Positions 1-64,000 of a DNA stretch of 64,000 nt are shown in pieces. Both the position numbers and the translations under genes were made by a program. Positions within the stretch are counted from its first letter, which is position 1. Every line of letters begins with the position of its first letter. Source of the DNA: Bacteroidota bacterium (lineage in GTDB: Bacteria > Bacteroidota > Bacteroidia > UKL13-3); contig JAIYAT010000035.1 in the NCBI GenBank assembly GCA_027488905.1, positions 372,001 through 436,000 of the forward strand, in the 5' to 3' direction. Below the pieces are notes generated by a model. The model did no database searches, was not told where the DNA came from, and saw only the letters and a program-made list of their open reading frames with translations.

Positions 1-956
1 TAGTACTTTTCGGCTTTGTCTTTATCTCCTTTTTCTTCCATCAGCAAACCTTTCATATACCACGCTTTAGCATAATTAGGATTGAGTTTGGTAACAATTT
101 CCCAATTCTCCATCGCTTTTGCTAAATACCCAGATTCATAATTAATGTATCCAACATTGTAATAAACAAGAAAATTTGTTGGATCCATCTTTATGATTTT
201 CTTGTATTCTACCATTGCTGAGGCATAATTTTCTGTTCTTTGCAAATAAACTGCTTTGGCAAAATATGGCTCAACTAAATTCGGTTTGAGTTTAATGGCA
301 GCATCAAAATAACCTAAAGCTAGTTTGCTTTTTTGGGCGGCATATAAATTGGCAACGTAAAGTGCAGATTCATAATCTGTAGGATCAGTTTCTATGGCAG
401 TTTGAAAATGGTAAATAGCACGACTAGTATCTCCAGTCTCCCGATAATTCATACCTAACATATGATACAAATATGGGTTGGTTTTATCTTCCTTTAAAAG
501 TTTAGTAAACAGGTCTAATGATTTTTGATGCTCTTTTACAAGAAAATATAAATCAGCTAGTTTAAGCATAGCATCTTTGTTATCTGGGTTCAACAAAATA
601 GCTTTTTCATAGGATTGAGCGGCATTTTTAGTCTGATTCATGGCATATTGGGTTCGGCCTAATGTAAAAAAATATACATCTCTTGTAGAATCTATCTGGA
701 TTGCAGAGATTAAATCTGCCTCGGCTCTAGCTAGGTATTTACTGTTAATGTAAACTTCTGCCCTTCTATAGAAATTTTCAGGATTGGCGGGGTCTGCATC
801 GATTTCTTTACTAATTTCTCTTGCCAAGGTGGCATTGGCAGTACTATCATTTGGATCAGGTAAATTTGTATTCTTAGGAACATCCTTACAAGATAAAATT
901 AACAAAAGGCTAATAAAAATCATTTTTTGAACGAAGGCATTCAGTTGCATTTTCAT
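1..956 (-). CDS. TPR-repeat lipoprotein (partial, 3' end beyond window)
   Basis: The reverse strand is open from the window edge to about 956, giving about 318 residues. The N-terminus has a short hydrophobic run ending in the lipobox ILSC (Cys about residue 23), so a lipid-anchored envelope protein is predicted. The rest is a chain of about seven tetratricopeptide repeats, with helices such as NAAQSYEKAILLNPDN and ALGYFDAAIKLKPN recurring every 34 residues. TPRs are protein-protein scaffolds; no enzymatic domain is visible. ATGs at 956, 950 and 923 are all in frame. I prefer 956 because it supplies lysines before the hydrophobic stretch, but 923 would leave more room for a divergent promoter with hmgA. 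The specific function is unknown. Confidence 0.85.
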   Translation of the reverse strand, partial: MKMQLNAFVQKMIFISLLLILSCKDVPKNTNLPDPNDSTANATLAREISKEIDADPANPENFYRRAEVYINSKYLARAEADLISAIQIDSTRDVYFFTLGRTQYAMNQTKNAAQSYEKAILLNPDNKDAMLKLADLYFLVKEHQKSLDLFTKLLKEDKTNPYLYHMLGMNYRETGDTSRAIYHFQTAIETDPTDYESALYVANLYAAQKSKLALGYFDAAIKLKPNLVEPYFAKAVYLQRTENYASAMVEYKKIIKMDPTNFLVYYNVGYINYESGYLAKAMENWEIVTKLNPNYAKAWYMKGLLMEEKGDKDKAEKY

Positions 957-1001
957 ATTTTTGAGGGTTCAAACATAAGTCAACCAAAATTAATACTAAG
1001 T

Positions 1002-2159
1002 ATGCCATTTTATTACCGATTAGGAAAAATTCCACAAAAAAGACATACCCAATTCAGAAAAGAAGATGGAAGCCTTTACTCGGAAGAACTTATTTCTACC
1101 GAAGGCTTTAGCAGTTTGTATTCTTTAGTATACCATTCTCATCCGCCTACCTTGGTAAAGGAAGTTGAGGAACCAATAAATGCAGAGCCAGTTGCAGCTT
1201 TGCCTAAAAACCTTAAAAACAGAAGTTTCTTAACCTTTAAAACAAAACCTACCGACGATTTTCTTTCATCAAGGGTGGTAATGCTTTATAATAAAGATGT
1301 TTATATTACTTGTGCAGCACCTAAAAAAAGTATGACAGATTACTTTTACAAAAATGCTGATGCAGATGAAGTAATTTTTATACACGAAGGCAGTGGTGTG
1401 TTGAAAACATTGTACGGTCAAATCCCATTTGAATATGGTGATTATTTGGTTATACCTAGAGGAATTATCTATCAAATGCATTTCAATGATGAAAACAATA
1501 GACTTTTCATCACGGAAAGCTTCTCTCCTATTCGCCCACCCAAACGATACCTAAACACTTTTGGTCAATTTTTGGAACATTCGCCTTATTGTGAAAGAGA
1601 TTTAAAATTACCACAAGACCTTAAAACTTATGATGAAAAAGGCGATTTTAAGGTAATGATTAAGAAGCAAGACTTAATTTATCCATACATTTATGCTACC
1701 CATCCATTTGACGCTATTGGATGGGATGGTTACCAATATCCTTATGGGTTTAGCATACATAATTATGAACCCATTACTGGAAGAGTTCATATGCCACCGC
1801 CAATTCATCAGACTTTTGAAGGCCATAATTTTGTAATTTGTTCATTTGTGCCAAGGCTATACGATTACCATCCACTATCTATTCCTGCACCTTACAATCA
1901 CAGCAATGTAGACAGTGATGAAGTTTTATATTATGTTGATGGTGATTTTATGAGTAGAAAACATGTGGAACGAGGCATGATAAGCTTGCATCCAAAAGGG
2001 ATTCCTCATGGACCACACCCTGGAACTGTTGAGAAATCTATTGGAAAAACAGAAACTAAAGAATTGGCTGTAATGATAGACCCATTTTATCCTTTGATGA
2101 TTACGCAGGCGGCTTTAGATTGCGAAGACCCTCATTATTATAAAAGCTGGGTTGAATAA
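1002..2159 (+). CDS. hmgA: Homogentisate 1,2-dioxygenase
   Basis: This 385-residue cytosolic non-haem iron(II) dioxygenase opens the ring of homogentisate to maleylacetoacetate in tyrosine and phenylalanine degradation. The N-terminus MPFYYRLGKIPQKRHTQFR is characteristic of the family. A cupin region follows, with PYNHSNVDSDE (about residues 298-308) and GIPHGPHPG (about 333-341) holding the expected His/Glu iron ligands. The open frame extends upstream to a TTG at 927, but that overlaps the divergent TPR gene and adds 25 non-homologous residues, so ATG 1002 is chosen. The preceding enzyme, HppD, is encoded at 25152-26252; no maleylacetoacetate isomerase or fumarylacetoacetase is present in this window. 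Confidence 0.96.
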   Translation: MPFYYRLGKIPQKRHTQFRKEDGSLYSEELISTEGFSSLYSLVYHSHPPTLVKEVEEPINAEPVAALPKNLKNRSFLTFKTKPTDDFLSSRVVMLYNKDVYITCAAPKKSMTDYFYKNADADEVIFIHEGSGVLKTLYGQIPFEYGDYLVIPRGIIYQMHFNDENNRLFITESFSPIRPPKRYLNTFGQFLEHSPYCERDLKLPQDLKTYDEKGDFKVMIKKQDLIYPYIYATHPFDAIGWDGYQYPYGFSIHNYEPITGRVHMPPPIHQTFEGHNFVICSFVPRLYDYHPLSIPAPYNHSNVDSDEVLYYVDGDFMSRKHVERGMISLHPKGIPHGPHPGTVEKSIGKTETKELAVMIDPFYPLMITQAALDCEDPHYYKSWVE

Positions 2160-2178
2160 CGTTTTGGGTCAAACCAAA

Positions 2179-2664
2179 CTAATCTTCAAACATTTTTATG
2201 GCTCTTTGTAAATTAGCATAAAACGTAGTAGCGACACCTGTTTTATAGTGGCAATGGTTGCTTATGGTTCCTGTTTCCTCGCATTTACAAGCAACAATTC
2301 TATTGTTTTCTAGAAAAAATCTGCAATTTTCACATGCAACGGCAGAGCACATTTTGAATACTGCATCCTCATTTAAAATGAAATAAATACCCTCTTGGTT
2401 CAGGTCAACCGCGGCTATTCTCTTTCTTCCTTGGTAGGCGCAAGTTGCCACTAAGAAATATGTTTGCTGCATTTGTTCAATATGCAGTTCTGTAACTTTC
2501 GTGCCATCTCTAAATGTCCATTCAAAGGCTTTGGTAAGGTTTTTTTCACTTTCGGTCAATTCATAAACACCATTGTTAATTTGGCCAATTTGAATTTTAG
2601 CAGATTGTGAAAAGCTATTAACCGAAACTAATAAGAAAATTGTTGACAGTATAATTTTTACCAT
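2179..2664 (-). CDS. Small secreted cysteine-rich protein, unknown
   Basis: This 161-residue protein has a clear signal peptide (VKIILSTIFLLVSVNSFSQ, cleavage near residue 20), so it is exported. The mature part carries eight or so cysteines, grouped as MCSAVACENC (about residues 103-112), ACKC and NHC toward the C-terminus, which suggests disulfides or metal binding. I recognise no family. The open frame extends to 2757, but the extra 31 residues run into the purC promoter, so the ATG at 2664 in front of the signal peptide is chosen. It is divergent from purC and converges on hmgA with a 19-base gap. Confidence 0.7.
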   Translation of the reverse strand: MVKIILSTIFLLVSVNSFSQSAKIQIGQINNGVYELTESEKNLTKAFEWTFRDGTKVTELHIEQMQQTYFLVATCAYQGRKRIAAVDLNQEGIYFILNEDAVFKMCSAVACENCRFFLENNRIVACKCEETGTISNHCHYKTGVATTFYANLQRAIKMFED

Positions 2665-2719
2665 TAAAACTAATTTATACACAAATGTAAACAAGCAAAA
2701 GCAATTCTGCAATTTGTTA

Positions 2720-2727
2720 TAAATTTG
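2720..2727 (+). promoter_or_regulatory. -7 promoter box of purC
   Basis: TAAATTTG matches the Bacteroidota -7 consensus TAnnTTTG. It lies 8 bases before the purC ATG, so transcription would begin almost at the start codon (a leaderless or nearly leaderless message). No clear -33 TTTG at the right distance was seen. Confidence 0.4.
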
Positions 2728-2735
2728 TGCGCTAT

Positions 2736-3683
2736 ATGAGAGCATTAGTATCAACAAGTTTCTCCTTTCCTAAACAAAGAAGTTTTTACCGAGGAAAAGT
2801 AAGAGATGTTTACAACATCAATAACCAATACCTAATTATGGTTGCATGCGACCGCATTTCGGCCTTTGATGTGGTTTTACCAAAACCTATTCCTTTTAAA
2901 GGCCAAGTTTTGAACCAAATTGCAGCTCACTTTTTAGAAATAACTAAAGACCTAGTTCCAAATTGGTTGCTCAAATGCCCCGACCCAAATGTTAGCATTG
3001 GCTTGTGTTGTGAACCCTTTAAAGTTGAAATGGTTATTAGAGGGTACTTGAGCGGCCATGCATGGCGAGAATACAAGGCTGGCAAAAGAATTATTTGTGG
3101 TGTAACGATGCCAGATGGAATGAAAGAAAATGATAAATTTCCTGAACCCATCATTACTCCAACAATAAAAGCAACTTCTGGTCATGATGAAGACATCTCA
3201 AGGGAAGAAATTATCAATACCAATTTGGTTACAGAGGCAAATTATTTAATTCTTGAAAATTATACTAGGAAACTATTTGAATTTGGAAGTGCATATGCTG
3301 CCAAACAAGGTTTGATTTTGGTTGATACCAAATATGAATTTGGTAGTTATAATGGAGAAGTAATGTTAATGGATGAAATCCATACTCCTGATTCTAGCAG
3401 ATATTTCTATGCTGACACTTATCAAGACATTCAGTTAAAAGACCAACAGCAACGCCAACTTTCCAAAGAATTTGTAAGACAATGGCTTATTGAAAATGGC
3501 TTTCAAGGCTTAGAAGGTCAAGCAGCACCCGTGTTCCCAGATGATTTTATAGCATTGGTAACTGAACGTTACATTGAACTTTTCGAAAAAATTAGCGGAA
3601 AAAAATTTAAAAAGCAAAACTATGAAGGCATTGAACACCGCATTGAATCAAGTGTTATAGAATATATTAACAAGCTGAGTTGA
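2736..3683 (+). CDS. purC: Phosphoribosylaminoimidazole-succinocarboxamide synthase (SAICAR synthetase)
   Basis: PurC joins CAIR and aspartate, using ATP, to give SAICAR in de novo purine synthesis. Family signatures are plain: RGKVRDVY near the N-terminus, DRISAFDVVLP, VRGYLSGHAWREY-like ligand residues, VDTKYEFG, and DEIHTPDSSRY. The length of 315 residues is that of the stand-alone eukaryote-like form common in Bacteroidota. A GTG at 2727 is in frame, but ATG 2736 is preferred because 2720-2727 forms a -7 box. Its TGA overlaps the TTG start of the EamA transporter, suggesting translational coupling. Confidence 0.97.
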   Translation: MRALVSTSFSFPKQRSFYRGKVRDVYNINNQYLIMVACDRISAFDVVLPKPIPFKGQVLNQIAAHFLEITKDLVPNWLLKCPDPNVSIGLCCEPFKVEMVIRGYLSGHAWREYKAGKRIICGVTMPDGMKENDKFPEPIITPTIKATSGHDEDISREEIINTNLVTEANYLILENYTRKLFEFGSAYAAKQGLILVDTKYEFGSYNGEVMLMDEIHTPDSSRYFYADTYQDIQLKDQQQRQLSKEFVRQWLIENGFQGLEGQAAPVFPDDFIALVTERYIELFEKISGKKFKKQNYEGIEHRIESSVIEYINKLS

Positions 3684-4519
3684 ACTTATTTCTATTTTCC
3701 ATAGGCATTAATACAGCCTATTTTCTAGCAGATTTATTTATCAAATTAGGCAGCTATAATTACACAGCTGGTAGATTAGTCTTTTATCGCTCGATACTTA
3801 CAGTGGCCATGTGCTTTTTATGGTTAATTTTTTCAGGACAAGCAAGTAACCCACCCGCTTTTAAAGAAATAGCTCAGTTAATTGGATGTGGAATTTTATG
3901 TGTAATAGGATTATACTATTATGTGAAAGCACTACAAGGGTTGCATTTTGTAAATGTATCAGTAGTTGGTATTTCAGGAGCATTAATTCATTACTTGTTA
4001 GGGGTATTTTTGAACCATGAAAGCTTCAACAATTGGTTTTATGTGGCAGCAATATTATGTCTTCTAGGAATAAGTATTCAATGGCGTAAACAAACTTTAC
4101 ATAAAGGTTTAATAGATGCTTGTCTTAGCGCAGTATTCTGGGGCTTTGGCTATTCCTTATTGAACATTCCGTTGCAAAATTCAAATGCTATTTGGGGGTC
4201 TTTTATTTTAGAAATATGTGCTTTGATACTCTCGGGATTGTATTTATTTCGGTTTGAACCTAATAAAAAATTAAACGAAACCAATCTTAAAGATTATCGA
4301 CTAATACTTGTCGCCTTATTTACGGTATTAGGTTCAGTTTGGATCAATTATGCATATCAAAAGTTTAACTTAAGTGCACTTGGATTTATGCAGTTGGCAT
4401 TTTTTCCTTATTCAATGCTCGCTGGTTATTTCCTTTTTAAGGAGCGATTATCAAAAATAGAATGGATAGGAAACAGCCTAGTAGTTATAGGTTTGATTGT
4501 TTATTACCTATTTATTTAG
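3680..4519 (+). CDS. EamA/DMT-family transporter
   Basis: This 279-residue integral membrane protein has about ten hydrophobic helices in two similar halves (each near 135 residues), the layout of the drug/metabolite transporter superfamily. The second half shows the typical end ALGFMQLAFFPYSMLAGYFLFKE (split here only for description) followed by a final helix. Substrate cannot be read from sequence. Translation begins at a TTG that overlaps the purC stop (TTGA), so the two are probably co-translated. The gene converges with the Rossmann gene at 4512, overlapping it by 8 bases. A GGTTTGAACC element lies in the coding region at 4251. Confidence 0.85.
   Translation: MNLFLFSIGINTAYFLADLFIKLGSYNYTAGRLVFYRSILTVAMCFLWLIFSGQASNPPAFKEIAQLIGCGILCVIGLYYYVKALQGLHFVNVSVVGISGALIHYLLGVFLNHESFNNWFYVAAILCLLGISIQWRKQTLHKGLIDACLSAVFWGFGYSLLNIPLQNSNAIWGSFILEICALILSGLYLFRFEPNKKLNETNLKDYRLILVALFTVLGSVWINYAYQKFNLSALGFMQLAFFPYSMLAGYFLFKERLSKIEWIGNSLVVIGLIVYYLFI
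4251..4260 (+). repeat. GGTTTGAACC element 1
   Basis: Exact copy, inside the EamA transporter gene, read as Phe-Glu-Pro. Flanks are tttc and taat. Confidence 0.9.
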
Positions 4520-5180
4520 CAGCATCTGCTAACTCAAAAATTTCATTATTGAGGATTAAATTGTTACCAATTTTTTCTGATAATGCAGCATGCATGAGAG
4601 CCTTTGCAACAGTTTCACCTTTTATTGCTTTGTATAATCTTAAAGGGCCAATAAAAATTGGGTTCATAACACGCATAAGATATTGCGTAATAGTTTCTAA
4701 TGGTCTCGATTCTAATCTATTCCCCAAAAGCAATGAAGGGCGTAATACAAAAACAGTTTTAAACCCAATCTTTTCAATGGCAACTTCCAATTCTGCTTTT
4801 AACCTGCTATAAAAAATACTTGACTGAAGATTGGCTCCCATGGAACTTACCAACAAAAAACTTTGAGCTCCATTTCTAAATGTAATTTCTGCAATCTGCA
4901 ACGGAATATCAAAATCTATACGCCTGTAGTTTTCCTTATCTGGAGTTTTAGCGCTAGTTGAACCCATACAACAAAACACATGGTCTGCAACCATCTTATC
5001 TTCGTAGTTATTCAATTGGCTAAAATCTAACATGATTTGAGTAAACTTTTCATGTTTGATAACCATATCTCTTCTAACCAAAACTATAACCTGAGTGTAA
5101 TTTGGATTTTTAAGCAACTCAAAAACCAAATTTCTGCCAATCAATCCTGTAGCCCCAATTACTAATGCAATTTTCCCCAT
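4512..5180 (-). CDS. NAD(P)-binding Rossmann oxidoreductase (TIP30/HTATIP2-like atypical SDR)
   Basis: This 222-residue protein starts with a nucleotide-binding motif, VIGATGLIGRNL (GxxGxxG), followed by a VLVRR segment at the end of the second strand that favours NADP. It keeps the short-chain dehydrogenase catalytic set: a Ser in FLLVSSMGA (about residue 107) and YxxxK in FYSRLKAELE (about 118-127). The best fit is the atypical SDR group containing HTATIP2 and bacterial 'NAD(P)H-binding' proteins; substrate is unknown. ATG 5180 is chosen over the upstream ATG at 5225 because the Rossmann fold begins directly after it and the upstream gene ends at 5182. It is the intact partner of a tandem pair with the gene at 5182-5829. 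Confidence 0.8.
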   Translation of the reverse strand: MGKIALVIGATGLIGRNLVFELLKNPNYTQVIVLVRRDMVIKHEKFTQIMLDFSQLNNYEDKMVADHVFCCMGSTSAKTPDKENYRRIDFDIPLQIAEITFRNGAQSFLLVSSMGANLQSSIFYSRLKAELEVAIEKIGFKTVFVLRPSLLLGNRLESRPLETITQYLMRVMNPIFIGPLRLYKAIKGETVAKALMHAALSEKIGNNLILNNEIFELADAAK

Positions 5181-5181
5181 T

Positions 5182-5829
5182 TTAGATATCTTTAGGTAAG
5201 AATTCCCTTCTAGAGGAATCATCATTTACGGCAGCGAAGACCATTCTTTCTGCCAATATATTTGCTGGGGTTGTAAATATTTTATCGTAGAAACCTAAGC
5301 CTACTTTGTTCAAGACCCCTCCAAAAGATTTCTTAAAATTATAAGTGCCGTTGTCTATTCTAACAGAACTGCTAATTCCATTTACCTTAAAAACATATAA
5401 TTTAGTAAAAGGAAGTTTCTCTATTTCTTGCTGAAGCTGGCCTCGCAATTTAAACATTGGGTTAATTGAATGGGTACTTGCTTTAGTATTATTGAGAAGG
5501 AAAAAGTTTTTCACTCCTGTCTCATTTGCTAGTTTAGCAATCTTTAAAGGAACATCATACTCAAATTGATCAGCATCTTTTAAGCCAGTAGTATTGATGA
5601 ATTCTTTGCCTAACAAACAAAACACATCGTCAACTTCTTCAAAAGCAAACTTAGTATCCTCTATTCTGGAAAAGTCAACTAAAACACTTTGAATGTGAAT
5701 ATTCTTAAAACGCCTGCTTTCTCGACGTGTTAGGATAACAACCTTTTTATAATGCCTATTATTAAGCAAGTTTTCAAGCAGGGCTTGTCCAATAGAGCCT
5801 GAAATTCCAACGATTAGAGCATTACGCAT
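5182..5829 (-). CDS. Rossmann-fold paralogue lacking SDR catalytic residues
   Basis: This 215-residue protein is a tandem paralogue of the gene at 4512. Both share the layout GxxGxxG (here GISGSIGQAL), a VxLTRR segment, VDDVFCLLG, then a VKNFFLLN strand. Compared with its partner, the catalytic Ser-Ser becomes Asn-Asn (FLLNNTKAS) and the YxxxK becomes KxxxQ (FKLRGQLQQE), so SDR-type hydride transfer chemistry is unlikely. It may bind a nucleotide, regulate its partner or have another use. It is the first gene of the two-gene operon (1-base gap) and is not truncated, so it seems maintained rather than decaying. Confidence 0.75.
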   Translation of the reverse strand: MRNALIVGISGSIGQALLENLLNNRHYKKVVILTRRESRRFKNIHIQSVLVDFSRIEDTKFAFEEVDDVFCLLGKEFINTTGLKDADQFEYDVPLKIAKLANETGVKNFFLLNNTKASTHSINPMFKLRGQLQQEIEKLPFTKLYVFKVNGISSSVRIDNGTYNFKKSFGGVLNKVGLGFYDKIFTTPANILAERMVFAAVNDDSSRREFLPKDI

Positions 5830-5911
5830 AGTTACGAATAAAGGGTATTTTTACGCAAATTGCAAGTTAAAAATTTTGGCTATGCAGAAAAAAATATTAA
5901 TTTCTTAATCT

Positions 5912-5939
5912 GGTTTAAGGTTTAACTTTAGGTTCAAAC
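5912..5939. promoter_or_regulatory. Tandem GGTTTAA/GGTTCAA repeats upstream of yceI
   Basis: Two adjacent GGTTTAA heptamers (5912-5925) and a GGTTCAA copy (5931-5937, within the near-match GGTTCAAAC) sit just before the putative yceI -7 box. The position suits an operator, but no binding protein can be named. Confidence 0.3.
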
Positions 5940-5940
5940 T

Positions 5941-5948
5941 TAGCTTTG
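5941..5948 (+). promoter_or_regulatory. -7 promoter box of the YceI gene
   Basis: TAGCTTTG is an exact TAnnTTTG match 16 bases before the ATG at 5965. A -33 box is not obvious. Confidence 0.45.
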
Positions 5949-5964
5949 TATAAATTTTTAAACC

Positions 5965-6495
5965 ATGAGCAATAACAGTAAATGGGTATTAGACCCAACA
6001 CACAGTGAAATTTTATTTAAGGTAAAACACCTTATGATTACGAATGTAAAAGGTGAATTTAGAAAGTTTTCAGCAAGTATTGCTGGAGAAGATTTTCAAA
6101 ACTCACCAATTGAAGTTAGTATCGATGCCAGCAGCATTTTCACAAATGAAGAAAATAGAGATGGCCATTTGAAAAGTGCTGATTTTTTTGATGTTGAAAA
6201 CCACAAAGAATTAACGTTTAAAAGCACCTCGGTAAATAAAATTGACAATGAAAACTACAAATTAATCGGCATTTTAACCATTAAAGGAATCAGTAAAGAA
6301 ATTTCGCTAGACTTAGAATTTGGGGGAATAAACAAAGATCCTTGGGGTAACCAAAAAGCTGGTTTTTCAGTGAATGGAAAAATCAATAGAAAAGATTGGG
6401 AGCTAAATTGGAATGCACCGCTGGAAACTGGAGGTTTTTTAGTGAGTGAAGAAGTTGCATTAATGGCTGAAGTTCAGTTTGTAAAGCAAGCATAA
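5965..6495 (+). CDS. YceI-family lipid-binding protein
   Basis: This 176-residue YceI-fold protein begins WVLDPTHSEILFKVKHLMI, the family's opening motif, followed by the usual FRKFSASI, SADFFDVENH and LTIKGISKEISL segments. YceI lipocalin-like beta-barrels bind polyisoprenoid or fatty-amide ligands and appear in stress and isoprenoid-quinone contexts. Unlike E. coli YceI, there is no signal peptide here, so the protein is predicted to be cytoplasmic. It is monocistronic, with its own -7 box (5941) and a strong terminator (6515-6550). Confidence 0.9.
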   Translation: MSNNSKWVLDPTHSEILFKVKHLMITNVKGEFRKFSASIAGEDFQNSPIEVSIDASSIFTNEENRDGHLKSADFFDVENHKELTFKSTSVNKIDNENYKLIGILTIKGISKEISLDLEFGGINKDPWGNQKAGFSVNGKINRKDWELNWNAPLETGGFLVSEEVALMAEVQFVKQA

Positions 6496-6514
6496 ATAGG
6501 TTTGAAGTTTTAAT

Positions 6515-6550
6515 AAAAGCTGTCATAGACTTTGCTATGACAGCTTTTTT
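6515..6550 (+). terminator. Rho-independent terminator after yceI
   Basis: A 13-base perfect stem (AAAGCTGTCATAG pairing with CTATGACAGCTTT) with a 6-base loop, followed by a run of T. Confidence 0.9.
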
Positions 6551-6711
6551 ATTTACGCCTAAAAGATTTGTGGACTAAAATGAATTTTCATTCTAAAACT
6601 AGATCAAAAAATGTGTGATAGATGTAACATATATATTTAATTGAGTAAAGTCCAAGGAGAAATCAAAATCTACATTTGATGCCTCGTAAACACTTTATTA
6701 GTAAATAACTT

Positions 6712-7268
6712 ATGAAAAAACAACTAACGATTTACCTTTATGGAATCTCAATCATTATATGTGGCCTATTTTTATTAGTCTCAAAAAACGGAGATTTTGA
6801 TTTTATCAAGAACAGTCTTGGAATTACGCTATTAGCAGGTGCCTTATTGGCGTTCGTATCTGCTTTTGCACGTCAAAGAAAACAAGTACAATTTGCTTAT
6901 CATGAAATGCATGCCATTGCCATGATGGTTTATGGAATATGCATTTTATTATTTTGTAACAACTTTGAAAAATTGATCTATTTCACAAATTTTCTTTTCA
7001 TTTTTTACGCTTTCTCAGAAATTATTTTTTGCAGTTGGTTATTCAATTTAGATCAGAAAATTGATTTTAAATCCTAATCATCCGAGTAATATTGGGCTTT
7101 TCAGTTGGAATTGGAACCATTGTAGCCATGAATTTTTCAGATTTTACGTTAACCATATTTGGCGCAATATTTATTGCAATCAGTATCAATATTTTGTTGT
7201 ATGCTCCTGTTATGAAAGGGAATCAATTAAATTATAATTTCAAAAGTATGTTTGAAGGAGAGTTTTAA
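6712..7268 (+). pseudogene. Frameshifted six-helix membrane protein (DUF308/HdeD-like)
   Basis: The first reading frame (6712-7077, 121 residues) encodes four hydrophobic helices and stops abruptly after DQKIDFKS. The -1 frame is open from 7071 to a TAA at 7266-7268 and encodes two more helices (RVILGFSVGIGTIV and LTIFGAIFIAISINILL) and a soluble tail. One extra A in the AAA at 7069-7071 would join them as a protein of about 185 residues with six helices, the size and topology of DUF308/HdeD-like proteins. The second part has no good start near its beginning (first ATG at 7129). It is either a real one-base deletion, a sequencing error in a short A run, or less likely programmed frameshifting. 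The family assignment is tentative. Confidence 0.65.
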
Positions 7269-7315
7269 TAGTTTTAAACCTTTTCCTAAAAAAAATGTGA
7301 ACGAACAACGTAATT

Positions 7316-9280
7316 CTAATTTTCTATTTTCACTTCGAAGAAAACCTTAGTCCCGTTGTTTAATTCACTTTCAATGCCAATTTTGCCTCCTGCCCCTTCG
7401 ATGTATTCTTTACATAGCAATAAACCTAAACCTGTACCTTTTTCGTTTTTTGTCCCAAAGGTTGTGTAATGTTCAAAGGGTGAAAAAACCTTTTGAATCG
7501 CTTCCTTCGACATTCCTAATCCTGTATCCTGCACATTTATCCTTACATAACCTGCCTTTTCAGCGGCTGAAACACTCAATATAATTTTTCCACCTTCATA
7601 GGTAAACTTAATTGCATTGCTGATTAAATTTCTTAAAATTAATTGCAATTGATTCTTGTCAAAATAAACAATTACCCGCTCATTAATTTGATTTTGCAGA
7701 CTTATATTTTTCTCTCCTAATTGTATTCTATACAATTCCAGCATCTCTTGAATTGGTTTTCTTAAATCAAAAATTTCTGGTTCACTTCTAACCCCAGTTA
7801 GCTGACTTCTAGACCAATTTAATAAATTCTCTAAGGTAAGATTAAGCATATCTACATTCTTACTTATACTTCCTAATGATTTCTTTAATTCCTCATAGGT
7901 TAAATCATCATCTGCAACCCAATTTAAAACAGTACTTAATGATTTTATTGGTGCCCTTAAATCATGTGCAATTATTGAAAAGACTTTATCTTTTATGAGA
8001 TTACTTTCATGTAACTCTGCAGCTTGTTCTTCTAACAATGCTGTCCTCTCAACAATAATGCTCGATTGGTTTTGGTTAACTTTGGCTAAAGATTCAGATA
8101 ATTCTTCCACATCTCTAAAAGCTTTAGAAAATAAACGAGTTATAGTAAGGGCTTGAATTGTAGAAAAAAGGAAAATTGAGGTTGGTAGTAAATACACAAA
8201 ATTAATTATTCCTTGGCTATGCAAAATATCATTAATACCTGCCAAAAAAGTAATGAGATACGCTCCTCCAACCCAAATTGCAAATGGTCTTTTGTTGACC
8301 ATTATTTTTATAATTAAATTTAAAAAATAAAGCAGCAGTAAGACACAAACAAATAAGTAAGTTGGAATTAGGTAAGAAGTTATTGCAACTGGAAGTAAAC
8401 TAAAAAATACTGCAAAAGTAGATTGTAGCCATAAAATTCCTGAAACGACCTTTCGGTTTAAATCTCTTGGATACATGCTATAGATATACAACATGCCAAA
8501 AAGTAAAATCAAAACTAAAGAGGTAAATTCTATTCTAACTACAATTTCCCAAGGAAAATTTGAACTTACTTGTTTGATTAAAATAATCCCTGAAGAACTA
8601 ATTCTTAGTGCCGCTGATAAACATAATAAAGCAAAATATAAGGAACTTTTTTCCTTAGTTCTAACATAATAAAAGGCAACAAAGTAAAAAAATAAAACAA
8701 ATAGAGAACCACTTAAAAAGGCTGAAGTAATAATTTCAATATTGGTTTTTTCATCAACTATAGAAGATTTACCAATCGAAGGCATATACCAAATTCCTCC
8801 TTGCCTATAATGAAAGTTAGAAACTTGCAAGGCTATTTCTAAGGTATCGGATGCGGTTTCAAAATGAAAATCCCCTGGGGCAAAATCTGGTTTTGATTCA
8901 TCTTCAATAATTCCGAACTTTCCTGCAGATGCTTCTAAACTCCCATTTATATACAATTGATAATTTGTACCAATAGCATACAATTTTAGCGATAAACTTA
9001 ACTCAGAAAGCTTGTCTTGATGAATTCTACAAACATAAGTACCATAACCTATTTCTTTATTCCCAGAACTTCCCCAACTTCCTGGCACCTCACAATCTGC
9101 ACCTCCCAAATAATTCGACTGCTTTACTTGGTCATAAGTTTTGCCATAAAACAACTTCCAATAAGAATTACCCAAGGGCAAAAGTTCTTTAGAAAAATCA
9201 GAAACAATTGCTTTTGAAGGTTGTGAAAACCCATAAAAGCAGTTTAATTGTATAAAAATAAATAGAATTAAAATTCTCAA
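7316..9280 (-). CDS. 7TM-DISM sensor histidine kinase
   Basis: This is a 654-residue hybrid-free sensor kinase. A signal peptide (about residues 1-19) is followed by an extracellular beta-rich, jelly-roll-like sensor region (about 20-175), seven membrane helices (about 183-380) of the 7TM-DISM type, and a coiled coil (about 390-420). The HisKA domain has phospho-acceptor His in IIAHDLRAPIKS (about 432), and the HATPase domain has an N-box NLISNAIKF, G1 DTGLGMS and G2 GTGLGLLLCKEY. It would sense a periplasmic ligand, perhaps a carbohydrate, but this is inferred only from the domain class. No response regulator is adjacent, so it is an orphan kinase here. It is divergent from the GNAT-like gene at 9362. 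Confidence 0.92.
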   Translation of the reverse strand: MRILILFIFIQLNCFYGFSQPSKAIVSDFSKELLPLGNSYWKLFYGKTYDQVKQSNYLGGADCEVPGSWGSSGNKEIGYGTYVCRIHQDKLSELSLSLKLYAIGTNYQLYINGSLEASAGKFGIIEDESKPDFAPGDFHFETASDTLEIALQVSNFHYRQGGIWYMPSIGKSSIVDEKTNIEIITSAFLSGSLFVLFFYFVAFYYVRTKEKSSLYFALLCLSAALRISSSGIILIKQVSSNFPWEIVVRIEFTSLVLILLFGMLYIYSMYPRDLNRKVVSGILWLQSTFAVFFSLLPVAITSYLIPTYLFVCVLLLLYFLNLIIKIMVNKRPFAIWVGGAYLITFLAGINDILHSQGIINFVYLLPTSIFLFSTIQALTITRLFSKAFRDVEELSESLAKVNQNQSSIIVERTALLEEQAAELHESNLIKDKVFSIIAHDLRAPIKSLSTVLNWVADDDLTYEELKKSLGSISKNVDMLNLTLENLLNWSRSQLTGVRSEPEIFDLRKPIQEMLELYRIQLGEKNISLQNQINERVIVYFDKNQLQLILRNLISNAIKFTYEGGKIILSVSAAEKAGYVRINVQDTGLGMSKEAIQKVFSPFEHYTTFGTKNEKGTGLGLLLCKEYIEGAGGKIGIESELNNGTKVFFEVKIEN

Positions 9281-9361
9281 AATGAAGTGTCAATTTGTAT
9301 CAAAGTCGTTGCAAATAAATAAAAATTGCTGACTTAAACCTTATTTTATTACTTCGTACTT

Positions 9362-10114
9362 GTGTCAAAAATATTTTTTGAAGAATTTAATGACTTTTGG
9401 GAAACCGATATAGCAACTGGAGATTTTGCTTGGGTTCAAGGGTATATAGTTTTTTCAATAGCCCAATTTTCGTTTTGCCTGCTTCCTTATGAATCTTATT
9501 TAGATGTTAATCGACTATCAAACTGTTACTTAGTCTTCGAAGATTTATGGTATTCAAAAAACAGCCTGGTTAAAAGTCGAATAAAAAGTATTATTGGTTT
9601 GAACCAAAAAAAGCACGCACGTCAATCTGAATTGCTTATGCTTACTAAGCCCCAAGCAGATGCTTTTTTTGAGAAAAATCACCTTTTAGGTTCCTGTAAT
9701 AGCGGTGTTAAAATGGGCTTGTTTATAAAAGATGAATGTTTTGCAGCAATGGCTTGGAGCAAACCTCGCGTATTTATTGATAAACAGGTTTATTATCACT
9801 CTTATGAAATGGTAAGATTTGCTACAAAAATGAATTTCACCGTAAACGGGGCATTAAGTAAACTATTTAAAGGATTTATTTTGCATAAGCATCCAGCACA
9901 CTTAATGACTTATACCGATAACGATTGGGGAAATGCTGATTCGTTTTCAAAACTTGGCTTTATCAAAGTTGGTTCAAGCCAATACCTAAATTTTTGGGTT
10001 GAACCCAACACCCATGAAAGAAAATACAATCTCGCTTCAAATGAAAATCCAATAGATTTTATTAAGGGCTTTAATACAGGAAATACAAAATGGATAGCAG
10101 ACTTTACAATTTAA
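9362..10114 (+). CDS. Phage-type GNAT-like (Mom/homing-endonuclease-associated) protein
   Basis: This 250-residue protein is unlike usual chromosomal acetyltransferases. From about residue 95 it reads AFFEKNHLLG, VKMGLFIKDE, a SYEMVRFATK strand, GALSKLFKGFI and YTDNDWGNADSFSKLGFIKVG. That order (FLxKNHxxG, YExxRFxxK, GGASKLF, Y-x-D-x-x-W, YxKLGF) resembles the GNAT-fold domain found in phage Mom-like and GIY-YIG-associated proteins. The N-terminal 90 residues are not recognised. The GTG start at 9362 follows an AT-rich promoter-like region. The 3' end overlaps miaA by 25 bases, so the two are expressed together. I infer a nucleic-acid-related acyl transfer role with low certainty. Confidence 0.6.
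   Translation: MSKIFFEEFNDFWETDIATGDFAWVQGYIVFSIAQFSFCLLPYESYLDVNRLSNCYLVFEDLWYSKNSLVKSRIKSIIGLNQKKHARQSELLMLTKPQADAFFEKNHLLGSCNSGVKMGLFIKDECFAAMAWSKPRVFIDKQVYYHSYEMVRFATKMNFTVNGALSKLFKGFILHKHPAHLMTYTDNDWGNADSFSKLGFIKVGSSQYLNFWVEPNTHERKYNLASNENPIDFIKGFNTGNTKWIADFTI
9596..9605 (+). repeat. GGTTTGAACC element 2
   Basis: Exact copy in the GNAT-like gene, read as Gly-Leu-Asn. A related palindrome TTGGGTTGAACCCAA lies 400 bases downstream at 9994-10008. Confidence 0.9.
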
Positions 10115-11025
10115 TTCTTGAAGCTAAAGAGACTGCTCTGATACTTGTTCTGGGGCCAACTGCTAGCGGAAAAACACGATTTGCTATTAAACTTGCTCAG
10201 ATTTTAAATGGTGAAATCATTAGTGCCGACTCACGCCAAGTTTACAAAAGAATGGACATAGGAACTGGAAAAGACTTATATGAATACAAAAATGCAGCTA
10301 TTAAATATCACTTAATTGATACGCTTGAAGCAGGACAAAAGTATAACTTACAGCAATTTCAATTGGATTACAATATTGCTCTCGAAAAAATTAAAAACCA
10401 TTCTAAAAAGCCAATACTATGCGGAGGAAGTGGTTTATATTTAGAAGCAGCAATTGCCCCAAAGCTTAATACACAAATCCCAGAAAACCTTAGCCTTAGA
10501 GCAAATTTGCAGAGCAAAACACTTGCAGAATTAAACCAAATTTGGGTGGACCTAAAGCAAGATAAAAGACAAAATTATCCAGATTTAAGTACGAATAAAA
10601 GAGCAATTCGTGCCATTGAAATTGGACAGTTTTTAATTGATAATCCAGCTTTCAATTTTGCAACAAGAACAATCGATAAATACCTTGTTTTTGGTATTGA
10701 ACCTACCTTAAATCAAAGACGCAAAAACATTGAAGTTAGACTTTATTCACGGCTAAAAAATGGAATGATTGAAGAAGTTGAATCCCTTGTAAAAGCAGGG
10801 TTAAGTAAAGAGGAATTAATTTATTATGGACTAGAATACAAATACTTAGCACTGTATTTATATGGGCACTTAACTTATGAACAAATGTGTCAACAATTAT
10901 TAATTGCAATTCAGCAATTTGCTAAACGTCAGATGACCTATTTCAGAAAAATGGAAAAAGAGGGTATCAAAATCAATTGGTTCAAACCGGAAGAAATAAA
11001 TGAAATCTATGACTACCAAGGATAA
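10090..11025 (+). CDS. miaA: tRNA dimethylallyltransferase
   Basis: MiaA transfers a dimethylallyl group to N6 of A37 in tRNAs reading UNN codons. The 311-residue protein has the P-loop GPTASGKTRFA (about residues 21-31), the DSRQVYKRMDIGTGK substrate motif, GGSGLYLEA, and the C-terminal QQFAKRQMTYFRK that contacts tRNA. ATG 10090 lies inside the end of the preceding gene and the 3' end overlaps the next gene by 26 bases, giving a three-gene overlapping operon. A GGTTCAAACC element encodes Phe-Lys-Pro near the C-terminus. Confidence 0.96.
   Translation: MDSRLYNLILEAKETALILVLGPTASGKTRFAIKLAQILNGEIISADSRQVYKRMDIGTGKDLYEYKNAAIKYHLIDTLEAGQKYNLQQFQLDYNIALEKIKNHSKKPILCGGSGLYLEAAIAPKLNTQIPENLSLRANLQSKTLAELNQIWVDLKQDKRQNYPDLSTNKRAIRAIEIGQFLIDNPAFNFATRTIDKYLVFGIEPTLNQRRKNIEVRLYSRLKNGMIEEVESLVKAGLSKEELIYYGLEYKYLALYLYGHLTYEQMCQQLLIAIQQFAKRQMTYFRKMEKEGIKINWFKPEEINEIYDYQG
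10979..10988 (-). repeat. GGTTTGAACC element 3
   Basis: Exact copy on the minus strand within miaA, read as Phe-Lys-Pro. Confidence 0.9.
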
Positions 11026-11362
11026 CAAAATTAAACATTTAGAGAACCTGCACATTTTGCTTTGGCTTATTAAAGATAGTTGTTGGATGTTGGAGTTAAA
11101 ATTAATTGGCACCCTTGCCTTCTTTCCTACAATAGCAATGGCGCTTTATATTTGCTGGCGCTCTTCTTCTAAACCCCTTGATTTTGCAGCCAACTTGGCT
11201 GTTACCGCTTGGATTCTAGCTAATGCCAGTTGGATGTTTTATGACTTTTACCATTGGCCGTTAAAGCCAATATCTCTAGGCTTTTTCTGTATTGGTTTAT
11301 TAATAATCTCTTATTATTTAATGAAAGTATTTATAACAAAAAAACCTGATTTTAATAATTAG
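11000..11362 (+). CDS. Small integral membrane protein, unknown
   Basis: This 120-residue protein has a short N-terminal cytoplasmic segment and about three hydrophobic helices (residues 37-53, 62-80 and 90-111), separated by a tryptophan-rich loop (WMFYDFYHW). No family was recognised. It starts within the miaA gene (26-base overlap; ATGs at 11000 and 11009 are both possible), so it is probably co-translated with miaA. The hydrophobicity pattern and tight overlap support a real gene. Confidence 0.65.
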   Translation: MKSMTTKDNKIKHLENLHILLWLIKDSCWMLELKLIGTLAFFPTIAMALYICWRSSSKPLDFAANLAVTAWILANASWMFYDFYHWPLKPISLGFFCIGLLIISYYLMKVFITKKPDFNN

Positions 11363-11397
11363 GTACAATACTTTACATTTGAATAAAATTCGACTAA

Positions 11398-12129
11398 ATG
11401 AAAAAATTATTTACACTATTATTTGGCTGTGTTGCTGCATTGCAATTATTGGCTCAACCTTGTACTCCAGATCCATCGTTAACCTATCCTGGAATCAAGC
11501 CTATTAAATTGCCTGATGGTAAGGTTGGAGAATTTTATTCTGAAGTTGTTTCATTAAAAGTTCCTTTGGATACAACAGTTCTTTTTAATGGCTCTCCTGT
11601 AAGTGCAAGAATAGATTCAGCTAGGGTTATTTATATCTCTTATTTACCAAAAGGATTTTCGTATGTGTGTGACAATGCAAATCAAACTTGGAAAGGTGGC
11701 GCTAAAGGTTGTGCTAAAATTTCAGGAACACCCGTTTCTTCAGAAGAAAAAAAGCATTTAATTTATGTAAAAACACAAACATGGTTCAAGGTAATAGGCC
11801 TTTCAAACCAATTCGATCAAATTGATTCTAGTTCTATCGACTTCACCATAACCGCCGCTAACTCACTTTTTGAAAGTAATGTATTGGCAAAGTTCACTGT
11901 TTATCCTAATCCGGCTAAAGACGAACTAACACTTGAGTTGTCTAAATATGATGCTAAAGCAAAATTTGAAGTGTATAATTTGCTGGGTTCAAAACAAAAC
12001 CTAAACTACCAATTAAATCCAAACACAGGAACAGTAAAAATCAATACAAGAGAGCTATCTCAAGGTGTATATTTTGTGAAAGGATACCTTAACGGAAAAG
12101 AATGGCAAGCTAAATTCATTAAAGAATAA
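11398..12129 (+). CDS. T9SS type A-sorted secreted protein
   Basis: This 243-residue protein has a signal peptide (MKKLFTLLFGCVAALQLLAQ) and a C-terminal type IX sorting domain from about residue 160 (FTVYPNPAKDELTLEL ... GVYFVKGYLNGKEWQAKFIKE). The middle part (about 21-155) has four cysteines and resembles the putative-Ig ligand-free segment often seen before T9SS tails in Bacteroidota; no enzyme motif is visible. The protein should cross the outer membrane via T9SS and be released or surface-anchored. A strong terminator follows. Confidence 0.85.
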   Translation: MKKLFTLLFGCVAALQLLAQPCTPDPSLTYPGIKPIKLPDGKVGEFYSEVVSLKVPLDTTVLFNGSPVSARIDSARVIYISYLPKGFSYVCDNANQTWKGGAKGCAKISGTPVSSEEKKHLIYVKTQTWFKVIGLSNQFDQIDSSSIDFTITAANSLFESNVLAKFTVYPNPAKDELTLELSKYDAKAKFEVYNLLGSKQNLNYQLNPNTGTVKINTRELSQGVYFVKGYLNGKEWQAKFIKE

Positions 12130-12150
12130 AGCTATAACTATAAGCTTTAA

Positions 12151-12190
12151 AAAAAAGCGCTGCTTTCAAATTTGGAAGCAGCGCTTTTTT
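12151..12190. terminator. Bidirectional rho-independent terminator
   Basis: A GC-rich hairpin (AGCGCTGCTT pairing with AAGCAGCGCT, with CAAATTTGG in the centre) flanked by A and T runs lies between the T9SS gene and the convergent suf operon, so it can serve both strands. Confidence 0.88.
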
Positions 12191-12193
12191 ATT

Positions 12194-12526
12194 TTATAAA
12201 AATCCTAGTTGTAATTTAGCAGATTCACTCATCAAATCTTGGCTCCAGGGTGGGTCAAAAGTCACCTTTACTTCTACTTCCTTCACCCCTTCCATGGCAC
12301 CTAATTTTTGTTTGATTTCCTCTGGCATACTTTGCGCCGCAGGGCAAAATGGAGAAGTAAGCGACATGATAATTTCTATATTTAATTCATGTGAAACATT
12401 TACTTCATAAATTAGCCCTAATTCGTAAATATTCACAGGGATTTCTGGGTCGTAAACCGTTTGAAGCACTTGCATGGCTTCGTTTTGAACGTCTACGAAA
12501 TTTCTTGTATTTTCTGTTGTACTCAT
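12194..12526 (-). CDS. MIP18/DUF59-family Fe-S assembly protein of the SUF operon
   Basis: This 110-residue protein contains the DUF59 core YDPEIPVNIYELGLIY (about residues 26-41) and the conserved SPFCPAAQSMP region with the single cysteine expected in SufT/PaaD/CIA2 relatives. Such proteins help deliver or mature iron-sulfur clusters. It is the last gene of the suf operon, 7 bases after sufE, which supports that role. SufT would be a fair name, but Bacteroidota versions lack the longer N-terminus of some SufT proteins. Confidence 0.88.
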   Translation of the reverse strand: MSTTENTRNFVDVQNEAMQVLQTVYDPEIPVNIYELGLIYEVNVSHELNIEIIMSLTSPFCPAAQSMPEEIKQKLGAMEGVKEVEVKVTFDPPWSQDLMSESAKLQLGFL

Positions 12527-12533
12527 TCCTTAG

Positions 12534-12953
12534 TTATTTTTGAGTTAAAGCAAAGGCATACATTTTCATTTGTTTAATCATGCTTGCAAATCCATTGCTT
12601 CTTTGCGAGCCAATCATATGATTCATGCCAATTTTTTCAATAAAATATAAATCAGTTTCTACTATTTCTGATGGCGTTTTGCCACTTAGAATCTTCACCA
12701 ATAAACTTACTAAACCTTTGGTAATTTCTGTATTGCTATCCGCTTCAAAAAACAATTTACCATCTTGTTTAAAAGGATACAACCAAACTTTACTCTGACA
12801 ACCTTTAACAATAAACTCCTCTGTTTTATGCTCCAATGGCATTTCAGGTAACTTTTTACCTAAGTCCATTAAATAAAAAAGCTTGCTTTCCATGTCTTCT
12901 TCAAACAAGGAAAAGTCCTCTATGATTTCATTCTGTATTTCAGTACTTGTCAT
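12534..12953 (-). CDS. sufE: SufE cysteine desulfurase activator
   Basis: SufE accepts persulfide sulfur from SufS and passes it to the SufBCD scaffold. The 139-residue protein has the usual LMDLGKKLPEMP segment and the active Cys in VKGCQSKVWLYP (about residue 51), then the family's GMNHMIGSQRSNGFASM C-terminus. It starts directly at the sufS stop codon. Confidence 0.95.
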   Translation of the reverse strand: MTSTEIQNEIIEDFSLFEEDMESKLFYLMDLGKKLPEMPLEHKTEEFIVKGCQSKVWLYPFKQDGKLFFEADSNTEITKGLVSLLVKILSGKTPSEIVETDLYFIEKIGMNHMIGSQRSNGFASMIKQMKMYAFALTQK

Positions 12954-14186
12954 TTATTTTCTATTCAACATTTTTTTAAGGCTTTCCAGCAATACATCAA
13001 CCTCTTCCATAGTATTATAAACAGCAAAAGAAGCTCTAACCGTGCCTTCTATTCCAAAAAAGTTCATCAATGGTTGTGTGCAATGATGACCTGTTCTAAC
13101 AGCAATACCTTTTGCATCTAGCAATAAACCTGTATCAAAAGGATGCTTTCCTTCAATTAAAAAGGACTGTACAGCAACTTTTTCTTTTGCAGTACCAAAT
13201 AGTTTTATTCGGTTTGAACCAAACTCATTAATGCCTGCATTAAAATGGTTCAATAATTTAGATTCCCATTGAATAATGGCTTCCTTTCCAATTCTACTAA
13301 CAAATTCTAGGGCATATTTAAAGGCAATTACATCACCAATGTTTGGCGTTCCTGCCTCGAATTTAAATGGAATTTCATTATAAGTTGTGGATTCAAAACT
13401 TACTTCTTTTATCATCTCACCACCACCTTGATAGGGAGGCATTTTATCAAGTAATTTGCGCTTCCCATACAATACTCCAACGCCGGTTGGTCCATATAAT
13501 TTATGACCACTTAGTGTTAAAAAATCAACATCCAGTTGCTGAACATCAATAGGGAGGTGCGAACCAGCTTGGGCGCCATCTAATAAAACAATTGCACCAA
13601 CCTTGTGGGCGGCATCAATTATTTCTTTAACCGGATTAATAGTACCCAAAGCATTACTAGCCCAAACACAAGCAACTATTTTGGTTTGAACCGAAAGAAG
13701 TTTATAAAAAGCTTCCATGTCCAGTTCGCCATTTTCATGTATCGGAATAACCTTGAGTTGAGCTCCTATTTCATTGCAAATCATTTGCCAAGGAACAATA
13801 TTACTGTGATGTTCCATGTAAGATATCAAGACCTCATCTCCTGGCTTAAGGAAAGCTTTTCCATAGGTTTGAGCAACTAAATTTATGCTTTCAGTTACAC
13901 CTTTTGTGAAAATACATTCTGCAGCTTCTTTGGCATTAATAAACTGTTGAACTGATTTTCTAGTATCTTCAAAAAAACCAGTTGAGCGATCTGCCAAAGC
14001 ATGCGCACCTCTATGAATATTGGCATTATGAAGTTTGTAGTAGTCACCTAATGCATCAATTACTTCAATTGGCTTTTGAGTGGTTGCAGCATTATCAAAA
14101 TAAACCAGCGGATGCCCATTTACCTGTTGGTGTAAAATCGGAAAGTGATTTCGAATTGAAATGATATCTAAGCTTGCTTCATTCAT
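12954..14186 (-). CDS. sufS: SufS cysteine desulfurase (group II)
   Basis: This 410-residue PLP enzyme takes sulfur from cysteine to form a persulfide. Visible motifs are YFDNAATTQKP (about residue 29), HRGAHALADRST, the PLP lysine in LSGHKLYGPTGVGVLYG (Lys about 230), and the sulfur-accepting cysteine in VRTGHHCTQPLM (about residue 367). It is the fourth gene of the operon. The 37-base gap to sufD contains a degenerate 7-bp repeat. Two GGTTTGAACC elements lie within the gene. Confidence 0.97.
   Translation of the reverse strand: MNEASLDIISIRNHFPILHQQVNGHPLVYFDNAATTQKPIEVIDALGDYYKLHNANIHRGAHALADRSTGFFEDTRKSVQQFINAKEAAECIFTKGVTESINLVAQTYGKAFLKPGDEVLISYMEHHSNIVPWQMICNEIGAQLKVIPIHENGELDMEAFYKLLSVQTKIVACVWASNALGTINPVKEIIDAAHKVGAIVLLDGAQAGSHLPIDVQQLDVDFLTLSGHKLYGPTGVGVLYGKRKLLDKMPPYQGGGEMIKEVSFESTTYNEIPFKFEAGTPNIGDVIAFKYALEFVSRIGKEAIIQWESKLLNHFNAGINEFGSNRIKLFGTAKEKVAVQSFLIEGKHPFDTGLLLDAKGIAVRTGHHCTQPLMNFFGIEGTVRASFAVYNTMEEVDVLLESLKKMLNRK
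13211..13220 (+). repeat. GGTTTGAACC element 4
   Basis: Exact copy inside sufS, read on the coding strand as Gly-Ser-Asn; flanks attc and aaac. Confidence 0.9.
13683..13692 (+). repeat. GGTTTGAACC element 5
   Basis: A second copy in sufS, 472 bases from element 4, read as Val-Gln-Thr, so the two copies use different frames of the same gene. Confidence 0.9.
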
Positions 14187-14223
14187 GTTTTTACAGACTA
14201 AAGGCTAGAAGCCAAAAGCCATT
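14187..14223 (-). repeat. Degenerate heptanucleotide repeat between sufD and sufS
   Basis: Read on the coding strand the gap is GGCTTTT, GGCTTCT, AGCCTTT, AGTCTGT: four units with 7-bp periodicity. A related array lies upstream of pepT (63139-63161). Confidence 0.5.
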
Positions 14224-15510
14224 TTATAATTTCCTCTCAATCTCTTCTTCCAGTATCTGAACCAATTCTGGTATCTTAATTTTCTCAGCAATATCGTCTG
14301 CAAATGCATTTAACAATAACTTTCTTGCTTCATTTTCAGAGATGCCTCTACTACGTAAATAAAACATTGGTTCTTCATCTAATTGACCAATAGTGGCGCC
14401 ATGTGTACACTTCACATCATCCGCAAAAATTTCTAATTGTGGTTTTGTGTTCACAGTGGCATCATTGCTCAATAATATATTCTGATTGCGTTGATAGGCG
14501 TTTGTTTTTTGCGCATCTAGGTGAACCATTATTTTACCATTGAACACCGCAACAGATTTATCCTTTAGAATCCCCTTGTACTTTTCATCACTAAAGCAAT
14601 TGGGTTTGGCATGGTCTACTCTGCTGTGGTTGTCAACAAATTGCTGCCCATCTGGAATGTACAAACCATATAAAAGGCTATTGCAATTTTCTCCATTCAT
14701 GTTAAAATGGAGGTTGTTTCTCACCCACTGTCCATCTAAAGTTAAGGTAACTTGATTGATATTAGTGTTTGCGTTTTGAACTATTTGCGTATAATTATTA
14801 TGATATGAATTTCCTTTTGCTCTTTGCACTTTATAATGTTCTAAAGAAGCATTTTCATCTACAAAAATTTCATTTACAACATTGGTAAAAGAGCTGTTTT
14901 CACCAACAGCAATATAATTTTCAATCACAGTAGCAGCAGCAGATTTTTCAATAACTATCAAATTTCTAGGCTGCTGCAAAATATTACTTTCATTCGCATC
15001 TGTAATATTGGTTAGCATCAACGGATATTTCATTCGCTTACCAGCTGGCACATAAATGAAAGCGCCATCACTCATTAATGCCGAATTCATGGCATTTAGA
15101 CCTTCTTCTTGCGGTAGATATTTGCCGAAATGATTTTCAAAAATAGCTGCATGTTCTTTTCTGGCTTTGGCAAGATTTGTACAAATGATGCTAGGATCAT
15201 CTTCAAGCCAAACACTTAATTCTGGAAAAAGACAACCATTCACAAAAACTATTTTATTAGATTCAATTTTGTTTAAAATTCCAGCCTTTATTAAAGCATC
15301 TGCATCAAGATTGCTAACACAAGAGGTTTGAAAGCCTATCTCTGAAATTTTACTCAAATTTGTGTACTTCCATTCTTCATTTTTAATGGTAGGTATGCCG
15401 TTTTTCTGAAAGGTTTGAAATGCTTTTTTTCTATATTCAAAGAAATCATCCTTTTGAGCTTGATGCTCATAAAGTTTAAATTCACTTTCTATTTGTTGAA
15501 CTAAATTCAT
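14224..15510 (-). CDS. sufD: SufD Fe-S assembly scaffold subunit
   Basis: SufD pairs with SufB on the SufBC2D scaffold that builds Fe-S clusters. The 428-residue protein has an alpha-helical N-terminus with NEEWKYTNL, the long right-handed beta-helix core, and a C-terminal FADDVKCTHGATIGQLDEE region with the conserved His/Cys, ending in FYLRSRGISENEARKLL. It lies 26 bases downstream of sufC in the operon. Confidence 0.96.
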   Translation of the reverse strand: MNLVQQIESEFKLYEHQAQKDDFFEYRKKAFQTFQKNGIPTIKNEEWKYTNLSKISEIGFQTSCVSNLDADALIKAGILNKIESNKIVFVNGCLFPELSVWLEDDPSIICTNLAKARKEHAAIFENHFGKYLPQEEGLNAMNSALMSDGAFIYVPAGKRMKYPLMLTNITDANESNILQQPRNLIVIEKSAAATVIENYIAVGENSSFTNVVNEIFVDENASLEHYKVQRAKGNSYHNNYTQIVQNANTNINQVTLTLDGQWVRNNLHFNMNGENCNSLLYGLYIPDGQQFVDNHSRVDHAKPNCFSDEKYKGILKDKSVAVFNGKIMVHLDAQKTNAYQRNQNILLSNDATVNTKPQLEIFADDVKCTHGATIGQLDEEPMFYLRSRGISENEARKLLLNAFADDIAEKIKIPELVQILEEEIERKL

Positions 15511-15536
15511 GTATTTTATTTCTGCTTTGGCTGCAA

Positions 15537-16295
15537 TTAAACAGCTGCTTCAACTTCTTGTTTGATCCAATCGTATCCTTTAACTTCTAACTCCTTTGCA
15601 AGAGAAGCATCCCCACTTTTAACAATTCTTCCTTTATATAAAACATGCACAAAATCAGGTACTATATAATCTAATAAACGTTGGTAATGTGTAATTACCA
15701 AAAATGATCTATCAGGATTTCTTAATTTGTTTACACCTGCTGAAACTAAGCGCAAGGCATCGATATCTAGACCTGAATCTGTTTCATCCAATATGGCAAG
15801 TTTTGGTTCAAGCATAGCCATTTGGAAAACTTCATTTCTCTTCTTCTCTCCTCCACTAAAACCTTCGTTAAGCGACCGAGAAGTAAGGGATTTATCCATT
15901 TCCATTTCTTCCATTTTACTGCGCATGAATTTAAGAAAATCGGTAGCTTCCATTGGCTCTAAACCTAAGTATTTACGCTTTTCGTTGATGGCAGTTTTTA
16001 AGAAGTTAGTGGTGCTCACTCCTGGTATTTCTATAGGATATTGAAAAGCCAAAAACAAACCTTCTCTTGCGCGATCTTCAGGAGACAAATCCAATAAATC
16101 TTTTCCTAAAAAATCAACAGAACCTTCTGTTACTTCATAATCATTTCTTCCAGCCAAGACAGCGGATAAGGTGCTTTTTCCTGCACCATTAGGACCCATA
16201 ATGGCATGAACTTCGCCTGGTTTAATTTCTAAATTTATGCCATTTAAAATGGACTTGCCTTCAATGCTTGCTTTTAAATTTTCAATTTTTAACAT
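15537..16295 (-). CDS. sufC: SufC ATPase
   Basis: This 252-residue ABC-type ATPase drives the SufBC2D scaffold. Motifs are Walker [11 protein letters not shown] (about residues 34-43), Q-loop FQYP, signature [10 protein letters not shown] (about 147-156), Walker [13 protein letters not shown] and H-loop ITHYQR. It lies between sufB and sufD, as is universal in the operon. Confidence 0.97.
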
Positions 16296-16311
16296 GATTC
16301 AATTCTATATA

Positions 16312-17760
16312 TTATCCTACACTACCTTCTAATGAAACTGCCAATAATTTTTGTGCCTCAACGGCAAACTCCATCGGCAATTGGTTCAAAACTTCTTTAC
16401 AAAAACCGTTTACAATAAGTGAAATAGCCTCTTCCAAACCAATTCCTCTTTGACTACAATAAAATATTTGGTCTTCACCAATTTTGCTTGTACTCGCCTC
16501 GTGCTCTAAAGTAGCAGTATTATTATTTACCTCGATATAAGGAAAAGTATGTGCGCCACTTCTATCACCAATTAACATGCTATCACATTGCGTGTAGTTT
16601 CTTGCATGCTCGGCTTTTTTATTAACTTTAACCAATCCTCTATAGCTATTATGAGATTTTCCTGCGGAAATACCTTTAGAAACGATTCTACTTTTAGTAT
16701 GTTTACCAATATGAATCATTTTGGTACCAGTATCTGCTACTTGTGCATTGTTGGTAACGGCAACAGAAAAGAATTCGCCTGTGCTATAATCACCTTTTAG
16801 AATACAAGAAGGATATTTCCAAGTAATGGCAGAACCTGTTTCTACTTGTGTCCAACTGATTTTGGCATAAGCGCCTTCACAAATTCCGCGTTTTGTAACA
16901 AAATTATAGATGCCTCCCTTTCCTTCTTTATCACCAGGGTACCAATTTTGAACGGTAGAATATTTTATTTCAGCTTTTTCTAAAGCAATCAACTCAACTA
17001 CTGCTGCATGCAACTGATTTTCATCACGCATTGGAGCCGTGCAACCTTCTAGGTAACTAACATAGCTGCCTTCATCGGCTATAATCAATGTCCTTTCAAA
17101 CTGGCCAGTATTTTCGGCATTGATACGGAAATAGGTGCTCAATTCCATAGGACAACGCACTCCTTTTGGAATATAGACAAATGAACCATCCGAAAATACG
17201 GCACTGTTTAATGCAGCGAAATAATTGTCTGTGTAAGGAACTACAGAACTTAAATATTTTTTAACTAAATCAGGGTGCTCGTGAACTGCCTCGCTGATGG
17301 CACAAAAAATTACACCCTTTTCTTTGAGTTGCTCTTTAAAGGTTGTGGCAATGGAAACCGAATCAAAAACGGCATCTACTGCTACACCCGTAAGTCTCTT
17401 TTGCTCTAATAAACTGATACCCAATTTTTCAAAAGTCTTTAACAACTCTGGGTCAACTTGATCAAGACTATCTAAAGCAATTTTCTGTTTTGGAGCAGCG
17501 TAATAAATGATGTCTTGGTAGTTAATTTTTGGATAATTGAAGTTTTGCCAATTGGGTTCCTCCATTTTTAGCCAATACCTAAATGCTTTTAAACGATACT
17601 CAAGCATCCATTCAGGTTCATTTTTTTTGGCTGAAATAAACCTAACAATATCTTCATTAAGGCCTTTTGGGGCTGTATCCATTTCAATATCAGTAACAAA
17701 ACCGTACTTATATTCCTGGCTAACAACCTGATCTATAATATCTACTTCTGGTTCAGACAT
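16312..17760 (-). CDS. sufB: SufB Fe-S assembly scaffold
   Basis: SufB is the main cluster-building subunit of SufBC2D. The 482-residue protein shows [12 protein letters not shown], the beta-helix core with YLEGCTAPM, the conserved [18 protein letters not shown] block, and a C-terminal [13 protein letters not shown] motif. It is the first gene of the operon. The upstream 168 bases hold an inverted repeat (17802-17822), a near -7 box (CGAAATTA, reverse TAATTTCG, 17783-17790) and an FNR-consensus palindrome (17854-17867). No sufA or iscR is in the cluster. Confidence 0.97.
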
Positions 17761-17801
17761 GCAATATTCTCATTTGAGGGGACGAAATTATGATTTTTAT
17801 C

Positions 17802-17822
17802 AGATTTATTTAAACTAAATCT
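17802..17822. promoter_or_regulatory. Inverted repeat upstream of sufB
   Basis: AGATTTA, 7-base spacer, TAAATCT: a perfect 7-bp inverted repeat about 40-60 bases before sufB, near where a -33 element would lie. It may be a regulator site; AT-richness makes chance occurrence possible. Confidence 0.3.
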
Positions 17823-17853
17823 AAATTAAAGACAAGATTGCCATTAGATTGTT

Positions 17854-17867
17854 TTGATTTAAATCAA
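17854..17867. promoter_or_regulatory. FNR/CRP-type palindrome between sufB and the hydrolase gene
   Basis: TTGATTTAAATCAA is a perfect 14-bp palindrome identical to the FNR consensus TTGATnnnnATCAA. It lies about 94 bases before sufB and 62 bases before the divergent hydrolase. No Crp/Fnr gene is in this window. Confidence 0.5.
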
Positions 17868-17901
17868 TGACATTTTACAAGGTTTCATTTTTAGTTTTAT
17901 A

Positions 17902-17909
17902 TAACTTTG
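17902..17909 (+). promoter_or_regulatory. -7 promoter box of the hydrolase gene
   Basis: TAACTTTG matches TAnnTTTG and lies 19 bases before the TTG start codon. Confidence 0.45.
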
Positions 17910-17928
17910 GAGCCCAATTAATTTCAAG

Positions 17929-18696
17929 TTGCAATTAAACTATAAAACATTTGGCCAAGGTCAATCTACCCTAATAATCCTTCACGGTTTCATGGGCTCC
18001 TTAGATAATTGGCAAACACTTGCTGGGAAATTTGGAGATTTTGGCAATGTAATTACCCTCGACCAAAGAAATCATGGTAAGTCGCCACATACAGATATTC
18101 ATTCCATTCCTTTGATGGTAAACGACTTAAAGCTTTTCTTGGATCAACACAAGCTTGAAACCATCTATTTAATGGGACATTCGATGGGCGGAAAGGTAGC
18201 CATGCAGTTTGCCTTAGATTTTCCAGATAAGGTAGAAAAATTGGTGGTGGTAGATATTGCACCTCGCAAGTATCACCGTGGACATGATGATGTTTTTGAA
18301 GCAATCTATGCCATAGACCTAAACAAAATTCAATCTAGAAAAGATGCAGAACTTGCCATGGAATCCCTAATGCCTGATTATGGCACAAGACAGTTTTTAC
18401 TTAAAAACCTGGACAGAAAGGAAGATGGCACCTATCAATGGAAAATGAATTTACCTGTTCTTCATACTTATTACGAGGAAATCATTCAGGAAATTGGTTC
18501 AAACCGAAAATTCTTGAACCCAATCTTGGTGATTAAAGGTGGAAAGTCTAAATACATTTCTGTGAAGGATCAAGATGACTATTTGAAACTATTTCCTAAT
18601 TATGAGATAGTTACCATTCCAAATGCTGGTCACTGGGTGCATGCAGAGCAAGCAGAATTATTTTATAACGAAGTAGTTAATTTTCTTTATCGTTAA
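17929..18696 (+). CDS. Alpha/beta hydrolase (YbfF-like esterase)
   Basis: This 255-residue cytosolic hydrolase has oxyanion motif LHGFMGS (about residues 18-24), nucleophile elbow GHSMGG (Ser about 85), an acid in the GGKSKYIS region, and catalytic His in NAGHWVHAE (about 238). It is most like the YbfF/abhydrolase-1 esterases, which act on short acyl esters or acyl-CoA; the substrate is unknown. It starts at TTG 17929, as no ATG precedes the first strand. The 3' end overlaps the convergent thioesterase gene by 20 bases. Confidence 0.88.
   Translation: MQLNYKTFGQGQSTLIILHGFMGSLDNWQTLAGKFGDFGNVITLDQRNHGKSPHTDIHSIPLMVNDLKLFLDQHKLETIYLMGHSMGGKVAMQFALDFPDKVEKLVVVDIAPRKYHRGHDDVFEAIYAIDLNKIQSRKDAELAMESLMPDYGTRQFLLKNLDRKEDGTYQWKMNLPVLHTYYEEIIQEIGSNRKFLNPILVIKGGKSKYISVKDQDDYLKLFPNYEIVTIPNAGHWVHAEQAELFYNEVVNFLYR
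18496..18505 (-). repeat. GGTTTGAACC element 6
   Basis: Exact copy in the hydrolase gene, read as Gly-Ser-Asn. A half-like TTGAACCCAA follows 8 bases later. Confidence 0.9.
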
Positions 18697-19117
18697 TTGA
18701 ATTTGCAACTTCCAGAAATTCTTTTGGAACACTTACTGTTTTTCGATCTGTATAATCAAAACAAACCATACCGGTTTTAGCTTCACAAACCACTATTCCG
18801 TTTTGGTTTGTCATTCGATACATTAAATCGAAACTTCTTTTGCCAAAATCTCCAGCACCAATTTCTATGCTTAAAACATCCCCATAAAAGCATTCAGCCT
18901 TATATACTACTGCAACATCACCCATGATTACACCAACGCCTGCAAGGTTTTTTTCAGACCAATTCCATTGGTTAAAATAGTGCATTCTTGCCTCTTGCAT
19001 GTATTCCAAATACACATGATTGGCAAGGTGGTTTCCATAGTTTAAATCTGAAATTCTTACTGGAATTTCTATTTTGAATTTAAGTTCCTCTGGAATCAAT
19101 AATTTTATTCTAGCCAT
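18677..19117 (-). CDS. Hot-dog acyl-CoA thioesterase (4HBT family)
   Basis: This 146-residue single hot-dog domain has the 4HBT N-terminal motif in the form VRISDLNYGNHLANHVYLEYMQEAR (shown in part; about residues 21-45), where the catalytic Asp of the family is in SDLNYGNH. It then has VYKAECFYGD and a CEAKTGMVCFDY strand. Such proteins hydrolyse acyl-CoA thioesters; chain preference cannot be read. It is adjacent to the deiodinase-like gene (1-base gap) and is probably the last gene of that operon. Confidence 0.85.
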   Translation of the reverse strand: MARIKLLIPEELKFKIEIPVRISDLNYGNHLANHVYLEYMQEARMHYFNQWNWSEKNLAGVGVIMGDVAVVYKAECFYGDVLSIEIGAGDFGKRSFDLMYRMTNQNGIVVCEAKTGMVCFDYTDRKTVSVPKEFLEVANSINDKEN

Positions 19118-19118
19118 A

Positions 19119-19778
19119 TTATTCGTAAAAAACTGAAATTTCGTATAAAGATTTTTTTGTGATAGTTGGTACCAAGGCGGCCTTTTTAGGAAACCCTACT
19201 GGCAAGACCAAATAAGGTCTTTCATTGGCTGGCCGATTTAATATTTGGGTTAAAAAACCCATTGGACTTGGTGTGTGAGTTAAGGTAACTAAACCCGCTT
19301 GATGTATTGCCTGAATAAGAAATCCGCAAGCAATTCCAACTGATTCCTGCGAATAGTAGGTATTAGATTTTACATTATTTTCGAGTTCATATGCCTTTCT
19401 AAAAATAATTATTAACCAAGGAGCCTCCTCCAAAAATGGCTTTTGCCAATCCGTTCCAAGTGGAGCCAAATCCTTTAGCCACTCTTCACTCATTCTATTT
19501 TCATAACTTTCCCTTTCTTCCTTTTCGGCTGCGGTGCGTATTTGTGTTTTTATTGCTTTATTAGAAACAGCACAAAACGTCCAAGGCTGCTTGTTAGCGC
19601 CGCTAGGCGCTGTGCCTGCACTCATTATGATTTTTTCAATTAATTCTTTCGGAACTACTTCAGAAGAAATATCTCTTACCGACCTTCTTTTCTTTAGTTC
19701 TTGATAATTTGCCTCAGCTAACCCAAGCATTTCAGAAGCCGCTTTAGGATTAAAATCAAGTGGGTTGAACCTATACAT
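19119..19778 (-). CDS. Iodotyrosine-deiodinase-like nitroreductase-fold flavoprotein
   Basis: This 219-residue FMN enzyme starts with the FMN phosphate-binding RRSVRDIS (about residues 31-38) and AGTAPSGANKQPWTF. It then has the substrate lid characteristic of iodotyrosine deiodinases: a Glu and Tyr in REERESYENRM-like sequence, then WLKDLAPLGTDWQKPFLE with the conserved Lys. The C-terminus has LTHTPSPMGFL, RPANERPYLVLPVGFP and TKKSL. Those lid residues hold the amino acid zwitterion of halotyrosine in characterised members, including a Bacteroidota one. Reductive dehalogenation of halotyrosine is therefore likely. It overlaps the upstream receptor gene by 8 bases. Confidence 0.85.
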   Translation of the reverse strand: MYRFNPLDFNPKAASEMLGLAEANYQELKKRRSVRDISSEVVPKELIEKIIMSAGTAPSGANKQPWTFCAVSNKAIKTQIRTAAEKEERESYENRMSEEWLKDLAPLGTDWQKPFLEEAPWLIIIFRKAYELENNVKSNTYYSQESVGIACGFLIQAIHQAGLVTLTHTPSPMGFLTQILNRPANERPYLVLPVGFPKKAALVPTITKKSLYEISVFYE

Positions 19779-20574
19779 ACATTTCGCTCATTAAGTTTTT
19801 AAAGTATTTTACACTTTTCAATAACCTGCTACCATACCAGCTAAAAAGTTCTCCGTCTACAAGTAAAACCTTAGCCTTTGGCAATAGTGACTTTAATTCT
19901 TCAATATGTTTTTCCTTAAATGGATAAGGTTCTGATGACAACAAAATAACTTCAGGATTTAGTTCTATTAAACTTTCATTTGTTATTTGAGGATACCTTC
20001 CAATTTCATTAGAGACAACATTAATCAAGCCCATTCTTTTCAGCATATCATTTATAAAGGTGTCGCTGCCAGCCGCCATCCAAGGGGCACGCCAAATAAG
20101 GTATAGGCATTTTTTAGGTTCGGTTTGAACCAATAAGGTTTCAAAATCAGAGGTGAGGCTTGCACATATTTCTTTTGCTTTCGTCTCCTTTTCAACTAAG
20201 AAGCCTACTTGTTCAATCATCATTAGTGCATCCTTTAAATCTTTAATATCACTCATCCAAACCGGAAATTCAAGCATAAGTTCTTCTATTTGCTGCTGTT
20301 CGTTTTCCTCTTTATTACCTATGATTAAATCGGGTTGAAGACTTTTTATCAAGTCCAATTTAAGCTTTTTTGTCCCTCCTATTTTTGTTTTGCTCTCATG
20401 CATTTCTTTGGGGTGAATGCAAAAAATAGTTTGGGCAATTAGCTCCTCGTTCAATCCCAAATCATATAACAATTCTGTTTGTGAGGGCACTAGACTTATG
20501 ATGCGTTTGGGTGGAAAAGCATAATTAATGCTTCTGCCCATCATGTCTACAACTGCTTTTTTCTCGGATATCAT
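19771..20574 (-). CDS. Helical-backbone metal receptor (BtuF/TroA-like), no signal peptide
   Basis: This 267-residue protein has the class III periplasmic binding fold: RIISLVPSQTELLYDLGL (about residues 24-41), IGGTKKLKLDLIKSLQPDLII, a long backbone helix near 110-140, then WRAPWMAAGSDTFINDML and VILLSSEPYPF. It resembles cobalamin/haem/iron-chelate receptors such as BtuF. No signal peptide or lipobox precedes the fold, so it appears cytoplasmic, and no permease or ATPase gene is adjacent. The start is ATG 20574; ATG 20544 (MMGRS) is an alternative. It is the first gene of an operon with the deiodinase-like flavoprotein and thioesterase. Confidence 0.8.
   Translation of the reverse strand: MISEKKAVVDMMGRSINYAFPPKRIISLVPSQTELLYDLGLNEELIAQTIFCIHPKEMHESKTKIGGTKKLKLDLIKSLQPDLIIGNKEENEQQQIEELMLEFPVWMSDIKDLKDALMMIEQVGFLVEKETKAKEICASLTSDFETLLVQTEPKKCLYLIWRAPWMAAGSDTFINDMLKRMGLINVVSNEIGRYPQITNESLIELNPEVILLSSEPYPFKEKHIEELKSLLPKAKVLLVDGELFSWYGSRLLKSVKYFKNLMSEMYV
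20122..20131 (+). repeat. GGTTTGAACC element 7
   Basis: Exact copy in the metal-receptor gene, read as Val-Gln-Thr; flanks gttc and aata. Confidence 0.9.
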
Positions 20575-20647
20575 GAAGCAAAAAAGCGAAAGAAAACGAA
20601 ATATCCCAAAGGCTATTATCTTTGCAAGCGTTTATCTAAGAAAATTT

Positions 20648-21358
20648 ATGGGAAGAGTATTCGAAAAACGGAAACATAAGATGTTTGCACGTTATGCAAA
20701 AATGAGTCAGGCCTTTACCAAAATTGGCAAAGAAATTTCTATTGCAGTAAAAATTGGTGGAGCAGATCCTGAGGGTAATTCAAGGTTAAGAGCCATTATT
20801 ACAAATGCCAAATCAATCAACATGCCTAAGGCAAATATTGATGCTGCCATTCAAAGAGCCTCAAGTAAAACTGAGAAAGAAATGGAAGAAATTGCTTACG
20901 AAGGAAAAGGTCCACATGGCGTGGCAATGATTATTGAAACAGCCACGGATAACCCAACTAGAACCATTGCTAACCTCAGAGCACATATGAACAAAACAGG
21001 TGGTCAGATGTTAAACTCTGGCAGTCTTGATTTCTTATTTGAAAGAAAAGGAATTTTTATCATTCCGATGGAAGGCATCGATTTAGAGTCATTTGAGCTA
21101 GAAATGATTGATTTTGGAATGGAGGATATGGAAGAAGATGGTGAAGGAAATTACATTATCACTGTTCCATTTACTGAGTTTGGTGCGATGCAAAAAGCAT
21201 TGGAAGACAATAAAATCGAAATTAAAAACGCTCAATTGCAACGCTTGCCAACAAATGGTGTTGAGTTAAATGAAGAGCAATTGGAGGATTTTGGCAAATT
21301 GCTAGATAGATTAGACGAAGACGATGATGTTGTTAATGTTTGGCATAATTTAAAATAA
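20648..21358 (+). CDS. YebC/PmpR-family regulator
   Basis: This 236-residue protein has the three-domain YebC layout: an N-terminal RNA/DNA-contacting region (MGRVFEKRKHKMFARYAKMSQ), the ITNAKSINMPKANIDAAIQRAS motif (described in part), and YEGKGPHGVAMIIE with acidic C-terminal domains. YebC proteins are known as transcription regulators, and more recently as factors that assist ribosomes at proline-rich stretches. Bacteroidota forms begin MGRxFE, so ATG 20648 is chosen over the upstream frame that overlaps the divergent receptor gene. The GNAT-nitrilase gene follows after 1 base. Confidence 0.94.
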   Translation: MGRVFEKRKHKMFARYAKMSQAFTKIGKEISIAVKIGGADPEGNSRLRAIITNAKSINMPKANIDAAIQRASSKTEKEMEEIAYEGKGPHGVAMIIETATDNPTRTIANLRAHMNKTGGQMLNSGSLDFLFERKGIFIIPMEGIDLESFELEMIDFGMEDMEEDGEGNYIITVPFTEFGAMQKALEDNKIEIKNAQLQRLPTNGVELNEEQLEDFGKLLDRLDEDDDVVNVWHNLK

Positions 21359-21359
21359 A

Positions 21360-22892
21360 GTGAAAACAAGGTCGTCCCGCAAACCAAAGCTTATCGAAAG
21401 ACAAGCTGAACATTCAGATTTAAAGGCAATCATTAAATTGTCTCAAATCTGCTTTCCCAAAAATGACCCATGGACCTTACCCATGCTAGAGAGTCAATTT
21501 AAGTTGTTTCCAGAAGGAATGCAAGTAATAGAATATGAGGGAGAAATTGTAGGTTCGGCCAGTAGCTTAATTATAAGTTGGGATGAATATGATGACGACC
21601 ATAGTTGGAAAGAAATTTGCGACAATGGGTTTATCACCAATCATGATGAGGAAGGTGATACATTATATGGCATTGAGGTTATGGTTCATCCAGATTACCA
21701 AGGCTTAAAAATCGGAAGGCGCTTGTATGAAATGCGCAAAGTGCTCTGTTTGGAGAAGAACCTAAAACGTATTTTAATTGGCGGTCGAGTTCCAAATTAC
21801 CATAAATATTCGAATGATTTTGGTATACGCGCCTACATAAAAAGAGTTGTAGATAAAAAAATTAAGGATCCAGTAGTTACGTTTCAACTCTCTCAAGGGT
21901 TTACCATTCAAAGAATCATAAAAGATTACTTGCCAGAAGATTTAGAAAGTGAAGGGTATGCCTTATCGTTGGAATGGATTAATTTGGATTATGTTCCAGA
22001 AATTAAAGAAAGAAGTGTATTAATGAAAAAAGTTCGTATTTGTTGCATACAATACGAACTAAGAAAAATAAGAAGCTTTAAAGAATTTGCCCAACAATGC
22101 GAGTATTTCACAGATGTGGCTTCAAATTACAAATCTGATTTCGCATTATTTCCAGAGCTTTTTACCACTCAACTTTTATCGTTGCATGAATACAAAAGTA
22201 TGAGTCCTGAGGACAGTATCCGTAAAATTGATGAATATACTGATGATTATATTGAGTTGTTTTCACGCCTTTCCATGGAATACAACATCAATATTATTGC
22301 TGGAACGCATTTACAAGTAGAAGGAGAAAATCTGTATAATATTTCTTACTTGTTTAAACGTGATGGCACCTATGAAAAGCAGTATAAAATTCATATTACT
22401 AGCAACGAAAGCAAGTGGTGGGGCGTTAAACCAGGAAATGAAATTAAAACCTTTAATACAGATTGTGGCAGGGTTGCAATTAATATTTGCTATGATGTAG
22501 AATTCCCAGAAATGGCAAGAATTGCATGTAACAAAGGCGCCAAAATCATTTTTGTACCATTTTCTACAGACGAAAAGCATGGACATTTAAGGGTGAAAAT
22601 TTGTGCTCAAGCTAGGGCAGTTGAAAACCAAGTTTTTGTGGCAACTGCTGGAACAATTGGAAATATTCCATCGGTGGATAATATGGATATTAACTATGCC
22701 CAATCTGGAATTTATACACCTTCAGACTTTGCCTTTCCACCAGATGCTATTGCTGGGGAATGCAGCACAAATATCGAAACGGTAGTAATTGCAGACTTAG
22801 ACCTTGCCGCTTTAGAAAGGGCTAGAAATACTGGTACTGTGCTAAATTGGAAAGACAGAAGGAATGATATGTATGATGTTTTGGAAAAGTAA
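21360..22892 (+). CDS. GNAT acetyltransferase-carbon-nitrogen hydrolase fusion
   Basis: This 510-residue two-domain protein has residues about 12-210 as a GNAT fold (IKLSQICFP at its start; acetyl-CoA loop in HPDYQGLKIGRRLYE) and about 222-505 as a nitrilase-superfamily amidase. The amidase has the full Glu-Lys-Cys triad: Glu in LFPELFTTQ, Lys in YEKQYKIHIT and Cys in INICYDVEFPE. The nitrilase half often acts on omega-amides or carbamoyl-amines. The fusion suggests two steps on one substrate, or N-acyl transfer followed by deamidation, but the substrate is unknown. It starts at GTG 21360, coupled to yebC. Confidence 0.92.
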   Translation: MKTRSSRKPKLIERQAEHSDLKAIIKLSQICFPKNDPWTLPMLESQFKLFPEGMQVIEYEGEIVGSASSLIISWDEYDDDHSWKEICDNGFITNHDEEGDTLYGIEVMVHPDYQGLKIGRRLYEMRKVLCLEKNLKRILIGGRVPNYHKYSNDFGIRAYIKRVVDKKIKDPVVTFQLSQGFTIQRIIKDYLPEDLESEGYALSLEWINLDYVPEIKERSVLMKKVRICCIQYELRKIRSFKEFAQQCEYFTDVASNYKSDFALFPELFTTQLLSLHEYKSMSPEDSIRKIDEYTDDYIELFSRLSMEYNINIIAGTHLQVEGENLYNISYLFKRDGTYEKQYKIHITSNESKWWGVKPGNEIKTFNTDCGRVAINICYDVEFPEMARIACNKGAKIIFVPFSTDEKHGHLRVKICAQARAVENQVFVATAGTIGNIPSVDNMDINYAQSGIYTPSDFAFPPDAIAGECSTNIETVVIADLDLAALERARNTGTVLNWKDRRNDMYDVLEK

Positions 22893-22897
22893 ATAGA

Positions 22898-24001
22898 TTA
22901 ATAGATTGGAATTTCGACAACAAAAGAGCTCCCTTTTCCAAGTTCACTAACCACTGATATTTTACATCCTAAGGCTTCTAGCTTCGATTTAACCAAAAAC
23001 AAACTCAGTCCTCTGCCAGTAGATTGTTTATGAAAACGTTGGTAAAACCCAAATAATCTGTCTTTAAGCCTTGAAGTTTCTATACCTAAACCATTATCGA
23101 TTACTTCGATGTATAATTTACTTGCATTTTCAAACGCCCTAATTTTTAGCTCTAAAGGTTGAGATTCCTTGCAATAATGAATTGCATTTTTGATTAATGT
23201 ATTAAGTGTAAACTGTAAGATAAATTTTGGGAAGTTAAGTGTCAATTTTTCATTTATTTCTAAAAGGACATTAGCATTTACCCTATCTAATTCGCTTTTA
23301 AACTCATTTATTTCGGTTTGAACCAACTCCTCAAGTGCAATATTATCAGATTGAAGAGGGTCTAACTTCCTTGATTCAATTCCAAGTATAAGATCGGTAA
23401 GCGTTTGATTTAGATTTTCAGAACTTATTCTTAAGCCTTTGATTAAATCTTCATCATGACGTTTTTCTACTTCAAGTAAACTGGTAATGGCAAGAATATT
23501 TGTAAGTGGCCCACGCATGTTATGGGTGGTTATGAAATTGTACTTTTCTAGATTTTCATTCATTCGGCACAGTTCCAAAATAATTTGATTCTTTTCCTCT
23601 ATAGCCCTTTTAAGTGGTGTTATATCTCTGGAGTTAATGATAAAGGCATTTAATTCAGGATTATTTAACTGGTTGTTTCCAAAAGCCTCAAGATGCAAAT
23701 AAGAGCCATCTTCATTTCTAAACCTAAACTCAACTTTTTCGGCAGCACCTTCTATTTGCGTCGCCCTGCTAAAGGTTTCCGCTACAAATTTCACATCATC
23801 TGGATGCACCATTTCCAATATGTTCTTGCCTTTAAGTTGATTTTCTGCATAACTCATCTTTTGTTTTGTAGAACTGCTATGAAAAGTAATTTCTCCAGCT
23901 TTATTTACAATAGTAATAATATCACGACTATTGAGTAAAATTAACTTAAATGCATCTTCTGAAATGATACCACCATTATTGAGTATATGATTCTTTTCCA
24001 T
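22898..24001 (-). CDS. PAS-domain sensor histidine kinase
   Basis: This soluble 367-residue kinase has a PAS domain (about residues 15-130, including MVHPDDVKF and FRNEDGSYLHLEAFG of the PAS-PAC type) and a short coiled coil. Its dimerisation domain has phospho-acceptor His in FITTHNMRGPLTN (about 158), and its HATPase domain has NTLIKNAIHYC, DNGLGIE and GRGLSLFLVK. There are no membrane helices. It lies 13 bases downstream of the membrane P-loop ATPase, so the pair probably forms an operon. No response regulator or receiver domain accompanies it. Confidence 0.9.
   Translation of the reverse strand: MEKNHILNNGGIISEDAFKLILLNSRDIITIVNKAGEITFHSSSTKQKMSYAENQLKGKNILEMVHPDDVKFVAETFSRATQIEGAAEKVEFRFRNEDGSYLHLEAFGNNQLNNPELNAFIINSRDITPLKRAIEEKNQIILELCRMNENLEKYNFITTHNMRGPLTNILAITSLLEVEKRHDEDLIKGLRISSENLNQTLTDLILGIESRKLDPLQSDNIALEELVQTEINEFKSELDRVNANVLLEINEKLTLNFPKFILQFTLNTLIKNAIHYCKESQPLELKIRAFENASKLYIEVIDNGLGIETSRLKDRLFGFYQRFHKQSTGRGLSLFLVKSKLEALGCKISVVSELGKGSSFVVEIPIY
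23315..23324 (+). repeat. GGTTTGAACC element 8
   Basis: Exact copy in the PAS kinase gene, read as Val-Gln-Thr; flanks tttc and aact. Confidence 0.9.
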
Positions 24002-24014
24002 AATTCCTCTGCAA

Positions 24015-25004
24015 CTATAGCGCTAAAATAATTAAATCTCGATACTCATCGGGTTGTGGTTTAAGATAATTTTCCCATGCCACTAGGTCCCCAGCACCAA
24101 TTATCCAAATTACATTTTTACGCCATAACATATCCTTTACGTCTAAAATCTGAGCATCTATTTGGGCTACCTTCATAAATTCATACCCCGCAGGGTCGGA
24201 TGGATTTATATCATCAATGACCATAGTATCAGCAACCTTCCAATCCCAATAACTAGGACCAGGAATTTGATTTGGTGCAGATTTTATATCTGAAAGAAAT
24301 TTTGCAAAAGAAACGAATGCACAGGTTTTCCAATGAAAAGCCCTTTCAGTTGCCATTCCAATAGCTAGTGTTGTTTTGCCAACATGAGCTGGTCCATAAA
24401 CAAGGACATGAGTTGGTTTATCCTTTACTTTAATGAAACTTTCAACAGCCTTAACATTTTGCTGATGCATAAGGTGAGGCCATTGTGAAAGCCTACATTG
24501 CCATGGAAACCTTGCTTGCTGAAGGTAAATTTTAACAGGATACCAATAACAAAAGGCTATCATAAGGTAAATCCCTACAGCTATTAAGGCCCATTTTAAT
24601 GAGAAATTTGCATCAAAATATTGGTAAAAACATAAAGCGCCAAGCCAAAAAAAGCAAATATCAGTAAAGGTATCGAAAAAGATGTTTAACCATTTTGGTT
24701 GAAAGGTGTATTGACTTTGTGTATTGAGTTTAACTTTAGCACTATCCTTTTTGAATAATAACGGTCCTAAAAAGTTATAGCCTTCAAAACTAGTCCATAC
24801 AATACCACTAAAATATGCTGCAATATGGTATTGTTCAAAGCAAGTAATATGGTAAAAAATCAAAGCCAATAAAGCTCCTAAAGTAAAATGCCCTAATTGG
24901 TTAGCGAGCCAAGCATAGCTCAAACTAACCCCTCTATATGAGTCCTTTCCAATTAAATCATCTTTAAGCTGGGTTAAAATATCTTTAAGGCTAAGTTTTT
25001 TCAT
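24015..25004 (-). CDS. Membrane-anchored P-loop ATPase, unfamiliar architecture
   Basis: This 329-residue protein joins an N-terminal membrane region of about four hydrophobic helices (roughly residues 38-60, 65-80, 115-135 and 140-160) to a C-terminal nucleotide-binding domain. The latter has Walker A GPAHVGKTTLA (about residues 207-217), Walker B TMVIDDINP (about 266-274) and a sensor-like strand VIWIIGAG followed by DL (about 303-312). The ATPase part looks like a DnaA/IstB-type or STAND-like AAA fold, but I do not recognise the whole protein. A His/Trp/Gln-rich linker (PWQCRLSQWPHLMHQ) joins the two. ATG 25004 is preferred to the upstream ATG at 25061. It is upstream of, and probably co-transcribed with, the PAS kinase; I infer a membrane signalling or remodelling role only from that context. 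Confidence 0.7.
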   Translation of the reverse strand: MKKLSLKDILTQLKDDLIGKDSYRGVSLSYAWLANQLGHFTLGALLALIFYHITCFEQYHIAAYFSGIVWTSFEGYNFLGPLLFKKDSAKVKLNTQSQYTFQPKWLNIFFDTFTDICFFWLGALCFYQYFDANFSLKWALIAVGIYLMIAFCYWYPVKIYLQQARFPWQCRLSQWPHLMHQQNVKAVESFIKVKDKPTHVLVYGPAHVGKTTLAIGMATERAFHWKTCAFVSFAKFLSDIKSAPNQIPGPSYWDWKVADTMVIDDINPSDPAGYEFMKVAQIDAQILDVKDMLWRKNVIWIIGAGDLVAWENYLKPQPDEYRDLIILAL

Positions 25005-25115
25005 GAGGTAAAAATAAATAATGCCCAAGGTTTTGTTTCTTCCATTTAATAAGTAAAACAATACACCTAAACATTCAAATCAACTTTATCCATTATTCAA
25101 AATCGGTTTTCTGAT

Positions 25116-25123
25116 TATATTTG
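25116..25123 (+). promoter_or_regulatory. -7 promoter box of hppD
   Basis: TATATTTG matches TAnnTTTG. Being only 4 bases from the first in-frame ATG (25128), it argues that translation starts at the second ATG, 25152. Confidence 0.45.
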
Positions 25124-25151
25124 CCAAATGGAAAGAAATGAAAAAGAAATT

Positions 25152-26252
25152 ATGTCAGAAACTTCTGATTTTTTACCTTTATTGGGAACAGACTATATAG
25201 AACTTTGGGTTGGTAACGCAAAACAAGCTGCACACTACTATAAAACAGCTTTTGGCTTTCAATGTCTTGCTTATGCTGGACCAGAAACTGGAGTAAAAGA
25301 TAGAACTTCATATGTTTTGGTTCAAAACAAAATGAGATTGATGTTAACCTCTCCATTACATTCCAACTCAGAAATAGCAGAACACCACAAAAAACACGGA
25401 GATGGCGTAAAGGTGCTTGCTTTATGGGTTGATGATGCTTATGACGCATTCGAGCAAACCACAAAAAGAGGAGGAAAACCTTACCTTCAGCCCACAACTT
25501 TAACAGATGCCGATGGCGAAGTTAGAATGAGTGGAATTCACACTTATGGTGAAGTGGTTCATTTGTTTATAGAAAGAAAAAATTATAATGGTGCATTCAT
25601 GCCTGGGTTCAAAAAACTAGAAAGTACTTATAATCCAGAACCGGTTGGTTTATTGTATGTTGACCATTGCGTAGGGAATGTTGGTTGGAACCAAATGAAT
25701 CCTTGGGTAAAGTTTTATGAAGAGGTAATGGGTTTCAAAAATATTTTATCTTTTGATGACAATGATATCTCTACTGAATATTCAGCCTTAATGAGTAAGG
25801 TTATGAGTAATGGAAACGGATATGTTAAGTTTCCTATCAATGAGCCGGCTGAAGGAAAAAGAAAATCGCAAGTTGAAGAATATTTAGAATTCTATGAAGG
25901 CGAAGGAACACAACACATTGCTATTGCTACACAGGATATAGTTTCTACTGTTAAACAATTAATGGCTAGAGGTGTAGAGTTTTTAAAAGTGCCAAATACG
26001 TATTATGATGACTTATTAGACCGAGTTGGCCCTATTGAAGAGGATTTAGAACCTTTGAGAGAACTAGGAATTTTAGTGGATAGAGATGATGAAGGCTATT
26101 TGTTACAGTTGTTTACCAAACCTGTGGAAGATAGACCAACCATGTTCTATGAGATTATCCAACGAAAAGGTGCAAAATCTTTTGGAAAGGGTAATTTCAA
26201 AGCACTTTTCGAAGCAATTGAAAGGGAGCAAGAACTTAGAGGAAATCTTTGA
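25152..26252 (+). CDS. hppD: 4-Hydroxyphenylpyruvate dioxygenase
   Basis: HppD converts 4-hydroxyphenylpyruvate to homogentisate, the substrate of HmgA (1002-2159). The 366-residue protein has two vicinal-oxygen-chelate halves. The catalytic C-terminal half holds the iron ligands His (YVDHCVGNV, about residue 175), His (EGTQHIAIA, about 258) and Glu (TMFYEIIQRKGA, about 338), with the PNTYYD segment near the active site. ATG 25128 is in frame, but 25152 is chosen because it matches the usual family start and leaves room for the -7 box. The gene is monocistronic. Confidence 0.96.
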   Translation: MSETSDFLPLLGTDYIELWVGNAKQAAHYYKTAFGFQCLAYAGPETGVKDRTSYVLVQNKMRLMLTSPLHSNSEIAEHHKKHGDGVKVLALWVDDAYDAFEQTTKRGGKPYLQPTTLTDADGEVRMSGIHTYGEVVHLFIERKNYNGAFMPGFKKLESTYNPEPVGLLYVDHCVGNVGWNQMNPWVKFYEEVMGFKNILSFDDNDISTEYSALMSKVMSNGNGYVKFPINEPAEGKRKSQVEEYLEFYEGEGTQHIAIATQDIVSTVKQLMARGVEFLKVPNTYYDDLLDRVGPIEEDLEPLRELGILVDRDDEGYLLQLFTKPVEDRPTMFYEIIQRKGAKSFGKGNFKALFEAIEREQELRGNL

Positions 26253-26345
26253 TTTTAGGGCTTTACACCTTCTTGTTTTTTACAATCTTTACTTCAAGTT
26301 TTCTTTAACATAAGGAAACAAACTATTTTTACTATTTTCGCGCCA

Positions 26346-28133
26346 ATGGACCATATTAGGAATTTTTGCATTATTGCACATATTGATCACGGGAAAAGTA
26401 CACTTGCAGACAGGTTGCTTGAATACACAAACACAACCTCAAAGCGTGAAATGCAAGCACAGGTTTTAGATGATATGGACCTGGAAAGAGAAAGAGGGAT
26501 TACCATTAAAAGTCATGCTATCCAAATGGATTACAGCTTGGATGGAAAAAAATATACGCTAAATCTGATTGACACACCAGGGCACGTTGATTTTAGTTAT
26601 GAGGTTTCAAGATCAATTGCAGCTTGCGATGGAGCCCTATTAATTGTTGACTCTAGTCAAGGAATACAAGCCCAAACAATTTCAAATTTATACCTTGCTA
26701 TTGACCAAGGATTAGAGATCATTCCAATTCTCAATAAAATTGATTTACCTCACTCAATGCCTGAAGAGGTTAGTGACCAAATCATTGATTTAATAGGCTG
26801 CGATTATACAGATATCTTAAGAGCTTCTGGTAAAACAGGTGCAGGCGTTCATGAAATTCTTAAAGCAATTGTTCACAGAGTTCCAGCGCCCAAAGGAAAT
26901 GCTGAGGCACCTTTAAAGGCTTTAATTTTTGATTCGGTTTTCAACTCTTTTAGAGGCATTATTGCTTATTTTAGGGTGTATGATGGCGTTATTAAAAAGG
27001 GAGACAAGGTGAAATTTATGTCTACTGGCGCTGAGTACATCGCAGAAGAAGTTGGCGTATTAAGATTACAACAAGAACCAAAAGCAGAAATTAGAGCTGG
27101 AGATGTTGGGTATATTATTTCTGGTATTAAAGAAGCAAGAGAAGTTAAAGTTGGGGATACCTTAACCCACATCGACAGGCCTACAAATGAAGCTGTTAAA
27201 GGTTTTGAGGATGTTAAGCCTATGGTTTTTGCTGGTATTTACCCTGTAGATACAGAAGATTTTGAGGAATTAAGAGAAAGCATGTATAAACTGCAATTAA
27301 ATGATGCTTCTTTAACTTTTGAACCAGAGTCGTCTGCTGCGTTAGGATTTGGTTTCCGTTGCGGATTTTTAGGAATGCTGCACATGGAAATTATTCAAGA
27401 ACGTTTGGAACGTGAATTTAAAATGACCGTAATTACCACCGTTCCCAACGTAAGTTACCATGCCTACACCAATAAGGACGAAATGATTGTGGTTAACAAT
27501 CCTAGTGATTTACCTGAACCCAATTATATAGACCATGTTGAAGAGCCTTTTATAAATGCTCAAATCATTACCCATTCTGATTATGTAGGCGCCATAATGG
27601 GCCTTTGTCTTGGAAAAAGAGGAATTCTAAAAGAACAAAAATACCTAACCACCAATAGGGTTGAATTAATTTTTGATATGCCTTTAGCAGAAGTTGTGTT
27701 CGACTTTTTTGATAAACTAAAAACTATTTCAAGAGGGTATGCTTCTTTTGATTACCACCCGATTGGTTATGTGGCTTCCGACTTAGTTAAACTAGACATT
27801 TTACTTAACAAGGAACAAGTGGATGCATTGTCTGCAATTATTCATAGAGATAGAGCTTATGACTTTGGAAAAAGAATTTGTGAAAAATTAAAAGATTTAA
27901 TTCCAAGACATCAGTTCGAAATTCCCGTTCAAGCCTCAATTGGTGCCAAAGTTATTGCAAGAGAATCTATACGCGCCCTAAGAAAAGACGTTACAGCAAA
28001 ATGTTATGGAGGAGATATTTCAAGAAAACGTAAGCTCCTTGAAAAACAAAAAGAAGGTAAAAAACGCATGCGTCAAGTAGGTTCAGTTGAAATTCCTCAA
28101 TCTGCATTCATGGCTGTATTAAAACTTGACTAA
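26346..28133 (+). CDS. lepA: Elongation factor 4 (back-translocating GTPase)
   Basis: This 595-residue ribosomal GTPase has G1 AHIDHGKST (about residues 11-19), the switch region [10 protein letters not shown]3 DTPGHVDF and G4 NKIDLP. It has EF-G-like domains II, III and V and the LepA-specific C-terminal domain ending [18 protein letters not shown] (in part). EF4 remobilises stalled ribosomes. A TATTTTCG box (26333-26340) is close to the -7 consensus, 5 bases before the ATG. folD follows after 12 bases. Confidence 0.98.
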
Positions 28134-28145
28134 ACCTTTGATCCT

Positions 28146-29006
28146 ATGAAAATACTTAGCGGCTTAGATGTTTCAAAAGCACTTAAAATAGAAATAAAAG
28201 AAAAAGTAGTCGCTCTTAAAACTTCAGGCAAAAAAACTCCTCACCTCGCTGCAATTCTAGTTGGAAACGATGGTGCAAGCATGACTTATGTTGCTGCCAA
28301 AGAAAAAGATTGTCAAGAAGTAGGATTTAATTCTACCGTTTTAAAATTTGACGCAAGTATTTCTGAAGAAGATTTAATAAAGGAAGTAATTAAAATTAAT
28401 GATAATCCAGATATTGATGGCTTGATTGTCCAATTGCCCTTACCAAAACACATCAGCGAAAAAAAGATTACCGAAACTATTAGCTATAAGAAAGATGTAG
28501 ATGGCTTTCACCCAATGAATGTTGGAATGATGTTCAAAGGAATCAAAACTTTTTTGCCAGCTACTCCCTTCGGAATTATTAAGATGTTAGCTTATTATAA
28601 CATCGAAACTTCTGGTAAACATTGTGTAATCATTGGTAGAAGTGATATTGTAGGAAAACCAATGAGTGCCTTAATGTTACAGCAAAATTGTACTGTCACA
28701 GTTTGCCATAGCAAAACTCCTGATGTGAGTGTATTCACAAAACAAGCAGATATTATCATTGCCGCAGTGGGAATGCCAAATTATCTAACTGGAGAAATGG
28801 TAAAAGAAGACGCGGTAGTGATAGACGTTGGCATAACACGTGTGGACGATGCTAGTAATAAAAACGGCTATAAATTAGTTGGTGATGTTTATTTCGAATC
28901 TGTTGCCCCAAAATGCAGTTGGATAACACCAGTTCCAGGCGGTGTTGGGCCAATGACAAGAGTTGGTTTATTGCTAAACACTTTAGAAGCTATAAACTCA
29001 AAGTAG
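28146..29006 (+). CDS. folD: Bifunctional methylenetetrahydrofolate dehydrogenase/cyclohydrolase
   Basis: FolD interconverts 5,10-methylene-, methenyl- and 10-formyl-tetrahydrofolate for purine and formyl-Met synthesis. The 286-residue protein has the catalytic YxxxK (TYVAAKEKDC, about residues 49-58), VQLPLPKHI, KDVDGFHPMN, NADP-binding VIGRSDIVGKPMS and the C-terminal TPVPGGVGPMT. It is co-directional with lepA. A GGTTTGAACC element begins 3 bases after its stop. Confidence 0.97.
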   Translation: MKILSGLDVSKALKIEIKEKVVALKTSGKKTPHLAAILVGNDGASMTYVAAKEKDCQEVGFNSTVLKFDASISEEDLIKEVIKINDNPDIDGLIVQLPLPKHISEKKITETISYKKDVDGFHPMNVGMMFKGIKTFLPATPFGIIKMLAYYNIETSGKHCVIIGRSDIVGKPMSALMLQQNCTVTVCHSKTPDVSVFTKQADIIIAAVGMPNYLTGEMVKEDAVVIDVGITRVDDASNKNGYKLVGDVYFESVAPKCSWITPVPGGVGPMTRVGLLLNTLEAINSK

Positions 29007-29009
29007 CTC

Positions 29010-29019
29010 GGTTTGAACC
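29010..29019 (+). repeat. GGTTTGAACC element 9
   Basis: Exact copy in the short convergent gap between folD and the fructosamine-kinase-like gene; one of two fully intergenic copies. Confidence 0.9.
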
Positions 29020-29030
29020 AAAAAATGTAA

Positions 29031-29903
29031 TTACTTGACCCATTTATTCAAAAGTGCTTGAATACTTGGAAAATAAGCTTGTCCATAATTGTTAAAATGC
29101 ACTAGATGGTAATACATTTTACAAAAATCTAATCTTATTTCCCAATCAGATTGCAAAGGATAAACTGATTGGTAAGCTTCATAAAATTCCATAGGAAAAC
29201 TTCCCACCATTTTAGTCATTGCTAAATCCATTTCTCTGTGACCAAAATATACAGACGGATTTAATAAACAAGGAGCTCCTTCTGCATTTGAAATAACATG
29301 TTCTTTCCAAAAATCACCGTGCAATAAGGAAGGTGGTTCTTCTGGAAATGCAAATTCTACAAACTCAATGAATCGTTCGAATAAACGCATCGTTTCTTGA
29401 GAAAGATGGTACTTATCAGCAACAACTTTTATGTTATTTAACAATCTGTACTTAATAAAGAACTCACCCCAATTAGACATTCTATGGTTAATTTGGGTGC
29501 ATTGACGTAAATAATTATCCTCTGAATACCCAAAATACCTGTTAGAAATTTTATGTTGCTTTGCCAAACCTTCTCCAAGTAAGGCATAAAAATCTTTGTG
29601 AGGGGCGGTTGACTCTATATATTCTAAAACAAAAAAGGTATTTAAACCCAATTCTTGAACACCTATTGGTTTACAAACATCTAAACAATCAGCACTTTTT
29701 AATTCCAATAATCCATTTTTCTCCTTTTCAAAATACCTTGGATACTGTTTAATCGAATGGCATTTAACATAAAACACTCCTTTGTCAGACACAACTTTAT
29801 AGGACTGATTAACCTCACCCCCACTTAAATGGTGTATAGAATAAACCTTTACGGCTTGATTCAGTAATTTTTCTAATACTATTTGAAACAGCGTTGCGTC
29901 CAT
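29031..29903 (-). CDS. Fructosamine-kinase-family protein with altered catalytic residues
   Basis: This 290-residue protein has the fructosamine/ketosamine-3-kinase fold, a protein-kinase relative: SGGEVNQSYKV (about residues 27-37), the ATP-binding Lys in FYVKCH, FFVLEYIES hinge, and the terminal LVHFNNYGQAYF. The catalytic loop is LLHGDFWKEH instead of HGDLWSGN, so the metal-binding Asn is His. The DPA motif after it reads LLNPSVYFGHRE, so the metal-binding Asp is Asn. The Asp of HGD is kept. Family members remove glycation adducts from proteins, but these changes may reduce or redirect kinase activity. Confidence 0.85.
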   Translation of the reverse strand: MDATLFQIVLEKLLNQAVKVYSIHHLSGGEVNQSYKVVSDKGVFYVKCHSIKQYPRYFEKEKNGLLELKSADCLDVCKPIGVQELGLNTFFVLEYIESTAPHKDFYALLGEGLAKQHKISNRYFGYSEDNYLRQCTQINHRMSNWGEFFIKYRLLNNIKVVADKYHLSQETMRLFERFIEFVEFAFPEEPPSLLHGDFWKEHVISNAEGAPCLLNPSVYFGHREMDLAMTKMVGSFPMEFYEAYQSVYPLQSDWEIRLDFCKMYYHLVHFNNYGQAYFPSIQALLNKWVK

Positions 29904-29981
29904 AATTAATCAACCAAATATCAACAAGGTTTTTAATGCATACAAAAATTCTGACTTTTACAAGCCAAACCAAAAAAAGTT

Positions 29982-31349
29982 ATGGCCAAGATATTAATAA
30001 TTGACGACGAAAAAGCAATAAGGAATACACTTCGTGAAATTTTAGAATACGAAGGATACCAAATTGAAGAAGCTAGCAATGGCGAAGAAGGCATTCAAAA
30101 AATTGAATCTGAGGACTTTGACATGGTTTTATGCGATGTGAAAATGCCTAAAATGGACGGTATGGCTGTTCTTGGTAAAGTCAAGGAAATTGACGAAGAT
30201 TTGCCTATTGTAATGATTTCTGGACATGGCAATGTTGAAATGGCTGTTGAGGCAACAAAAAAAGGAGCCTATGATTTTATTGTAAAGCCACCAGATCTAA
30301 ACAAGTTATTGATTATTGTTAGAAACAGTATCGATAAAAAGGAATTGGTAGTTGAAACCAAGGTACTAAGAAGAAGGGCCTCAAAAACCAGAGATATCAT
30401 TGGAGAGTCTCCAGCAATTAAGAATATCTTAGACACCATAGACAAAGTTGCTCCTACAGATGCTAGGGTGTTAATAACAGGTGATAATGGAACAGGAAAA
30501 GAACTTGTTGCCAGATGGATTCATGAAAAGAGCATGCGCTCGAAACAAGCCTTGATTGAAGTAAATTGTGCGGCTATTCCAACTGAATTAATAGAAAGTG
30601 AATTGTTTGGTCACGAAAAAGGCGCCTTTACTTCTGCTATTAAACAACGCATTGGCAAATTTGAACAAGCACACAATGGAACTATTTTTTTAGATGAAGT
30701 TGGAGACATGAGTCTTTCAGCTCAAGCCAAAGTGCTTAGAGCGCTGCAAGAGAACAAAATTACTAGAGTGGGCGGAGAAAAGGACATTGAAGTAGATGTG
30801 AGAATTATTGCAGCAACAAACAAAAACTTACTAAAAGAAATCGAAAAGGGGAATTTTAGAATGGACTTGTACCATAGGATTAGTGTAATTCTAATTCATG
30901 TTCCTTCCTTGCATGATAGAAGAGATGATATTCCTTTGTTGGCAGACAAGTTTATTAAAGAAATTTGTGAAGATGGTGGCTTACCTAAAAAATCATTTAC
31001 CCCACAAGCATTGGAAGAATTTAAAAAATTGAACTTTTCTGGAAACATTAGAGAATTAAGGAATATAGTGGAACGACTTGTAATCTTGGGTCAAACCAGA
31101 ATTACAGTTGAGGATATTCAAAAATTTGCTAGTCCAATAAATGCAAGAGACGAAGAAAAATCTATCTATGAAAGGTTTAACACACTGCAAGACTTTAAAG
31201 AATATGTAGAGCGCATTTTTATTGAAGAAAAACTTAAAAAGAATGGATGGAATGTAGCCAAGACAGCTGCTGAAATAGACATTCAAAGAAGTCACCTCTA
31301 CAATAAAATAGAAAAATATAGCCTAAAACGAGGAGAGGTAAACGACTAA
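29982..31349 (+). CDS. Sigma-54-dependent response regulator (NtrC type)
   Basis: This 455-residue regulator has a receiver domain (about residues 1-120; acidic DDE at 7-9, phospho-acceptor Asp in LCDVKMPKMDG near 53, Lys in IVKPPD) and an AAA+ domain (about 145-385). The AAA+ domain has Walker A GDNGTGKELVA, the sigma-54 contact loop GAFTSA instead of the usual GAFTGA, and Walker B GTIFLDEVGDM. A Fis-type helix-turn-helix follows (NVAKTAAEIDIQRSHLYNKI). It activates sigma-54 promoters on phosphorylation. No cognate kinase is adjacent. Its 3' end overlaps the DUF62 gene by 4 bases. Confidence 0.95.
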   Translation: MAKILIIDDEKAIRNTLREILEYEGYQIEEASNGEEGIQKIESEDFDMVLCDVKMPKMDGMAVLGKVKEIDEDLPIVMISGHGNVEMAVEATKKGAYDFIVKPPDLNKLLIIVRNSIDKKELVVETKVLRRRASKTRDIIGESPAIKNILDTIDKVAPTDARVLITGDNGTGKELVARWIHEKSMRSKQALIEVNCAAIPTELIESELFGHEKGAFTSAIKQRIGKFEQAHNGTIFLDEVGDMSLSAQAKVLRALQENKITRVGGEKDIEVDVRIIAATNKNLLKEIEKGNFRMDLYHRISVILIHVPSLHDRRDDIPLLADKFIKEICEDGGLPKKSFTPQALEEFKKLNFSGNIRELRNIVERLVILGQTRITVEDIQKFASPINARDEEKSIYERFNTLQDFKEYVERIFIEEKLKKNGWNVAKTAAEIDIQRSHLYNKIEKYSLKRGEVND

Positions 31350-32128
31350 TAAAATTCAACAATTATATTAGAACCCTTTCTTAAGCCAAGCAATTGCGCG
31401 CCTCTACCTCTATAAATAGCTATTTCAAGTAAATTCATTTCATTGAAGAGCAGCAGGTCATCGCCTTCTTGCCCTTCATGATAATGAATGCTTATTTTAT
31501 CTATATAATGCCTATTAATGTAAAAAACTTTGAAGTTTCTGCCAGCCCTTTTTTCCTCAAATAACTGTTTAGTAATATTAGTTATACCATTTTGATAATT
31601 GTCTACCAATAATATTGTGCCTATTATTTTACCATCAGGCTCAACAACAGGTGCTAAAGATTTTTTTACGTTTTGAACCAACCCAGGTTCAGCAATTCCT
31701 TCGAAACTTTTTGTTTTTAGAAATTTCTCGATAAAGGGTAAAAAAACATTCTTTTCTGCAAATAACTCATTTTCAGAATATAATTTAGGAGAAATTTTCC
31801 AAACTTCCTCTGGTGTTTCATCAAAAAGAATGCTGAATATTCCATTGTCTGCTCCTATAAAATACTTATCATTAAATTTAACTACCAAAAACTGTTTATG
31901 TAAAACTATGTTAGAATCTATTCCAAGGATATTCCAGGTTCCTGCAGGATATTCATGATAAACCTGTCTTAAATAAAATGCGGCTCCTGTAATATCAAAA
32001 GTTTCTAATTGATGGGTTAATGGAACAAATCTCGAAGTTGGTAAAAGCATGGCAGCTCTACCCTCTATTGCAGCAGCATAATGACTTGCTAAGCCATAAT
32101 CAGAAATAATGGTAATAACTGAACTCAA
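31346..32128 (-). CDS. DUF62 (SAM hydroxide adenosyltransferase-like) protein, active site diverged
   Basis: This 260-residue protein has the two-domain DUF62 layout: N-terminal IISDYGLASHYAAAIEG (family TTDFGxxDHYVA), TFDITGAAFYLRQVY, then IGADNGIFSILF, and a C-terminal beta-barrel with LVDNYQNGITNI. Archaeal enzymes of this family hydrolyse SAM with an Asp-Arg-His triad. Here the Asp is kept (GIDSNIVLHK), but the Arg position is Lys and the His in the FHGRDxF-like loop is replaced (LFAEKNVFLP). I recall similar divergence in other Bacteroidota. The biochemical role is open. It is divergent from phoH. Confidence 0.75.
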   Translation of the reverse strand: MSSVITIISDYGLASHYAAAIEGRAAMLLPTSRFVPLTHQLETFDITGAAFYLRQVYHEYPAGTWNILGIDSNIVLHKQFLVVKFNDKYFIGADNGIFSILFDETPEEVWKISPKLYSENELFAEKNVFLPFIEKFLKTKSFEGIAEPGLVQNVKKSLAPVVEPDGKIIGTILLVDNYQNGITNITKQLFEEKRAGRNFKVFYINRHYIDKISIHYHEGQEGDDLLLFNEMNLLEIAIYRGRGAQLLGLRKGSNIIVEFY

Positions 32129-32135
32129 TTTTTTA

Positions 32136-32143
32136 TATTTTCG
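32136..32143 (+). promoter_or_regulatory. Putative -7 box of phoH
   Basis: TATTTTCG is one base from TAnnTTTG and lies 27 bases before the TTG start. The same TTCG variant precedes lepA (26333-26340). Confidence 0.3.
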
Positions 32144-32170
32144 TACAAATTAACAACAAGCAAACATCAT

Positions 32171-33166
32171 TTGAATACAAAAGAAATTCTTATTGAAGAT
32201 ATTGATGCGGCGGAAGCGCTAGGCGTAAATAATATCAATTTAAAAACCATTCAGAAACATTTTCAAAAAGTAAAGGTAGTGTCTCGTGGCAACCAACTGA
32301 TGCTTGCTGGGCCAGAAAGTGATATGGAATTATTTGAGGAAAAATTCCAGCAAATGATCAATCATATTATTCGTTTTGGTGGCATACAATCTTTGCAATT
32401 AGATGGAATTTTAGCAGGCTCGGTTCAAACCGAAACCGAAAAAGCTGACCATAAAGCCTTGGCTGGCCAAGAAACCGGAGATGTTATAGTTTATGGTAAC
32501 CATGGAAAAGTGATTAGAGCAAAAACTCCAAATCAACGTAAAATGGTAGAGGCCATGAAAACAAATGATATTTTATTTGCGATTGGCCCTGCTGGAACCG
32601 GCAAAACATATACAGCAGTTGCTCTTGCAGTAAAAGCACTTAAAAACAAAGAAATTAAAAGAATCATTCTAGCCAGACCAGCTGTGGAAGCTGGAGAAAA
32701 TTTGGGATTCTTACCAGGTGACTTAAAGGAAAAAATCGACCCCTATTTGCGTCCATTATATGATGCTTTAGATGATATGCTTCCTGCAGATAAGCTTAAA
32801 TCTTTGATAGAAACTCGGGTAATTGAAATTGCTCCAATGGCATTTATGCGAGGAAGAACACTGGATAATGCTTTTGTTATTTTGGATGAGGCTCAAAATG
32901 CTACTGACTTGCAACTTAAAATGTTTTTGACAAGGATGGGGCCTCAAGCGAAGTTTGTAATTACAGGTGATTTAACACAAATTGATTTACCAAAGAAAAG
33001 TATGAGTGGTTTGGTGAAGGCTGTAAAAATTCTAGAAGGAATACATGGAATTACCTTTGCTTATCTAAGTTTTGAGGATGTGGTTAGGCATAAATTGGTT
33101 AGAGAAATTATAAAGGCATATGATAAAAGCGTCGAAAACTTGTTGGATCAAACCAAAAAACCTTAG
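32171..33166 (+). CDS. phoH: PhoH-family ATPase
   Basis: This 331-residue protein has an N-terminal KH-like RNA-binding region (about 1-110) and a PhoH helicase-like ATPase with Walker A GPAGTGKTYTA (about residues 139-149), LARPAVEAGENLGFLPG, Walker B FVILDEAQNAT (about 234-244) and TGDLTQIDLP. PhoH proteins are linked to RNA processing and ribosome maturation (often near ybeY, which is not seen here). It starts at TTG 32171; no ATG is available before the conserved N-terminus. Confidence 0.93.
   Translation: MNTKEILIEDIDAAEALGVNNINLKTIQKHFQKVKVVSRGNQLMLAGPESDMELFEEKFQQMINHIIRFGGIQSLQLDGILAGSVQTETEKADHKALAGQETGDVIVYGNHGKVIRAKTPNQRKMVEAMKTNDILFAIGPAGTGKTYTAVALAVKALKNKEIKRIILARPAVEAGENLGFLPGDLKEKIDPYLRPLYDALDDMLPADKLKSLIETRVIEIAPMAFMRGRTLDNAFVILDEAQNATDLQLKMFLTRMGPQAKFVITGDLTQIDLPKKSMSGLVKAVKILEGIHGITFAYLSFEDVVRHKLVREIIKAYDKSVENLLDQTKKP
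32422..32431 (-). repeat. GGTTTGAACC element 10
   Basis: Exact copy in phoH, read as Val-Gln-Thr; flanks gctc and gaaa. Confidence 0.9.
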
Positions 33167-33172
33167 TATAAA

Positions 33173-34441
33173 ATGATTGACAAAAAAGCCTTTTTAACTG
33201 TATTAACTCAAGTAATTGAAAGTACAAAATCTGCATGGGCAGCCCTGAGAGCCAATGGAGTTCGCACTTTTTTATCAACTTTGGGTATTACAATTGGCAT
33301 TTTTTGTATCATCATGGTGCTAAGCATTGTTGATTCTTTGGAAAAAAATTTACAAAACAGCGTTGAAAGTTTAGGAAAAGATGTAGCAATTATAGAAAAA
33401 TGGCCATGGGAATTTGGTGCCGACTATAAATGGTGGAAATACATGAACAGGCCTAATCCAACCTTAGCCGAATTAGATAAATTAAGTGAAAAATTAAGTT
33501 TAAGTGGTGGTATTTCCCTGAATGTTGACTTAAGCGCGATAACCTTAAAGTATAAACAAAACAATGCCGAAAATGCCAATGGAATTGCAGTTTCTTATGG
33601 ATATAAAGAAGTAAAAGATTTTGAACTGGCTGATGGTAGGTACTTTACAGAAAATGAATCTAGGGGTGGCGAGCAAGTAGTTCTGATTGGTTCTGAAATT
33701 GCTGCAAACCTTTTTCCAAGTGTTAGTCCAATTGACAAACAAATTAGCATAAAAGGAAAGCCATTTAGGGTAATTGGTGTTTTTGTGAAGGAAGGAGAAA
33801 GTTTACTTGGCAACAGCACAGATAATTTATTTGTTATACCTGTTAAAACCGCCGATAACTTTGTTCGAATAAATAGTAATATGGTTAACAGCAGAATTCA
33901 AGTTAAAGCAAAAGAAGGAATATCTGTTGATCAGCTAGAAAATGAAATTAAGGGAGTAATGCGAATTATCAGAAAATTAAGACCAGGTGAGGAACAGAAT
34001 TTTGCAATTAATAAAACCACCTTGCTTTCTAAACCTTTAAAAAGTTTATTTAGTGTGGTAAGTACAGCAGGTTGGATTATTGGATTATTTGCTATTTTGG
34101 TTGGAGGTTTTGGAATAGCTAATATTATGTTTGTGAGTGTAAAAGAACGAACTCAGCAAATAGGTATTCAAAAATCGCTTGGTGCAAAAAATTATTTTAT
34201 TTTAATTGAGTTCTTGGTGGAAGCCGTGATTTTATGCTTGGTTGGAGGTGCCATCGGATTACTTAGTGTTTATTTTATCACTTTGGCAGTTAAAACTTGG
34301 GTTGGTTTGAACCTATTTTTAAGCGCGGGAAATATAATTACAGGCATAGCTGTAAGTGTCTCAATTGGATTGATATCAGGATTCATTCCAGCCTACAGTG
34401 CCTCTAAGTTAGACCCAGTTGAAGCCATAAGAGCAAAGTAA
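33173..34441 (+). CDS. MacB-like ABC transporter permease
   Basis: This 422-residue permease has the MacB/FtsX plan: a first membrane helix (about residues 32-55) after SAWAALRANGVRTFLSTLGI, a large periplasmic domain (about 60-290; LIGSEIAANLFP), and three further helices (about 300-415), with LVGGFGIANIMFVSV and the PVEAIRA ending of the family. No ATPase partner gene is adjacent, so it must pair with one elsewhere. The substrate is unknown. It follows phoH after 6 bases. Confidence 0.92.
   Translation: MIDKKAFLTVLTQVIESTKSAWAALRANGVRTFLSTLGITIGIFCIIMVLSIVDSLEKNLQNSVESLGKDVAIIEKWPWEFGADYKWWKYMNRPNPTLAELDKLSEKLSLSGGISLNVDLSAITLKYKQNNAENANGIAVSYGYKEVKDFELADGRYFTENESRGGEQVVLIGSEIAANLFPSVSPIDKQISIKGKPFRVIGVFVKEGESLLGNSTDNLFVIPVKTADNFVRINSNMVNSRIQVKAKEGISVDQLENEIKGVMRIIRKLRPGEEQNFAINKTTLLSKPLKSLFSVVSTAGWIIGLFAILVGGFGIANIMFVSVKERTQQIGIQKSLGAKNYFILIEFLVEAVILCLVGGAIGLLSVYFITLAVKTWVGLNLFLSAGNIITGIAVSVSIGLISGFIPAYSASKLDPVEAIRAK
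34304..34313 (+). repeat. GGTTTGAACC element 11
   Basis: Exact copy in the ABC permease gene, read as Gly-Leu-Asn. Confidence 0.9.
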
Positions 34442-35679
34442 TGGATAAACAAACTGTTAAAAACATACTATTTCAACTTGGTATATCTGGTTATATCATC
34501 GGGTTGTTTCTTATAGATGTAGCAAGAGTAACAGTAAGTATTAGTATGATTGTCATTTGTTTGCTTGCTATATCTGAATGGATTGCTGCTCCAAGGACAT
34601 TTAGTTTTAAGATAGCTAAACCCTATTTGTATTTGACAGCCGTTTTTTTAGTCATCCTACCTTCTGGATTATACTCCGAAAATCAATCCTATTTTTTTGA
34701 AAGGGCACAAATTCTTTTGCCTTTTCTTTTGCTACCTCTCGCTTTTTTTAGTTTACCAAAACTCACAACTTCTCAATTTCAAAATTTCATACTTTTATTT
34801 ATAGGTTTAACCTTTATTGTTTGTCTTCAAGCGCTTATTTATTACATTCTGCATCAAGAGGAGGTAAATCAGCTATATTTAGAAAGCAAAGTTATGCCAA
34901 CCTTGGTAACCCATCATCCTACATTTAGTATGATGATAGTGATGGCCATCTTTTCAGGCTATCATTTGTATGTTAACTGCGCCAATTTCAATTCAATTGG
35001 TTTAAGAAGAATGATTGTAATTGTTAGCTTATTTTTATTTATTTTTCTACATATTTATTCAGTAAGAAGTGGATTATTAGCAATGTACATTTTGATTTTT
35101 TGGGAGATTTTCCAATATATCTTCTTCAAAAAGCAATTTAAAAAGGCAATTCTTGGACTTATTTTTATTGTGGGCATTGGATCAATCACTCTGCTAACCT
35201 CTCCAACTGTTAGAAATAAAGTTATCAATTCAACCAAAGACATAGAAATTATAAAAAATAAAGGCAGTGCGAATCATCAAAGCATGGCTAATAGACTTAT
35301 ATCCTATAAAAATGCAATTCAAATTGCTAGCGAAAGTTCTATTTTGTTTGGTTGTGGATTAGGAGATATTGAAGATGTAAATAATCAAATTTTCAAATCT
35401 AAATATCCAGATATTGATAAGAAAATATTACCCCACAATCAATTTTTATTCTTTTTTGCCTCCATTGGATTAATCGGACTTATACTTTTTATGGTAAGTT
35501 TCTATTTTCCATTGAGATTAAAAATTTTAAGGAACAATCAAATTATTTTTACACAATATGTTTTATTGAGTACATTTTTTATGGTTGAAGCTCCTTTAGA
35601 AACTCAGTTAGGCGTGGGCTTTTCTCTCCTTTTTCTTTTGTTACCAATGCAGGAGATACACAGTAATTTGAATGCTTAA
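34441..35679 (+). CDS. O-antigen ligase/polymerase-like membrane protein (Wzy_C)
   Basis: This 412-residue protein has about eleven membrane helices. The Wzy_C/WaaL core is visible in the central HIYSVRSGLLAMYIL helix, a large loop (about 265-350) with RLISYKNAIQIA and LFGCGLGD, then PHNQFLFFFASIGLIGL. Such proteins polymerise or ligate O-antigen or other glycans on undecaprenyl carriers; the exact reaction cannot be set. The start codon overlaps the permease stop (TAATG). No other glycan genes are nearby. Confidence 0.85.
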   Translation: MDKQTVKNILFQLGISGYIIGLFLIDVARVTVSISMIVICLLAISEWIAAPRTFSFKIAKPYLYLTAVFLVILPSGLYSENQSYFFERAQILLPFLLLPLAFFSLPKLTTSQFQNFILLFIGLTFIVCLQALIYYILHQEEVNQLYLESKVMPTLVTHHPTFSMMIVMAIFSGYHLYVNCANFNSIGLRRMIVIVSLFLFIFLHIYSVRSGLLAMYILIFWEIFQYIFFKKQFKKAILGLIFIVGIGSITLLTSPTVRNKVINSTKDIEIIKNKGSANHQSMANRLISYKNAIQIASESSILFGCGLGDIEDVNNQIFKSKYPDIDKKILPHNQFLFFFASIGLIGLILFMVSFYFPLRLKILRNNQIIFTQYVLLSTFFMVEAPLETQLGVGFSLLFLLLPMQEIHSNLNA

Positions 35680-35799
35680 ACACTGATTAATTTTAAGTAT
35701 TACGTTTTTTTTACTTAGTAATCTTTTGAAATTAGATTGAATTACTTCATATTTGATATTTAAGAATTAATTAATAATCTTATAATCTGTATCATAAAC

Positions 35800-38421
35800 A
35801 TGAGAAAAACCTTTACTTTAATTGCTCTTTTTTTCTTAGGAACGGCTACTTTATTTGCCCAATTTACAAAAGAAAATGCCGAGCGTGAGTTTAAAAACCA
35901 GCTCGAAAAAAGTGCATTTAAAAATGTTGAAGAAGTTGCAATTGAAATAACTTCCTCCTATCAAACTAAACACAATAAAATTACTCATTTTTATGGAAAT
36001 CAAGTCTTAAGCGGACTTGCAATTTTCAATGTAAATATGGATTTACATTTAAATGAAAAAGGTCAAACAGTTGCAATTCATCACAATTTTATTGAAAATG
36101 CGCAACAATCTTTTTCAAATAAAGGATTCAAAATTAGTTCAATTGAGGCCTTATCAAAAGCTTTAATAAATGAAGGCATTACTATAAGTGCATCAAATTC
36201 ATTAAAAGGAATTTCAAATGAAAATGGCAAGCAAGTATGGTTTGACCCAAGCATTTCAACTGAAAAAATGTATGTAAAACAAGGTTTATTCTACTCAGAT
36301 GGTAAAATACAATCTGCATATCAGGTTGAATTTTTCCAAGATGAAACAAATGATTGGTTTAATATAATGGTAGAAGCAAATTCAGGAACCATTTTACAAA
36401 AAAGCAGCTATACTGCCCATTGCAATCCAGAAGAAATCATAGCAAATTTAGAAGGTACCAAGCAACTCAAAACAAGCGAGGAAGGTCCGCAATATTTAGG
36501 AAAAAATGGCATTCTTGGAACTTACAATTCATTTCCACTTCCTCTTGAAAGTCCTATTCACGGCCCTAGAGAACTATTAACCAATAAGCATTACCTTCCT
36601 GCCTCTCCTTTTGGATGGCATGATACTAATGCAGTTGCTGGACCAGAATTTAAAATTACAAGAGGTAATAATGTTTATTCAAAGGAAGATACTTTGGCAA
36701 ACAATGGGAATGGATATAGCCCCAATGGAGGAGACTCATTAATTTTTAATTACCCTTACAGCATAGATGAAAAACCAAGGGCAAATTTAAATGCTGCTAT
36801 AACCAATTTATTTTTCATGAATAATATCATTCATGATGTTTTGTTTGCTTATGGTTTTGATGAAGCTTCGGGTAATTTTCAACAAAAAAATTATACGGGA
36901 GTTGGAAGACAATTGGATGCAGTTATGGCAGATGCTCAAGATGGAAGCGGAACTTCTAATGCTAATTTCTCAACTCCAGCTGATGGATCTAGCGGCAGAA
37001 TGCAAATGTTTTTATGGCCAACAAGTGGTGCTTCAGCAAATAACAATACCTTGTTTGTGGTTCATCCAAATACAATTAAAGGAAAGTTTTTTGGACCTCA
37101 AAGTGCAGTTGGACCAAAGCTAAATGCGAATGGATTACCGGGTCAAATTGTATTAGTTAAAGATAGTGGTGCAACTACAAATAATGGTTGTGGCAGTATT
37201 GAAAACCTAGCAGAACTTAATGGTAAAATAGCATTAGTAGACCGTGGTGGACCTTGTGGTACTCAATCCTCAGTTGGTAGAACCAAGATTAAAAAACTAC
37301 AAGCTGCTGGAGCCATTGCAGTTATTATGGCCCACAATGTGAGTGGCACAACGCCAACTAGTATCACTGGAACTGATAATACCATCACCATCCCTTCTAT
37401 TAGTGTAAGTTTTGGAACAGGTTCTATGTTAAAAACAGCCTTGTTAACTGATTCAGTTAATGTCATTTTATTTGACTCTTCTGCATTTAACACTGCAAGA
37501 ATTTATGATAGTGATTTTGATAATGGGATAATTGCCCACGAGTATGGTCATGGAGTTTCTAACAGATTAACAGGTGGACCAGCAAATTCTAATTGTTTAA
37601 CCAACCAAGAGCAAGCAGGCGAAGGTTGGAGCGACTTTTTTGCCCTTGCATTCACTACAAGAGATTGGCATAAAGGGTCTTCTATTTCTAGAGGAATTGG
37701 CACTTTCGTAATTGATGAAGATACTACTGGATTAGGTATTAGGCCTTATCGTTATTCGCGCAGTATGACTATAAATCCAGTAAACTATAATAGTATTAAA
37801 TCTAATGCTATTACAGTACCACATGGCGTTGGTTTTGTTTTTTGCTCTATGCTTTATGATATATTCTGGGACATGATAGACGTATATGGATTTGATCCAG
37901 ATATTTATGATGGAAATGGCGGAAACAATAAAACCATTCAATTAGTAATAGATGGATTGAAATTACAACCTTGTAATCCTGGTTTTGTGGATAGCAGGAA
38001 TGCAATCTTAAAAGCAGATTCAATTAACAATGGTGGAGCTAATATGGATTTATTATGGAAAGCTTTTGCTAGAAGAGGCTTAGGTTTTAGTGCCACCCAA
38101 GGATCTAGTAATAGCCGAAGTGACGGTAATCAAGCATTTGATTTACCTCCTGCAGTTGGCTTGCCTTCTCAATTATTAGAAAGAAATTTCAATATCTACC
38201 CTAACCCAGCTAAAAACAACATTACGGTTGAAGTATTTGGTGGAGCAGCTATTGAAAAAACTGAAATATTTGATTTGAGTGGTAAATTGGTTCAAACCAA
38301 AACAGCATCTAAGTCTGTATTCAATAGCGATGAGTTTGTGTTGAACCTAATTTCAGGAGTTTATTTGGTAAAGATTTATACCAATGAAGGAACTTCAACC
38401 AAAAAGTTGATTGTTGAATAA
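35800..38421 (+). CDS. M36 (fungalysin) metallopeptidase with PA domain and T9SS tail
   Basis: This 873-residue secreted protease has a signal peptide (about 1-20), an FTP-like propeptide region (about 25-200), and the M36 catalytic domain with zinc motif HEYGHGVSNRL (about 577-587) and the downstream Glu in QEQAGEGWSDFFAL. A protease-associated domain is inserted before it (about 430-560; GKIALVDRGGPCG, AAGAIAVIMAHN). A type A T9SS tail ends it (FNIYPNPAKNNITVEV; GVYLVKIYTNEG). It likely degrades extracellular protein at the cell surface. It is monocistronic, ending at a strong terminator. Confidence 0.95.
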   Translation: MRKTFTLIALFFLGTATLFAQFTKENAEREFKNQLEKSAFKNVEEVAIEITSSYQTKHNKITHFYGNQVLSGLAIFNVNMDLHLNEKGQTVAIHHNFIENAQQSFSNKGFKISSIEALSKALINEGITISASNSLKGISNENGKQVWFDPSISTEKMYVKQGLFYSDGKIQSAYQVEFFQDETNDWFNIMVEANSGTILQKSSYTAHCNPEEIIANLEGTKQLKTSEEGPQYLGKNGILGTYNSFPLPLESPIHGPRELLTNKHYLPASPFGWHDTNAVAGPEFKITRGNNVYSKEDTLANNGNGYSPNGGDSLIFNYPYSIDEKPRANLNAAITNLFFMNNIIHDVLFAYGFDEASGNFQQKNYTGVGRQLDAVMADAQDGSGTSNANFSTPADGSSGRMQMFLWPTSGASANNNTLFVVHPNTIKGKFFGPQSAVGPKLNANGLPGQIVLVKDSGATTNNGCGSIENLAELNGKIALVDRGGPCGTQSSVGRTKIKKLQAAGAIAVIMAHNVSGTTPTSITGTDNTITIPSISVSFGTGSMLKTALLTDSVNVILFDSSAFNTARIYDSDFDNGIIAHEYGHGVSNRLTGGPANSNCLTNQEQAGEGWSDFFALAFTTRDWHKGSSISRGIGTFVIDEDTTGLGIRPYRYSRSMTINPVNYNSIKSNAITVPHGVGFVFCSMLYDIFWDMIDVYGFDPDIYDGNGGNNKTIQLVIDGLKLQPCNPGFVDSRNAILKADSINNGGANMDLLWKAFARRGLGFSATQGSSNSRSDGNQAFDLPPAVGLPSQLLERNFNIYPNPAKNNITVEVFGGAAIEKTEIFDLSGKLVQTKTASKSVFNSDEFVLNLISGVYLVKIYTNEGTSTKKLIVE
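38289..38298 (-). repeat. GGTTTGAACC element 12
   Basis: Exact copy in the T9SS tail of the M36 protease gene, read as Val-Gln-Thr. The next exact copy is more than 12 kb away, the longest gap in the window. Confidence 0.9.
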
Positions 38422-38434
38422 TTTCAATTATTTA

Positions 38435-38467
38435 TAAAAAAAGGCAGCCAAAAGCTGCCTTTTTTTA
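38435..38467 (+). terminator. Rho-independent terminator after the M36 protease
   Basis: AAGGCAGC and GCTGCCTT form a stem around a CAAAA loop, followed by seven T. The chrA -7 box overlaps its T run. Confidence 0.9.
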
Positions 38468-38473
38468 TTTTTG
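38466..38473 (+). promoter_or_regulatory. -7 promoter box of chrA
   Basis: TATTTTTG matches TAnnTTTG and lies 11 bases before the ATG at 38485; part of it is in the terminator tail, so chance is possible. Confidence 0.3.
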
Positions 38474-38484
38474 CACCATTCGAT

Positions 38485-39687
38485 ATGTCAGCACCATTAG
38501 TAAGAGGCCAATTTCAACGATATAAAAACAGATTGTTTCTGTTTGATATTTTACGTTTGGCACTTACCGCTTTTGGTGGCCCGCAGGTACATTATACACA
38601 ATTTCAAAAACGACTTGTAGAAAAAAGAAAGTATTTAAACGAAGACCAACTAAAAGAAATTAATTCCCTTTGTTCAATGCTTCCAGGCCCTACTTCAACT
38701 CAAACAATTACAGCAGTTGGATATATGCGTGGTGGTCCAACTTTGGCCTTTTTCACCCTAGGAATATGGATTTTACCTGGTAGTTTATTGATGGGTGCTT
38801 TTGCAATAATTCTAAGCAACCTAACACAAGGACACCCTAAACTTGAAGTCTTAAGATTTCTTCAACCCATGGCTTCTGGCTTTTTAATTTATGCAGCCAT
38901 TAAATTTATTCAATTATTTGTAAATAAAAATTACCACTGGGTGCTTCTTATTGTAACTGCAATTGTTGGAATTGTAATTGGCTCTCCATGGCTAATTCCA
39001 GTAATGTTATTGATTGGTGGTATAAGTTCAAGTTATATAAACAATAGAGAACGACTTAAAGCTCCTGAACCATTGAAAAATATTAGGTGGGATAATTTAC
39101 TAATTTTTCTTTCTGTTTTCGTTTTGGCAGCCTTGATTGGAGTAGGTACTCAAAATAGATTCATACTAATTTTCGAAAATTTATACCGTTACGGAAGTAT
39201 TATTTTTGGAGGAGGTCACGTACTTATTCCTTTAATGTTTAACCAATTTGTTGGATACAAACAATACATTGAGGCCTCTGATTTTTTGGCAGGAGTAGGA
39301 ATTTTACAGGCAATACCCGGTCCTGTTTTTTCAATTGCAGGTTTTGCCGGAGCAATGAGTACCAAAGACTTTGGTTTATTAGGTCAAATTATTGGTTGGT
39401 TTATGAGCAGTGTGGCTATTTTTCTACCGGGTATATTATTAATATTTTTTGTGTACCCTATTTGGGATCAATTAAAAACTTATGCACCAGTAAAAAATGC
39501 CATTGAAGGAATAAATGCAGCTTCTGCTGGTTTGGTTGTTAGTTCTGCCTATCTTTTGTTCTTGCCAGTTGAGGTAAATGAAGAAAATATGCTGATATTG
39601 CTAGCGACTTTATTCTTGTTACTTTCCACAAAAGTTCCAAGCCCAATTATTGTAGTAAGTTGTATTGTATTAGGAATTTTAATTTGA
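38485..39687 (+). CDS. chrA: Chromate transporter (CHR family, ChrA)
   Basis: This 400-residue CHR-superfamily protein has two homologous halves. The first contains ALTAFGGPQVHYTQF (about residues 27-41) and LPGPTSTQT; the second contains IIFGGGHVLIPLMFN (about 252-266) and LQAIPGPVFSIAGFAGA. About ten to twelve membrane helices are present. Characterised members expel chromate, but many homologues have other anion substrates. Its stop overlaps the next start (TGATG), so the next gene is coupled. Confidence 0.92.
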   Translation: MSAPLVRGQFQRYKNRLFLFDILRLALTAFGGPQVHYTQFQKRLVEKRKYLNEDQLKEINSLCSMLPGPTSTQTITAVGYMRGGPTLAFFTLGIWILPGSLLMGAFAIILSNLTQGHPKLEVLRFLQPMASGFLIYAAIKFIQLFVNKNYHWVLLIVTAIVGIVIGSPWLIPVMLLIGGISSSYINNRERLKAPEPLKNIRWDNLLIFLSVFVLAALIGVGTQNRFILIFENLYRYGSIIFGGGHVLIPLMFNQFVGYKQYIEASDFLAGVGILQAIPGPVFSIAGFAGAMSTKDFGLLGQIIGWFMSSVAIFLPGILLIFFVYPIWDQLKTYAPVKNAIEGINAASAGLVVSSAYLLFLPVEVNEENMLILLATLFLLLSTKVPSPIIVVSCIVLGILI

Positions 39688-40334
39688 TGAATAAAATATT
39701 TTTTTTGATAGCTGTTTTTTTTGTATTGCTTGGTTCAGGCCAAAATCTGCAAGCTCAAACGCAAACAAGAAATGACTCTGACTTAGTTCAGTTTACTGGA
39801 TTTGTTGTTAGCCTAGATAGTTCTAAAACTATCCCATTCGTATCAATCAGAATTGAAGGCTCTAGACGTGGAACCTATTCAGATATGCAAGGTTACTTTT
39901 CATTTGTTGCAAAAAAATCAGATGTGATTGTTTTTAGCTCAATTGGTTTTGAATCAAGACATTACAAATTTCCAACTGAAATTAACGGTTCTAAATTTAA
40001 ATCAGTTGTTACTTTAATTGAAGATACTTTTATGCTTGCAGAGGCCATAATTATTAGTCATCCTACCCCTGAACAATTAGATTACATGTTTTCTAGAGTA
40101 GACCTTCCTGAAAATGGTTACAATTTAGCCATGCAAAATCTAAGGCAAAAACCTTTAGCCGAAATGGCACTTAGTATGGAGTCTGATGGAAGTGAAAACG
40201 CAAGATACAGATTCAATGATTACTCTAATAAAGCTTATTACAATGGCCAACCGCAACCAATTCCAGTTTTAGATGTAGTTGCATGGGGTAAGTTTTTGAA
40301 ATCACTAGAAAATGGTGATTTGAAGCGAAAATAA
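39687..40334 (+). CDS. Carboxypeptidase-regulatory-like domain secreted protein
   Basis: This 215-residue protein has a signal peptide (about 1-24, ending LQAQ) and a CarboxypepD_reg-like beta domain (about 37-115): FTGFVVSLDSSKTIPFVSI, RGTYSDMQGYFSFVA and SSIGFESRHY. This is the same module found at the N-terminus of SusC/TonB-dependent receptors, but here it stands alone with a roughly 100-residue C-terminal extension. It is probably periplasmic or outer-membrane-associated. ATG 39687 is chosen because it begins the signal peptide and overlaps the chrA stop. Confidence 0.85.
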   Translation: MNKIFFLIAVFFVLLGSGQNLQAQTQTRNDSDLVQFTGFVVSLDSSKTIPFVSIRIEGSRRGTYSDMQGYFSFVAKKSDVIVFSSIGFESRHYKFPTEINGSKFKSVVTLIEDTFMLAEAIIISHPTPEQLDYMFSRVDLPENGYNLAMQNLRQKPLAEMALSMESDGSENARYRFNDYSNKAYYNGQPQPIPVLDVVAWGKFLKSLENGDLKRK

Positions 40335-40430
40335 ATTGTACTTAAAAAAAGTCATTTCACGTTAAGGTTTGTGTAAAGGTGAAGAATCAATTGATTTAAC
40401 ATTTGATGATTCCACTAATTTTACAACACT

Positions 40431-41273
40431 ATGGCTGAAAACTATTACATAGAAAGAAAAGACAATAAACACCGTATTTTTGGTGCTATTGGCTCTTTCA
40501 GTTTGCATGCAATTATTGTTGCAATTCTACTATACGTTGTTATTCAAGCACCCAACCCACCTTGGGAATCAGAAGGTATGATGATGAGCCTTGGGGAAGA
40601 AAACATGGGAGGCCCAGCAGAATCTCCAGTTTCAGACCCTCAACCAAACGAACAATATACGCCAATTTCTGAGCAAACAGAAGAGCCTGCAGAGGAATTA
40701 ACTGCTGAAGACCCTGAAAGTGAAGCAATCAAAGAAAAGCCAGTTGAAGTAAAACCTGTTAAACCAAAGGAACCAAAACCGGTTGTTGATAATGCACCTA
40801 AGCCTCAATTAGAATTACCAAAGAAAGTAAACCAACAAGCCTTATTTCAAAAAAGAAAAAATGCTGGTGGAGAAGGTGGCTATGGAGATGGGGAAATTCC
40901 GGGTAACCAAGGTAAACCAGATGGCAGCCCAGATGGTAACCCAGACGGAACCGGCACCGGGGACAGTGGATTTGGCTCTGGAAATAGCGGAACAGATGGT
41001 GTAAAATTTGAGTTAAAAGGTAGGGGAATTAAACAACTTCCACAAATAGAAGACAATTCAAAATCTACTGGAAAAGTAGTTGTAAGAATAGTTGTAGATA
41101 GAGAAGGAAATGTGGTGAAAGCAGTTCCTGGTCAAGTAGGCAGCACCACCACAGACCCAGCCTTGTTACAAAAAGCAAAAGAAGGCGCCTTACGCGCAAA
41201 ATTCTCTGTAAAAGAAGATGCTGCAGAAGAGCAATTTGGAACTATGACAGTTTACTTCAGGTATAAACAATAG
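40431..41273 (+). CDS. TonB-family energy transducer
   Basis: This 280-residue protein has a short cytoplasmic N-terminus and one membrane helix (about residues 17-38). A Pro/Glu/Lys-rich span follows (about 60-135; VEVKPVKPKEPKP), then a Gly-rich linker with repeated PDG (about 145-190), and a C-terminal TonB-like domain (about 200-280; VVVRIVVDREGNVVKA, ALLQKAKEGALRAKF). It would transmit proton-motive force to outer-membrane receptors. ExbB/ExbD genes that commonly precede this gene are not present here; folC follows, as in related genomes. Confidence 0.9.
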   Translation: MAENYYIERKDNKHRIFGAIGSFSLHAIIVAILLYVVIQAPNPPWESEGMMMSLGEENMGGPAESPVSDPQPNEQYTPISEQTEEPAEELTAEDPESEAIKEKPVEVKPVKPKEPKPVVDNAPKPQLELPKKVNQQALFQKRKNAGGEGGYGDGEIPGNQGKPDGSPDGNPDGTGTGDSGFGSGNSGTDGVKFELKGRGIKQLPQIEDNSKSTGKVVVRIVVDREGNVVKAVPGQVGSTTTDPALLQKAKEGALRAKFSVKEDAAEEQFGTMTVYFRYKQ

Positions 41274-41314
41274 CAAAAATTAATATTTTACAGAAGCAAA
41301 TTATTTTCTAATCC

Positions 41315-41322
41315 TATATTTG
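41315..41322 (+). promoter_or_regulatory. -7 promoter box of folC
   Basis: TATATTTG matches TAnnTTTG and lies 19 bases before the TTG start. Confidence 0.4.
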
Positions 41323-41341
41323 CCCTGTAATCTCAACCTAT

Positions 41342-42628
41342 TTGAACTACCAGGACACACTGGATTATCTTTTTAAACAATTGCCAATGTTTACGCGCAT
41401 TGGTAGTGCTGCCTATAAAAAAGATTTAACAAACACTTTAGCGCTTTGCAATGTGCTTGATAATCCTCAGCTAGGCATCAAGACTATACATGTGGCTGGC
41501 ACTAATGGCAAAGGTTCTACAAGTCACATGTTGGCTTCTTTATTGCAAGAAGCTGGGTTCAAAACAGGTTTATATACTTCTCCTCATTTAAAAGATTTTA
41601 GGGAGCGCATCAGAATAAATGGCAAAATGATTAGCGAGGAAGAGGTGGTACATTTTGTGGATTCATATAAAGAACCTTTTGAGAATATTTCTCCTTCCTT
41701 CTTTGAATGGACCTTTGCGCTAAGTTTGCATCATTTTAAAAACCACCAAGTAGATATTGCAGTTATAGAAACAGGATTAGGAGGCAGGCTTGATTCAACA
41801 AACATTATACACCCAGAACTTTCTATAATAACCAATATTGGCTGGGACCATATGGATATGTTGGGTGATACTTTACCAAAAATCGCCTTTGAAAAGGCTG
41901 GTATTATCAAGCCAAATGTGCCGGTTGTAATTGGCGAATTTAATGAAGATACCTTTCCAGTTTTTCATAAAAAAGCAAAGGAAACTAATAGTAATTTGGT
42001 ATTAGCGAGCAGCGTGGTAGATTTACTTTATTTTAAAAGTGTTTATCGCCTATCCGCCTTCGATGCTTCGTTTAGAGAAGGAATGGTTTGGAAAAACATG
42101 GTATGTGACCTGCCAGGAAACTATCAACAAAAGAATATCGTAACCGTAATCACTGCTGCCATAGAGTTGATTAAATTAGGTTACAAAATAACTGAGAAGC
42201 ATATTAGACTTGGAATAGAGCATGTAAAATCGAATACTAATTTATTAGGCCGCTGGCATATTTTACAGCAAGCACCCTTAATTGTAGCCGATACTGGCCA
42301 TAATGAGGATGGATTAAAATATGTAGTTGAGCAGATTAAACAACAAAAATACAAACAATTACATTTAGTGATTGGCGTTGTAAAAGACAAAGCGCTAAAT
42401 AAAGTTTTACCGCTTTTACCTAAGGAAGGCATTTATTATTTTACTAAAGCAAACCTTCCAAGGGCTTTAGATGAAAAAGAATTACAAGCAGAGGCCTACA
42501 AGTTTGGGTTAAAGGGAAAGACTTATTTTTCAGTTGATGAAGCCGTTTTAGCAGCTAAGGCTGCTGCTGATAAGGAGGATTTTGTTTTTATTGGCGGTAG
42601 TACTTTTATAGTAGCCGAAGCAATTTAA
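41342..42628 (+). CDS. folC: Dihydrofolate/folylpolyglutamate synthase
   Basis: FolC adds glutamate to dihydropteroate and to folates using ATP. The 428-residue Mur-ligase-fold enzyme has the P-loop VAGTNGKGSTSHML (about residues 51-64), LYTSPHLKDFRERI, VIETGLGGRLDSTN, the second ligand motif TNIGWDHMDMLG and VADTGHNEDGL. It starts at TTG 41342 directly after a -7 box. It converges with pyrD, overlapping by 4 bases. Confidence 0.96.
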   Translation: MNYQDTLDYLFKQLPMFTRIGSAAYKKDLTNTLALCNVLDNPQLGIKTIHVAGTNGKGSTSHMLASLLQEAGFKTGLYTSPHLKDFRERIRINGKMISEEEVVHFVDSYKEPFENISPSFFEWTFALSLHHFKNHQVDIAVIETGLGGRLDSTNIIHPELSIITNIGWDHMDMLGDTLPKIAFEKAGIIKPNVPVVIGEFNEDTFPVFHKKAKETNSNLVLASSVVDLLYFKSVYRLSAFDASFREGMVWKNMVCDLPGNYQQKNIVTVITAAIELIKLGYKITEKHIRLGIEHVKSNTNLLGRWHILQQAPLIVADTGHNEDGLKYVVEQIKQQKYKQLHLVIGVVKDKALNKVLPLLPKEGIYYFTKANLPRALDEKELQAEAYKFGLKGKTYFSVDEAVLAAKAAADKEDFVFIGGSTFIVAEAI

Positions 42629-43665
42629 TGCAAAGCTTTCTTTCTAATTAAAGCGGCGGCTTTTTTAATTAAAATCGGACCTTCATAAACAAAGCCGGTA
42701 TAGATTTGAACCAAACCCGCTCCAATTTGTATTTTTTCGAGCGCTTGTTCAGGTGTATGAATGCCCCCCACTCCTATGATAGGAATTGTTGCATTTGATT
42801 TTTTTATGATGTAACTCAAAACCTCGTTGGATTTATTAAATAGCACTTTTCCACTTACACCTCCAGCACCTATAGCTTCTACTTCATCTTTGGGTGTAAT
42901 TAAATTGTCCCTAGAAATTGTGGTATTTGAAGAAACAATCCCATCAATTCCGCTTTCTTTTACTATTTCAATCACATCATCTAATTGGCCTTCAGTAAGA
43001 TCAGGAGCAATTTTCAACAAAATAGGTTTAGTTATAAATCCATTTTTTAACCGTACATTTCTAAGTTGAACCAATTTGTTTAAAATTACTAATAAAGGTC
43101 CTTTGTCTTGCAATGCCCTTAAATTCGGGGTATTTGGGGAGCTAACATTTACCACAAAATAATCCACAACTTCGTATAATTTTTCAAAGCAGATGGCGTA
43201 GTCATTTACAGCTTCTTCATTTGGCGTAATTTTATTTTTACCAATATTCCCCCCTATAATCAAATCTTTTGGCCTTTTTTCTAATCTTTTGGCAATGATT
43301 TCTACCCCATCATTATTAAAACCCATTCTATTTATTAGGGACTGGTCTTGTTTTAACCTGAACAACCTCGGTTTTTCATTTCCATCTTGTGGCTTAGGAG
43401 TTACAGTTCCAATTTCGATAAAACCAAAACCTAAGGCAGCCAATTCGCTAAGGAATTCCGCATTTTTATCTAATCCAGCTGCCAAACCAACCCGATTGCT
43501 GAATTTTAAACCAAGAAAATCAAAACTATTCTCCACCCTAAAAGTTTGGTAACAAATCAACCTAACTAGAGGCAGTTTCATCAACAACCTCAAGGATTTA
43601 AATGTAAAATGATGTGCTGTTTCGGCAGGTAGCAAAAACAAAAAATTGCGAAGTATTTTATACAC
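42625..43665 (-). CDS. pyrD: Dihydroorotate dehydrogenase (quinone), class 2
   Basis: PyrD oxidises dihydroorotate to orotate in pyrimidine synthesis, passing electrons to membrane quinone. The N-terminal amphipathic helix (YKILRNFLFLLPAETAHHF) is the class 2 membrane hook. The FMN barrel has GLAAGLDKNAE, GFGFIEIGTVTP, NRMGFNNDG, the catalytic Ser in NVSSPNTPNLR (about residue 182), and GVGGIHTPEQA. The frame extends to ATG 43755. I choose GTG 43665 (346 residues) because family homology begins there; the longer form adds 30 residues without homology. Confidence 0.94.
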   Translation of the reverse strand: MYKILRNFLFLLPAETAHHFTFKSLRLLMKLPLVRLICYQTFRVENSFDFLGLKFSNRVGLAAGLDKNAEFLSELAALGFGFIEIGTVTPKPQDGNEKPRLFRLKQDQSLINRMGFNNDGVEIIAKRLEKRPKDLIIGGNIGKNKITPNEEAVNDYAICFEKLYEVVDYFVVNVSSPNTPNLRALQDKGPLLVILNKLVQLRNVRLKNGFITKPILLKIAPDLTEGQLDDVIEIVKESGIDGIVSSNTTISRDNLITPKDEVEAIGAGGVSGKVLFNKSNEVLSYIIKKSNATIPIIGVGGIHTPEQALEKIQIGAGLVQIYTGFVYEGPILIKKAAALIRKKALH

Positions 43666-43871
43666 TAACTCTATTATTTTTTTGTCAAATTTAACAATCT
43701 CTTCGTGTTTTGTAAACAAAAGCAATAAAATGTAAGTTCTTTTGATAGAATGCAAAGTACATTATTTAGAACAGTTATAAATATCAAATTGTGCATAAAT
43801 GACAAGGCTTTGCAGGGTATTAATCCAATAGAAGTATAAATTCGCACTCAAATTTTAAAACTAACAAATCA

Positions 43872-44660
43872 ATGAACTGGGTAACTAAAATGTTTTCCTC
43901 AACCATTGGCCAGAAATTTATCATGGCACTAACGGGGTTATTTCTTTGCACATTTTTAATTGTGCACATGATTGGTAACCTGCAATTATTTAAAGCTGAT
44001 TATGGTTTAGCTTTCAATACTTATGCAGTATTTATGACAACCAATCCTCTAATTAAATTTGTTTCATACGGATTGTATGCATTCATCTTATTGCATGCCT
44101 TTAAAGGATTTATGCTGATTCGTAAAAACAATACTGCAAGGCCAGTGAAATATGCAGTTCAAAATGGTGCTGCAAATAGTCATTGGACTAGCCGCAACAT
44201 GGGGATTTTAGGAACTATGTTATTGGTTTTTATTGCGGTACACATGGGTGATTTTTGGTTCGAATATAAATTTGGCCATGTACCCTACACTAATTACACT
44301 GTTAACTTAGAAACAGGAGAGGTTAAAGCTAGAGCCCTCGAAAGTACTTATGTGCAATACAACAAAATTGAAGAATCTATTACAGCAACAGAAGCTGGAC
44401 AGTTTAAAAACATTAATGTAAAAGATTTATACAAAGAAGTTGAAGAAGGATTTAAATCTTGGTGGTTAGTTGCCTTTTATTTAATCGCAATGTTGGCGGT
44501 TGCTTTTCACTTGTACCATGGATTTCAAAGTGCATTTCAATCACTTGGCCTAAATCATCCAAAATATAATGGTTTGATCCGATTCATTGGACTTTGGTTC
44601 TTTTCAATTTTAATTCCGGCAGGCTTTGCGGCCATGCCACTATATTTCTTTTTTAAATAA
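43872..44660 (+). CDS. sdhC: Succinate dehydrogenase cytochrome b subunit
   Basis: This 262-residue integral membrane subunit has five helices and is the fused SdhC/D type with di-haem histidines (LIVHMIGNL, LLHAFKGFML, VHMGDFWFEY, HLYHGFQSA). It takes electrons from SdhB to menaquinone. A loop of about 60 residues between helices 3 and 4 (about 125-190) is typical of Bacteroidota. It is the first gene of sdhCAB; TAAATTCG upstream (near 43839) resembles a -7 box. Confidence 0.95.
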   Translation: MNWVTKMFSSTIGQKFIMALTGLFLCTFLIVHMIGNLQLFKADYGLAFNTYAVFMTTNPLIKFVSYGLYAFILLHAFKGFMLIRKNNTARPVKYAVQNGAANSHWTSRNMGILGTMLLVFIAVHMGDFWFEYKFGHVPYTNYTVNLETGEVKARALESTYVQYNKIEESITATEAGQFKNINVKDLYKEVEEGFKSWWLVAFYLIAMLAVAFHLYHGFQSAFQSLGLNHPKYNGLIRFIGLWFFSILIPAGFAAMPLYFFFK

Positions 44661-44676
44661 ATAATTTACCAGCTAT

Positions 44677-46680
44677 ATGGCCTCTAAAATAGATTCAAAA
44701 ATTCCTGAGGGCACATTGGAACAAAAGTGGACAAAGTACCGCTCAACTGTTCCATTGGTGAACCCTGCCAACAAAAGAAACCTCGAGATTATTATCGTAG
44801 GTTCAGGACTTGCAGGTGCCTCTGCGGCTGCATCCCTTTCAGAACTTGGATATAAAGTAAAAGTATTTTGCTTTCAAGATTCTGCCAGAAGAGCACATAG
44901 TATTGCAGCTCAAGGTGGTATTAATGCGGCTAAGAATTACCAAAATGATGGTGATTCTACCTATCGTTTATTTTACGACACCATTAAAGGTGGTGATTAC
45001 CGTGCACGCGAAGCTAATGTTTATCGTTTAGCTGAAGTAAGTGCCAATATTATTGATCAATGTGTTGCTCAAGGTGTTCCTTTTGCTAGGGAATATGGAG
45101 GCTTATTATCTAATAGGTCTTTTGGTGGAACACAAGTTCAACGTACCTTTTATGCAGCTGGACAAACTGGTCAGCAATTGCTTTTAGGCGCATATAGTGG
45201 TTTACAGCGTCAAGTAGGTATGGGTACTGTTAAAATGTACGCACGTCACGAAATGTTGGATGTTGTTACCATCGATGGCGTTTGCCGCGGTATTATTGCA
45301 AGAGACTCTACAACAGGTAATTTAGAAAGACATTTTGGCCATGCAGTATTATTATGTACTGGTGGATATGGAAATGTATTCTTTTTGTCAACCAATGCAA
45401 TGGGCTCTAATGTAACTGCTGCTTGGAAAGCACATAAAAAAGGTGCATTGTTTGCAAATCCTTGCTTTACACAAATTCACCCAACTTGTATTCCAGTTTC
45501 AGGTGACCACCAATCTAAACTTACCTTGATGAGTGAGTCATTGAGAAATGATGGTCGTATTTGGGTCCCTGCAAAAAAAGAAGATGCACTTGCCCTTCGC
45601 GAAGGTCGGATCAAACCGAATGATATTAAAGAAGATGATAGAGATTACTATTTAGAGAGAAGATATCCTGCTTTTGGAAATCTTGTTCCTCGCGACGTAG
45701 CCTCTAGAGCAGCAAAAGAAAGATGTGATGCTGGTTATGGAGTAAATAAAACTGGAGAAGCAGTTTTCTTAGATTTCGCCTTTAATACCATGCGTTATGG
45801 CCGCACAGAAGTAACAAAACGTGGTATCACTAATGCTTCAGATGCGCAAATCATGGAATTAGGAAAAGCTGTAGTGAAAGAAAAATACGGCAATCTTTTT
45901 GACATGTATGAGCAAATTACGGGCGTTAATCCTTATGAGCAACCGATGATGATTTATCCAGCTGTGCATTATACAATGGGCGGATTATGGGTAGATTATA
46001 ACCTTATGACAAATATCCCTGGATTATATGCTTTGGGTGAAGCCAATTTCTCTGACCATGGTGCTAACCGACTTGGAGCCTCAGCATTGATGCAAGGTTT
46101 AGCGGATGGTTATTTTGTAATTCCATATACAATTGGTTCATACCTGAACAAAGAAATTAGCAACAAAGGAATTTCTACAGACCATGAAGCTTTTGTTGAA
46201 GCAGAGAAAAACGTTCAAGACCGTATTAATACTCTAATGAATATTAAAGGAAATAAAACAGTTGATTATTTCCACAAAAAATTAGGTAAAATCATTTGGA
46301 ATGAATGCGGTATGGCTAGAAACGAGGCTGGATTGAAAAAAGCAATTGCTGATATCCAAGAACTTAAAAAGGATTTCTGGAGCAATGTTCGAGTACCAGG
46401 AGAAGCAAATAACCTTAACCCTGAATTAGAAAAGGCTGGTCGTGTGGCAGATTTCATTGAGCTAGGTGAGTTAATGTGTATTGATGCTTTGCAACGTCAA
46501 GAAAGCTGCGGAGGTCACTTTAGAGAAGAATATCAAACTGAAGAAGGCGAAGCATTGCGTGACGATGAAAACTTCAAATATGTTGCGGCTTGGGAACTCA
46601 AAGGTGAGAGCCAATGGGAACTCCACAAAGAAGACCTCGTTTACGAAAACATCAAAATTGCACAAAGAAGTTACAAATAA
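44677..46680 (+). CDS. sdhA: Succinate dehydrogenase/fumarate reductase flavoprotein subunit
   Basis: This 667-residue flavoprotein oxidises succinate to fumarate. Visible features are the dinucleotide motif [13 protein letters not shown] (about residues 39-51), the FAD-linking His in [25 protein letters not shown], the catalytic region [15 protein letters not shown], active-site Arg in [10 protein letters not shown] and later [14 protein letters not shown], and the C-terminal [14 protein letters not shown]. It is longer than the E. coli enzyme, as is common for the menaquinone-linked type. It lies 16 bases after sdhC. Confidence 0.97.
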
Positions 46681-46706
46681 GCCATAAACAATTTTATAAA
46701 ACCATT

Positions 46707-47468
46707 ATGGAAAAACATTTAAATTTAAAATTAAAAGTTTGGCGTCAAAAGAACGCCAGTGATAAAGGTCGTTTCGAAGAATATCCTGTTAATAATATTT
46801 CAACAGATATGTCTTTCTTAGAAATGTTTGATGTGCTTAATGAAAAGCTCATAAACGATGGAAAAGACCCAGTAGCTTTCGACCACGATTGTCGTGAAGG
46901 AATTTGCGGAATGTGCAGCATGTTTATTAACGGTCGTCCACACGGACCAAAACAAGGGGTAACAACTTGCCAATTGCATATGCGTAGTTTTAATGATGGA
47001 GAAACCATTACGGTTGAACCTTGGAGAGCCGCGCCATTCCCAGTAATCAAAGACCTAGTTGTAAATCGTTCATCTTTTGATAGAATCATGTCTGCTGGCG
47101 GATTCATTTCTGTTAACACAGGTAATGCACAAGACGCAAACGCTATTCCTATTCCTAAAGATGATGCAGACGAAGCCTTCGCCGCAGCCGCATGTATTGG
47201 TTGTGGGGCATGTGTAGCAGCTTGTAAAAATGCTTCTGCGATGCTATTTGTTTCTGCAAAGGTTTCACAATTTGCTTTATTACCTCAAGGTCAACCAGAG
47301 CGCCATCAAAGGGTTCAAGACATGGTAGCTACTATGGACGCAGAAGGTTTTGGCGCTTGTACAAATACAGGTGCTTGCAGTGCAGAATGCCCTAAAGGTA
47401 TTTCTCTTACTACTATTGCTAGAATGAATAGAGATTTCTTGGTTTCAGAACTTGCTTCTAAAGCCTAA
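46707..47468 (+). CDS. sdhB: Succinate dehydrogenase/fumarate reductase iron-sulfur subunit
   Basis: This 253-residue subunit relays electrons from SdhA to SdhC. It has the [2Fe-2S] motif [17 protein letters not shown] with a later Cys (VTTCQLH), and the [4Fe-4S]/[3Fe-4S] ligands [13 protein letters not shown] and [17 protein letters not shown] 46707 is chosen; the longer frame reaches back into sdhA. Clusters would be supplied by the SUF system encoded at 12194-17760. A strong terminator ends the operon. Confidence 0.97.
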
Positions 47469-47493
47469 GTTTATCAATAAATCGTCATACTTT

Positions 47494-47530
47494 GAAGCCG
47501 AAAGCAAATTGCTTTCGGCTTTTCTTTTTT
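47494..47530 (+). terminator. Rho-independent terminator of sdhCAB
   Basis: GAAGCCGAAAGC and GCTTTCGGCTTT form an 11-bp stem around AAATT, then a T-rich tail. Confidence 0.9.
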
Positions 47531-47568
47531 TGTGCAACCTTTATCCCTATTTTAGCGTCTGATAAAAA

Positions 47569-50247
47569 GTGAAGCATTTGCAATTTCAATCCAAAATTTT
47601 AAAGGTTATAATTCTTCTTTGTCTTCCATTGCTAGGCCTTGCAACGCATTACAGAGCAGGAGAAATTACATATAAACAATTAAGTCTTTTAACCTATGAA
47701 GTAACGGTTATAACCTATACCGATCCAACTAACAATGCTGCTGATAGAAGTGCAATAGATGTTTTTTGGGGAGATGGTAAAAAAGATATCGTACCTCGCG
47801 TAAACGGGAATGGAGAAATCATTAACAATGACATAACCAATCGGGTCAAAAAGAATATTTACACCTATAACCATACTTATAGTGGCCCAGATACTTACAG
47901 AATTAGTATTGCTGACCCAAACCGTGTAGATGGTATAAAAAACATCAATAGAGGAAATAGTGTTGACATACAGTTTTACGTTGAATCAATGCTTACCATC
48001 AATGATGCTCTAGGAAATAACCAATCTCCAATCCTATTGCTCCCTCCTATTGATGAAGGTTGTATTGGGAAAACCTATACACATAACCCAGCTGCCTACG
48101 ACCCAGATGGAGATAGCTTGGCTTTTGTTATTGTACCTTCCAAAATGGATAGGGGTATTCAAGTACCAAATTTCTCTATACCTTCTCATTCCGATTCCTT
48201 TGCTATTTCAATTAATGATGGCCAATTAACTTGGGAAAGACCCGTTGAAGTTGGTCATTTTAATTGGGTAATTCGCATCAATGAATACAGAAGTGGTATT
48301 TTAGTTGGCTATGTAGAAAGAGACATGCAAGTATATATTAATGGTAATTGTAACAATGATCCTCCGATTATTGCAGCACATAATTACTCCTGTATTGAAG
48401 CATTAAAACCTTTCCAAAAAAATATTACGGCCACTGACCCAAACAGCACGCAAGTTGTAACCTTGACAGCCTATGGAGGTCCTTTTGCACAGTTAAATAG
48501 CCCTGCTACTTTAAACCCAAATCCAATTGTTGGGCCAGCTACGGGTATAAGCGGACTTTTCAATTGGACACCTGCCTGCAATGCCATCAGGTATGAAGAA
48601 TTTATTGCCGCTTTTAGGGCAGTTGACAATGGAGCAGTTAAAAAGTTAACTCATATTAATTATTGGCCTATTAAAGTAATTGGCCCAGCACCTAAAAATG
48701 TGCAAATTGTTAAAAAAGATAATGGCTTTCTAATTTCTTGGCAGGCCGACACTTGCCAACTTGCTTATGGTTATAAAATTTACCGAAGAATTGATTCATC
48801 TTTTTATAAACCAAAATCCTGTGAAACTGGTGTTCCTGCCTATACTGGTTACACTTTATTCGATACTACACAAGGTGTAAACAACAGTAGCTTTTTCGAC
48901 GACAACCAAGGTAAAGGAATTTCTCCGCTCATTAGATATTGTTATATGATTACCTCCTTTTATGCACCAAGAAATGAAAAAGGAGAAATATTACTAGGGG
49001 TACCCGTAGAGGGTTATGCCTCGGAAGAAGTTTGTGATATGTATTTGCGCACCAAACCAATTATCACAAAAGCAAGTGTTCAATCAACCAATCAATTAAC
49101 AGGCAAAAATCTCATTGAATGGATTGAACCAAAAATTTTAGATACAGTTGAATACCCAGCACCTTACCGAATGGAATTAATTCGAAGTGTGTATTCAAAA
49201 AATAATTTTCAAACCATAGCAAGCATAAATTACCCAAATTTTGGAAGCCTAAAACCTGAAGCCGTTTTAGATTCTCTTTTGAATACTACAGATAGTATTT
49301 ACCAATATAAGGTTATTTTTCTAGAGGCAACTACAAATCGAAAGATTGAAGAAAGTGTGGCTGCTTCTACCCCAAGGCTTAGTGCAACCAATACCAATAG
49401 GTCTATTATTTTAAAGTGGACTGCCGATGTTCCTTGGGACAATAAATCCGCTAAAATACTAAGGAAAAATAGCAGTGATGGCTTTGATTCAATTGGATTT
49501 ACAACCGCAAATCAATACACAGATACGGGGCTTGTAAACGGAGATACTTACTGTTATGTAATTGAAACAGCAGGTAATTATAACCCTAATGAATACCCAG
49601 TAATACTGTATAATTTATCGCAGGAAATATGCGGCATTCCAGTAGATACCATCAGACCTTGTCCACCTATTTTGAGCATAGACACGCCTTGTAACCAATT
49701 CAATACCTTTAAAGTTGGACTCAATTGGGTTTATCCAGCAAATTGTGACCAAGACTTAGATGGTTATAAGGTTTATTGGAAGAAAAATCAAAAAGAAAAA
49801 TGGACTCTTTTAGCTAATCTTCCTAAAACAACAAATTCTTATTCAGACGAACGAGAACAATTGAAGTTTTCAATTGCAGGATGTTATGCTGTAAGTGCGA
49901 TAGATACATTTGGAAATGAAAGTTTTTTAACCAATGAAAGGTGCATTGATAATTGCCCATACTATGTTATTCCAAATGTATTTACACCAAATGGAGATAA
50001 TTTTAATGACCTCCTTCAGCCTTTTCCTTATAGGTTTATAGACAAGGTTAATGTAACCATTCTTAATCGTTGGGGTCAACCAATTTTTAAAACAGAAAAC
50101 CTAAATATCAATTGGAATGGAAAGGTTGATAACAGTGGCGCAGAATGCCCAGAAGGGGTATATTTTTATATTGTAGAAGTTTTTGAAAGTTATTTAGAAG
50201 GTACCAAGCAACGAAACTTAAAAGGTACTGTCACTTTAATAAGATAA
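47569..50247 (+). CDS. T9SS type B (gliding-motility-associated C-terminal domain) surface protein
   Basis: This 892-residue secreted protein has a signal peptide (about 1-26, ending LGLA). Its N-terminal region (about 27-280) has HYRAGEITY and the repeated cadherin-like phrase AAYDPDGDSLAFVI, followed by several fibronectin type III-like domains (about 370-790), with VQIVKKDNGFLISW and YKVYWKKNQKEKW. The C-terminal domain (about 800-892; VIPNVFTPNGDNFND, ILNRWGQPIFKT, PEGVYFYIVE) is the type B T9SS signal, known to send cargo such as SprB to the cell surface. It starts at GTG 47569. It lies only 3 bases from ribE. Confidence 0.92.
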   Translation: MKHLQFQSKILKVIILLCLPLLGLATHYRAGEITYKQLSLLTYEVTVITYTDPTNNAADRSAIDVFWGDGKKDIVPRVNGNGEIINNDITNRVKKNIYTYNHTYSGPDTYRISIADPNRVDGIKNINRGNSVDIQFYVESMLTINDALGNNQSPILLLPPIDEGCIGKTYTHNPAAYDPDGDSLAFVIVPSKMDRGIQVPNFSIPSHSDSFAISINDGQLTWERPVEVGHFNWVIRINEYRSGILVGYVERDMQVYINGNCNNDPPIIAAHNYSCIEALKPFQKNITATDPNSTQVVTLTAYGGPFAQLNSPATLNPNPIVGPATGISGLFNWTPACNAIRYEEFIAAFRAVDNGAVKKLTHINYWPIKVIGPAPKNVQIVKKDNGFLISWQADTCQLAYGYKIYRRIDSSFYKPKSCETGVPAYTGYTLFDTTQGVNNSSFFDDNQGKGISPLIRYCYMITSFYAPRNEKGEILLGVPVEGYASEEVCDMYLRTKPIITKASVQSTNQLTGKNLIEWIEPKILDTVEYPAPYRMELIRSVYSKNNFQTIASINYPNFGSLKPEAVLDSLLNTTDSIYQYKVIFLEATTNRKIEESVAASTPRLSATNTNRSIILKWTADVPWDNKSAKILRKNSSDGFDSIGFTTANQYTDTGLVNGDTYCYVIETAGNYNPNEYPVILYNLSQEICGIPVDTIRPCPPILSIDTPCNQFNTFKVGLNWVYPANCDQDLDGYKVYWKKNQKEKWTLLANLPKTTNSYSDEREQLKFSIAGCYAVSAIDTFGNESFLTNERCIDNCPYYVIPNVFTPNGDNFNDLLQPFPYRFIDKVNVTILNRWGQPIFKTENLNINWNGKVDNSGAECPEGVYFYIVEVFESYLEGTKQRNLKGTVTLIR

Positions 50248-50250
50248 TCA

Positions 50251-50853
50251 GTGTTTACAGGCATTATAGAAACAACTGCCCAGCTTGTTTCAAAGCAATT
50301 AGAAGGCAGTAATATTCACTTTACCTTTAGTTCATCCATAAGCAATGAATTAAGAATAGACCAAAGTGTAGCGCATAATGGCGTTTGTTTAACGGTCGTA
50401 GAACTTGGCTCAAACCAACACAAAGTTACTGCAATTGAAGAAACCCTAACCAAAACTAATCTTGGTAAGTTACAAGTTGGAGATGTTGTTAACCTAGAAA
50501 GATGCATGCCTGCCAACGGCCGTTTCGACGGGCATTTGGTGCAAGGTCATGTAGATGATACAGCAATTTGTTCTCAAGTAATTACAAAAGATGGAAGTTG
50601 GGAGTTTTACTTTGAACTTAAGCAAGCAGCACAAACCTTATTGGTGGTTGACAAAGGCAGCATATGCATCAATGGGGTTAGTTTAACTGTGGTGGATTGC
50701 AAAGAAAACACGTTTCATGTGGCTATAATTCCTTATACTTTTGAACATACCCAATTCAAAAATTTAAATGCAGGCGACACTGTAAACCTAGAGTTTGATA
50801 TCGTTGGTAAGTACCTGCAAAAGCATTTAGCTTTTTTAAAGGTTTCGGTTTGA
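50251..50853 (+). CDS. ribE: Riboflavin synthase, alpha chain
   Basis: This enzyme converts two 6,7-dimethyl-8-ribityllumazine molecules to riboflavin and a pyrimidinedione. The 200-residue protein has two lumazine-binding barrels: MFTGIIETTA at the start, VAHNGVCLTVVE, GRFDGHLVQGHVD (about 90-102), then KGSICINGVSLTVVD in the second half. It starts at GTG 50251. The stop TGA (50851-50853) lies within a GGTTTGAACC element. Confidence 0.96.
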   Translation: MFTGIIETTAQLVSKQLEGSNIHFTFSSSISNELRIDQSVAHNGVCLTVVELGSNQHKVTAIEETLTKTNLGKLQVGDVVNLERCMPANGRFDGHLVQGHVDDTAICSQVITKDGSWEFYFELKQAAQTLLVVDKGSICINGVSLTVVDCKENTFHVAIIPYTFEHTQFKNLNAGDTVNLEFDIVGKYLQKHLAFLKVSV

Positions 50854-50856
50854 ACC
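50847..50856 (+). repeat. GGTTTGAACC element 13 (contains the ribE stop)
   Basis: Exact copy whose central TGA is the ribE stop codon; the one copy lying in the otherwise forbidden frame. Confidence 0.9.
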
Positions 50857-50909
50857 AAACCTAATTAACAGTTTTTTAACTCCACTACTTTTTTAGTATA
50901 CTTGAACCC

Positions 50910-51788
50910 ATGAAAAAAGCATACATATTTCCTGGTCAAGGCGCCCAATTTGTAGGGATGGGAAAAGACCTTTATGAGAACAATGAAGTTGCCAAAAACT
51001 TGTTTGAGCAAGCCAATGATATTTTAGGCTTTAGAATTACTGACCTCATGTTTTCTGGAACAGATGAAGATCTGAAACAGACACGCGTTACACAACCAGC
51101 TATATTTTTACACTCAGTTATCAAAGCAAAAACTACAGAAGACTTTGCACCAGACATGGTTGCGGGACATAGTTTGGGAGAATTTTCAGCATTGGTAGCT
51201 AATGGAACATTATCTTTTGAAGATGGTTTAAAACTTGTTTATGCAAGGGCAATGGCCATGCAAAAAGCTTGCGAAATTGAGCCATCTACCATGGCAGCTG
51301 TTTTGGGATTAGAGGATGCAAAAGTTGAAGAAATTTGTGCTACTTTAACAGAAGGTATTGTAGTTGCTGCAAATTATAACTGCCCTGGCCAATTGGTAAT
51401 TTCTGGCAGCATTGCAGGGGTAAATAAAGCCTGCGAATTGTTAAAAGCAGCTGGAGCAAAGAGAGCCTTAGTTTTGCAAGTAGGTGGTGCTTTTCATTCG
51501 CCATTAATGGAGCCAGCGCGTGTGGAATTGGAAGCCGCTATTAAGGCTACTCATTTTAATACACCTAATTGTCCGGTTTACCAAAATGTAAGTGCTGCCG
51601 CTGTTTCTGATGTGGCAGAAATAAAATTAAACTTGGTGGCACAATTAACAGCACCTGTTAAATGGACACAATCTGTTCAGGCTATGGTTGCAGACGGAGC
51701 CACCCAATTTATAGAATGTGGTCCAGGCAATGTCTTACAAGGCTTAGTAAAGAAAATTCATAAGGAAGCAGAAACACTTAGCGCCTAA
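50910..51788 (+). CDS. fabD: Malonyl-CoA:ACP transacylase
   Basis: FabD loads malonate on acyl carrier protein for fatty acid synthesis. The 292-residue protein has YIFPGQGAQFVGMG (about residues 4-17), nucleophile GHSLGEF (Ser about 87), the catalytic His in GGAFHSPLM (about 196), and QFIECGPGNVLQGL. The upstream sequence has TATACTTG, one base from the -7 consensus. It converges with the ABC exporter gene, with a GGTTCAAACC element in the gap. Confidence 0.96.
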   Translation: MKKAYIFPGQGAQFVGMGKDLYENNEVAKNLFEQANDILGFRITDLMFSGTDEDLKQTRVTQPAIFLHSVIKAKTTEDFAPDMVAGHSLGEFSALVANGTLSFEDGLKLVYARAMAMQKACEIEPSTMAAVLGLEDAKVEEICATLTEGIVVAANYNCPGQLVISGSIAGVNKACELLKAAGAKRALVLQVGGAFHSPLMEPARVELEAAIKATHFNTPNCPVYQNVSAAAVSDVAEIKLNLVAQLTAPVKWTQSVQAMVADGATQFIECGPGNVLQGLVKKIHKEAETLSA

Positions 51789-51814
51789 AGCGCTGTTACT
51801 GCTAAAAATTTATC

Positions 51815-51824
51815 GGTTCAAACC
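51815..51824 (-). repeat. GGTTTGAACC element 14
   Basis: Exact copy in the convergent gap between fabD and the ABC exporter; the second fully intergenic copy. Confidence 0.9.
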
Positions 51825-51829
51825 GAACC

Positions 51830-53572
51830 CTAAGAACGCTCTCCAATTTGCTGGCGCCACATGGCGTAGTACAAGCCCTTTTCTGCTAACAAAGCTTCAT
51901 GGGTGCCAGTTTCTGCCATTCTACCTTTTTCTAAAACATAGATTCTATCTGCATGCATGATGGTGCTCAAACGATGCGCAATCATTACTGTGATTTGCTC
52001 TTTTTTGGCGCTAATGCTGCGAATGGTATTGCTAATTTCTTCTTCGGTTATAGAATCTAAGGCAGATGTAGCCTCATCAAAAATAAGCAACCTTGGTTTT
52101 CTTAATAAAGCGCGTGCAATGGAAAGTCTTTGCTTTTCGCCTCCAGAAATTTTTATACCTCCCTCTCCTATCACACTGTCAATACCTTTCTCACTTCTTG
52201 CCAGCAAACTCTGACAAGCCGCTTGTTGCAAGGCATCCAAAATATCTTGGTCGCTAGCGCCAGGGTTCACAAATTGCAAGTTTTCCTTAATGGTGCCAGA
52301 AAACAATTGGGTATCTTGGGTAACAAAGCCAATCTGACTTCTAAGTTCATCATAATTTAGCTCGCTTGCAGATACATTGTTAAAGCTTATTTGCCCTGAA
52401 TTAGGTTGGTACAAACCAACTAACATCTTAACCAAAGTTGTTTTACCGGAACCAGAAGGACCTACAAATGCAATTGTTTCGCCCTTACTGGCGGCAAAGC
52501 TGATATCTTGAATGGCATTTTGTGAGGCAGTTTTATGTTTAAAACTCACTTGTGAAAATGCCAAATTGTTTAATTCGTTAAGGCAAATCGGATTTTCAGG
52601 TTTGAGTTCAAGTGGTCTATCCATGATGTTTTGAAAGTTGTCTAAAGAAGCTTCAGCCTCTCTGTAACTAAGAATTACATTTCCTAATTCTTGTAAAGGA
52701 CCAAAAATAAAGAAGGAGTAAAATTGTAAGGTCATGAGTTGACCCAAACTCATTTCTTTATGGAAAATCATGTACATTAACATGAACAAAATGCTTTGGC
52801 GAAGCAGGTTTACGATGGTGCCTTGAAGAAAGCTAATGCTTCGAATACTTTTAACTTTATCTAATTCTAAACGAAGGATTTTTTGGGTGCTTTGGTTCAG
52901 GCGATTCATTTCTTGTTGGGTCAAACCTAAACTTTTTATGAGCTCAATGTTCCTTAACGATTCTGTTGTTGAACCAGCTAACACTTTAGTTTGCTGCACA
53001 ATTCTTTGTTGCACCTTTTTTACTTGTTTGGATAAAAAACTCGTGAGCCAACCCAGCAAAATGCTTGCGCCAAAATAAATTAGGATAAGCAATGGCTGCA
53101 CTTGAATGGCATAAATGGTTACAAAAATGATTCCTACAAAAGAGGTAAAAAAGATATTGATGAAATTGATAATGAATTTTTCTGAGTCGGTTCTAACCTT
53201 TTGCAACACATTTAATAATTCGCCAGAGCGTTGGTCTTCAAACTCATGAAAAGGCATTTGGAGTGCGTGTTTAAGTCCGTCTGTAAAAACTGCCGCACCA
53301 AACTTTTGAATAATAAGGTTAAGGGTATAATCCTGAAAGGCCTTGGCAATTCTGCTGACCATGGCTACGCCAATTGCTGCACCAATTAGCAAGCCAATTC
53401 CTTTTAAAAAGCTAGCTTCATCGTAATCTGAAGGGTGGGTGGCATAACTGTCTATTAGTTTCCCATAAATAAAAGGATCGAGTAAAGAAAACATTTGGTT
53501 GAGTGCAGCAAAAAGCAAGGCCAAAGCCACTAAACCTTTATAATTGGAGAGGTATCGCAAAAGAACTTTCAT
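51830..53572 (-). CDS. ABC exporter, fused membrane and ATPase domains (MsbA-like)
   Basis: This 580-residue half-transporter has six membrane helices (about 1-310) and a C-terminal ATPase: Walker A FVGPSGSGKTTLVKM (about residues 370-384), Q-loop FVTQDTQLF, signature ISGGEKQRLSIARAL (about 478-492), Walker B LLIFDEATSALD and H-loop MIAHRLST. It works as a homodimer. It resembles lipid A and multidrug exporters; substrate unknown. It is apparently monocistronic. Confidence 0.93.
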   Translation of the reverse strand: MKVLLRYLSNYKGLVALALLFAALNQMFSLLDPFIYGKLIDSYATHPSDYDEASFLKGIGLLIGAAIGVAMVSRIAKAFQDYTLNLIIQKFGAAVFTDGLKHALQMPFHEFEDQRSGELLNVLQKVRTDSEKFIINFINIFFTSFVGIIFVTIYAIQVQPLLILIYFGASILLGWLTSFLSKQVKKVQQRIVQQTKVLAGSTTESLRNIELIKSLGLTQQEMNRLNQSTQKILRLELDKVKSIRSISFLQGTIVNLLRQSILFMLMYMIFHKEMSLGQLMTLQFYSFFIFGPLQELGNVILSYREAEASLDNFQNIMDRPLELKPENPICLNELNNLAFSQVSFKHKTASQNAIQDISFAASKGETIAFVGPSGSGKTTLVKMLVGLYQPNSGQISFNNVSASELNYDELRSQIGFVTQDTQLFSGTIKENLQFVNPGASDQDILDALQQAACQSLLARSEKGIDSVIGEGGIKISGGEKQRLSIARALLRKPRLLIFDEATSALDSITEEEISNTIRSISAKKEQITVMIAHRLSTIMHADRIYVLEKGRMAETGTHEALLAEKGLYYAMWRQQIGERS

Positions 53573-53604
53573 GGAACAAAGAAAGGGAATTGAAAACAGA
53601 ATTT

Positions 53605-53943
53605 TTAAGAAGTAATTTGCATTAGCCAGCTTTTAATTAATTCAGGATTTAGTTGCGCAAGGCTTTTGATTTTGATATGCTTCAAGGTATTGCCCTCTCC
53701 TTCTAATAAATTATTCGGATCAACCAATTTCTCAATATTATAAAATCCTAAGGTGATGTGCTTCTTAGAAAATCGCATGTAAGCAAAATCTTTTTCTTTT
53801 GCAAAAACAGGAAATCCCCATTTTATTTCCTCTGAAACGTTTTCTACAGTTTCGTGTATTAGTTTTCTTAAAATGCTCAATATTTCAGAATGCTCGGGTG
53901 TAGCATTCTCTATATAATCTGTTATTTTGCTATTGAAGTTCAT
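53605..53943 (-). CDS. DUF1801-family protein
   Basis: This 112-residue soluble protein has the DUF1801/YdhG-like pattern: ILSILRKLIHETVENVSEEIKWGFPVF (described in part), MRFSKKHITLGFYN, and HIKIKSLAQLNPELIKSWL. The function of the family is not established. It is the second gene of a short operon with the antibiotic-biosynthesis-monooxygenase-like gene (6-base gap). Confidence 0.8.
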   Translation of the reverse strand: MNFNSKITDYIENATPEHSEILSILRKLIHETVENVSEEIKWGFPVFAKEKDFAYMRFSKKHITLGFYNIEKLVDPNNLLEGEGNTLKHIKIKSLAQLNPELIKSWLMQITS

Positions 53944-53949
53944 ACCAAC

Positions 53950-54258
53950 TTATAAACCAAAACCACCTAAAATATTAATTTCTTCGCCCTTTGTAGGCTG
54001 CCCATCGAGCAAAGGCATAGCTTGCATAATTAATTCTCGAACACCTTCAACTTTTAAAGAATTGTCGTGGTCTTCTTTGTTGTCCCAAATTTCGGTAATA
54101 AATACATCCTCATTTTCTCCTTGGTCGAAGCCAATAACATAGAGTTTGCAACCTTTAGCTGTAGCCACTAGTTGGGAGGCTGCTAATAAAATTTGGGAGA
54201 GTTTTTCTTTTTCACCTTGCTTGGCAGTTAGTTTGCCATGTAGAAGATATTGGGACAT
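53950..54258 (-). CDS. Antibiotic biosynthesis monooxygenase (ABM/quinol monooxygenase-like)
   Basis: This 102-residue single ferredoxin-like ABM domain reads YLLHGKLTAKQGEKEKLSQILL, CKLYVIG and VFITEIWDNKEDHDNSLK (in part), a pattern shared by YgiN-like quinol monooxygenases and related dimeric cofactor-free oxygenases. The substrate is unknown. ATG 54258 (MSQYLLHG) is chosen over the upstream ATG at 54312, since the fold begins there. Confidence 0.8.
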   Translation of the reverse strand: MSQYLLHGKLTAKQGEKEKLSQILLAASQLVATAKGCKLYVIGFDQGENEDVFITEIWDNKEDHDNSLKVEGVRELIMQAMPLLDGQPTKGEEINILGGFGL

Positions 54259-54356
54259 TTTAATAGTTAGGTTTTTATTGAATTTTCGATTTAAAAATGC
54301 AATAAAAAACAATAAAAACCTAACTATACTTCTCGAGAATAAACTTTCAATATATT

Positions 54357-55964
54357 TTAAGGTTCGATGATAATTTTCTGAACCGCAGTTTCATAAGGTG
54401 TTGAAACTGTTAGCAGGTAAGTTCCTCCATTTTCAATGGCTCTGATGTTTCTTTCAAAAATGTTTTCACCTTGTTTCAAGTTTTTCATAACTCTTTCTTC
54501 TATTACTTTGCCAGAAATGCTTACAAGAGAAATCTTAACTTCTGCAGCCTTAGCCAAGTTAAAAATAACGGTAAATTTCCCATCATTTGGATTTGGATAC
54601 ACTTGAACTTTTAAGGTGCCAGTGCTTTGTACATTCAACGCATCCATTCCAACTGTTGGATTCTTAAGTAATTTCACTTTAAAAATTTGTGAACCTGCCA
54701 CGCTTTGTGTGCCCGTATTGGTGAAGAAAATATTTGGAGCAGAACTATTGATGCCACCATATATATAACCCACCAATGTTGTATCAGAAGTAAGTTCATC
54801 CAATTTAATAACTTCATTTGCATACCTTGGAATGTTTTCTAAAGAGATAAATTCAGACCCTGCTCCCATCAAACCGGGCATTTCAATGGGTAGTTTATAT
54901 TCGGCCATACTGCCATTAGCAGTTCTAGTAACTCTTGCAATGGTTTTAACAAAAGGCACATTGTTGTCTTGAACCAAAACACCAGCGCTGTCAAAGTACT
55001 GGGCAATTCCTCCAAAAAACACAGAATGCATTTCATTTGCACTTGCAGCATAAATTGGAATTGTTGCACAATGGTAATGGTTATAATATTGCTGAAAAGT
55101 TGGGTTTACGGCATGACTAACACTATCTATGTTCACACAATTTAAAAACGGCAAATCAATGCTAGGCTGAAAAACGCCAGAAAAAGCAGTTAATCCTTCT
55201 GCCCCATTAGGTAAGATTTGAGGTACTACATTATAATCTCTGCGGTGTAAATTAGTGGCATCTACGATTTCTGGCAAATGCGTAATTTGAATATTTACCC
55301 CATTATCGGTTACATTGAATTTTCTAATGGCATTGGTATAAACTTGGGTATAAGTTGGATTGCCCATTGGGTTATAGTTCCCATCAAAACGATTGCCACC
55401 AACCAAATAAAAGGTATTATTAATTTTTTTCAGATGTCCACCGGTAACTGCAAATTTTGCATCGGTTATCTGTCTAAAATAGCTATTAAAAGCAGTTCCT
55501 GCAATAATTGCATTGATTACAGCAGGCACATCAATCACGGTTAATTTATCAAATGTTTTTCTAGCGGCGGTTGCATTATTATAACCATAACCACCAATGG
55601 TAAATAAGTACTTGCCACTTTGATGAAACTGCATGTTGGTTGAGCTTAATTGCTCTTGCAAATCAACAGACAAAGAAGTTAATGGGGCGGTCCACCGTTG
55701 CAAAGAAATTGGATCAACCACAATTAATTGATTATTATTTCCAGCTACATCAAAAGAGGCAAAAGGCTGTCTTCTATGCAAACCATCTAATCTTCCTCCA
55801 AAAATCAACCATTTACCATTGTGAGTTCCAAAAGCATAAGCTTGTAAGCCACCAAGGTCAGTAATATTAATTGGTTCAAGCAAAACCTTAAATGGTGAAA
55901 CTTGAGCAAATGTACTTGCATACATTAAAATAAATGCAAGCAAGGAGTAAAGTTGTTTTTTCAT
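54357..55964 (-). CDS. T9SS-sorted secreted protein with kelch-like propeller
   Basis: This 535-residue protein has a signal peptide (MKKQLYSLLAFILMYASTFAQ, in part) and about six kelch-like blades between residues 30 and 420. These have repeated glycine pairs at the end of strands: KWLIFGGRLDG, YLFTIGGYG, TFYLVGGNRFDG, HSVFFGGIAQYFD, VGYIYGGIN. A type A T9SS tail is at about 450-535 (VQVYPNPNDGKFTVIF, GGTYLLTVSTP). The propeller suggests carbohydrate or protein binding. ATG 55964 precedes the signal peptide, so the upstream ATG at 55982 is not used. Confidence 0.82.
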   Translation of the reverse strand: MKKQLYSLLAFILMYASTFAQVSPFKVLLEPINITDLGGLQAYAFGTHNGKWLIFGGRLDGLHRRQPFASFDVAGNNNQLIVVDPISLQRWTAPLTSLSVDLQEQLSSTNMQFHQSGKYLFTIGGYGYNNATAARKTFDKLTVIDVPAVINAIIAGTAFNSYFRQITDAKFAVTGGHLKKINNTFYLVGGNRFDGNYNPMGNPTYTQVYTNAIRKFNVTDNGVNIQITHLPEIVDATNLHRRDYNVVPQILPNGAEGLTAFSGVFQPSIDLPFLNCVNIDSVSHAVNPTFQQYYNHYHCATIPIYAASANEMHSVFFGGIAQYFDSAGVLVQDNNVPFVKTIARVTRTANGSMAEYKLPIEMPGLMGAGSEFISLENIPRYANEVIKLDELTSDTTLVGYIYGGINSSAPNIFFTNTGTQSVAGSQIFKVKLLKNPTVGMDALNVQSTGTLKVQVYPNPNDGKFTVIFNLAKAAEVKISLVSISGKVIEERVMKNLKQGENIFERNIRAIENGGTYLLTVSTPYETAVQKIIIEP

Positions 55965-56092
55965 GAGTTGATTAATTATCAACTCAAAGTTAAAGTTAAT
56001 GGAGATGCCTATTGGTAACTTAAGTTACAGTGACCTAAATTAGGTATGAGAATAATTTTAAAAATCGATAAATAACTGAATCAAAAAATTGA

Positions 56093-56100
56093 TAAATTTG
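56093..56100 (+). promoter_or_regulatory. -7 promoter box of the Uma2 gene
   Basis: TAAATTTG matches TAnnTTTG. It lies 4 bases before ATG 56105, so either transcription is leaderless or translation begins at ATG 56126. Confidence 0.35.
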
Positions 56101-56104
56101 ATTG

Positions 56105-56695
56105 ATGGAATTGAGAGAGCCTGATATGAGTTATAATGATTACAGCTATGCTGATTACCTGAGCTGGAATATCCCTGAAATGGTTGAAGTAATTAAAGGA
56201 AAGGTATTTAAAATGAGTGCCGCACCTAAAAGAATTCATCAAAAATTAAGTGGTAAACTGTTTATTAAAATTGGCGTTTTTTTAGAAGGTAAAAATTGTG
56301 AAGTATACGATGCTCCTTTTGATGTTAGACTAGGAAACGATTATTCTAAAAATGAAAACATTTATACGGTCGTTCAACCAGATATATGTGTAATTTGCGA
56401 CCCTTCTAAACTAGATGAGGCTGGTTGTCTTGGTGCTCCCGATTTAATAGTTGAAATTTTATCTCCAAGTAACTCCAAAAAAGAGCTTCAAAACAAATAT
56501 GAAGTTTACGAGGAAAGCGGTGTTAAAGAATACTGGGTTATTTCACCAGAAGCAGAAACAGTATTAGTTTATACACTTGTAAATGGCAAATATAAAGCCT
56601 CTAAATTGCTAACCAGAGGAGACAAAGTAAGCACACCAATTTTACCTGGACTTATAATTGATTTGGAAGAATTGTTTGAAGGGTTGAATGATTGA
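56105..56695 (+). CDS. Uma2-family PD-(D/E)XK protein
   Basis: This 196-residue protein is of the DUF820/Uma2 type. The restriction-endonuclease-like core is visible: Glu in MVEVIKGKVFKMS, VVQPDICVI, PDLIVEILSPSN with the second acidic Asp/Glu, then ELQNKYEVYEESGVKEYW with the core Lys. The family is abundant in cyanobacteria and some Bacteroidota, and its biological function is not settled. ATG 56105 is used, although MSYNDYSYADYL at 56126 would also be a typical family start. It stands alone. Confidence 0.88.
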   Translation: MELREPDMSYNDYSYADYLSWNIPEMVEVIKGKVFKMSAAPKRIHQKLSGKLFIKIGVFLEGKNCEVYDAPFDVRLGNDYSKNENIYTVVQPDICVICDPSKLDEAGCLGAPDLIVEILSPSNSKKELQNKYEVYEESGVKEYWVISPEAETVLVYTLVNGKYKASKLLTRGDKVSTPILPGLIIDLEELFEGLND

Positions 56696-56742
56696 ATTGA
56701 GGTTTCAAAACTATTCGAAGTATCATTTTGTTAAACACAATT

Positions 56743-57336
56743 ATGATGTTTAAAAAAGTCCATTTGCTTGTAGGGATACTTTTAGTTTATTGCACTTTCT
56801 GCTCATGCAAGGTTAGTGAAACAAAAATTGAAAAAATTGACCCTATAAATACTTATTGGATAAATGATTACGATTCTGTTCGCATTTTGTGCTCTACCTA
56901 TTACCTAAAGAAATTTGATACCATTTATAAGTCAAGGAAATCACCTTTTAAATCAGACTTAGATTTTGCCAAAATAGTGGTATTTGAAGCATTAAAAGAA
57001 TTATATGTTACAGACAGTTTAAAACTTAAGAAATTTGTTTTACATACCGAACCTAATCAAATTTTAGCTGAAACTTATATAGATGTTCAAGTGCATGTTT
57101 TTCAAAATTGGTGGGGTTTGGTGCCAATGGCAAAAGTTAGAGAATCTGTTTGTATAAAAAGCTCGATTATTACTAATGGCATAGTAGTTAAATCTCACGA
57201 AGAATGGGGCTACAGAAAAACTTTAGGTGAGTTTTATGAGTTTCCTGAGGCTTATTGGGAATGTGATTTGAATGCATACAATCTGAGATTATATTGTATC
57301 AAAAGGAGTTTAATTGAACTCCTAAAACCAAGTTAA
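56743..57336 (+). CDS. Putative lipoprotein, unknown
   Basis: This 197-residue protein has a signal sequence (MMFKKVHLLVGILLVYCTFCSC, in part) and a lipobox-like FCSC with Cys about residue 22, so lipid anchoring in the envelope is predicted. The rest is a mixed alpha/beta domain of 170 residues with aromatic-rich strands (HVFQNWWGLVPMAKVRESV, EFPEAYWECDLNAYNLRLY), resembling no family I know. TTG 56728 and ATG 56746 are alternative starts. It converges with ftsB with a 2-base gap. Confidence 0.7.
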   Translation: MMFKKVHLLVGILLVYCTFCSCKVSETKIEKIDPINTYWINDYDSVRILCSTYYLKKFDTIYKSRKSPFKSDLDFAKIVVFEALKELYVTDSLKLKKFVLHTEPNQILAETYIDVQVHVFQNWWGLVPMAKVRESVCIKSSIITNGIVVKSHEEWGYRKTLGEFYEFPEAYWECDLNAYNLRLYCIKRSLIELLKPS

Positions 57337-57338
57337 AC

Positions 57339-57644
57339 CTATTTATTCTCCTTAATCATCACAAAAACATCCTCATCATCTGCCTTCATGAGGTATTTCT
57401 CGCGGGCAAATTTTTCTAGGTTTTTGTTTGAACCAAATAATTCATTCTGTTCGCGTTTTACGCGTTCAATCTCTTTGGTATAATAGGCATGCTTTTCCTT
57501 AACCTCGTTGAGGTCTTTAGTATAATTGTACTGATCTATCAATCCATACCGATCATTAAACAACAATAATAAAGACAAAGCTGCTCCAGCAACAAGATAT
57601 TTGTTGCTGAGCAGCTTTGCGTATTTTTTAGTGTGACTTAACAT
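57339..57644 (-). CDS. FtsB/DivIC-family septum formation protein
   Basis: This 101-residue single-pass protein has an N-terminal cytoplasmic segment, one membrane helix (about residues 15-31), a coiled coil (about 42-75; LNEVKEKHAYYTKEIERVKRE, in part), and the conserved end EKFAREKYLMKADDEDVFVM. Such proteins link the divisome to septal wall synthesis. It follows eno, as ftsB does in many bacteria, with 8 bases between. A near-match TGTTTGAACC lies inside the gene (57425-57434). Confidence 0.92.
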   Translation of the reverse strand: MLSHTKKYAKLLSNKYLVAGAALSLLLLFNDRYGLIDQYNYTKDLNEVKEKHAYYTKEIERVKREQNELFGSNKNLEKFAREKYLMKADDEDVFVMIKENK

Positions 57645-57652
57645 AAATACGA

Positions 57653-60044
<2,392 letters not shown>

Positions 60045-60061
60045 ATTTGCTTGTATTTTGG

Positions 60062-60092
60062 CAAAGGTAAAAATTTAAACCCGCCACACAAA
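60062..60092 (-). promoter_or_regulatory. -33/-7 promoter of carA-eno-ftsB
   Basis: On the minus strand, TTTG (60089-60092), a 19-base spacer and TACCTTTG (60062-60069) match the Bacteroidota promoter in both boxes and in spacing. The carA start codon follows 17 bases later. Confidence 0.65.
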
Positions 60093-60117
60093 TTGAACAT
60101 ATTCACATTATTCACCC

Positions 60118-62727
60118 TCAATGGTTAATAATCAATTGTTGGTGACTCATTCCCGCTTCAGTTTCAATACTTATAATATACATTCCATTAGGCCATTCAG
60201 CTGTGTTAATGCTGGTTTCATTTGTTTTTCCGGTTTGAACCAAAATGGTTTTGCCCTGTATGTCTAAGATAGAAATTAGCATGGCCTCATCTGCTATAAT
60301 GGTTAACACATCTTTCGCGGGATTTGGATACACCAACAATCCTTTAACTTGTATCTTCTCTTCAATTCCAACAGGCGGTGCAGTTTCAAACCATCTTACT
60401 CCACTCCATGCCCCAATGGCTGTTCCATTTAAACCCCTCACACGCCAATAGTACCTGCTGTTTGGTTGAACGCCAGAGAAGATAGAACCCGTGCCAATAG
60501 TTTTTCCACTTGCAATCACATTGGTAAAGGTTGGTTCATCAGAAACCATTGCTTCATATTCTAGTGCATTACTGGCAAATGACCAGGTGAGTGTCACTGG
60601 GGCTACAGGAATATTTCTGGCATTGCTAGCGGGTGAAAGTAAACTAGGCACTCCTATGACAGGTGGGTTAATCGTTGTAAACCTGCTGATGGCCGACCAT
60701 CTACTGGTATCTATTCCATTATAAGCCCTGGCGCGCCAAAAATATGTTGTTGCATAAGCACCAGTTACAGTTGTATTAGCAGAACTTGATGGAGCTAAAG
60801 TATTAACTGGACTTGTGGTAAAACTTGAATCAGTACTAATTTGATATTGATATCTCAAATGCTGCGCACTCCCTTGAATACTCCATTCTAGCTTAGTAGA
60901 TAAGGCTTGGTTTACTGCGCCGTTTACAGGACTTGTTAAAAACATATCCTGTGTAGTGGTAAAATTAAAGGGAGTTGACCATTCACTGGTATCCAAGTCG
61001 TTAATACATTTGGTTCTCCAATAGTAACGTGAATGAAACAATAAATCTTCTGGAAACAAAACCTCTATATATTGGGGAGTAAAATCATCTGGCTTATGGG
61101 CGTTGGCACCTGAAAACTTATGTGGGGAAGAAAAATTTGCTGTTGTATCTAATTCCCACGCAACCCGCTTAGAACCAGTGATGCCAGTTATTAAGGCATT
61201 TGTTTGGGTACCAACCCCAATGTAATTGTTTTGAGGAAAGTAATTGCTAGGAGCCGCAATGGTGGTAAAGTTTCTTTGTGTAGGCTCTGCTTCCACGCCA
61301 TCTTTAATGGCATACACCCGCCAAACATATTTTTGATTGTACCTTAAAACAGTATCTATGTAATGAAAAAAACTTCCATCATAATTAAAGCTGTCTATTA
61401 CTTTTATGTAATAAGAGGAAAGTGTTGAACCAAAGCTTGTACCCGTGTCTATTTCCATCACATGTGAGGTTCCCCAAGTTTGTTTTCTAAAGCTAAACCT
61501 AGGTCGAACATTGATATTGGTTGCATTGTTGCTCGGAGTGCCTAAATTTAGCATACCAGTAAATGTTTTAAAACTTGCAATTTGCCAAGGAAGGGTGTCT
61601 TTAGCATGAAATGCTCTAATCCTCCAACGGTACCATTTATTAAGTTGTAAAGGATGATTTGCAGCAAAATTACTAGCAGAGGTTATGGTATCTCGCAAAA
61701 GCTGGGTTTGTGCAGAGTCATTGTATAATTCGGCCTGAAACCTAACTCCTATGGTAGCAGTCCAGCTAAATGAGACAGTTAAACCATTTAAAATGTTGCC
61801 GTTCCCAGGACTGAAGCTGCCAATGGTAGATTTAACCCTAATTTGTCGGCTTACTGACCATGGTGTTTGGTTCAAACCGTACTTTAATCTTATTCTATAA
61901 AAGTAATCTTTGCCAAAAAACAAATTACTTAAGGTATCTAAGGTTCTTCCTGGCGCAACATTACGCTCTTCTAATTTGCTGGTATTAAAATTAGGACTGG
62001 TATCCACTTGTAAAACAATGGTTGAAAGACCTGCCGAAGCCCATGAAGGATAAAATTGTGGATCAACAATTGAGATATTTGGACTTCCATTAATGGTTGG
62101 TGCAGTATGCATGGTATAAATCCAAATGGGGCTCCAAGCAAAAGTATCTCCTAAACTATTAAATACCCTAGCACGCCAAAAAACCTTTCTGCCATAGGTA
62201 AAAACGTTGGTATCAATAAATTGATTAGTTCCTAATGTTCTTAATACCTTAAATCCTGAGTTTAATGAAGCCGTGGTATCAACCTCGAAAAGGTACCCAA
62301 CATTAGGCGTGGAACCTAAGTTATTTGCTCTTAAATCTACAATAGGGCCGCTGCTATTGTTGGCAGGACTAAAAATTTGGGTGGTTCCTAAAGTTGTATT
62401 AAAGCTAAACACAGAACTCCAAATAGAAGTATCTATTCCTGCATAACACCTTACACGCCAGAAATATGTTTTGCCTGTTTTTAAAGCAGGACTGCCAATT
62501 GCCCTAAAAGTGGCTGTATCAGACCATTTGCCAGCGCTATTAAAAGTGTTTAGGGTATCGAGTTGAAATTGATAGCCTGTAGCACCCGTAACTTGGTTGG
62601 CAATTAAAGTAATTGTAAAAACGCTTATACTGCTAGCATTTGCAGGCGAGCTTAAGGTTGGCGCATTAATGGCTTTTGCGTTCAAACCGATAAAAAAAAT
62701 GAATAGAATAAAAAGTAGGTTTTTCAT
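60118..62727 (-). CDS. T9SS-sorted protein with eight Fn3-like repeats
   Basis: This 869-residue surface protein has a signal peptide (about 1-19; ends LNAKA) and about eight beta-sandwich repeats of roughly 95 residues (about 20-780). Each ends with a YxWRxRxxNGxDTSxWS-like strand, for example YFWRVRCYAGIDTSIWS, YYWRTKCINDLDTSEWS and YFWRARAYNGIDTSRWS. Most begin with LxSPANxxxxxP. A type A T9SS tail follows (LLVYPNPAKDVLTIIA, GMYIISIETEAG). It is probably an adhesin or surface-layer scaffold. ATG 62727 is chosen; the 64-codon upstream extension has no signal peptide and overlaps the divergent YbjQ gene. Confidence 0.9.
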   Translation of the reverse strand: MKNLLFILFIFFIGLNAKAINAPTLSSPANASSISVFTITLIANQVTGATGYQFQLDTLNTFNSAGKWSDTATFRAIGSPALKTGKTYFWRVRCYAGIDTSIWSSVFSFNTTLGTTQIFSPANNSSGPIVDLRANNLGSTPNVGYLFEVDTTASLNSGFKVLRTLGTNQFIDTNVFTYGRKVFWRARVFNSLGDTFAWSPIWIYTMHTAPTINGSPNISIVDPQFYPSWASAGLSTIVLQVDTSPNFNTSKLEERNVAPGRTLDTLSNLFFGKDYFYRIRLKYGLNQTPWSVSRQIRVKSTIGSFSPGNGNILNGLTVSFSWTATIGVRFQAELYNDSAQTQLLRDTITSASNFAANHPLQLNKWYRWRIRAFHAKDTLPWQIASFKTFTGMLNLGTPSNNATNINVRPRFSFRKQTWGTSHVMEIDTGTSFGSTLSSYYIKVIDSFNYDGSFFHYIDTVLRYNQKYVWRVYAIKDGVEAEPTQRNFTTIAAPSNYFPQNNYIGVGTQTNALITGITGSKRVAWELDTTANFSSPHKFSGANAHKPDDFTPQYIEVLFPEDLLFHSRYYWRTKCINDLDTSEWSTPFNFTTTQDMFLTSPVNGAVNQALSTKLEWSIQGSAQHLRYQYQISTDSSFTTSPVNTLAPSSSANTTVTGAYATTYFWRARAYNGIDTSRWSAISRFTTINPPVIGVPSLLSPASNARNIPVAPVTLTWSFASNALEYEAMVSDEPTFTNVIASGKTIGTGSIFSGVQPNSRYYWRVRGLNGTAIGAWSGVRWFETAPPVGIEEKIQVKGLLVYPNPAKDVLTIIADEAMLISILDIQGKTILVQTGKTNETSINTAEWPNGMYIISIETEAGMSHQQLIINH
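60232..60241 (+). repeat. GGTTTGAACC element 16
   Basis: Exact copy in the T9SS tail region of the Fn3-repeat gene, read as Val-Gln-Thr. Confidence 0.9.
61869..61878 (-). repeat. GGTTTGAACC element 17
   Basis: Exact copy in a middle repeat of the Fn3-repeat gene, read as Gly-Leu-Asn. A 9-base version (GTTCAAACC) lies near the gene's start at 62680-62688. Confidence 0.9.
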
Positions 62728-62815
62728 AATGGTTTTCGAAGTTACATAATTGTTTTCAAAATTCACTTGCGCAATACCATTAAATACCTTTATTTGAAAG
62801 TTTAAAAACACAACC

Positions 62816-63139
62816 ATGTTAATCACAACAACACACCACATTGAAGGCAAAACAATATCTGAATACAAAGGCATTGTTACCGGAGAAGTTATTATCGGAG
62901 CAAACTTTGTAAAAGACATTTTTGCTTCGTTTAGAGATTTTTTTGGCGGTAGAGCCGAATCTTATGAAAGAGTTTTAAGAGAGGCTAAAGACAAAGCCCT
63001 TGAGGAGCTAATCATGGAAGCCCGTGTTTTAGGTGCAGATGCAATAATTGGTGTAGATTTAGATTATGAAACCTTAGGCCAAAGAGGAAGCATGTTAATG
63101 GTTTCGGCATCGGGAACGGCAGTTAAGTTTTCTAATTAA
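62816..63139 (+). CDS. YbjQ-family (UPF0145) protein
   Basis: This 107-residue protein of the YbjQ/heavy-metal-binding family opens with [19 protein letters not shown], then [31 protein letters not shown] (in part), [29 protein letters not shown] and [11 protein letters not shown]. Members form pentamers; the function is unclear. It is divergent from the Fn3-repeat protein, with an 88-base gap. Confidence 0.93.
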
Positions 63140-63161
63140 GCTTTTAGCTATTGGCTGGTGG
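63139..63161 (+). repeat. Degenerate heptanucleotide repeat upstream of pepT
   Basis: GCTTTTA, GCTATTG, GCTGGTG, GC: three units with 7-bp periodicity, similar in composition to the array at 14187-14223. Confidence 0.45.
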
Positions 63162-63203
63162 CAAAGCACCGGTCACCGAGCTTGTCGAGGTGTCGAGGTG
63201 CCA
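63161..63203. repeat. GC-rich REP-like intergenic element
   Basis: This segment is much richer in G+C than its surroundings. It contains CACCGAGCTTGTCGAGGTG and a tandem GTCGAGGT copy, close to the 'GAGCTTGTCGA' cores of dispersed REP-like repeats I recall from other bacterial genomes. Confidence 0.45.
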
Positions 63204-63237
63204 ATTTTAATAATAATTATATTCTCATTACTTTAAA

Positions 63238-64000
63238 ATGAATTACAACTTTACAGTTGCTGAACGCCTCATGCGTTATGTGCAAATTGACACTACTGCC
63301 GACCCAAATTCGGATACCCAACCTTCTTCAATGAAGCAAAAAGACTTAAGTCGTTTGTTAGTTGAGGAATTAATTGCTATGGGAATTGCGGATGCCGAAT
63401 TGGATGAACATGGTTATGTTTACGCAACCATTGCTTCTACTACCTCAAATGACTTGCCTACCATTTGCTTTTGTGCGCATGTTGATACAGCCCCAGATTG
63501 CAGTGGAACCAATGTAAAACCTATACTTCATAAGAATTGGAATGGCCAAGATATTGTGCTTCCTGATGACACCTCCATTGTGATTAGCAAAGACAATCAT
63601 AGCTACTTGATGGAAAGAATTGGCGACGATATCATTACTGCATCTGGCTTAACTTTACTTGGCGCAGATGACAAAGCAGGCGTTGCAATCATTATGGATT
63701 TTGCCAATTACTTAATGCAGCACCCAGAAATTCAACATGGTAAAATTAGAATCTTATTTACCCCAGACGAAGAAATAGGAAGAGGTGTGAACAAAGTTGA
63801 TATGCAAAAGCTAGCAGCCAATTTTGGATATACACTTGATGGTGGCGAACGCGGCCACCTAGAAGGTGAATCATTTTCGGCAGATGGCTGCACCATTACT
63901 TTTAAAGGAATTAGTGCCCATCCAGGTTATGCTAAAGGGAAAATGGTTAATGCCCAAAAAGTAGCTGCTTATTTTTTAAGCTTATTGCCAAGTGATAATT
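63238..64000 (+). CDS. pepT: Peptidase T (tripeptide aminopeptidase), partial
   Basis: The frame runs from ATG 63238 past the window end (254 residues seen; the family has about 405-410). M20-family zinc ligands and catalytic residues are present: His and Asp in CAHVDTAPD (about residues 79-87), bridging Asp in LLGADDKAG (about 141-149), the Glu-Glu pair in FTPDEEIGRG (about 175-184), and the PepT-specific YTLDGGERGHLEGE. PepT removes N-terminal residues from tripeptides in the cytosol. It should end shortly beyond the window. Confidence 0.95.
   Translation, partial: MNYNFTVAERLMRYVQIDTTADPNSDTQPSSMKQKDLSRLLVEELIAMGIADAELDEHGYVYATIASTTSNDLPTICFCAHVDTAPDCSGTNVKPILHKNWNGQDIVLPDDTSIVISKDNHSYLMERIGDDIITASGLTLLGADDKAGVAIIMDFANYLMQHPEIQHGKIRILFTPDEEIGRGVNKVDMQKLAANFGYTLDGGERGHLEGESFSADGCTITFKGISAHPGYAKGKMVNAQKVAAYFLSLLPSDN

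Follow-up and report, generated by a model that had tools for sequence, protein, structure and literature searches.

A membrane protein joining a putative Lipocone-type domain to a helicase-loader-type ATPase recurs beside genes for PAS proteins

Among the described systems closest to the locus reported here are those of the Lipocone superfamily, whose members, according to the main text of PMC12419801, carry a His in helix H2, a Glu in H3, an Asp in H4 and a Gly near the end of H4 and, where they are membrane proteins, are predicted to act at the outer leaflet. DUF2238 corresponds in part to the Wok family of this superfamily, while in the cpCone clade, H1 has moved behind H4, a polar residue stands six positions before the H2 His, and a second Glu follows the H3 Glu by three (PMC12419801). 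In Lipocone systems, such domains occur together with HTH regulators, and in the multi-component signalling systems presented in that text (HAAS/PadR with VanZ-1, Skillet-2, and Skillet-DUF2809), a membrane protein lies beside a separate regulator or signalling gene, as is the case here; unlike the present locus, however, those systems are listed without an ATPase fusion and without a PAS partner (PMC12419801). The terms aaa+, p-loop, dnaa, pas domain, and luxr are absent from the main text of that paper, as distinct from its supplements. No description of this fusion was found among the papers listed on Lipocone, DUF2238, DUF2585, and VanZ-like proteins or on membrane ATPases with PAS proteins, in a search of main texts that reached few subscription journals.

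The locus and its surroundings

The window, the 64,000-nucleotide stretch of a Bacteroidota contig that was analysed, contains a gene for a membrane-fused ATPase directly upstream of a gene for a PAS histidine kinase, both on the minus strand (Table 1). The original prediction described a 329-residue protein with about four membrane helices and a C-terminal ATPase, and both the translation (ATG at 25004, stop at 24015) and the hydropathy of 20 relatives agree with this description. Full-length relatives in two GTDB families and 43 invariant columns in 20 aligned sequences mark it as a real protein, beyond chance. The 13-base spacing to the kinase gene was confirmed from the sequence; the gap reads TTGCAGAGGAATT, with AGAGG ahead of the kinase ATG. 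The kinase had also been said to lack a partner response regulator, and indeed none adjoins the pair within the translated stretch 18000-32000, where a single response regulator, of the sigma-54 type (Pfam), is encoded at 29982-31349.

Table 1. Features of the ATPase-kinase locus, in positions of the window
Feature	Position	Strand	Evidence
329-aa membrane protein with C-terminal AAA+ ATPase, whole gene	24015..25004	-	Translation; 20 full-length relatives aligned
N-terminal membrane domain, residues 1-178, putatively Lipocone-like	24471..25004	-	Invariant H39, E74, N77, D111, D115, G122 in 20/20 relatives
C-terminal ATPase domain, residues 180-329, DnaC/IstB/DnaA type	24018..24467	-	PHROG, hhalign, and PDB profile matches
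13-base intergenic gap with AGAGG stretch resembling a ribosome site	24002..24014	-	Read from sequence
367-aa soluble PAS histidine kinase, H160 likely phospho-acceptor	22898..24001	-	Pfam HATPase_c and PAS above cut-off; H160 in 4/4 aligned kinases

By their Pfam matches, the pair is flanked by a convergent acetyltransferase and carbon-nitrogen hydrolase gene and by a divergent gene of the glyoxalase/dioxygenase superfamily. The GC content of the ATPase gene (0.354) equals that of the window (0.352), and a scan for promoters and terminators gave no more signals than were found in shuffled sequences. The convergent gene, at 21360-22892, encodes a 510-aa fusion of a GNAT acetyltransferase to a carbon-nitrogen hydrolase; 18 of the genus's 19 genomes carry it, with identities from about 91% upward. 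The kinase and ATPase genes stand beside it in only three of these 18 hydrolase loci (G000, G014, and G007), several of the other 15 loci ending at contig ends.

Domain make-up of the two proteins

The C-terminal half of the membrane protein carries Walker A (GPAHVGKTTLA) and Walker B (TMVIDDINP) motifs. The two Walker B aspartates, D264 and D265, are kept in 20/20 relatives, while the Walker A lysine, K210, is Lys in 18/20 and Arg in 2/20, so some members of the family may not hydrolyse ATP. Against Pfam and NCBIfam, the window's own copy gave sub-threshold P-loop matches (IstB, 20.3 against a cut-off of 24.1), and against PHROG 50, a DnaC-like helicase loader, it scored 5.1e-8. The Bac_DnaA cut-off was passed by three of six relatives scanned and that of IstB_IS21 by one of three others. 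A profile of 20 members matched DnaC (7.6e-7), DnaI (2.4e-6), and an IstB (3e-6) in the PDB, and hhalign gave the ATPase half a probability of 98% against DnaA and 97% against IstB, the comparison being made with 14 of 54 DnaA sequences and two IstB sequences. Matches of the profile to recA were set aside, as they were only sums of weak P-loop matches. Walker B is followed by 64-117 residues in the relatives, and no column in this part has Arg in more than 4/20. Judged by sequence, this half is an AAA+ domain of the DnaC/DnaI/IstB/DnaA type, of the loader or initiator kind, without a conserved arginine finger. It shares the AAA+ core, Walker A, and the D-D Walker B with the DnaC and DnaI helicase loaders, IstB, and domain III of DnaA but differs from them in being fused to a membrane domain, in lacking a conserved arginine finger, and in that no replication or transposition context was seen.

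The membrane half is the better conserved of the two (mean column identity 62% versus 52% in a 10-member set). The mean hydropathy of 20 relatives peaks at about residues 37-55, 61-82, 112-130, and 130-154, and AlphaFold2 models of the whole protein and of the N-terminal half, built from three sequences each (the window's, L010, and L011), place helices at 28-53, 59-83, 105-129, and 136-164 at low confidence (mean pLDDT 41.8 and 48.2) and with a fold too poor for a search. Invariant in 20/20 are D16, G19-K20-D21, R24, N35-Q36, H39, E74, N77, D111, D115, G122, and W154, among which H39, E74, D111 (and D115), and G122 keep the His-Glu-Asp-Gly order of the Lipocone pattern given in the main text of PMC12419801. 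DUF2238 is the sole Pfam family to score meaningfully in several N-termini, 8 of 20, all below cut-off (best 3.2e-4; one example at 18.0 bits against a cut-off of 26.4); DUF2585 was matched in 1/20, and the window's own N-terminus matched no Pfam family at E<=1. When aligned by hhalign with eight DUF2238 proteins, the N-terminal half gave an E of 0.0034 with 10 members, a value matched by 0/200 shuffles, and of 2.6e-4 with 20 members (probability 42%; 0/400 shuffles on either side). A PDB search with the N-terminal profile returned a single weak partial match (E 0.013).

Taken together, these data suggest that the membrane half is probably akin to the Lipocone superfamily without being a typical Wok or cpCone member. 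Like the Wok (DUF2238) and cpCone families, including DUF2585, it keeps His, Glu, Asp, and Gly invariant in its membrane helices, in this order, but it differs from both, as they are presented in the main text of PMC12419801, in its AAA+ fusion and in the predicted inward direction of its pocket. The two-TM N-terminal extension of the Wok type is absent, with no hydrophobic segment ahead of the His helix, and the cpCone marks are missing: a nearly invariant Leu33 stands six before the His where a polar residue would be expected, and the invariant Asn77 stands three after the Glu in place of the second Glu. In the hydropathy profile, a fourth hydrophobic helix follows the Asp helix. Charges amount to +2.2 ahead of helix 1, +3.0 in loop 84-104, and +2.45 after residue 157, compared with +0.75 and +0.05 in the short loops; on account of these charges, the N-terminus, loop 84-104, and the part after 157 are probably inside, which would place H39, E74, and D111 near the inner face. 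This orientation is at odds with the outer-leaflet orientation predicted for membrane Lipocones in the main text of PMC12419801. The original prediction knew of no family with this layout; the layout is indeed unusual, but the ATPase half turns out to be of a known kind, and the membrane half is probably of Lipocone type rather than a mere anchor. Profile-profile comparison identified a familiar AAA+ domain and no confident match to a family of settled function.

The downstream kinase scores above the Pfam cut-offs for HATPase_c (54.5 bits against 26.4), PAS_3, PAS, and PAS_9, while HisKA (12.8) is under its cut-off of 26.9. H160, within the motif THN(M/L)R.PL, is kept in 4/4 aligned kinases and is likely the phospho-acceptor, so that both features of a two-component histidine kinase, a HATPase_c domain and an acceptor His, are present by sequence. 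No 19-aa window of the protein has a mean hydropathy above 1.3. In having PAS and HATPase_c domains and the THN(M/L)R.PL motif around H160, it resembles the orphan PAS histidine kinases of Bacteroidota; it differs from them in that its best matches, five among 62 genomes of the family, all occur with the ATPase, adjacent to it in 4/5. We give little weight to this co-presence as evidence of linkage, since kinship (three of the five genomes belong to one genus) and perhaps genome size confound the value (P 2e-5) obtained for the best five of 62.

Distribution and recurrent PAS neighbours

The fusion was found in 9/64 genomes of the window's GTDB family, among them 3 of 19 of its genus (G000, G014, and G007), and in 12/244 of a second GTDB family, f34, the latter count excluding from 13 hits one DUF2238-like protein without an ATPase (G841). 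Whole-profile searches of class and phylum samples, in which scoring was limited to five candidates per genome and a member may therefore have escaped, matched 241/396 and 157/392 genomes; among the matches listed, all but five and two, respectively, covered the C-terminal half only, and full-length matches came only from these two families. The C-terminal-half matches were not accepted as family members, a script having identified a DnaA-like ORF in 54 of the loci L024-L092 and an IstB-like one in two. The tree joins the four members of the window's family that have a linked kinase into one group (88/92) and places the remaining five of that family within f34 (88/87, 90/82), with G024 on a long branch; exchange of the fusion between the two families is likely, with moderate support. 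Searches of plasmids and of viral contigs yielded no relative of the fusion, and a phage search yielded three records that match the ATPase half alone. In one of the 12 f34 genomes, G800, the ATPase gene is in two pieces in different frames (L134:6814-7951), and its PAS-LuxR neighbour is intact.

In five of the 21 ATPase loci, drawn from both families, a related PAS kinase gene follows downstream in tandem; nine have a convergent PAS-LuxR gene, and seven have neither. The tandem gaps are 13 bases in G000 and G014, 24 in G007, 91 in G024, and 59 in G883. The G024 kinase, the best match in that genome, shares 37% identity with the window's kinase across 358 residues, and that of G883, in its two pieces, 37% across 278 residues and 48% across 65; both have an extra N-terminal region, with a sub-threshold receiver match in G883. 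The G883 kinase gene (L129:4780-6588) is split by one in-frame stop, which in this draft genome may be real or a sequence error.

The PAS-LuxR neighbour, present in 9 of the 12 f34 loci, is convergent with the ATPase gene, an arrangement in which one shared transcript is impossible. Four pairs have 3' ends overlapping by 4 bases, and a fifth pair by 78; in a sixth the ends abut, and the remaining three pairs are separated by 6, 26, and 102 bases. Three of the nine proteins were scanned for domains, with GerE above cut-off in three and PAS_3 in two. Across f34, the PAS-LuxR gene occurs in 10/244 genomes (E<=1e-40) and adjoins the ATPase gene in 9/10 (hypergeometric P 3e-13, ignoring kinship), the tenth (G936, L146:7939-8673) standing alone in a genome that yielded no ATPase; at E<=1e-25, a search of 62 genomes from the window's family returned no PAS-LuxR gene. 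Distances among ATPases and among PAS-LuxR proteins are correlated over eight pairs (r 0.79, reached by 45/5000 permutations; without L133, r 0.74, 139/5000). In 13 loci, the flanks have nothing else in common except in the same-genus pair L132/L133 and for one gene shared by L128 and L131. Since two kinds of PAS output adjoin the same ATPase although the surroundings are otherwise unrelated, and since one kind almost never occurs without it, the ATPase and its PAS protein are likely a working partnership. The idea that the pair works jointly has therefore gained ground, with a related kinase downstream in 5/21 loci of two GTDB families and the other PAS protein adjacent in nine. The two genes are also neighbours in relatives; neither partner adjoins the ATPase in 7/21. 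The proposed feeding of a phosphorelay fares less well: the PAS pairing recurs, but since the usual partner in f34 is a LuxR-type regulator, a phosphorelay is not essential.

A possible mechanism and its alternatives

The best explanation of these data, to which we assign a probability of roughly 0.4, is that a PAS output protein works together with the 329-aa protein, which would be a sensor or enzyme in the membrane equipped with an ATP switch. The Lipocone-type domain would hold a lipid, with its His/Glu/Asp pocket toward the cytoplasmic ends of the helices (N-in, C-in), and the state or turnover of this lipid would set the state of the ATPase. The C-terminal domain, a pared-down AAA+ of the helicase-loader type, would bind ATP; since the arginine finger is not conserved, it would most likely be a docking switch that depends on nucleotide, rather than a ring motor. 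In its turn, the ATPase would contact and recruit or release its partner, which is the PAS histidine kinase here and the PAS-LuxR regulator in many relatives, and the partner would act on target genes. At the window locus, the kinase and ATPase would probably be made from one transcript. Both the position of the membrane protein as first in the signal path and the lipid as its input are suggested by the domains and by the Lipocone signalling systems in the main text of PMC12419801. A more specific version, in which the domain and its switch report inner-leaflet lipids to an exchangeable PAS output, kinase or LuxR, is possible and is put forward tentatively. If true, the bacterium could couple the lipid state of its membrane to ATP binding and to gene control via a PAS protein, a helicase-loader-type ATPase would be in use outside replication and transposition, and a Lipocone-like domain would have gained a cytoplasmic ATPase.

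The same proteins could instead form an enzyme and its regulator. The fusion would then be a lipid head-group enzyme controlled by its own ATPase half, and the PAS kinase or PAS-LuxR protein would sense something else and govern its expression, receiving no signal from the membrane protein. Retention of the catalytic His/Glu/Asp positions in 20/20 and the CdsA-like CTP_transf_1 gene next to the ATPase in G050 accord with this explanation, and the convergent PAS-LuxR layout suits regulation as well as it does signalling. Regulators next to the genes they control are common. We nevertheless consider an enzyme of this sort somewhat unlikely, as it leaves unexplained both the two different kinds of PAS output and the placement of the kinase 13-91 bases downstream in the same orientation. 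It is less probable still that the pair is a module for conflict or defence, a two-gene unit, patchy and exchanged, whose Lipocone domain would act as the membrane effector and whose ATPase and PAS protein would sense attack. Patchy presence (9/64 and 12/244), changing surroundings, the five members of the window's family inside f34 in the tree (88/87, 90/82), and the effector uses of Lipocone domains reported in PMC12419801 would all fit such a module, but PADLOC returned only weak P-loop matches (0.0027 and 0.051), no plasmid or viral contig matched, the three phage records match only the ATPase half, and the GC content of the ATPase gene is that of the window. The best profile matches, DnaC, DnaI, and IstB, might also point to a membrane-anchored helicase loader or transposition helper with PAS genes as chance neighbours; this we regard as very improbable, given that no transposase or replication gene directly adjoined the ATPase in the loci read by eye, that no arginine is conserved after Walker B, and that the linkage to PAS-LuxR is far beyond chance.

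As for the proposed lipid-responsive switch, relatives in which a LuxR regulator takes the place of the kinase next to the membrane protein offer a natural experiment as to which component conveys the signal. The loci in which no PAS partner adjoins the ATPase are those of G044, G035, G036, G037, G050, G312, and G796. The CTP_transf_1 phospholipid gene of G050 (L019:8099-8908) converges on the ATPase gene, a possible lipid link in one case. In G037, a PAS kinase gene three genes from the ATPase gene was not counted as a partner, being only distantly similar to the window's kinase. Matches to PAS kinases are clustered at this locus (L109, G037:C7:60000-79500), at 61068, 62853, 65244, and 67995, and the last of these is the genome's best match to the window's kinase.
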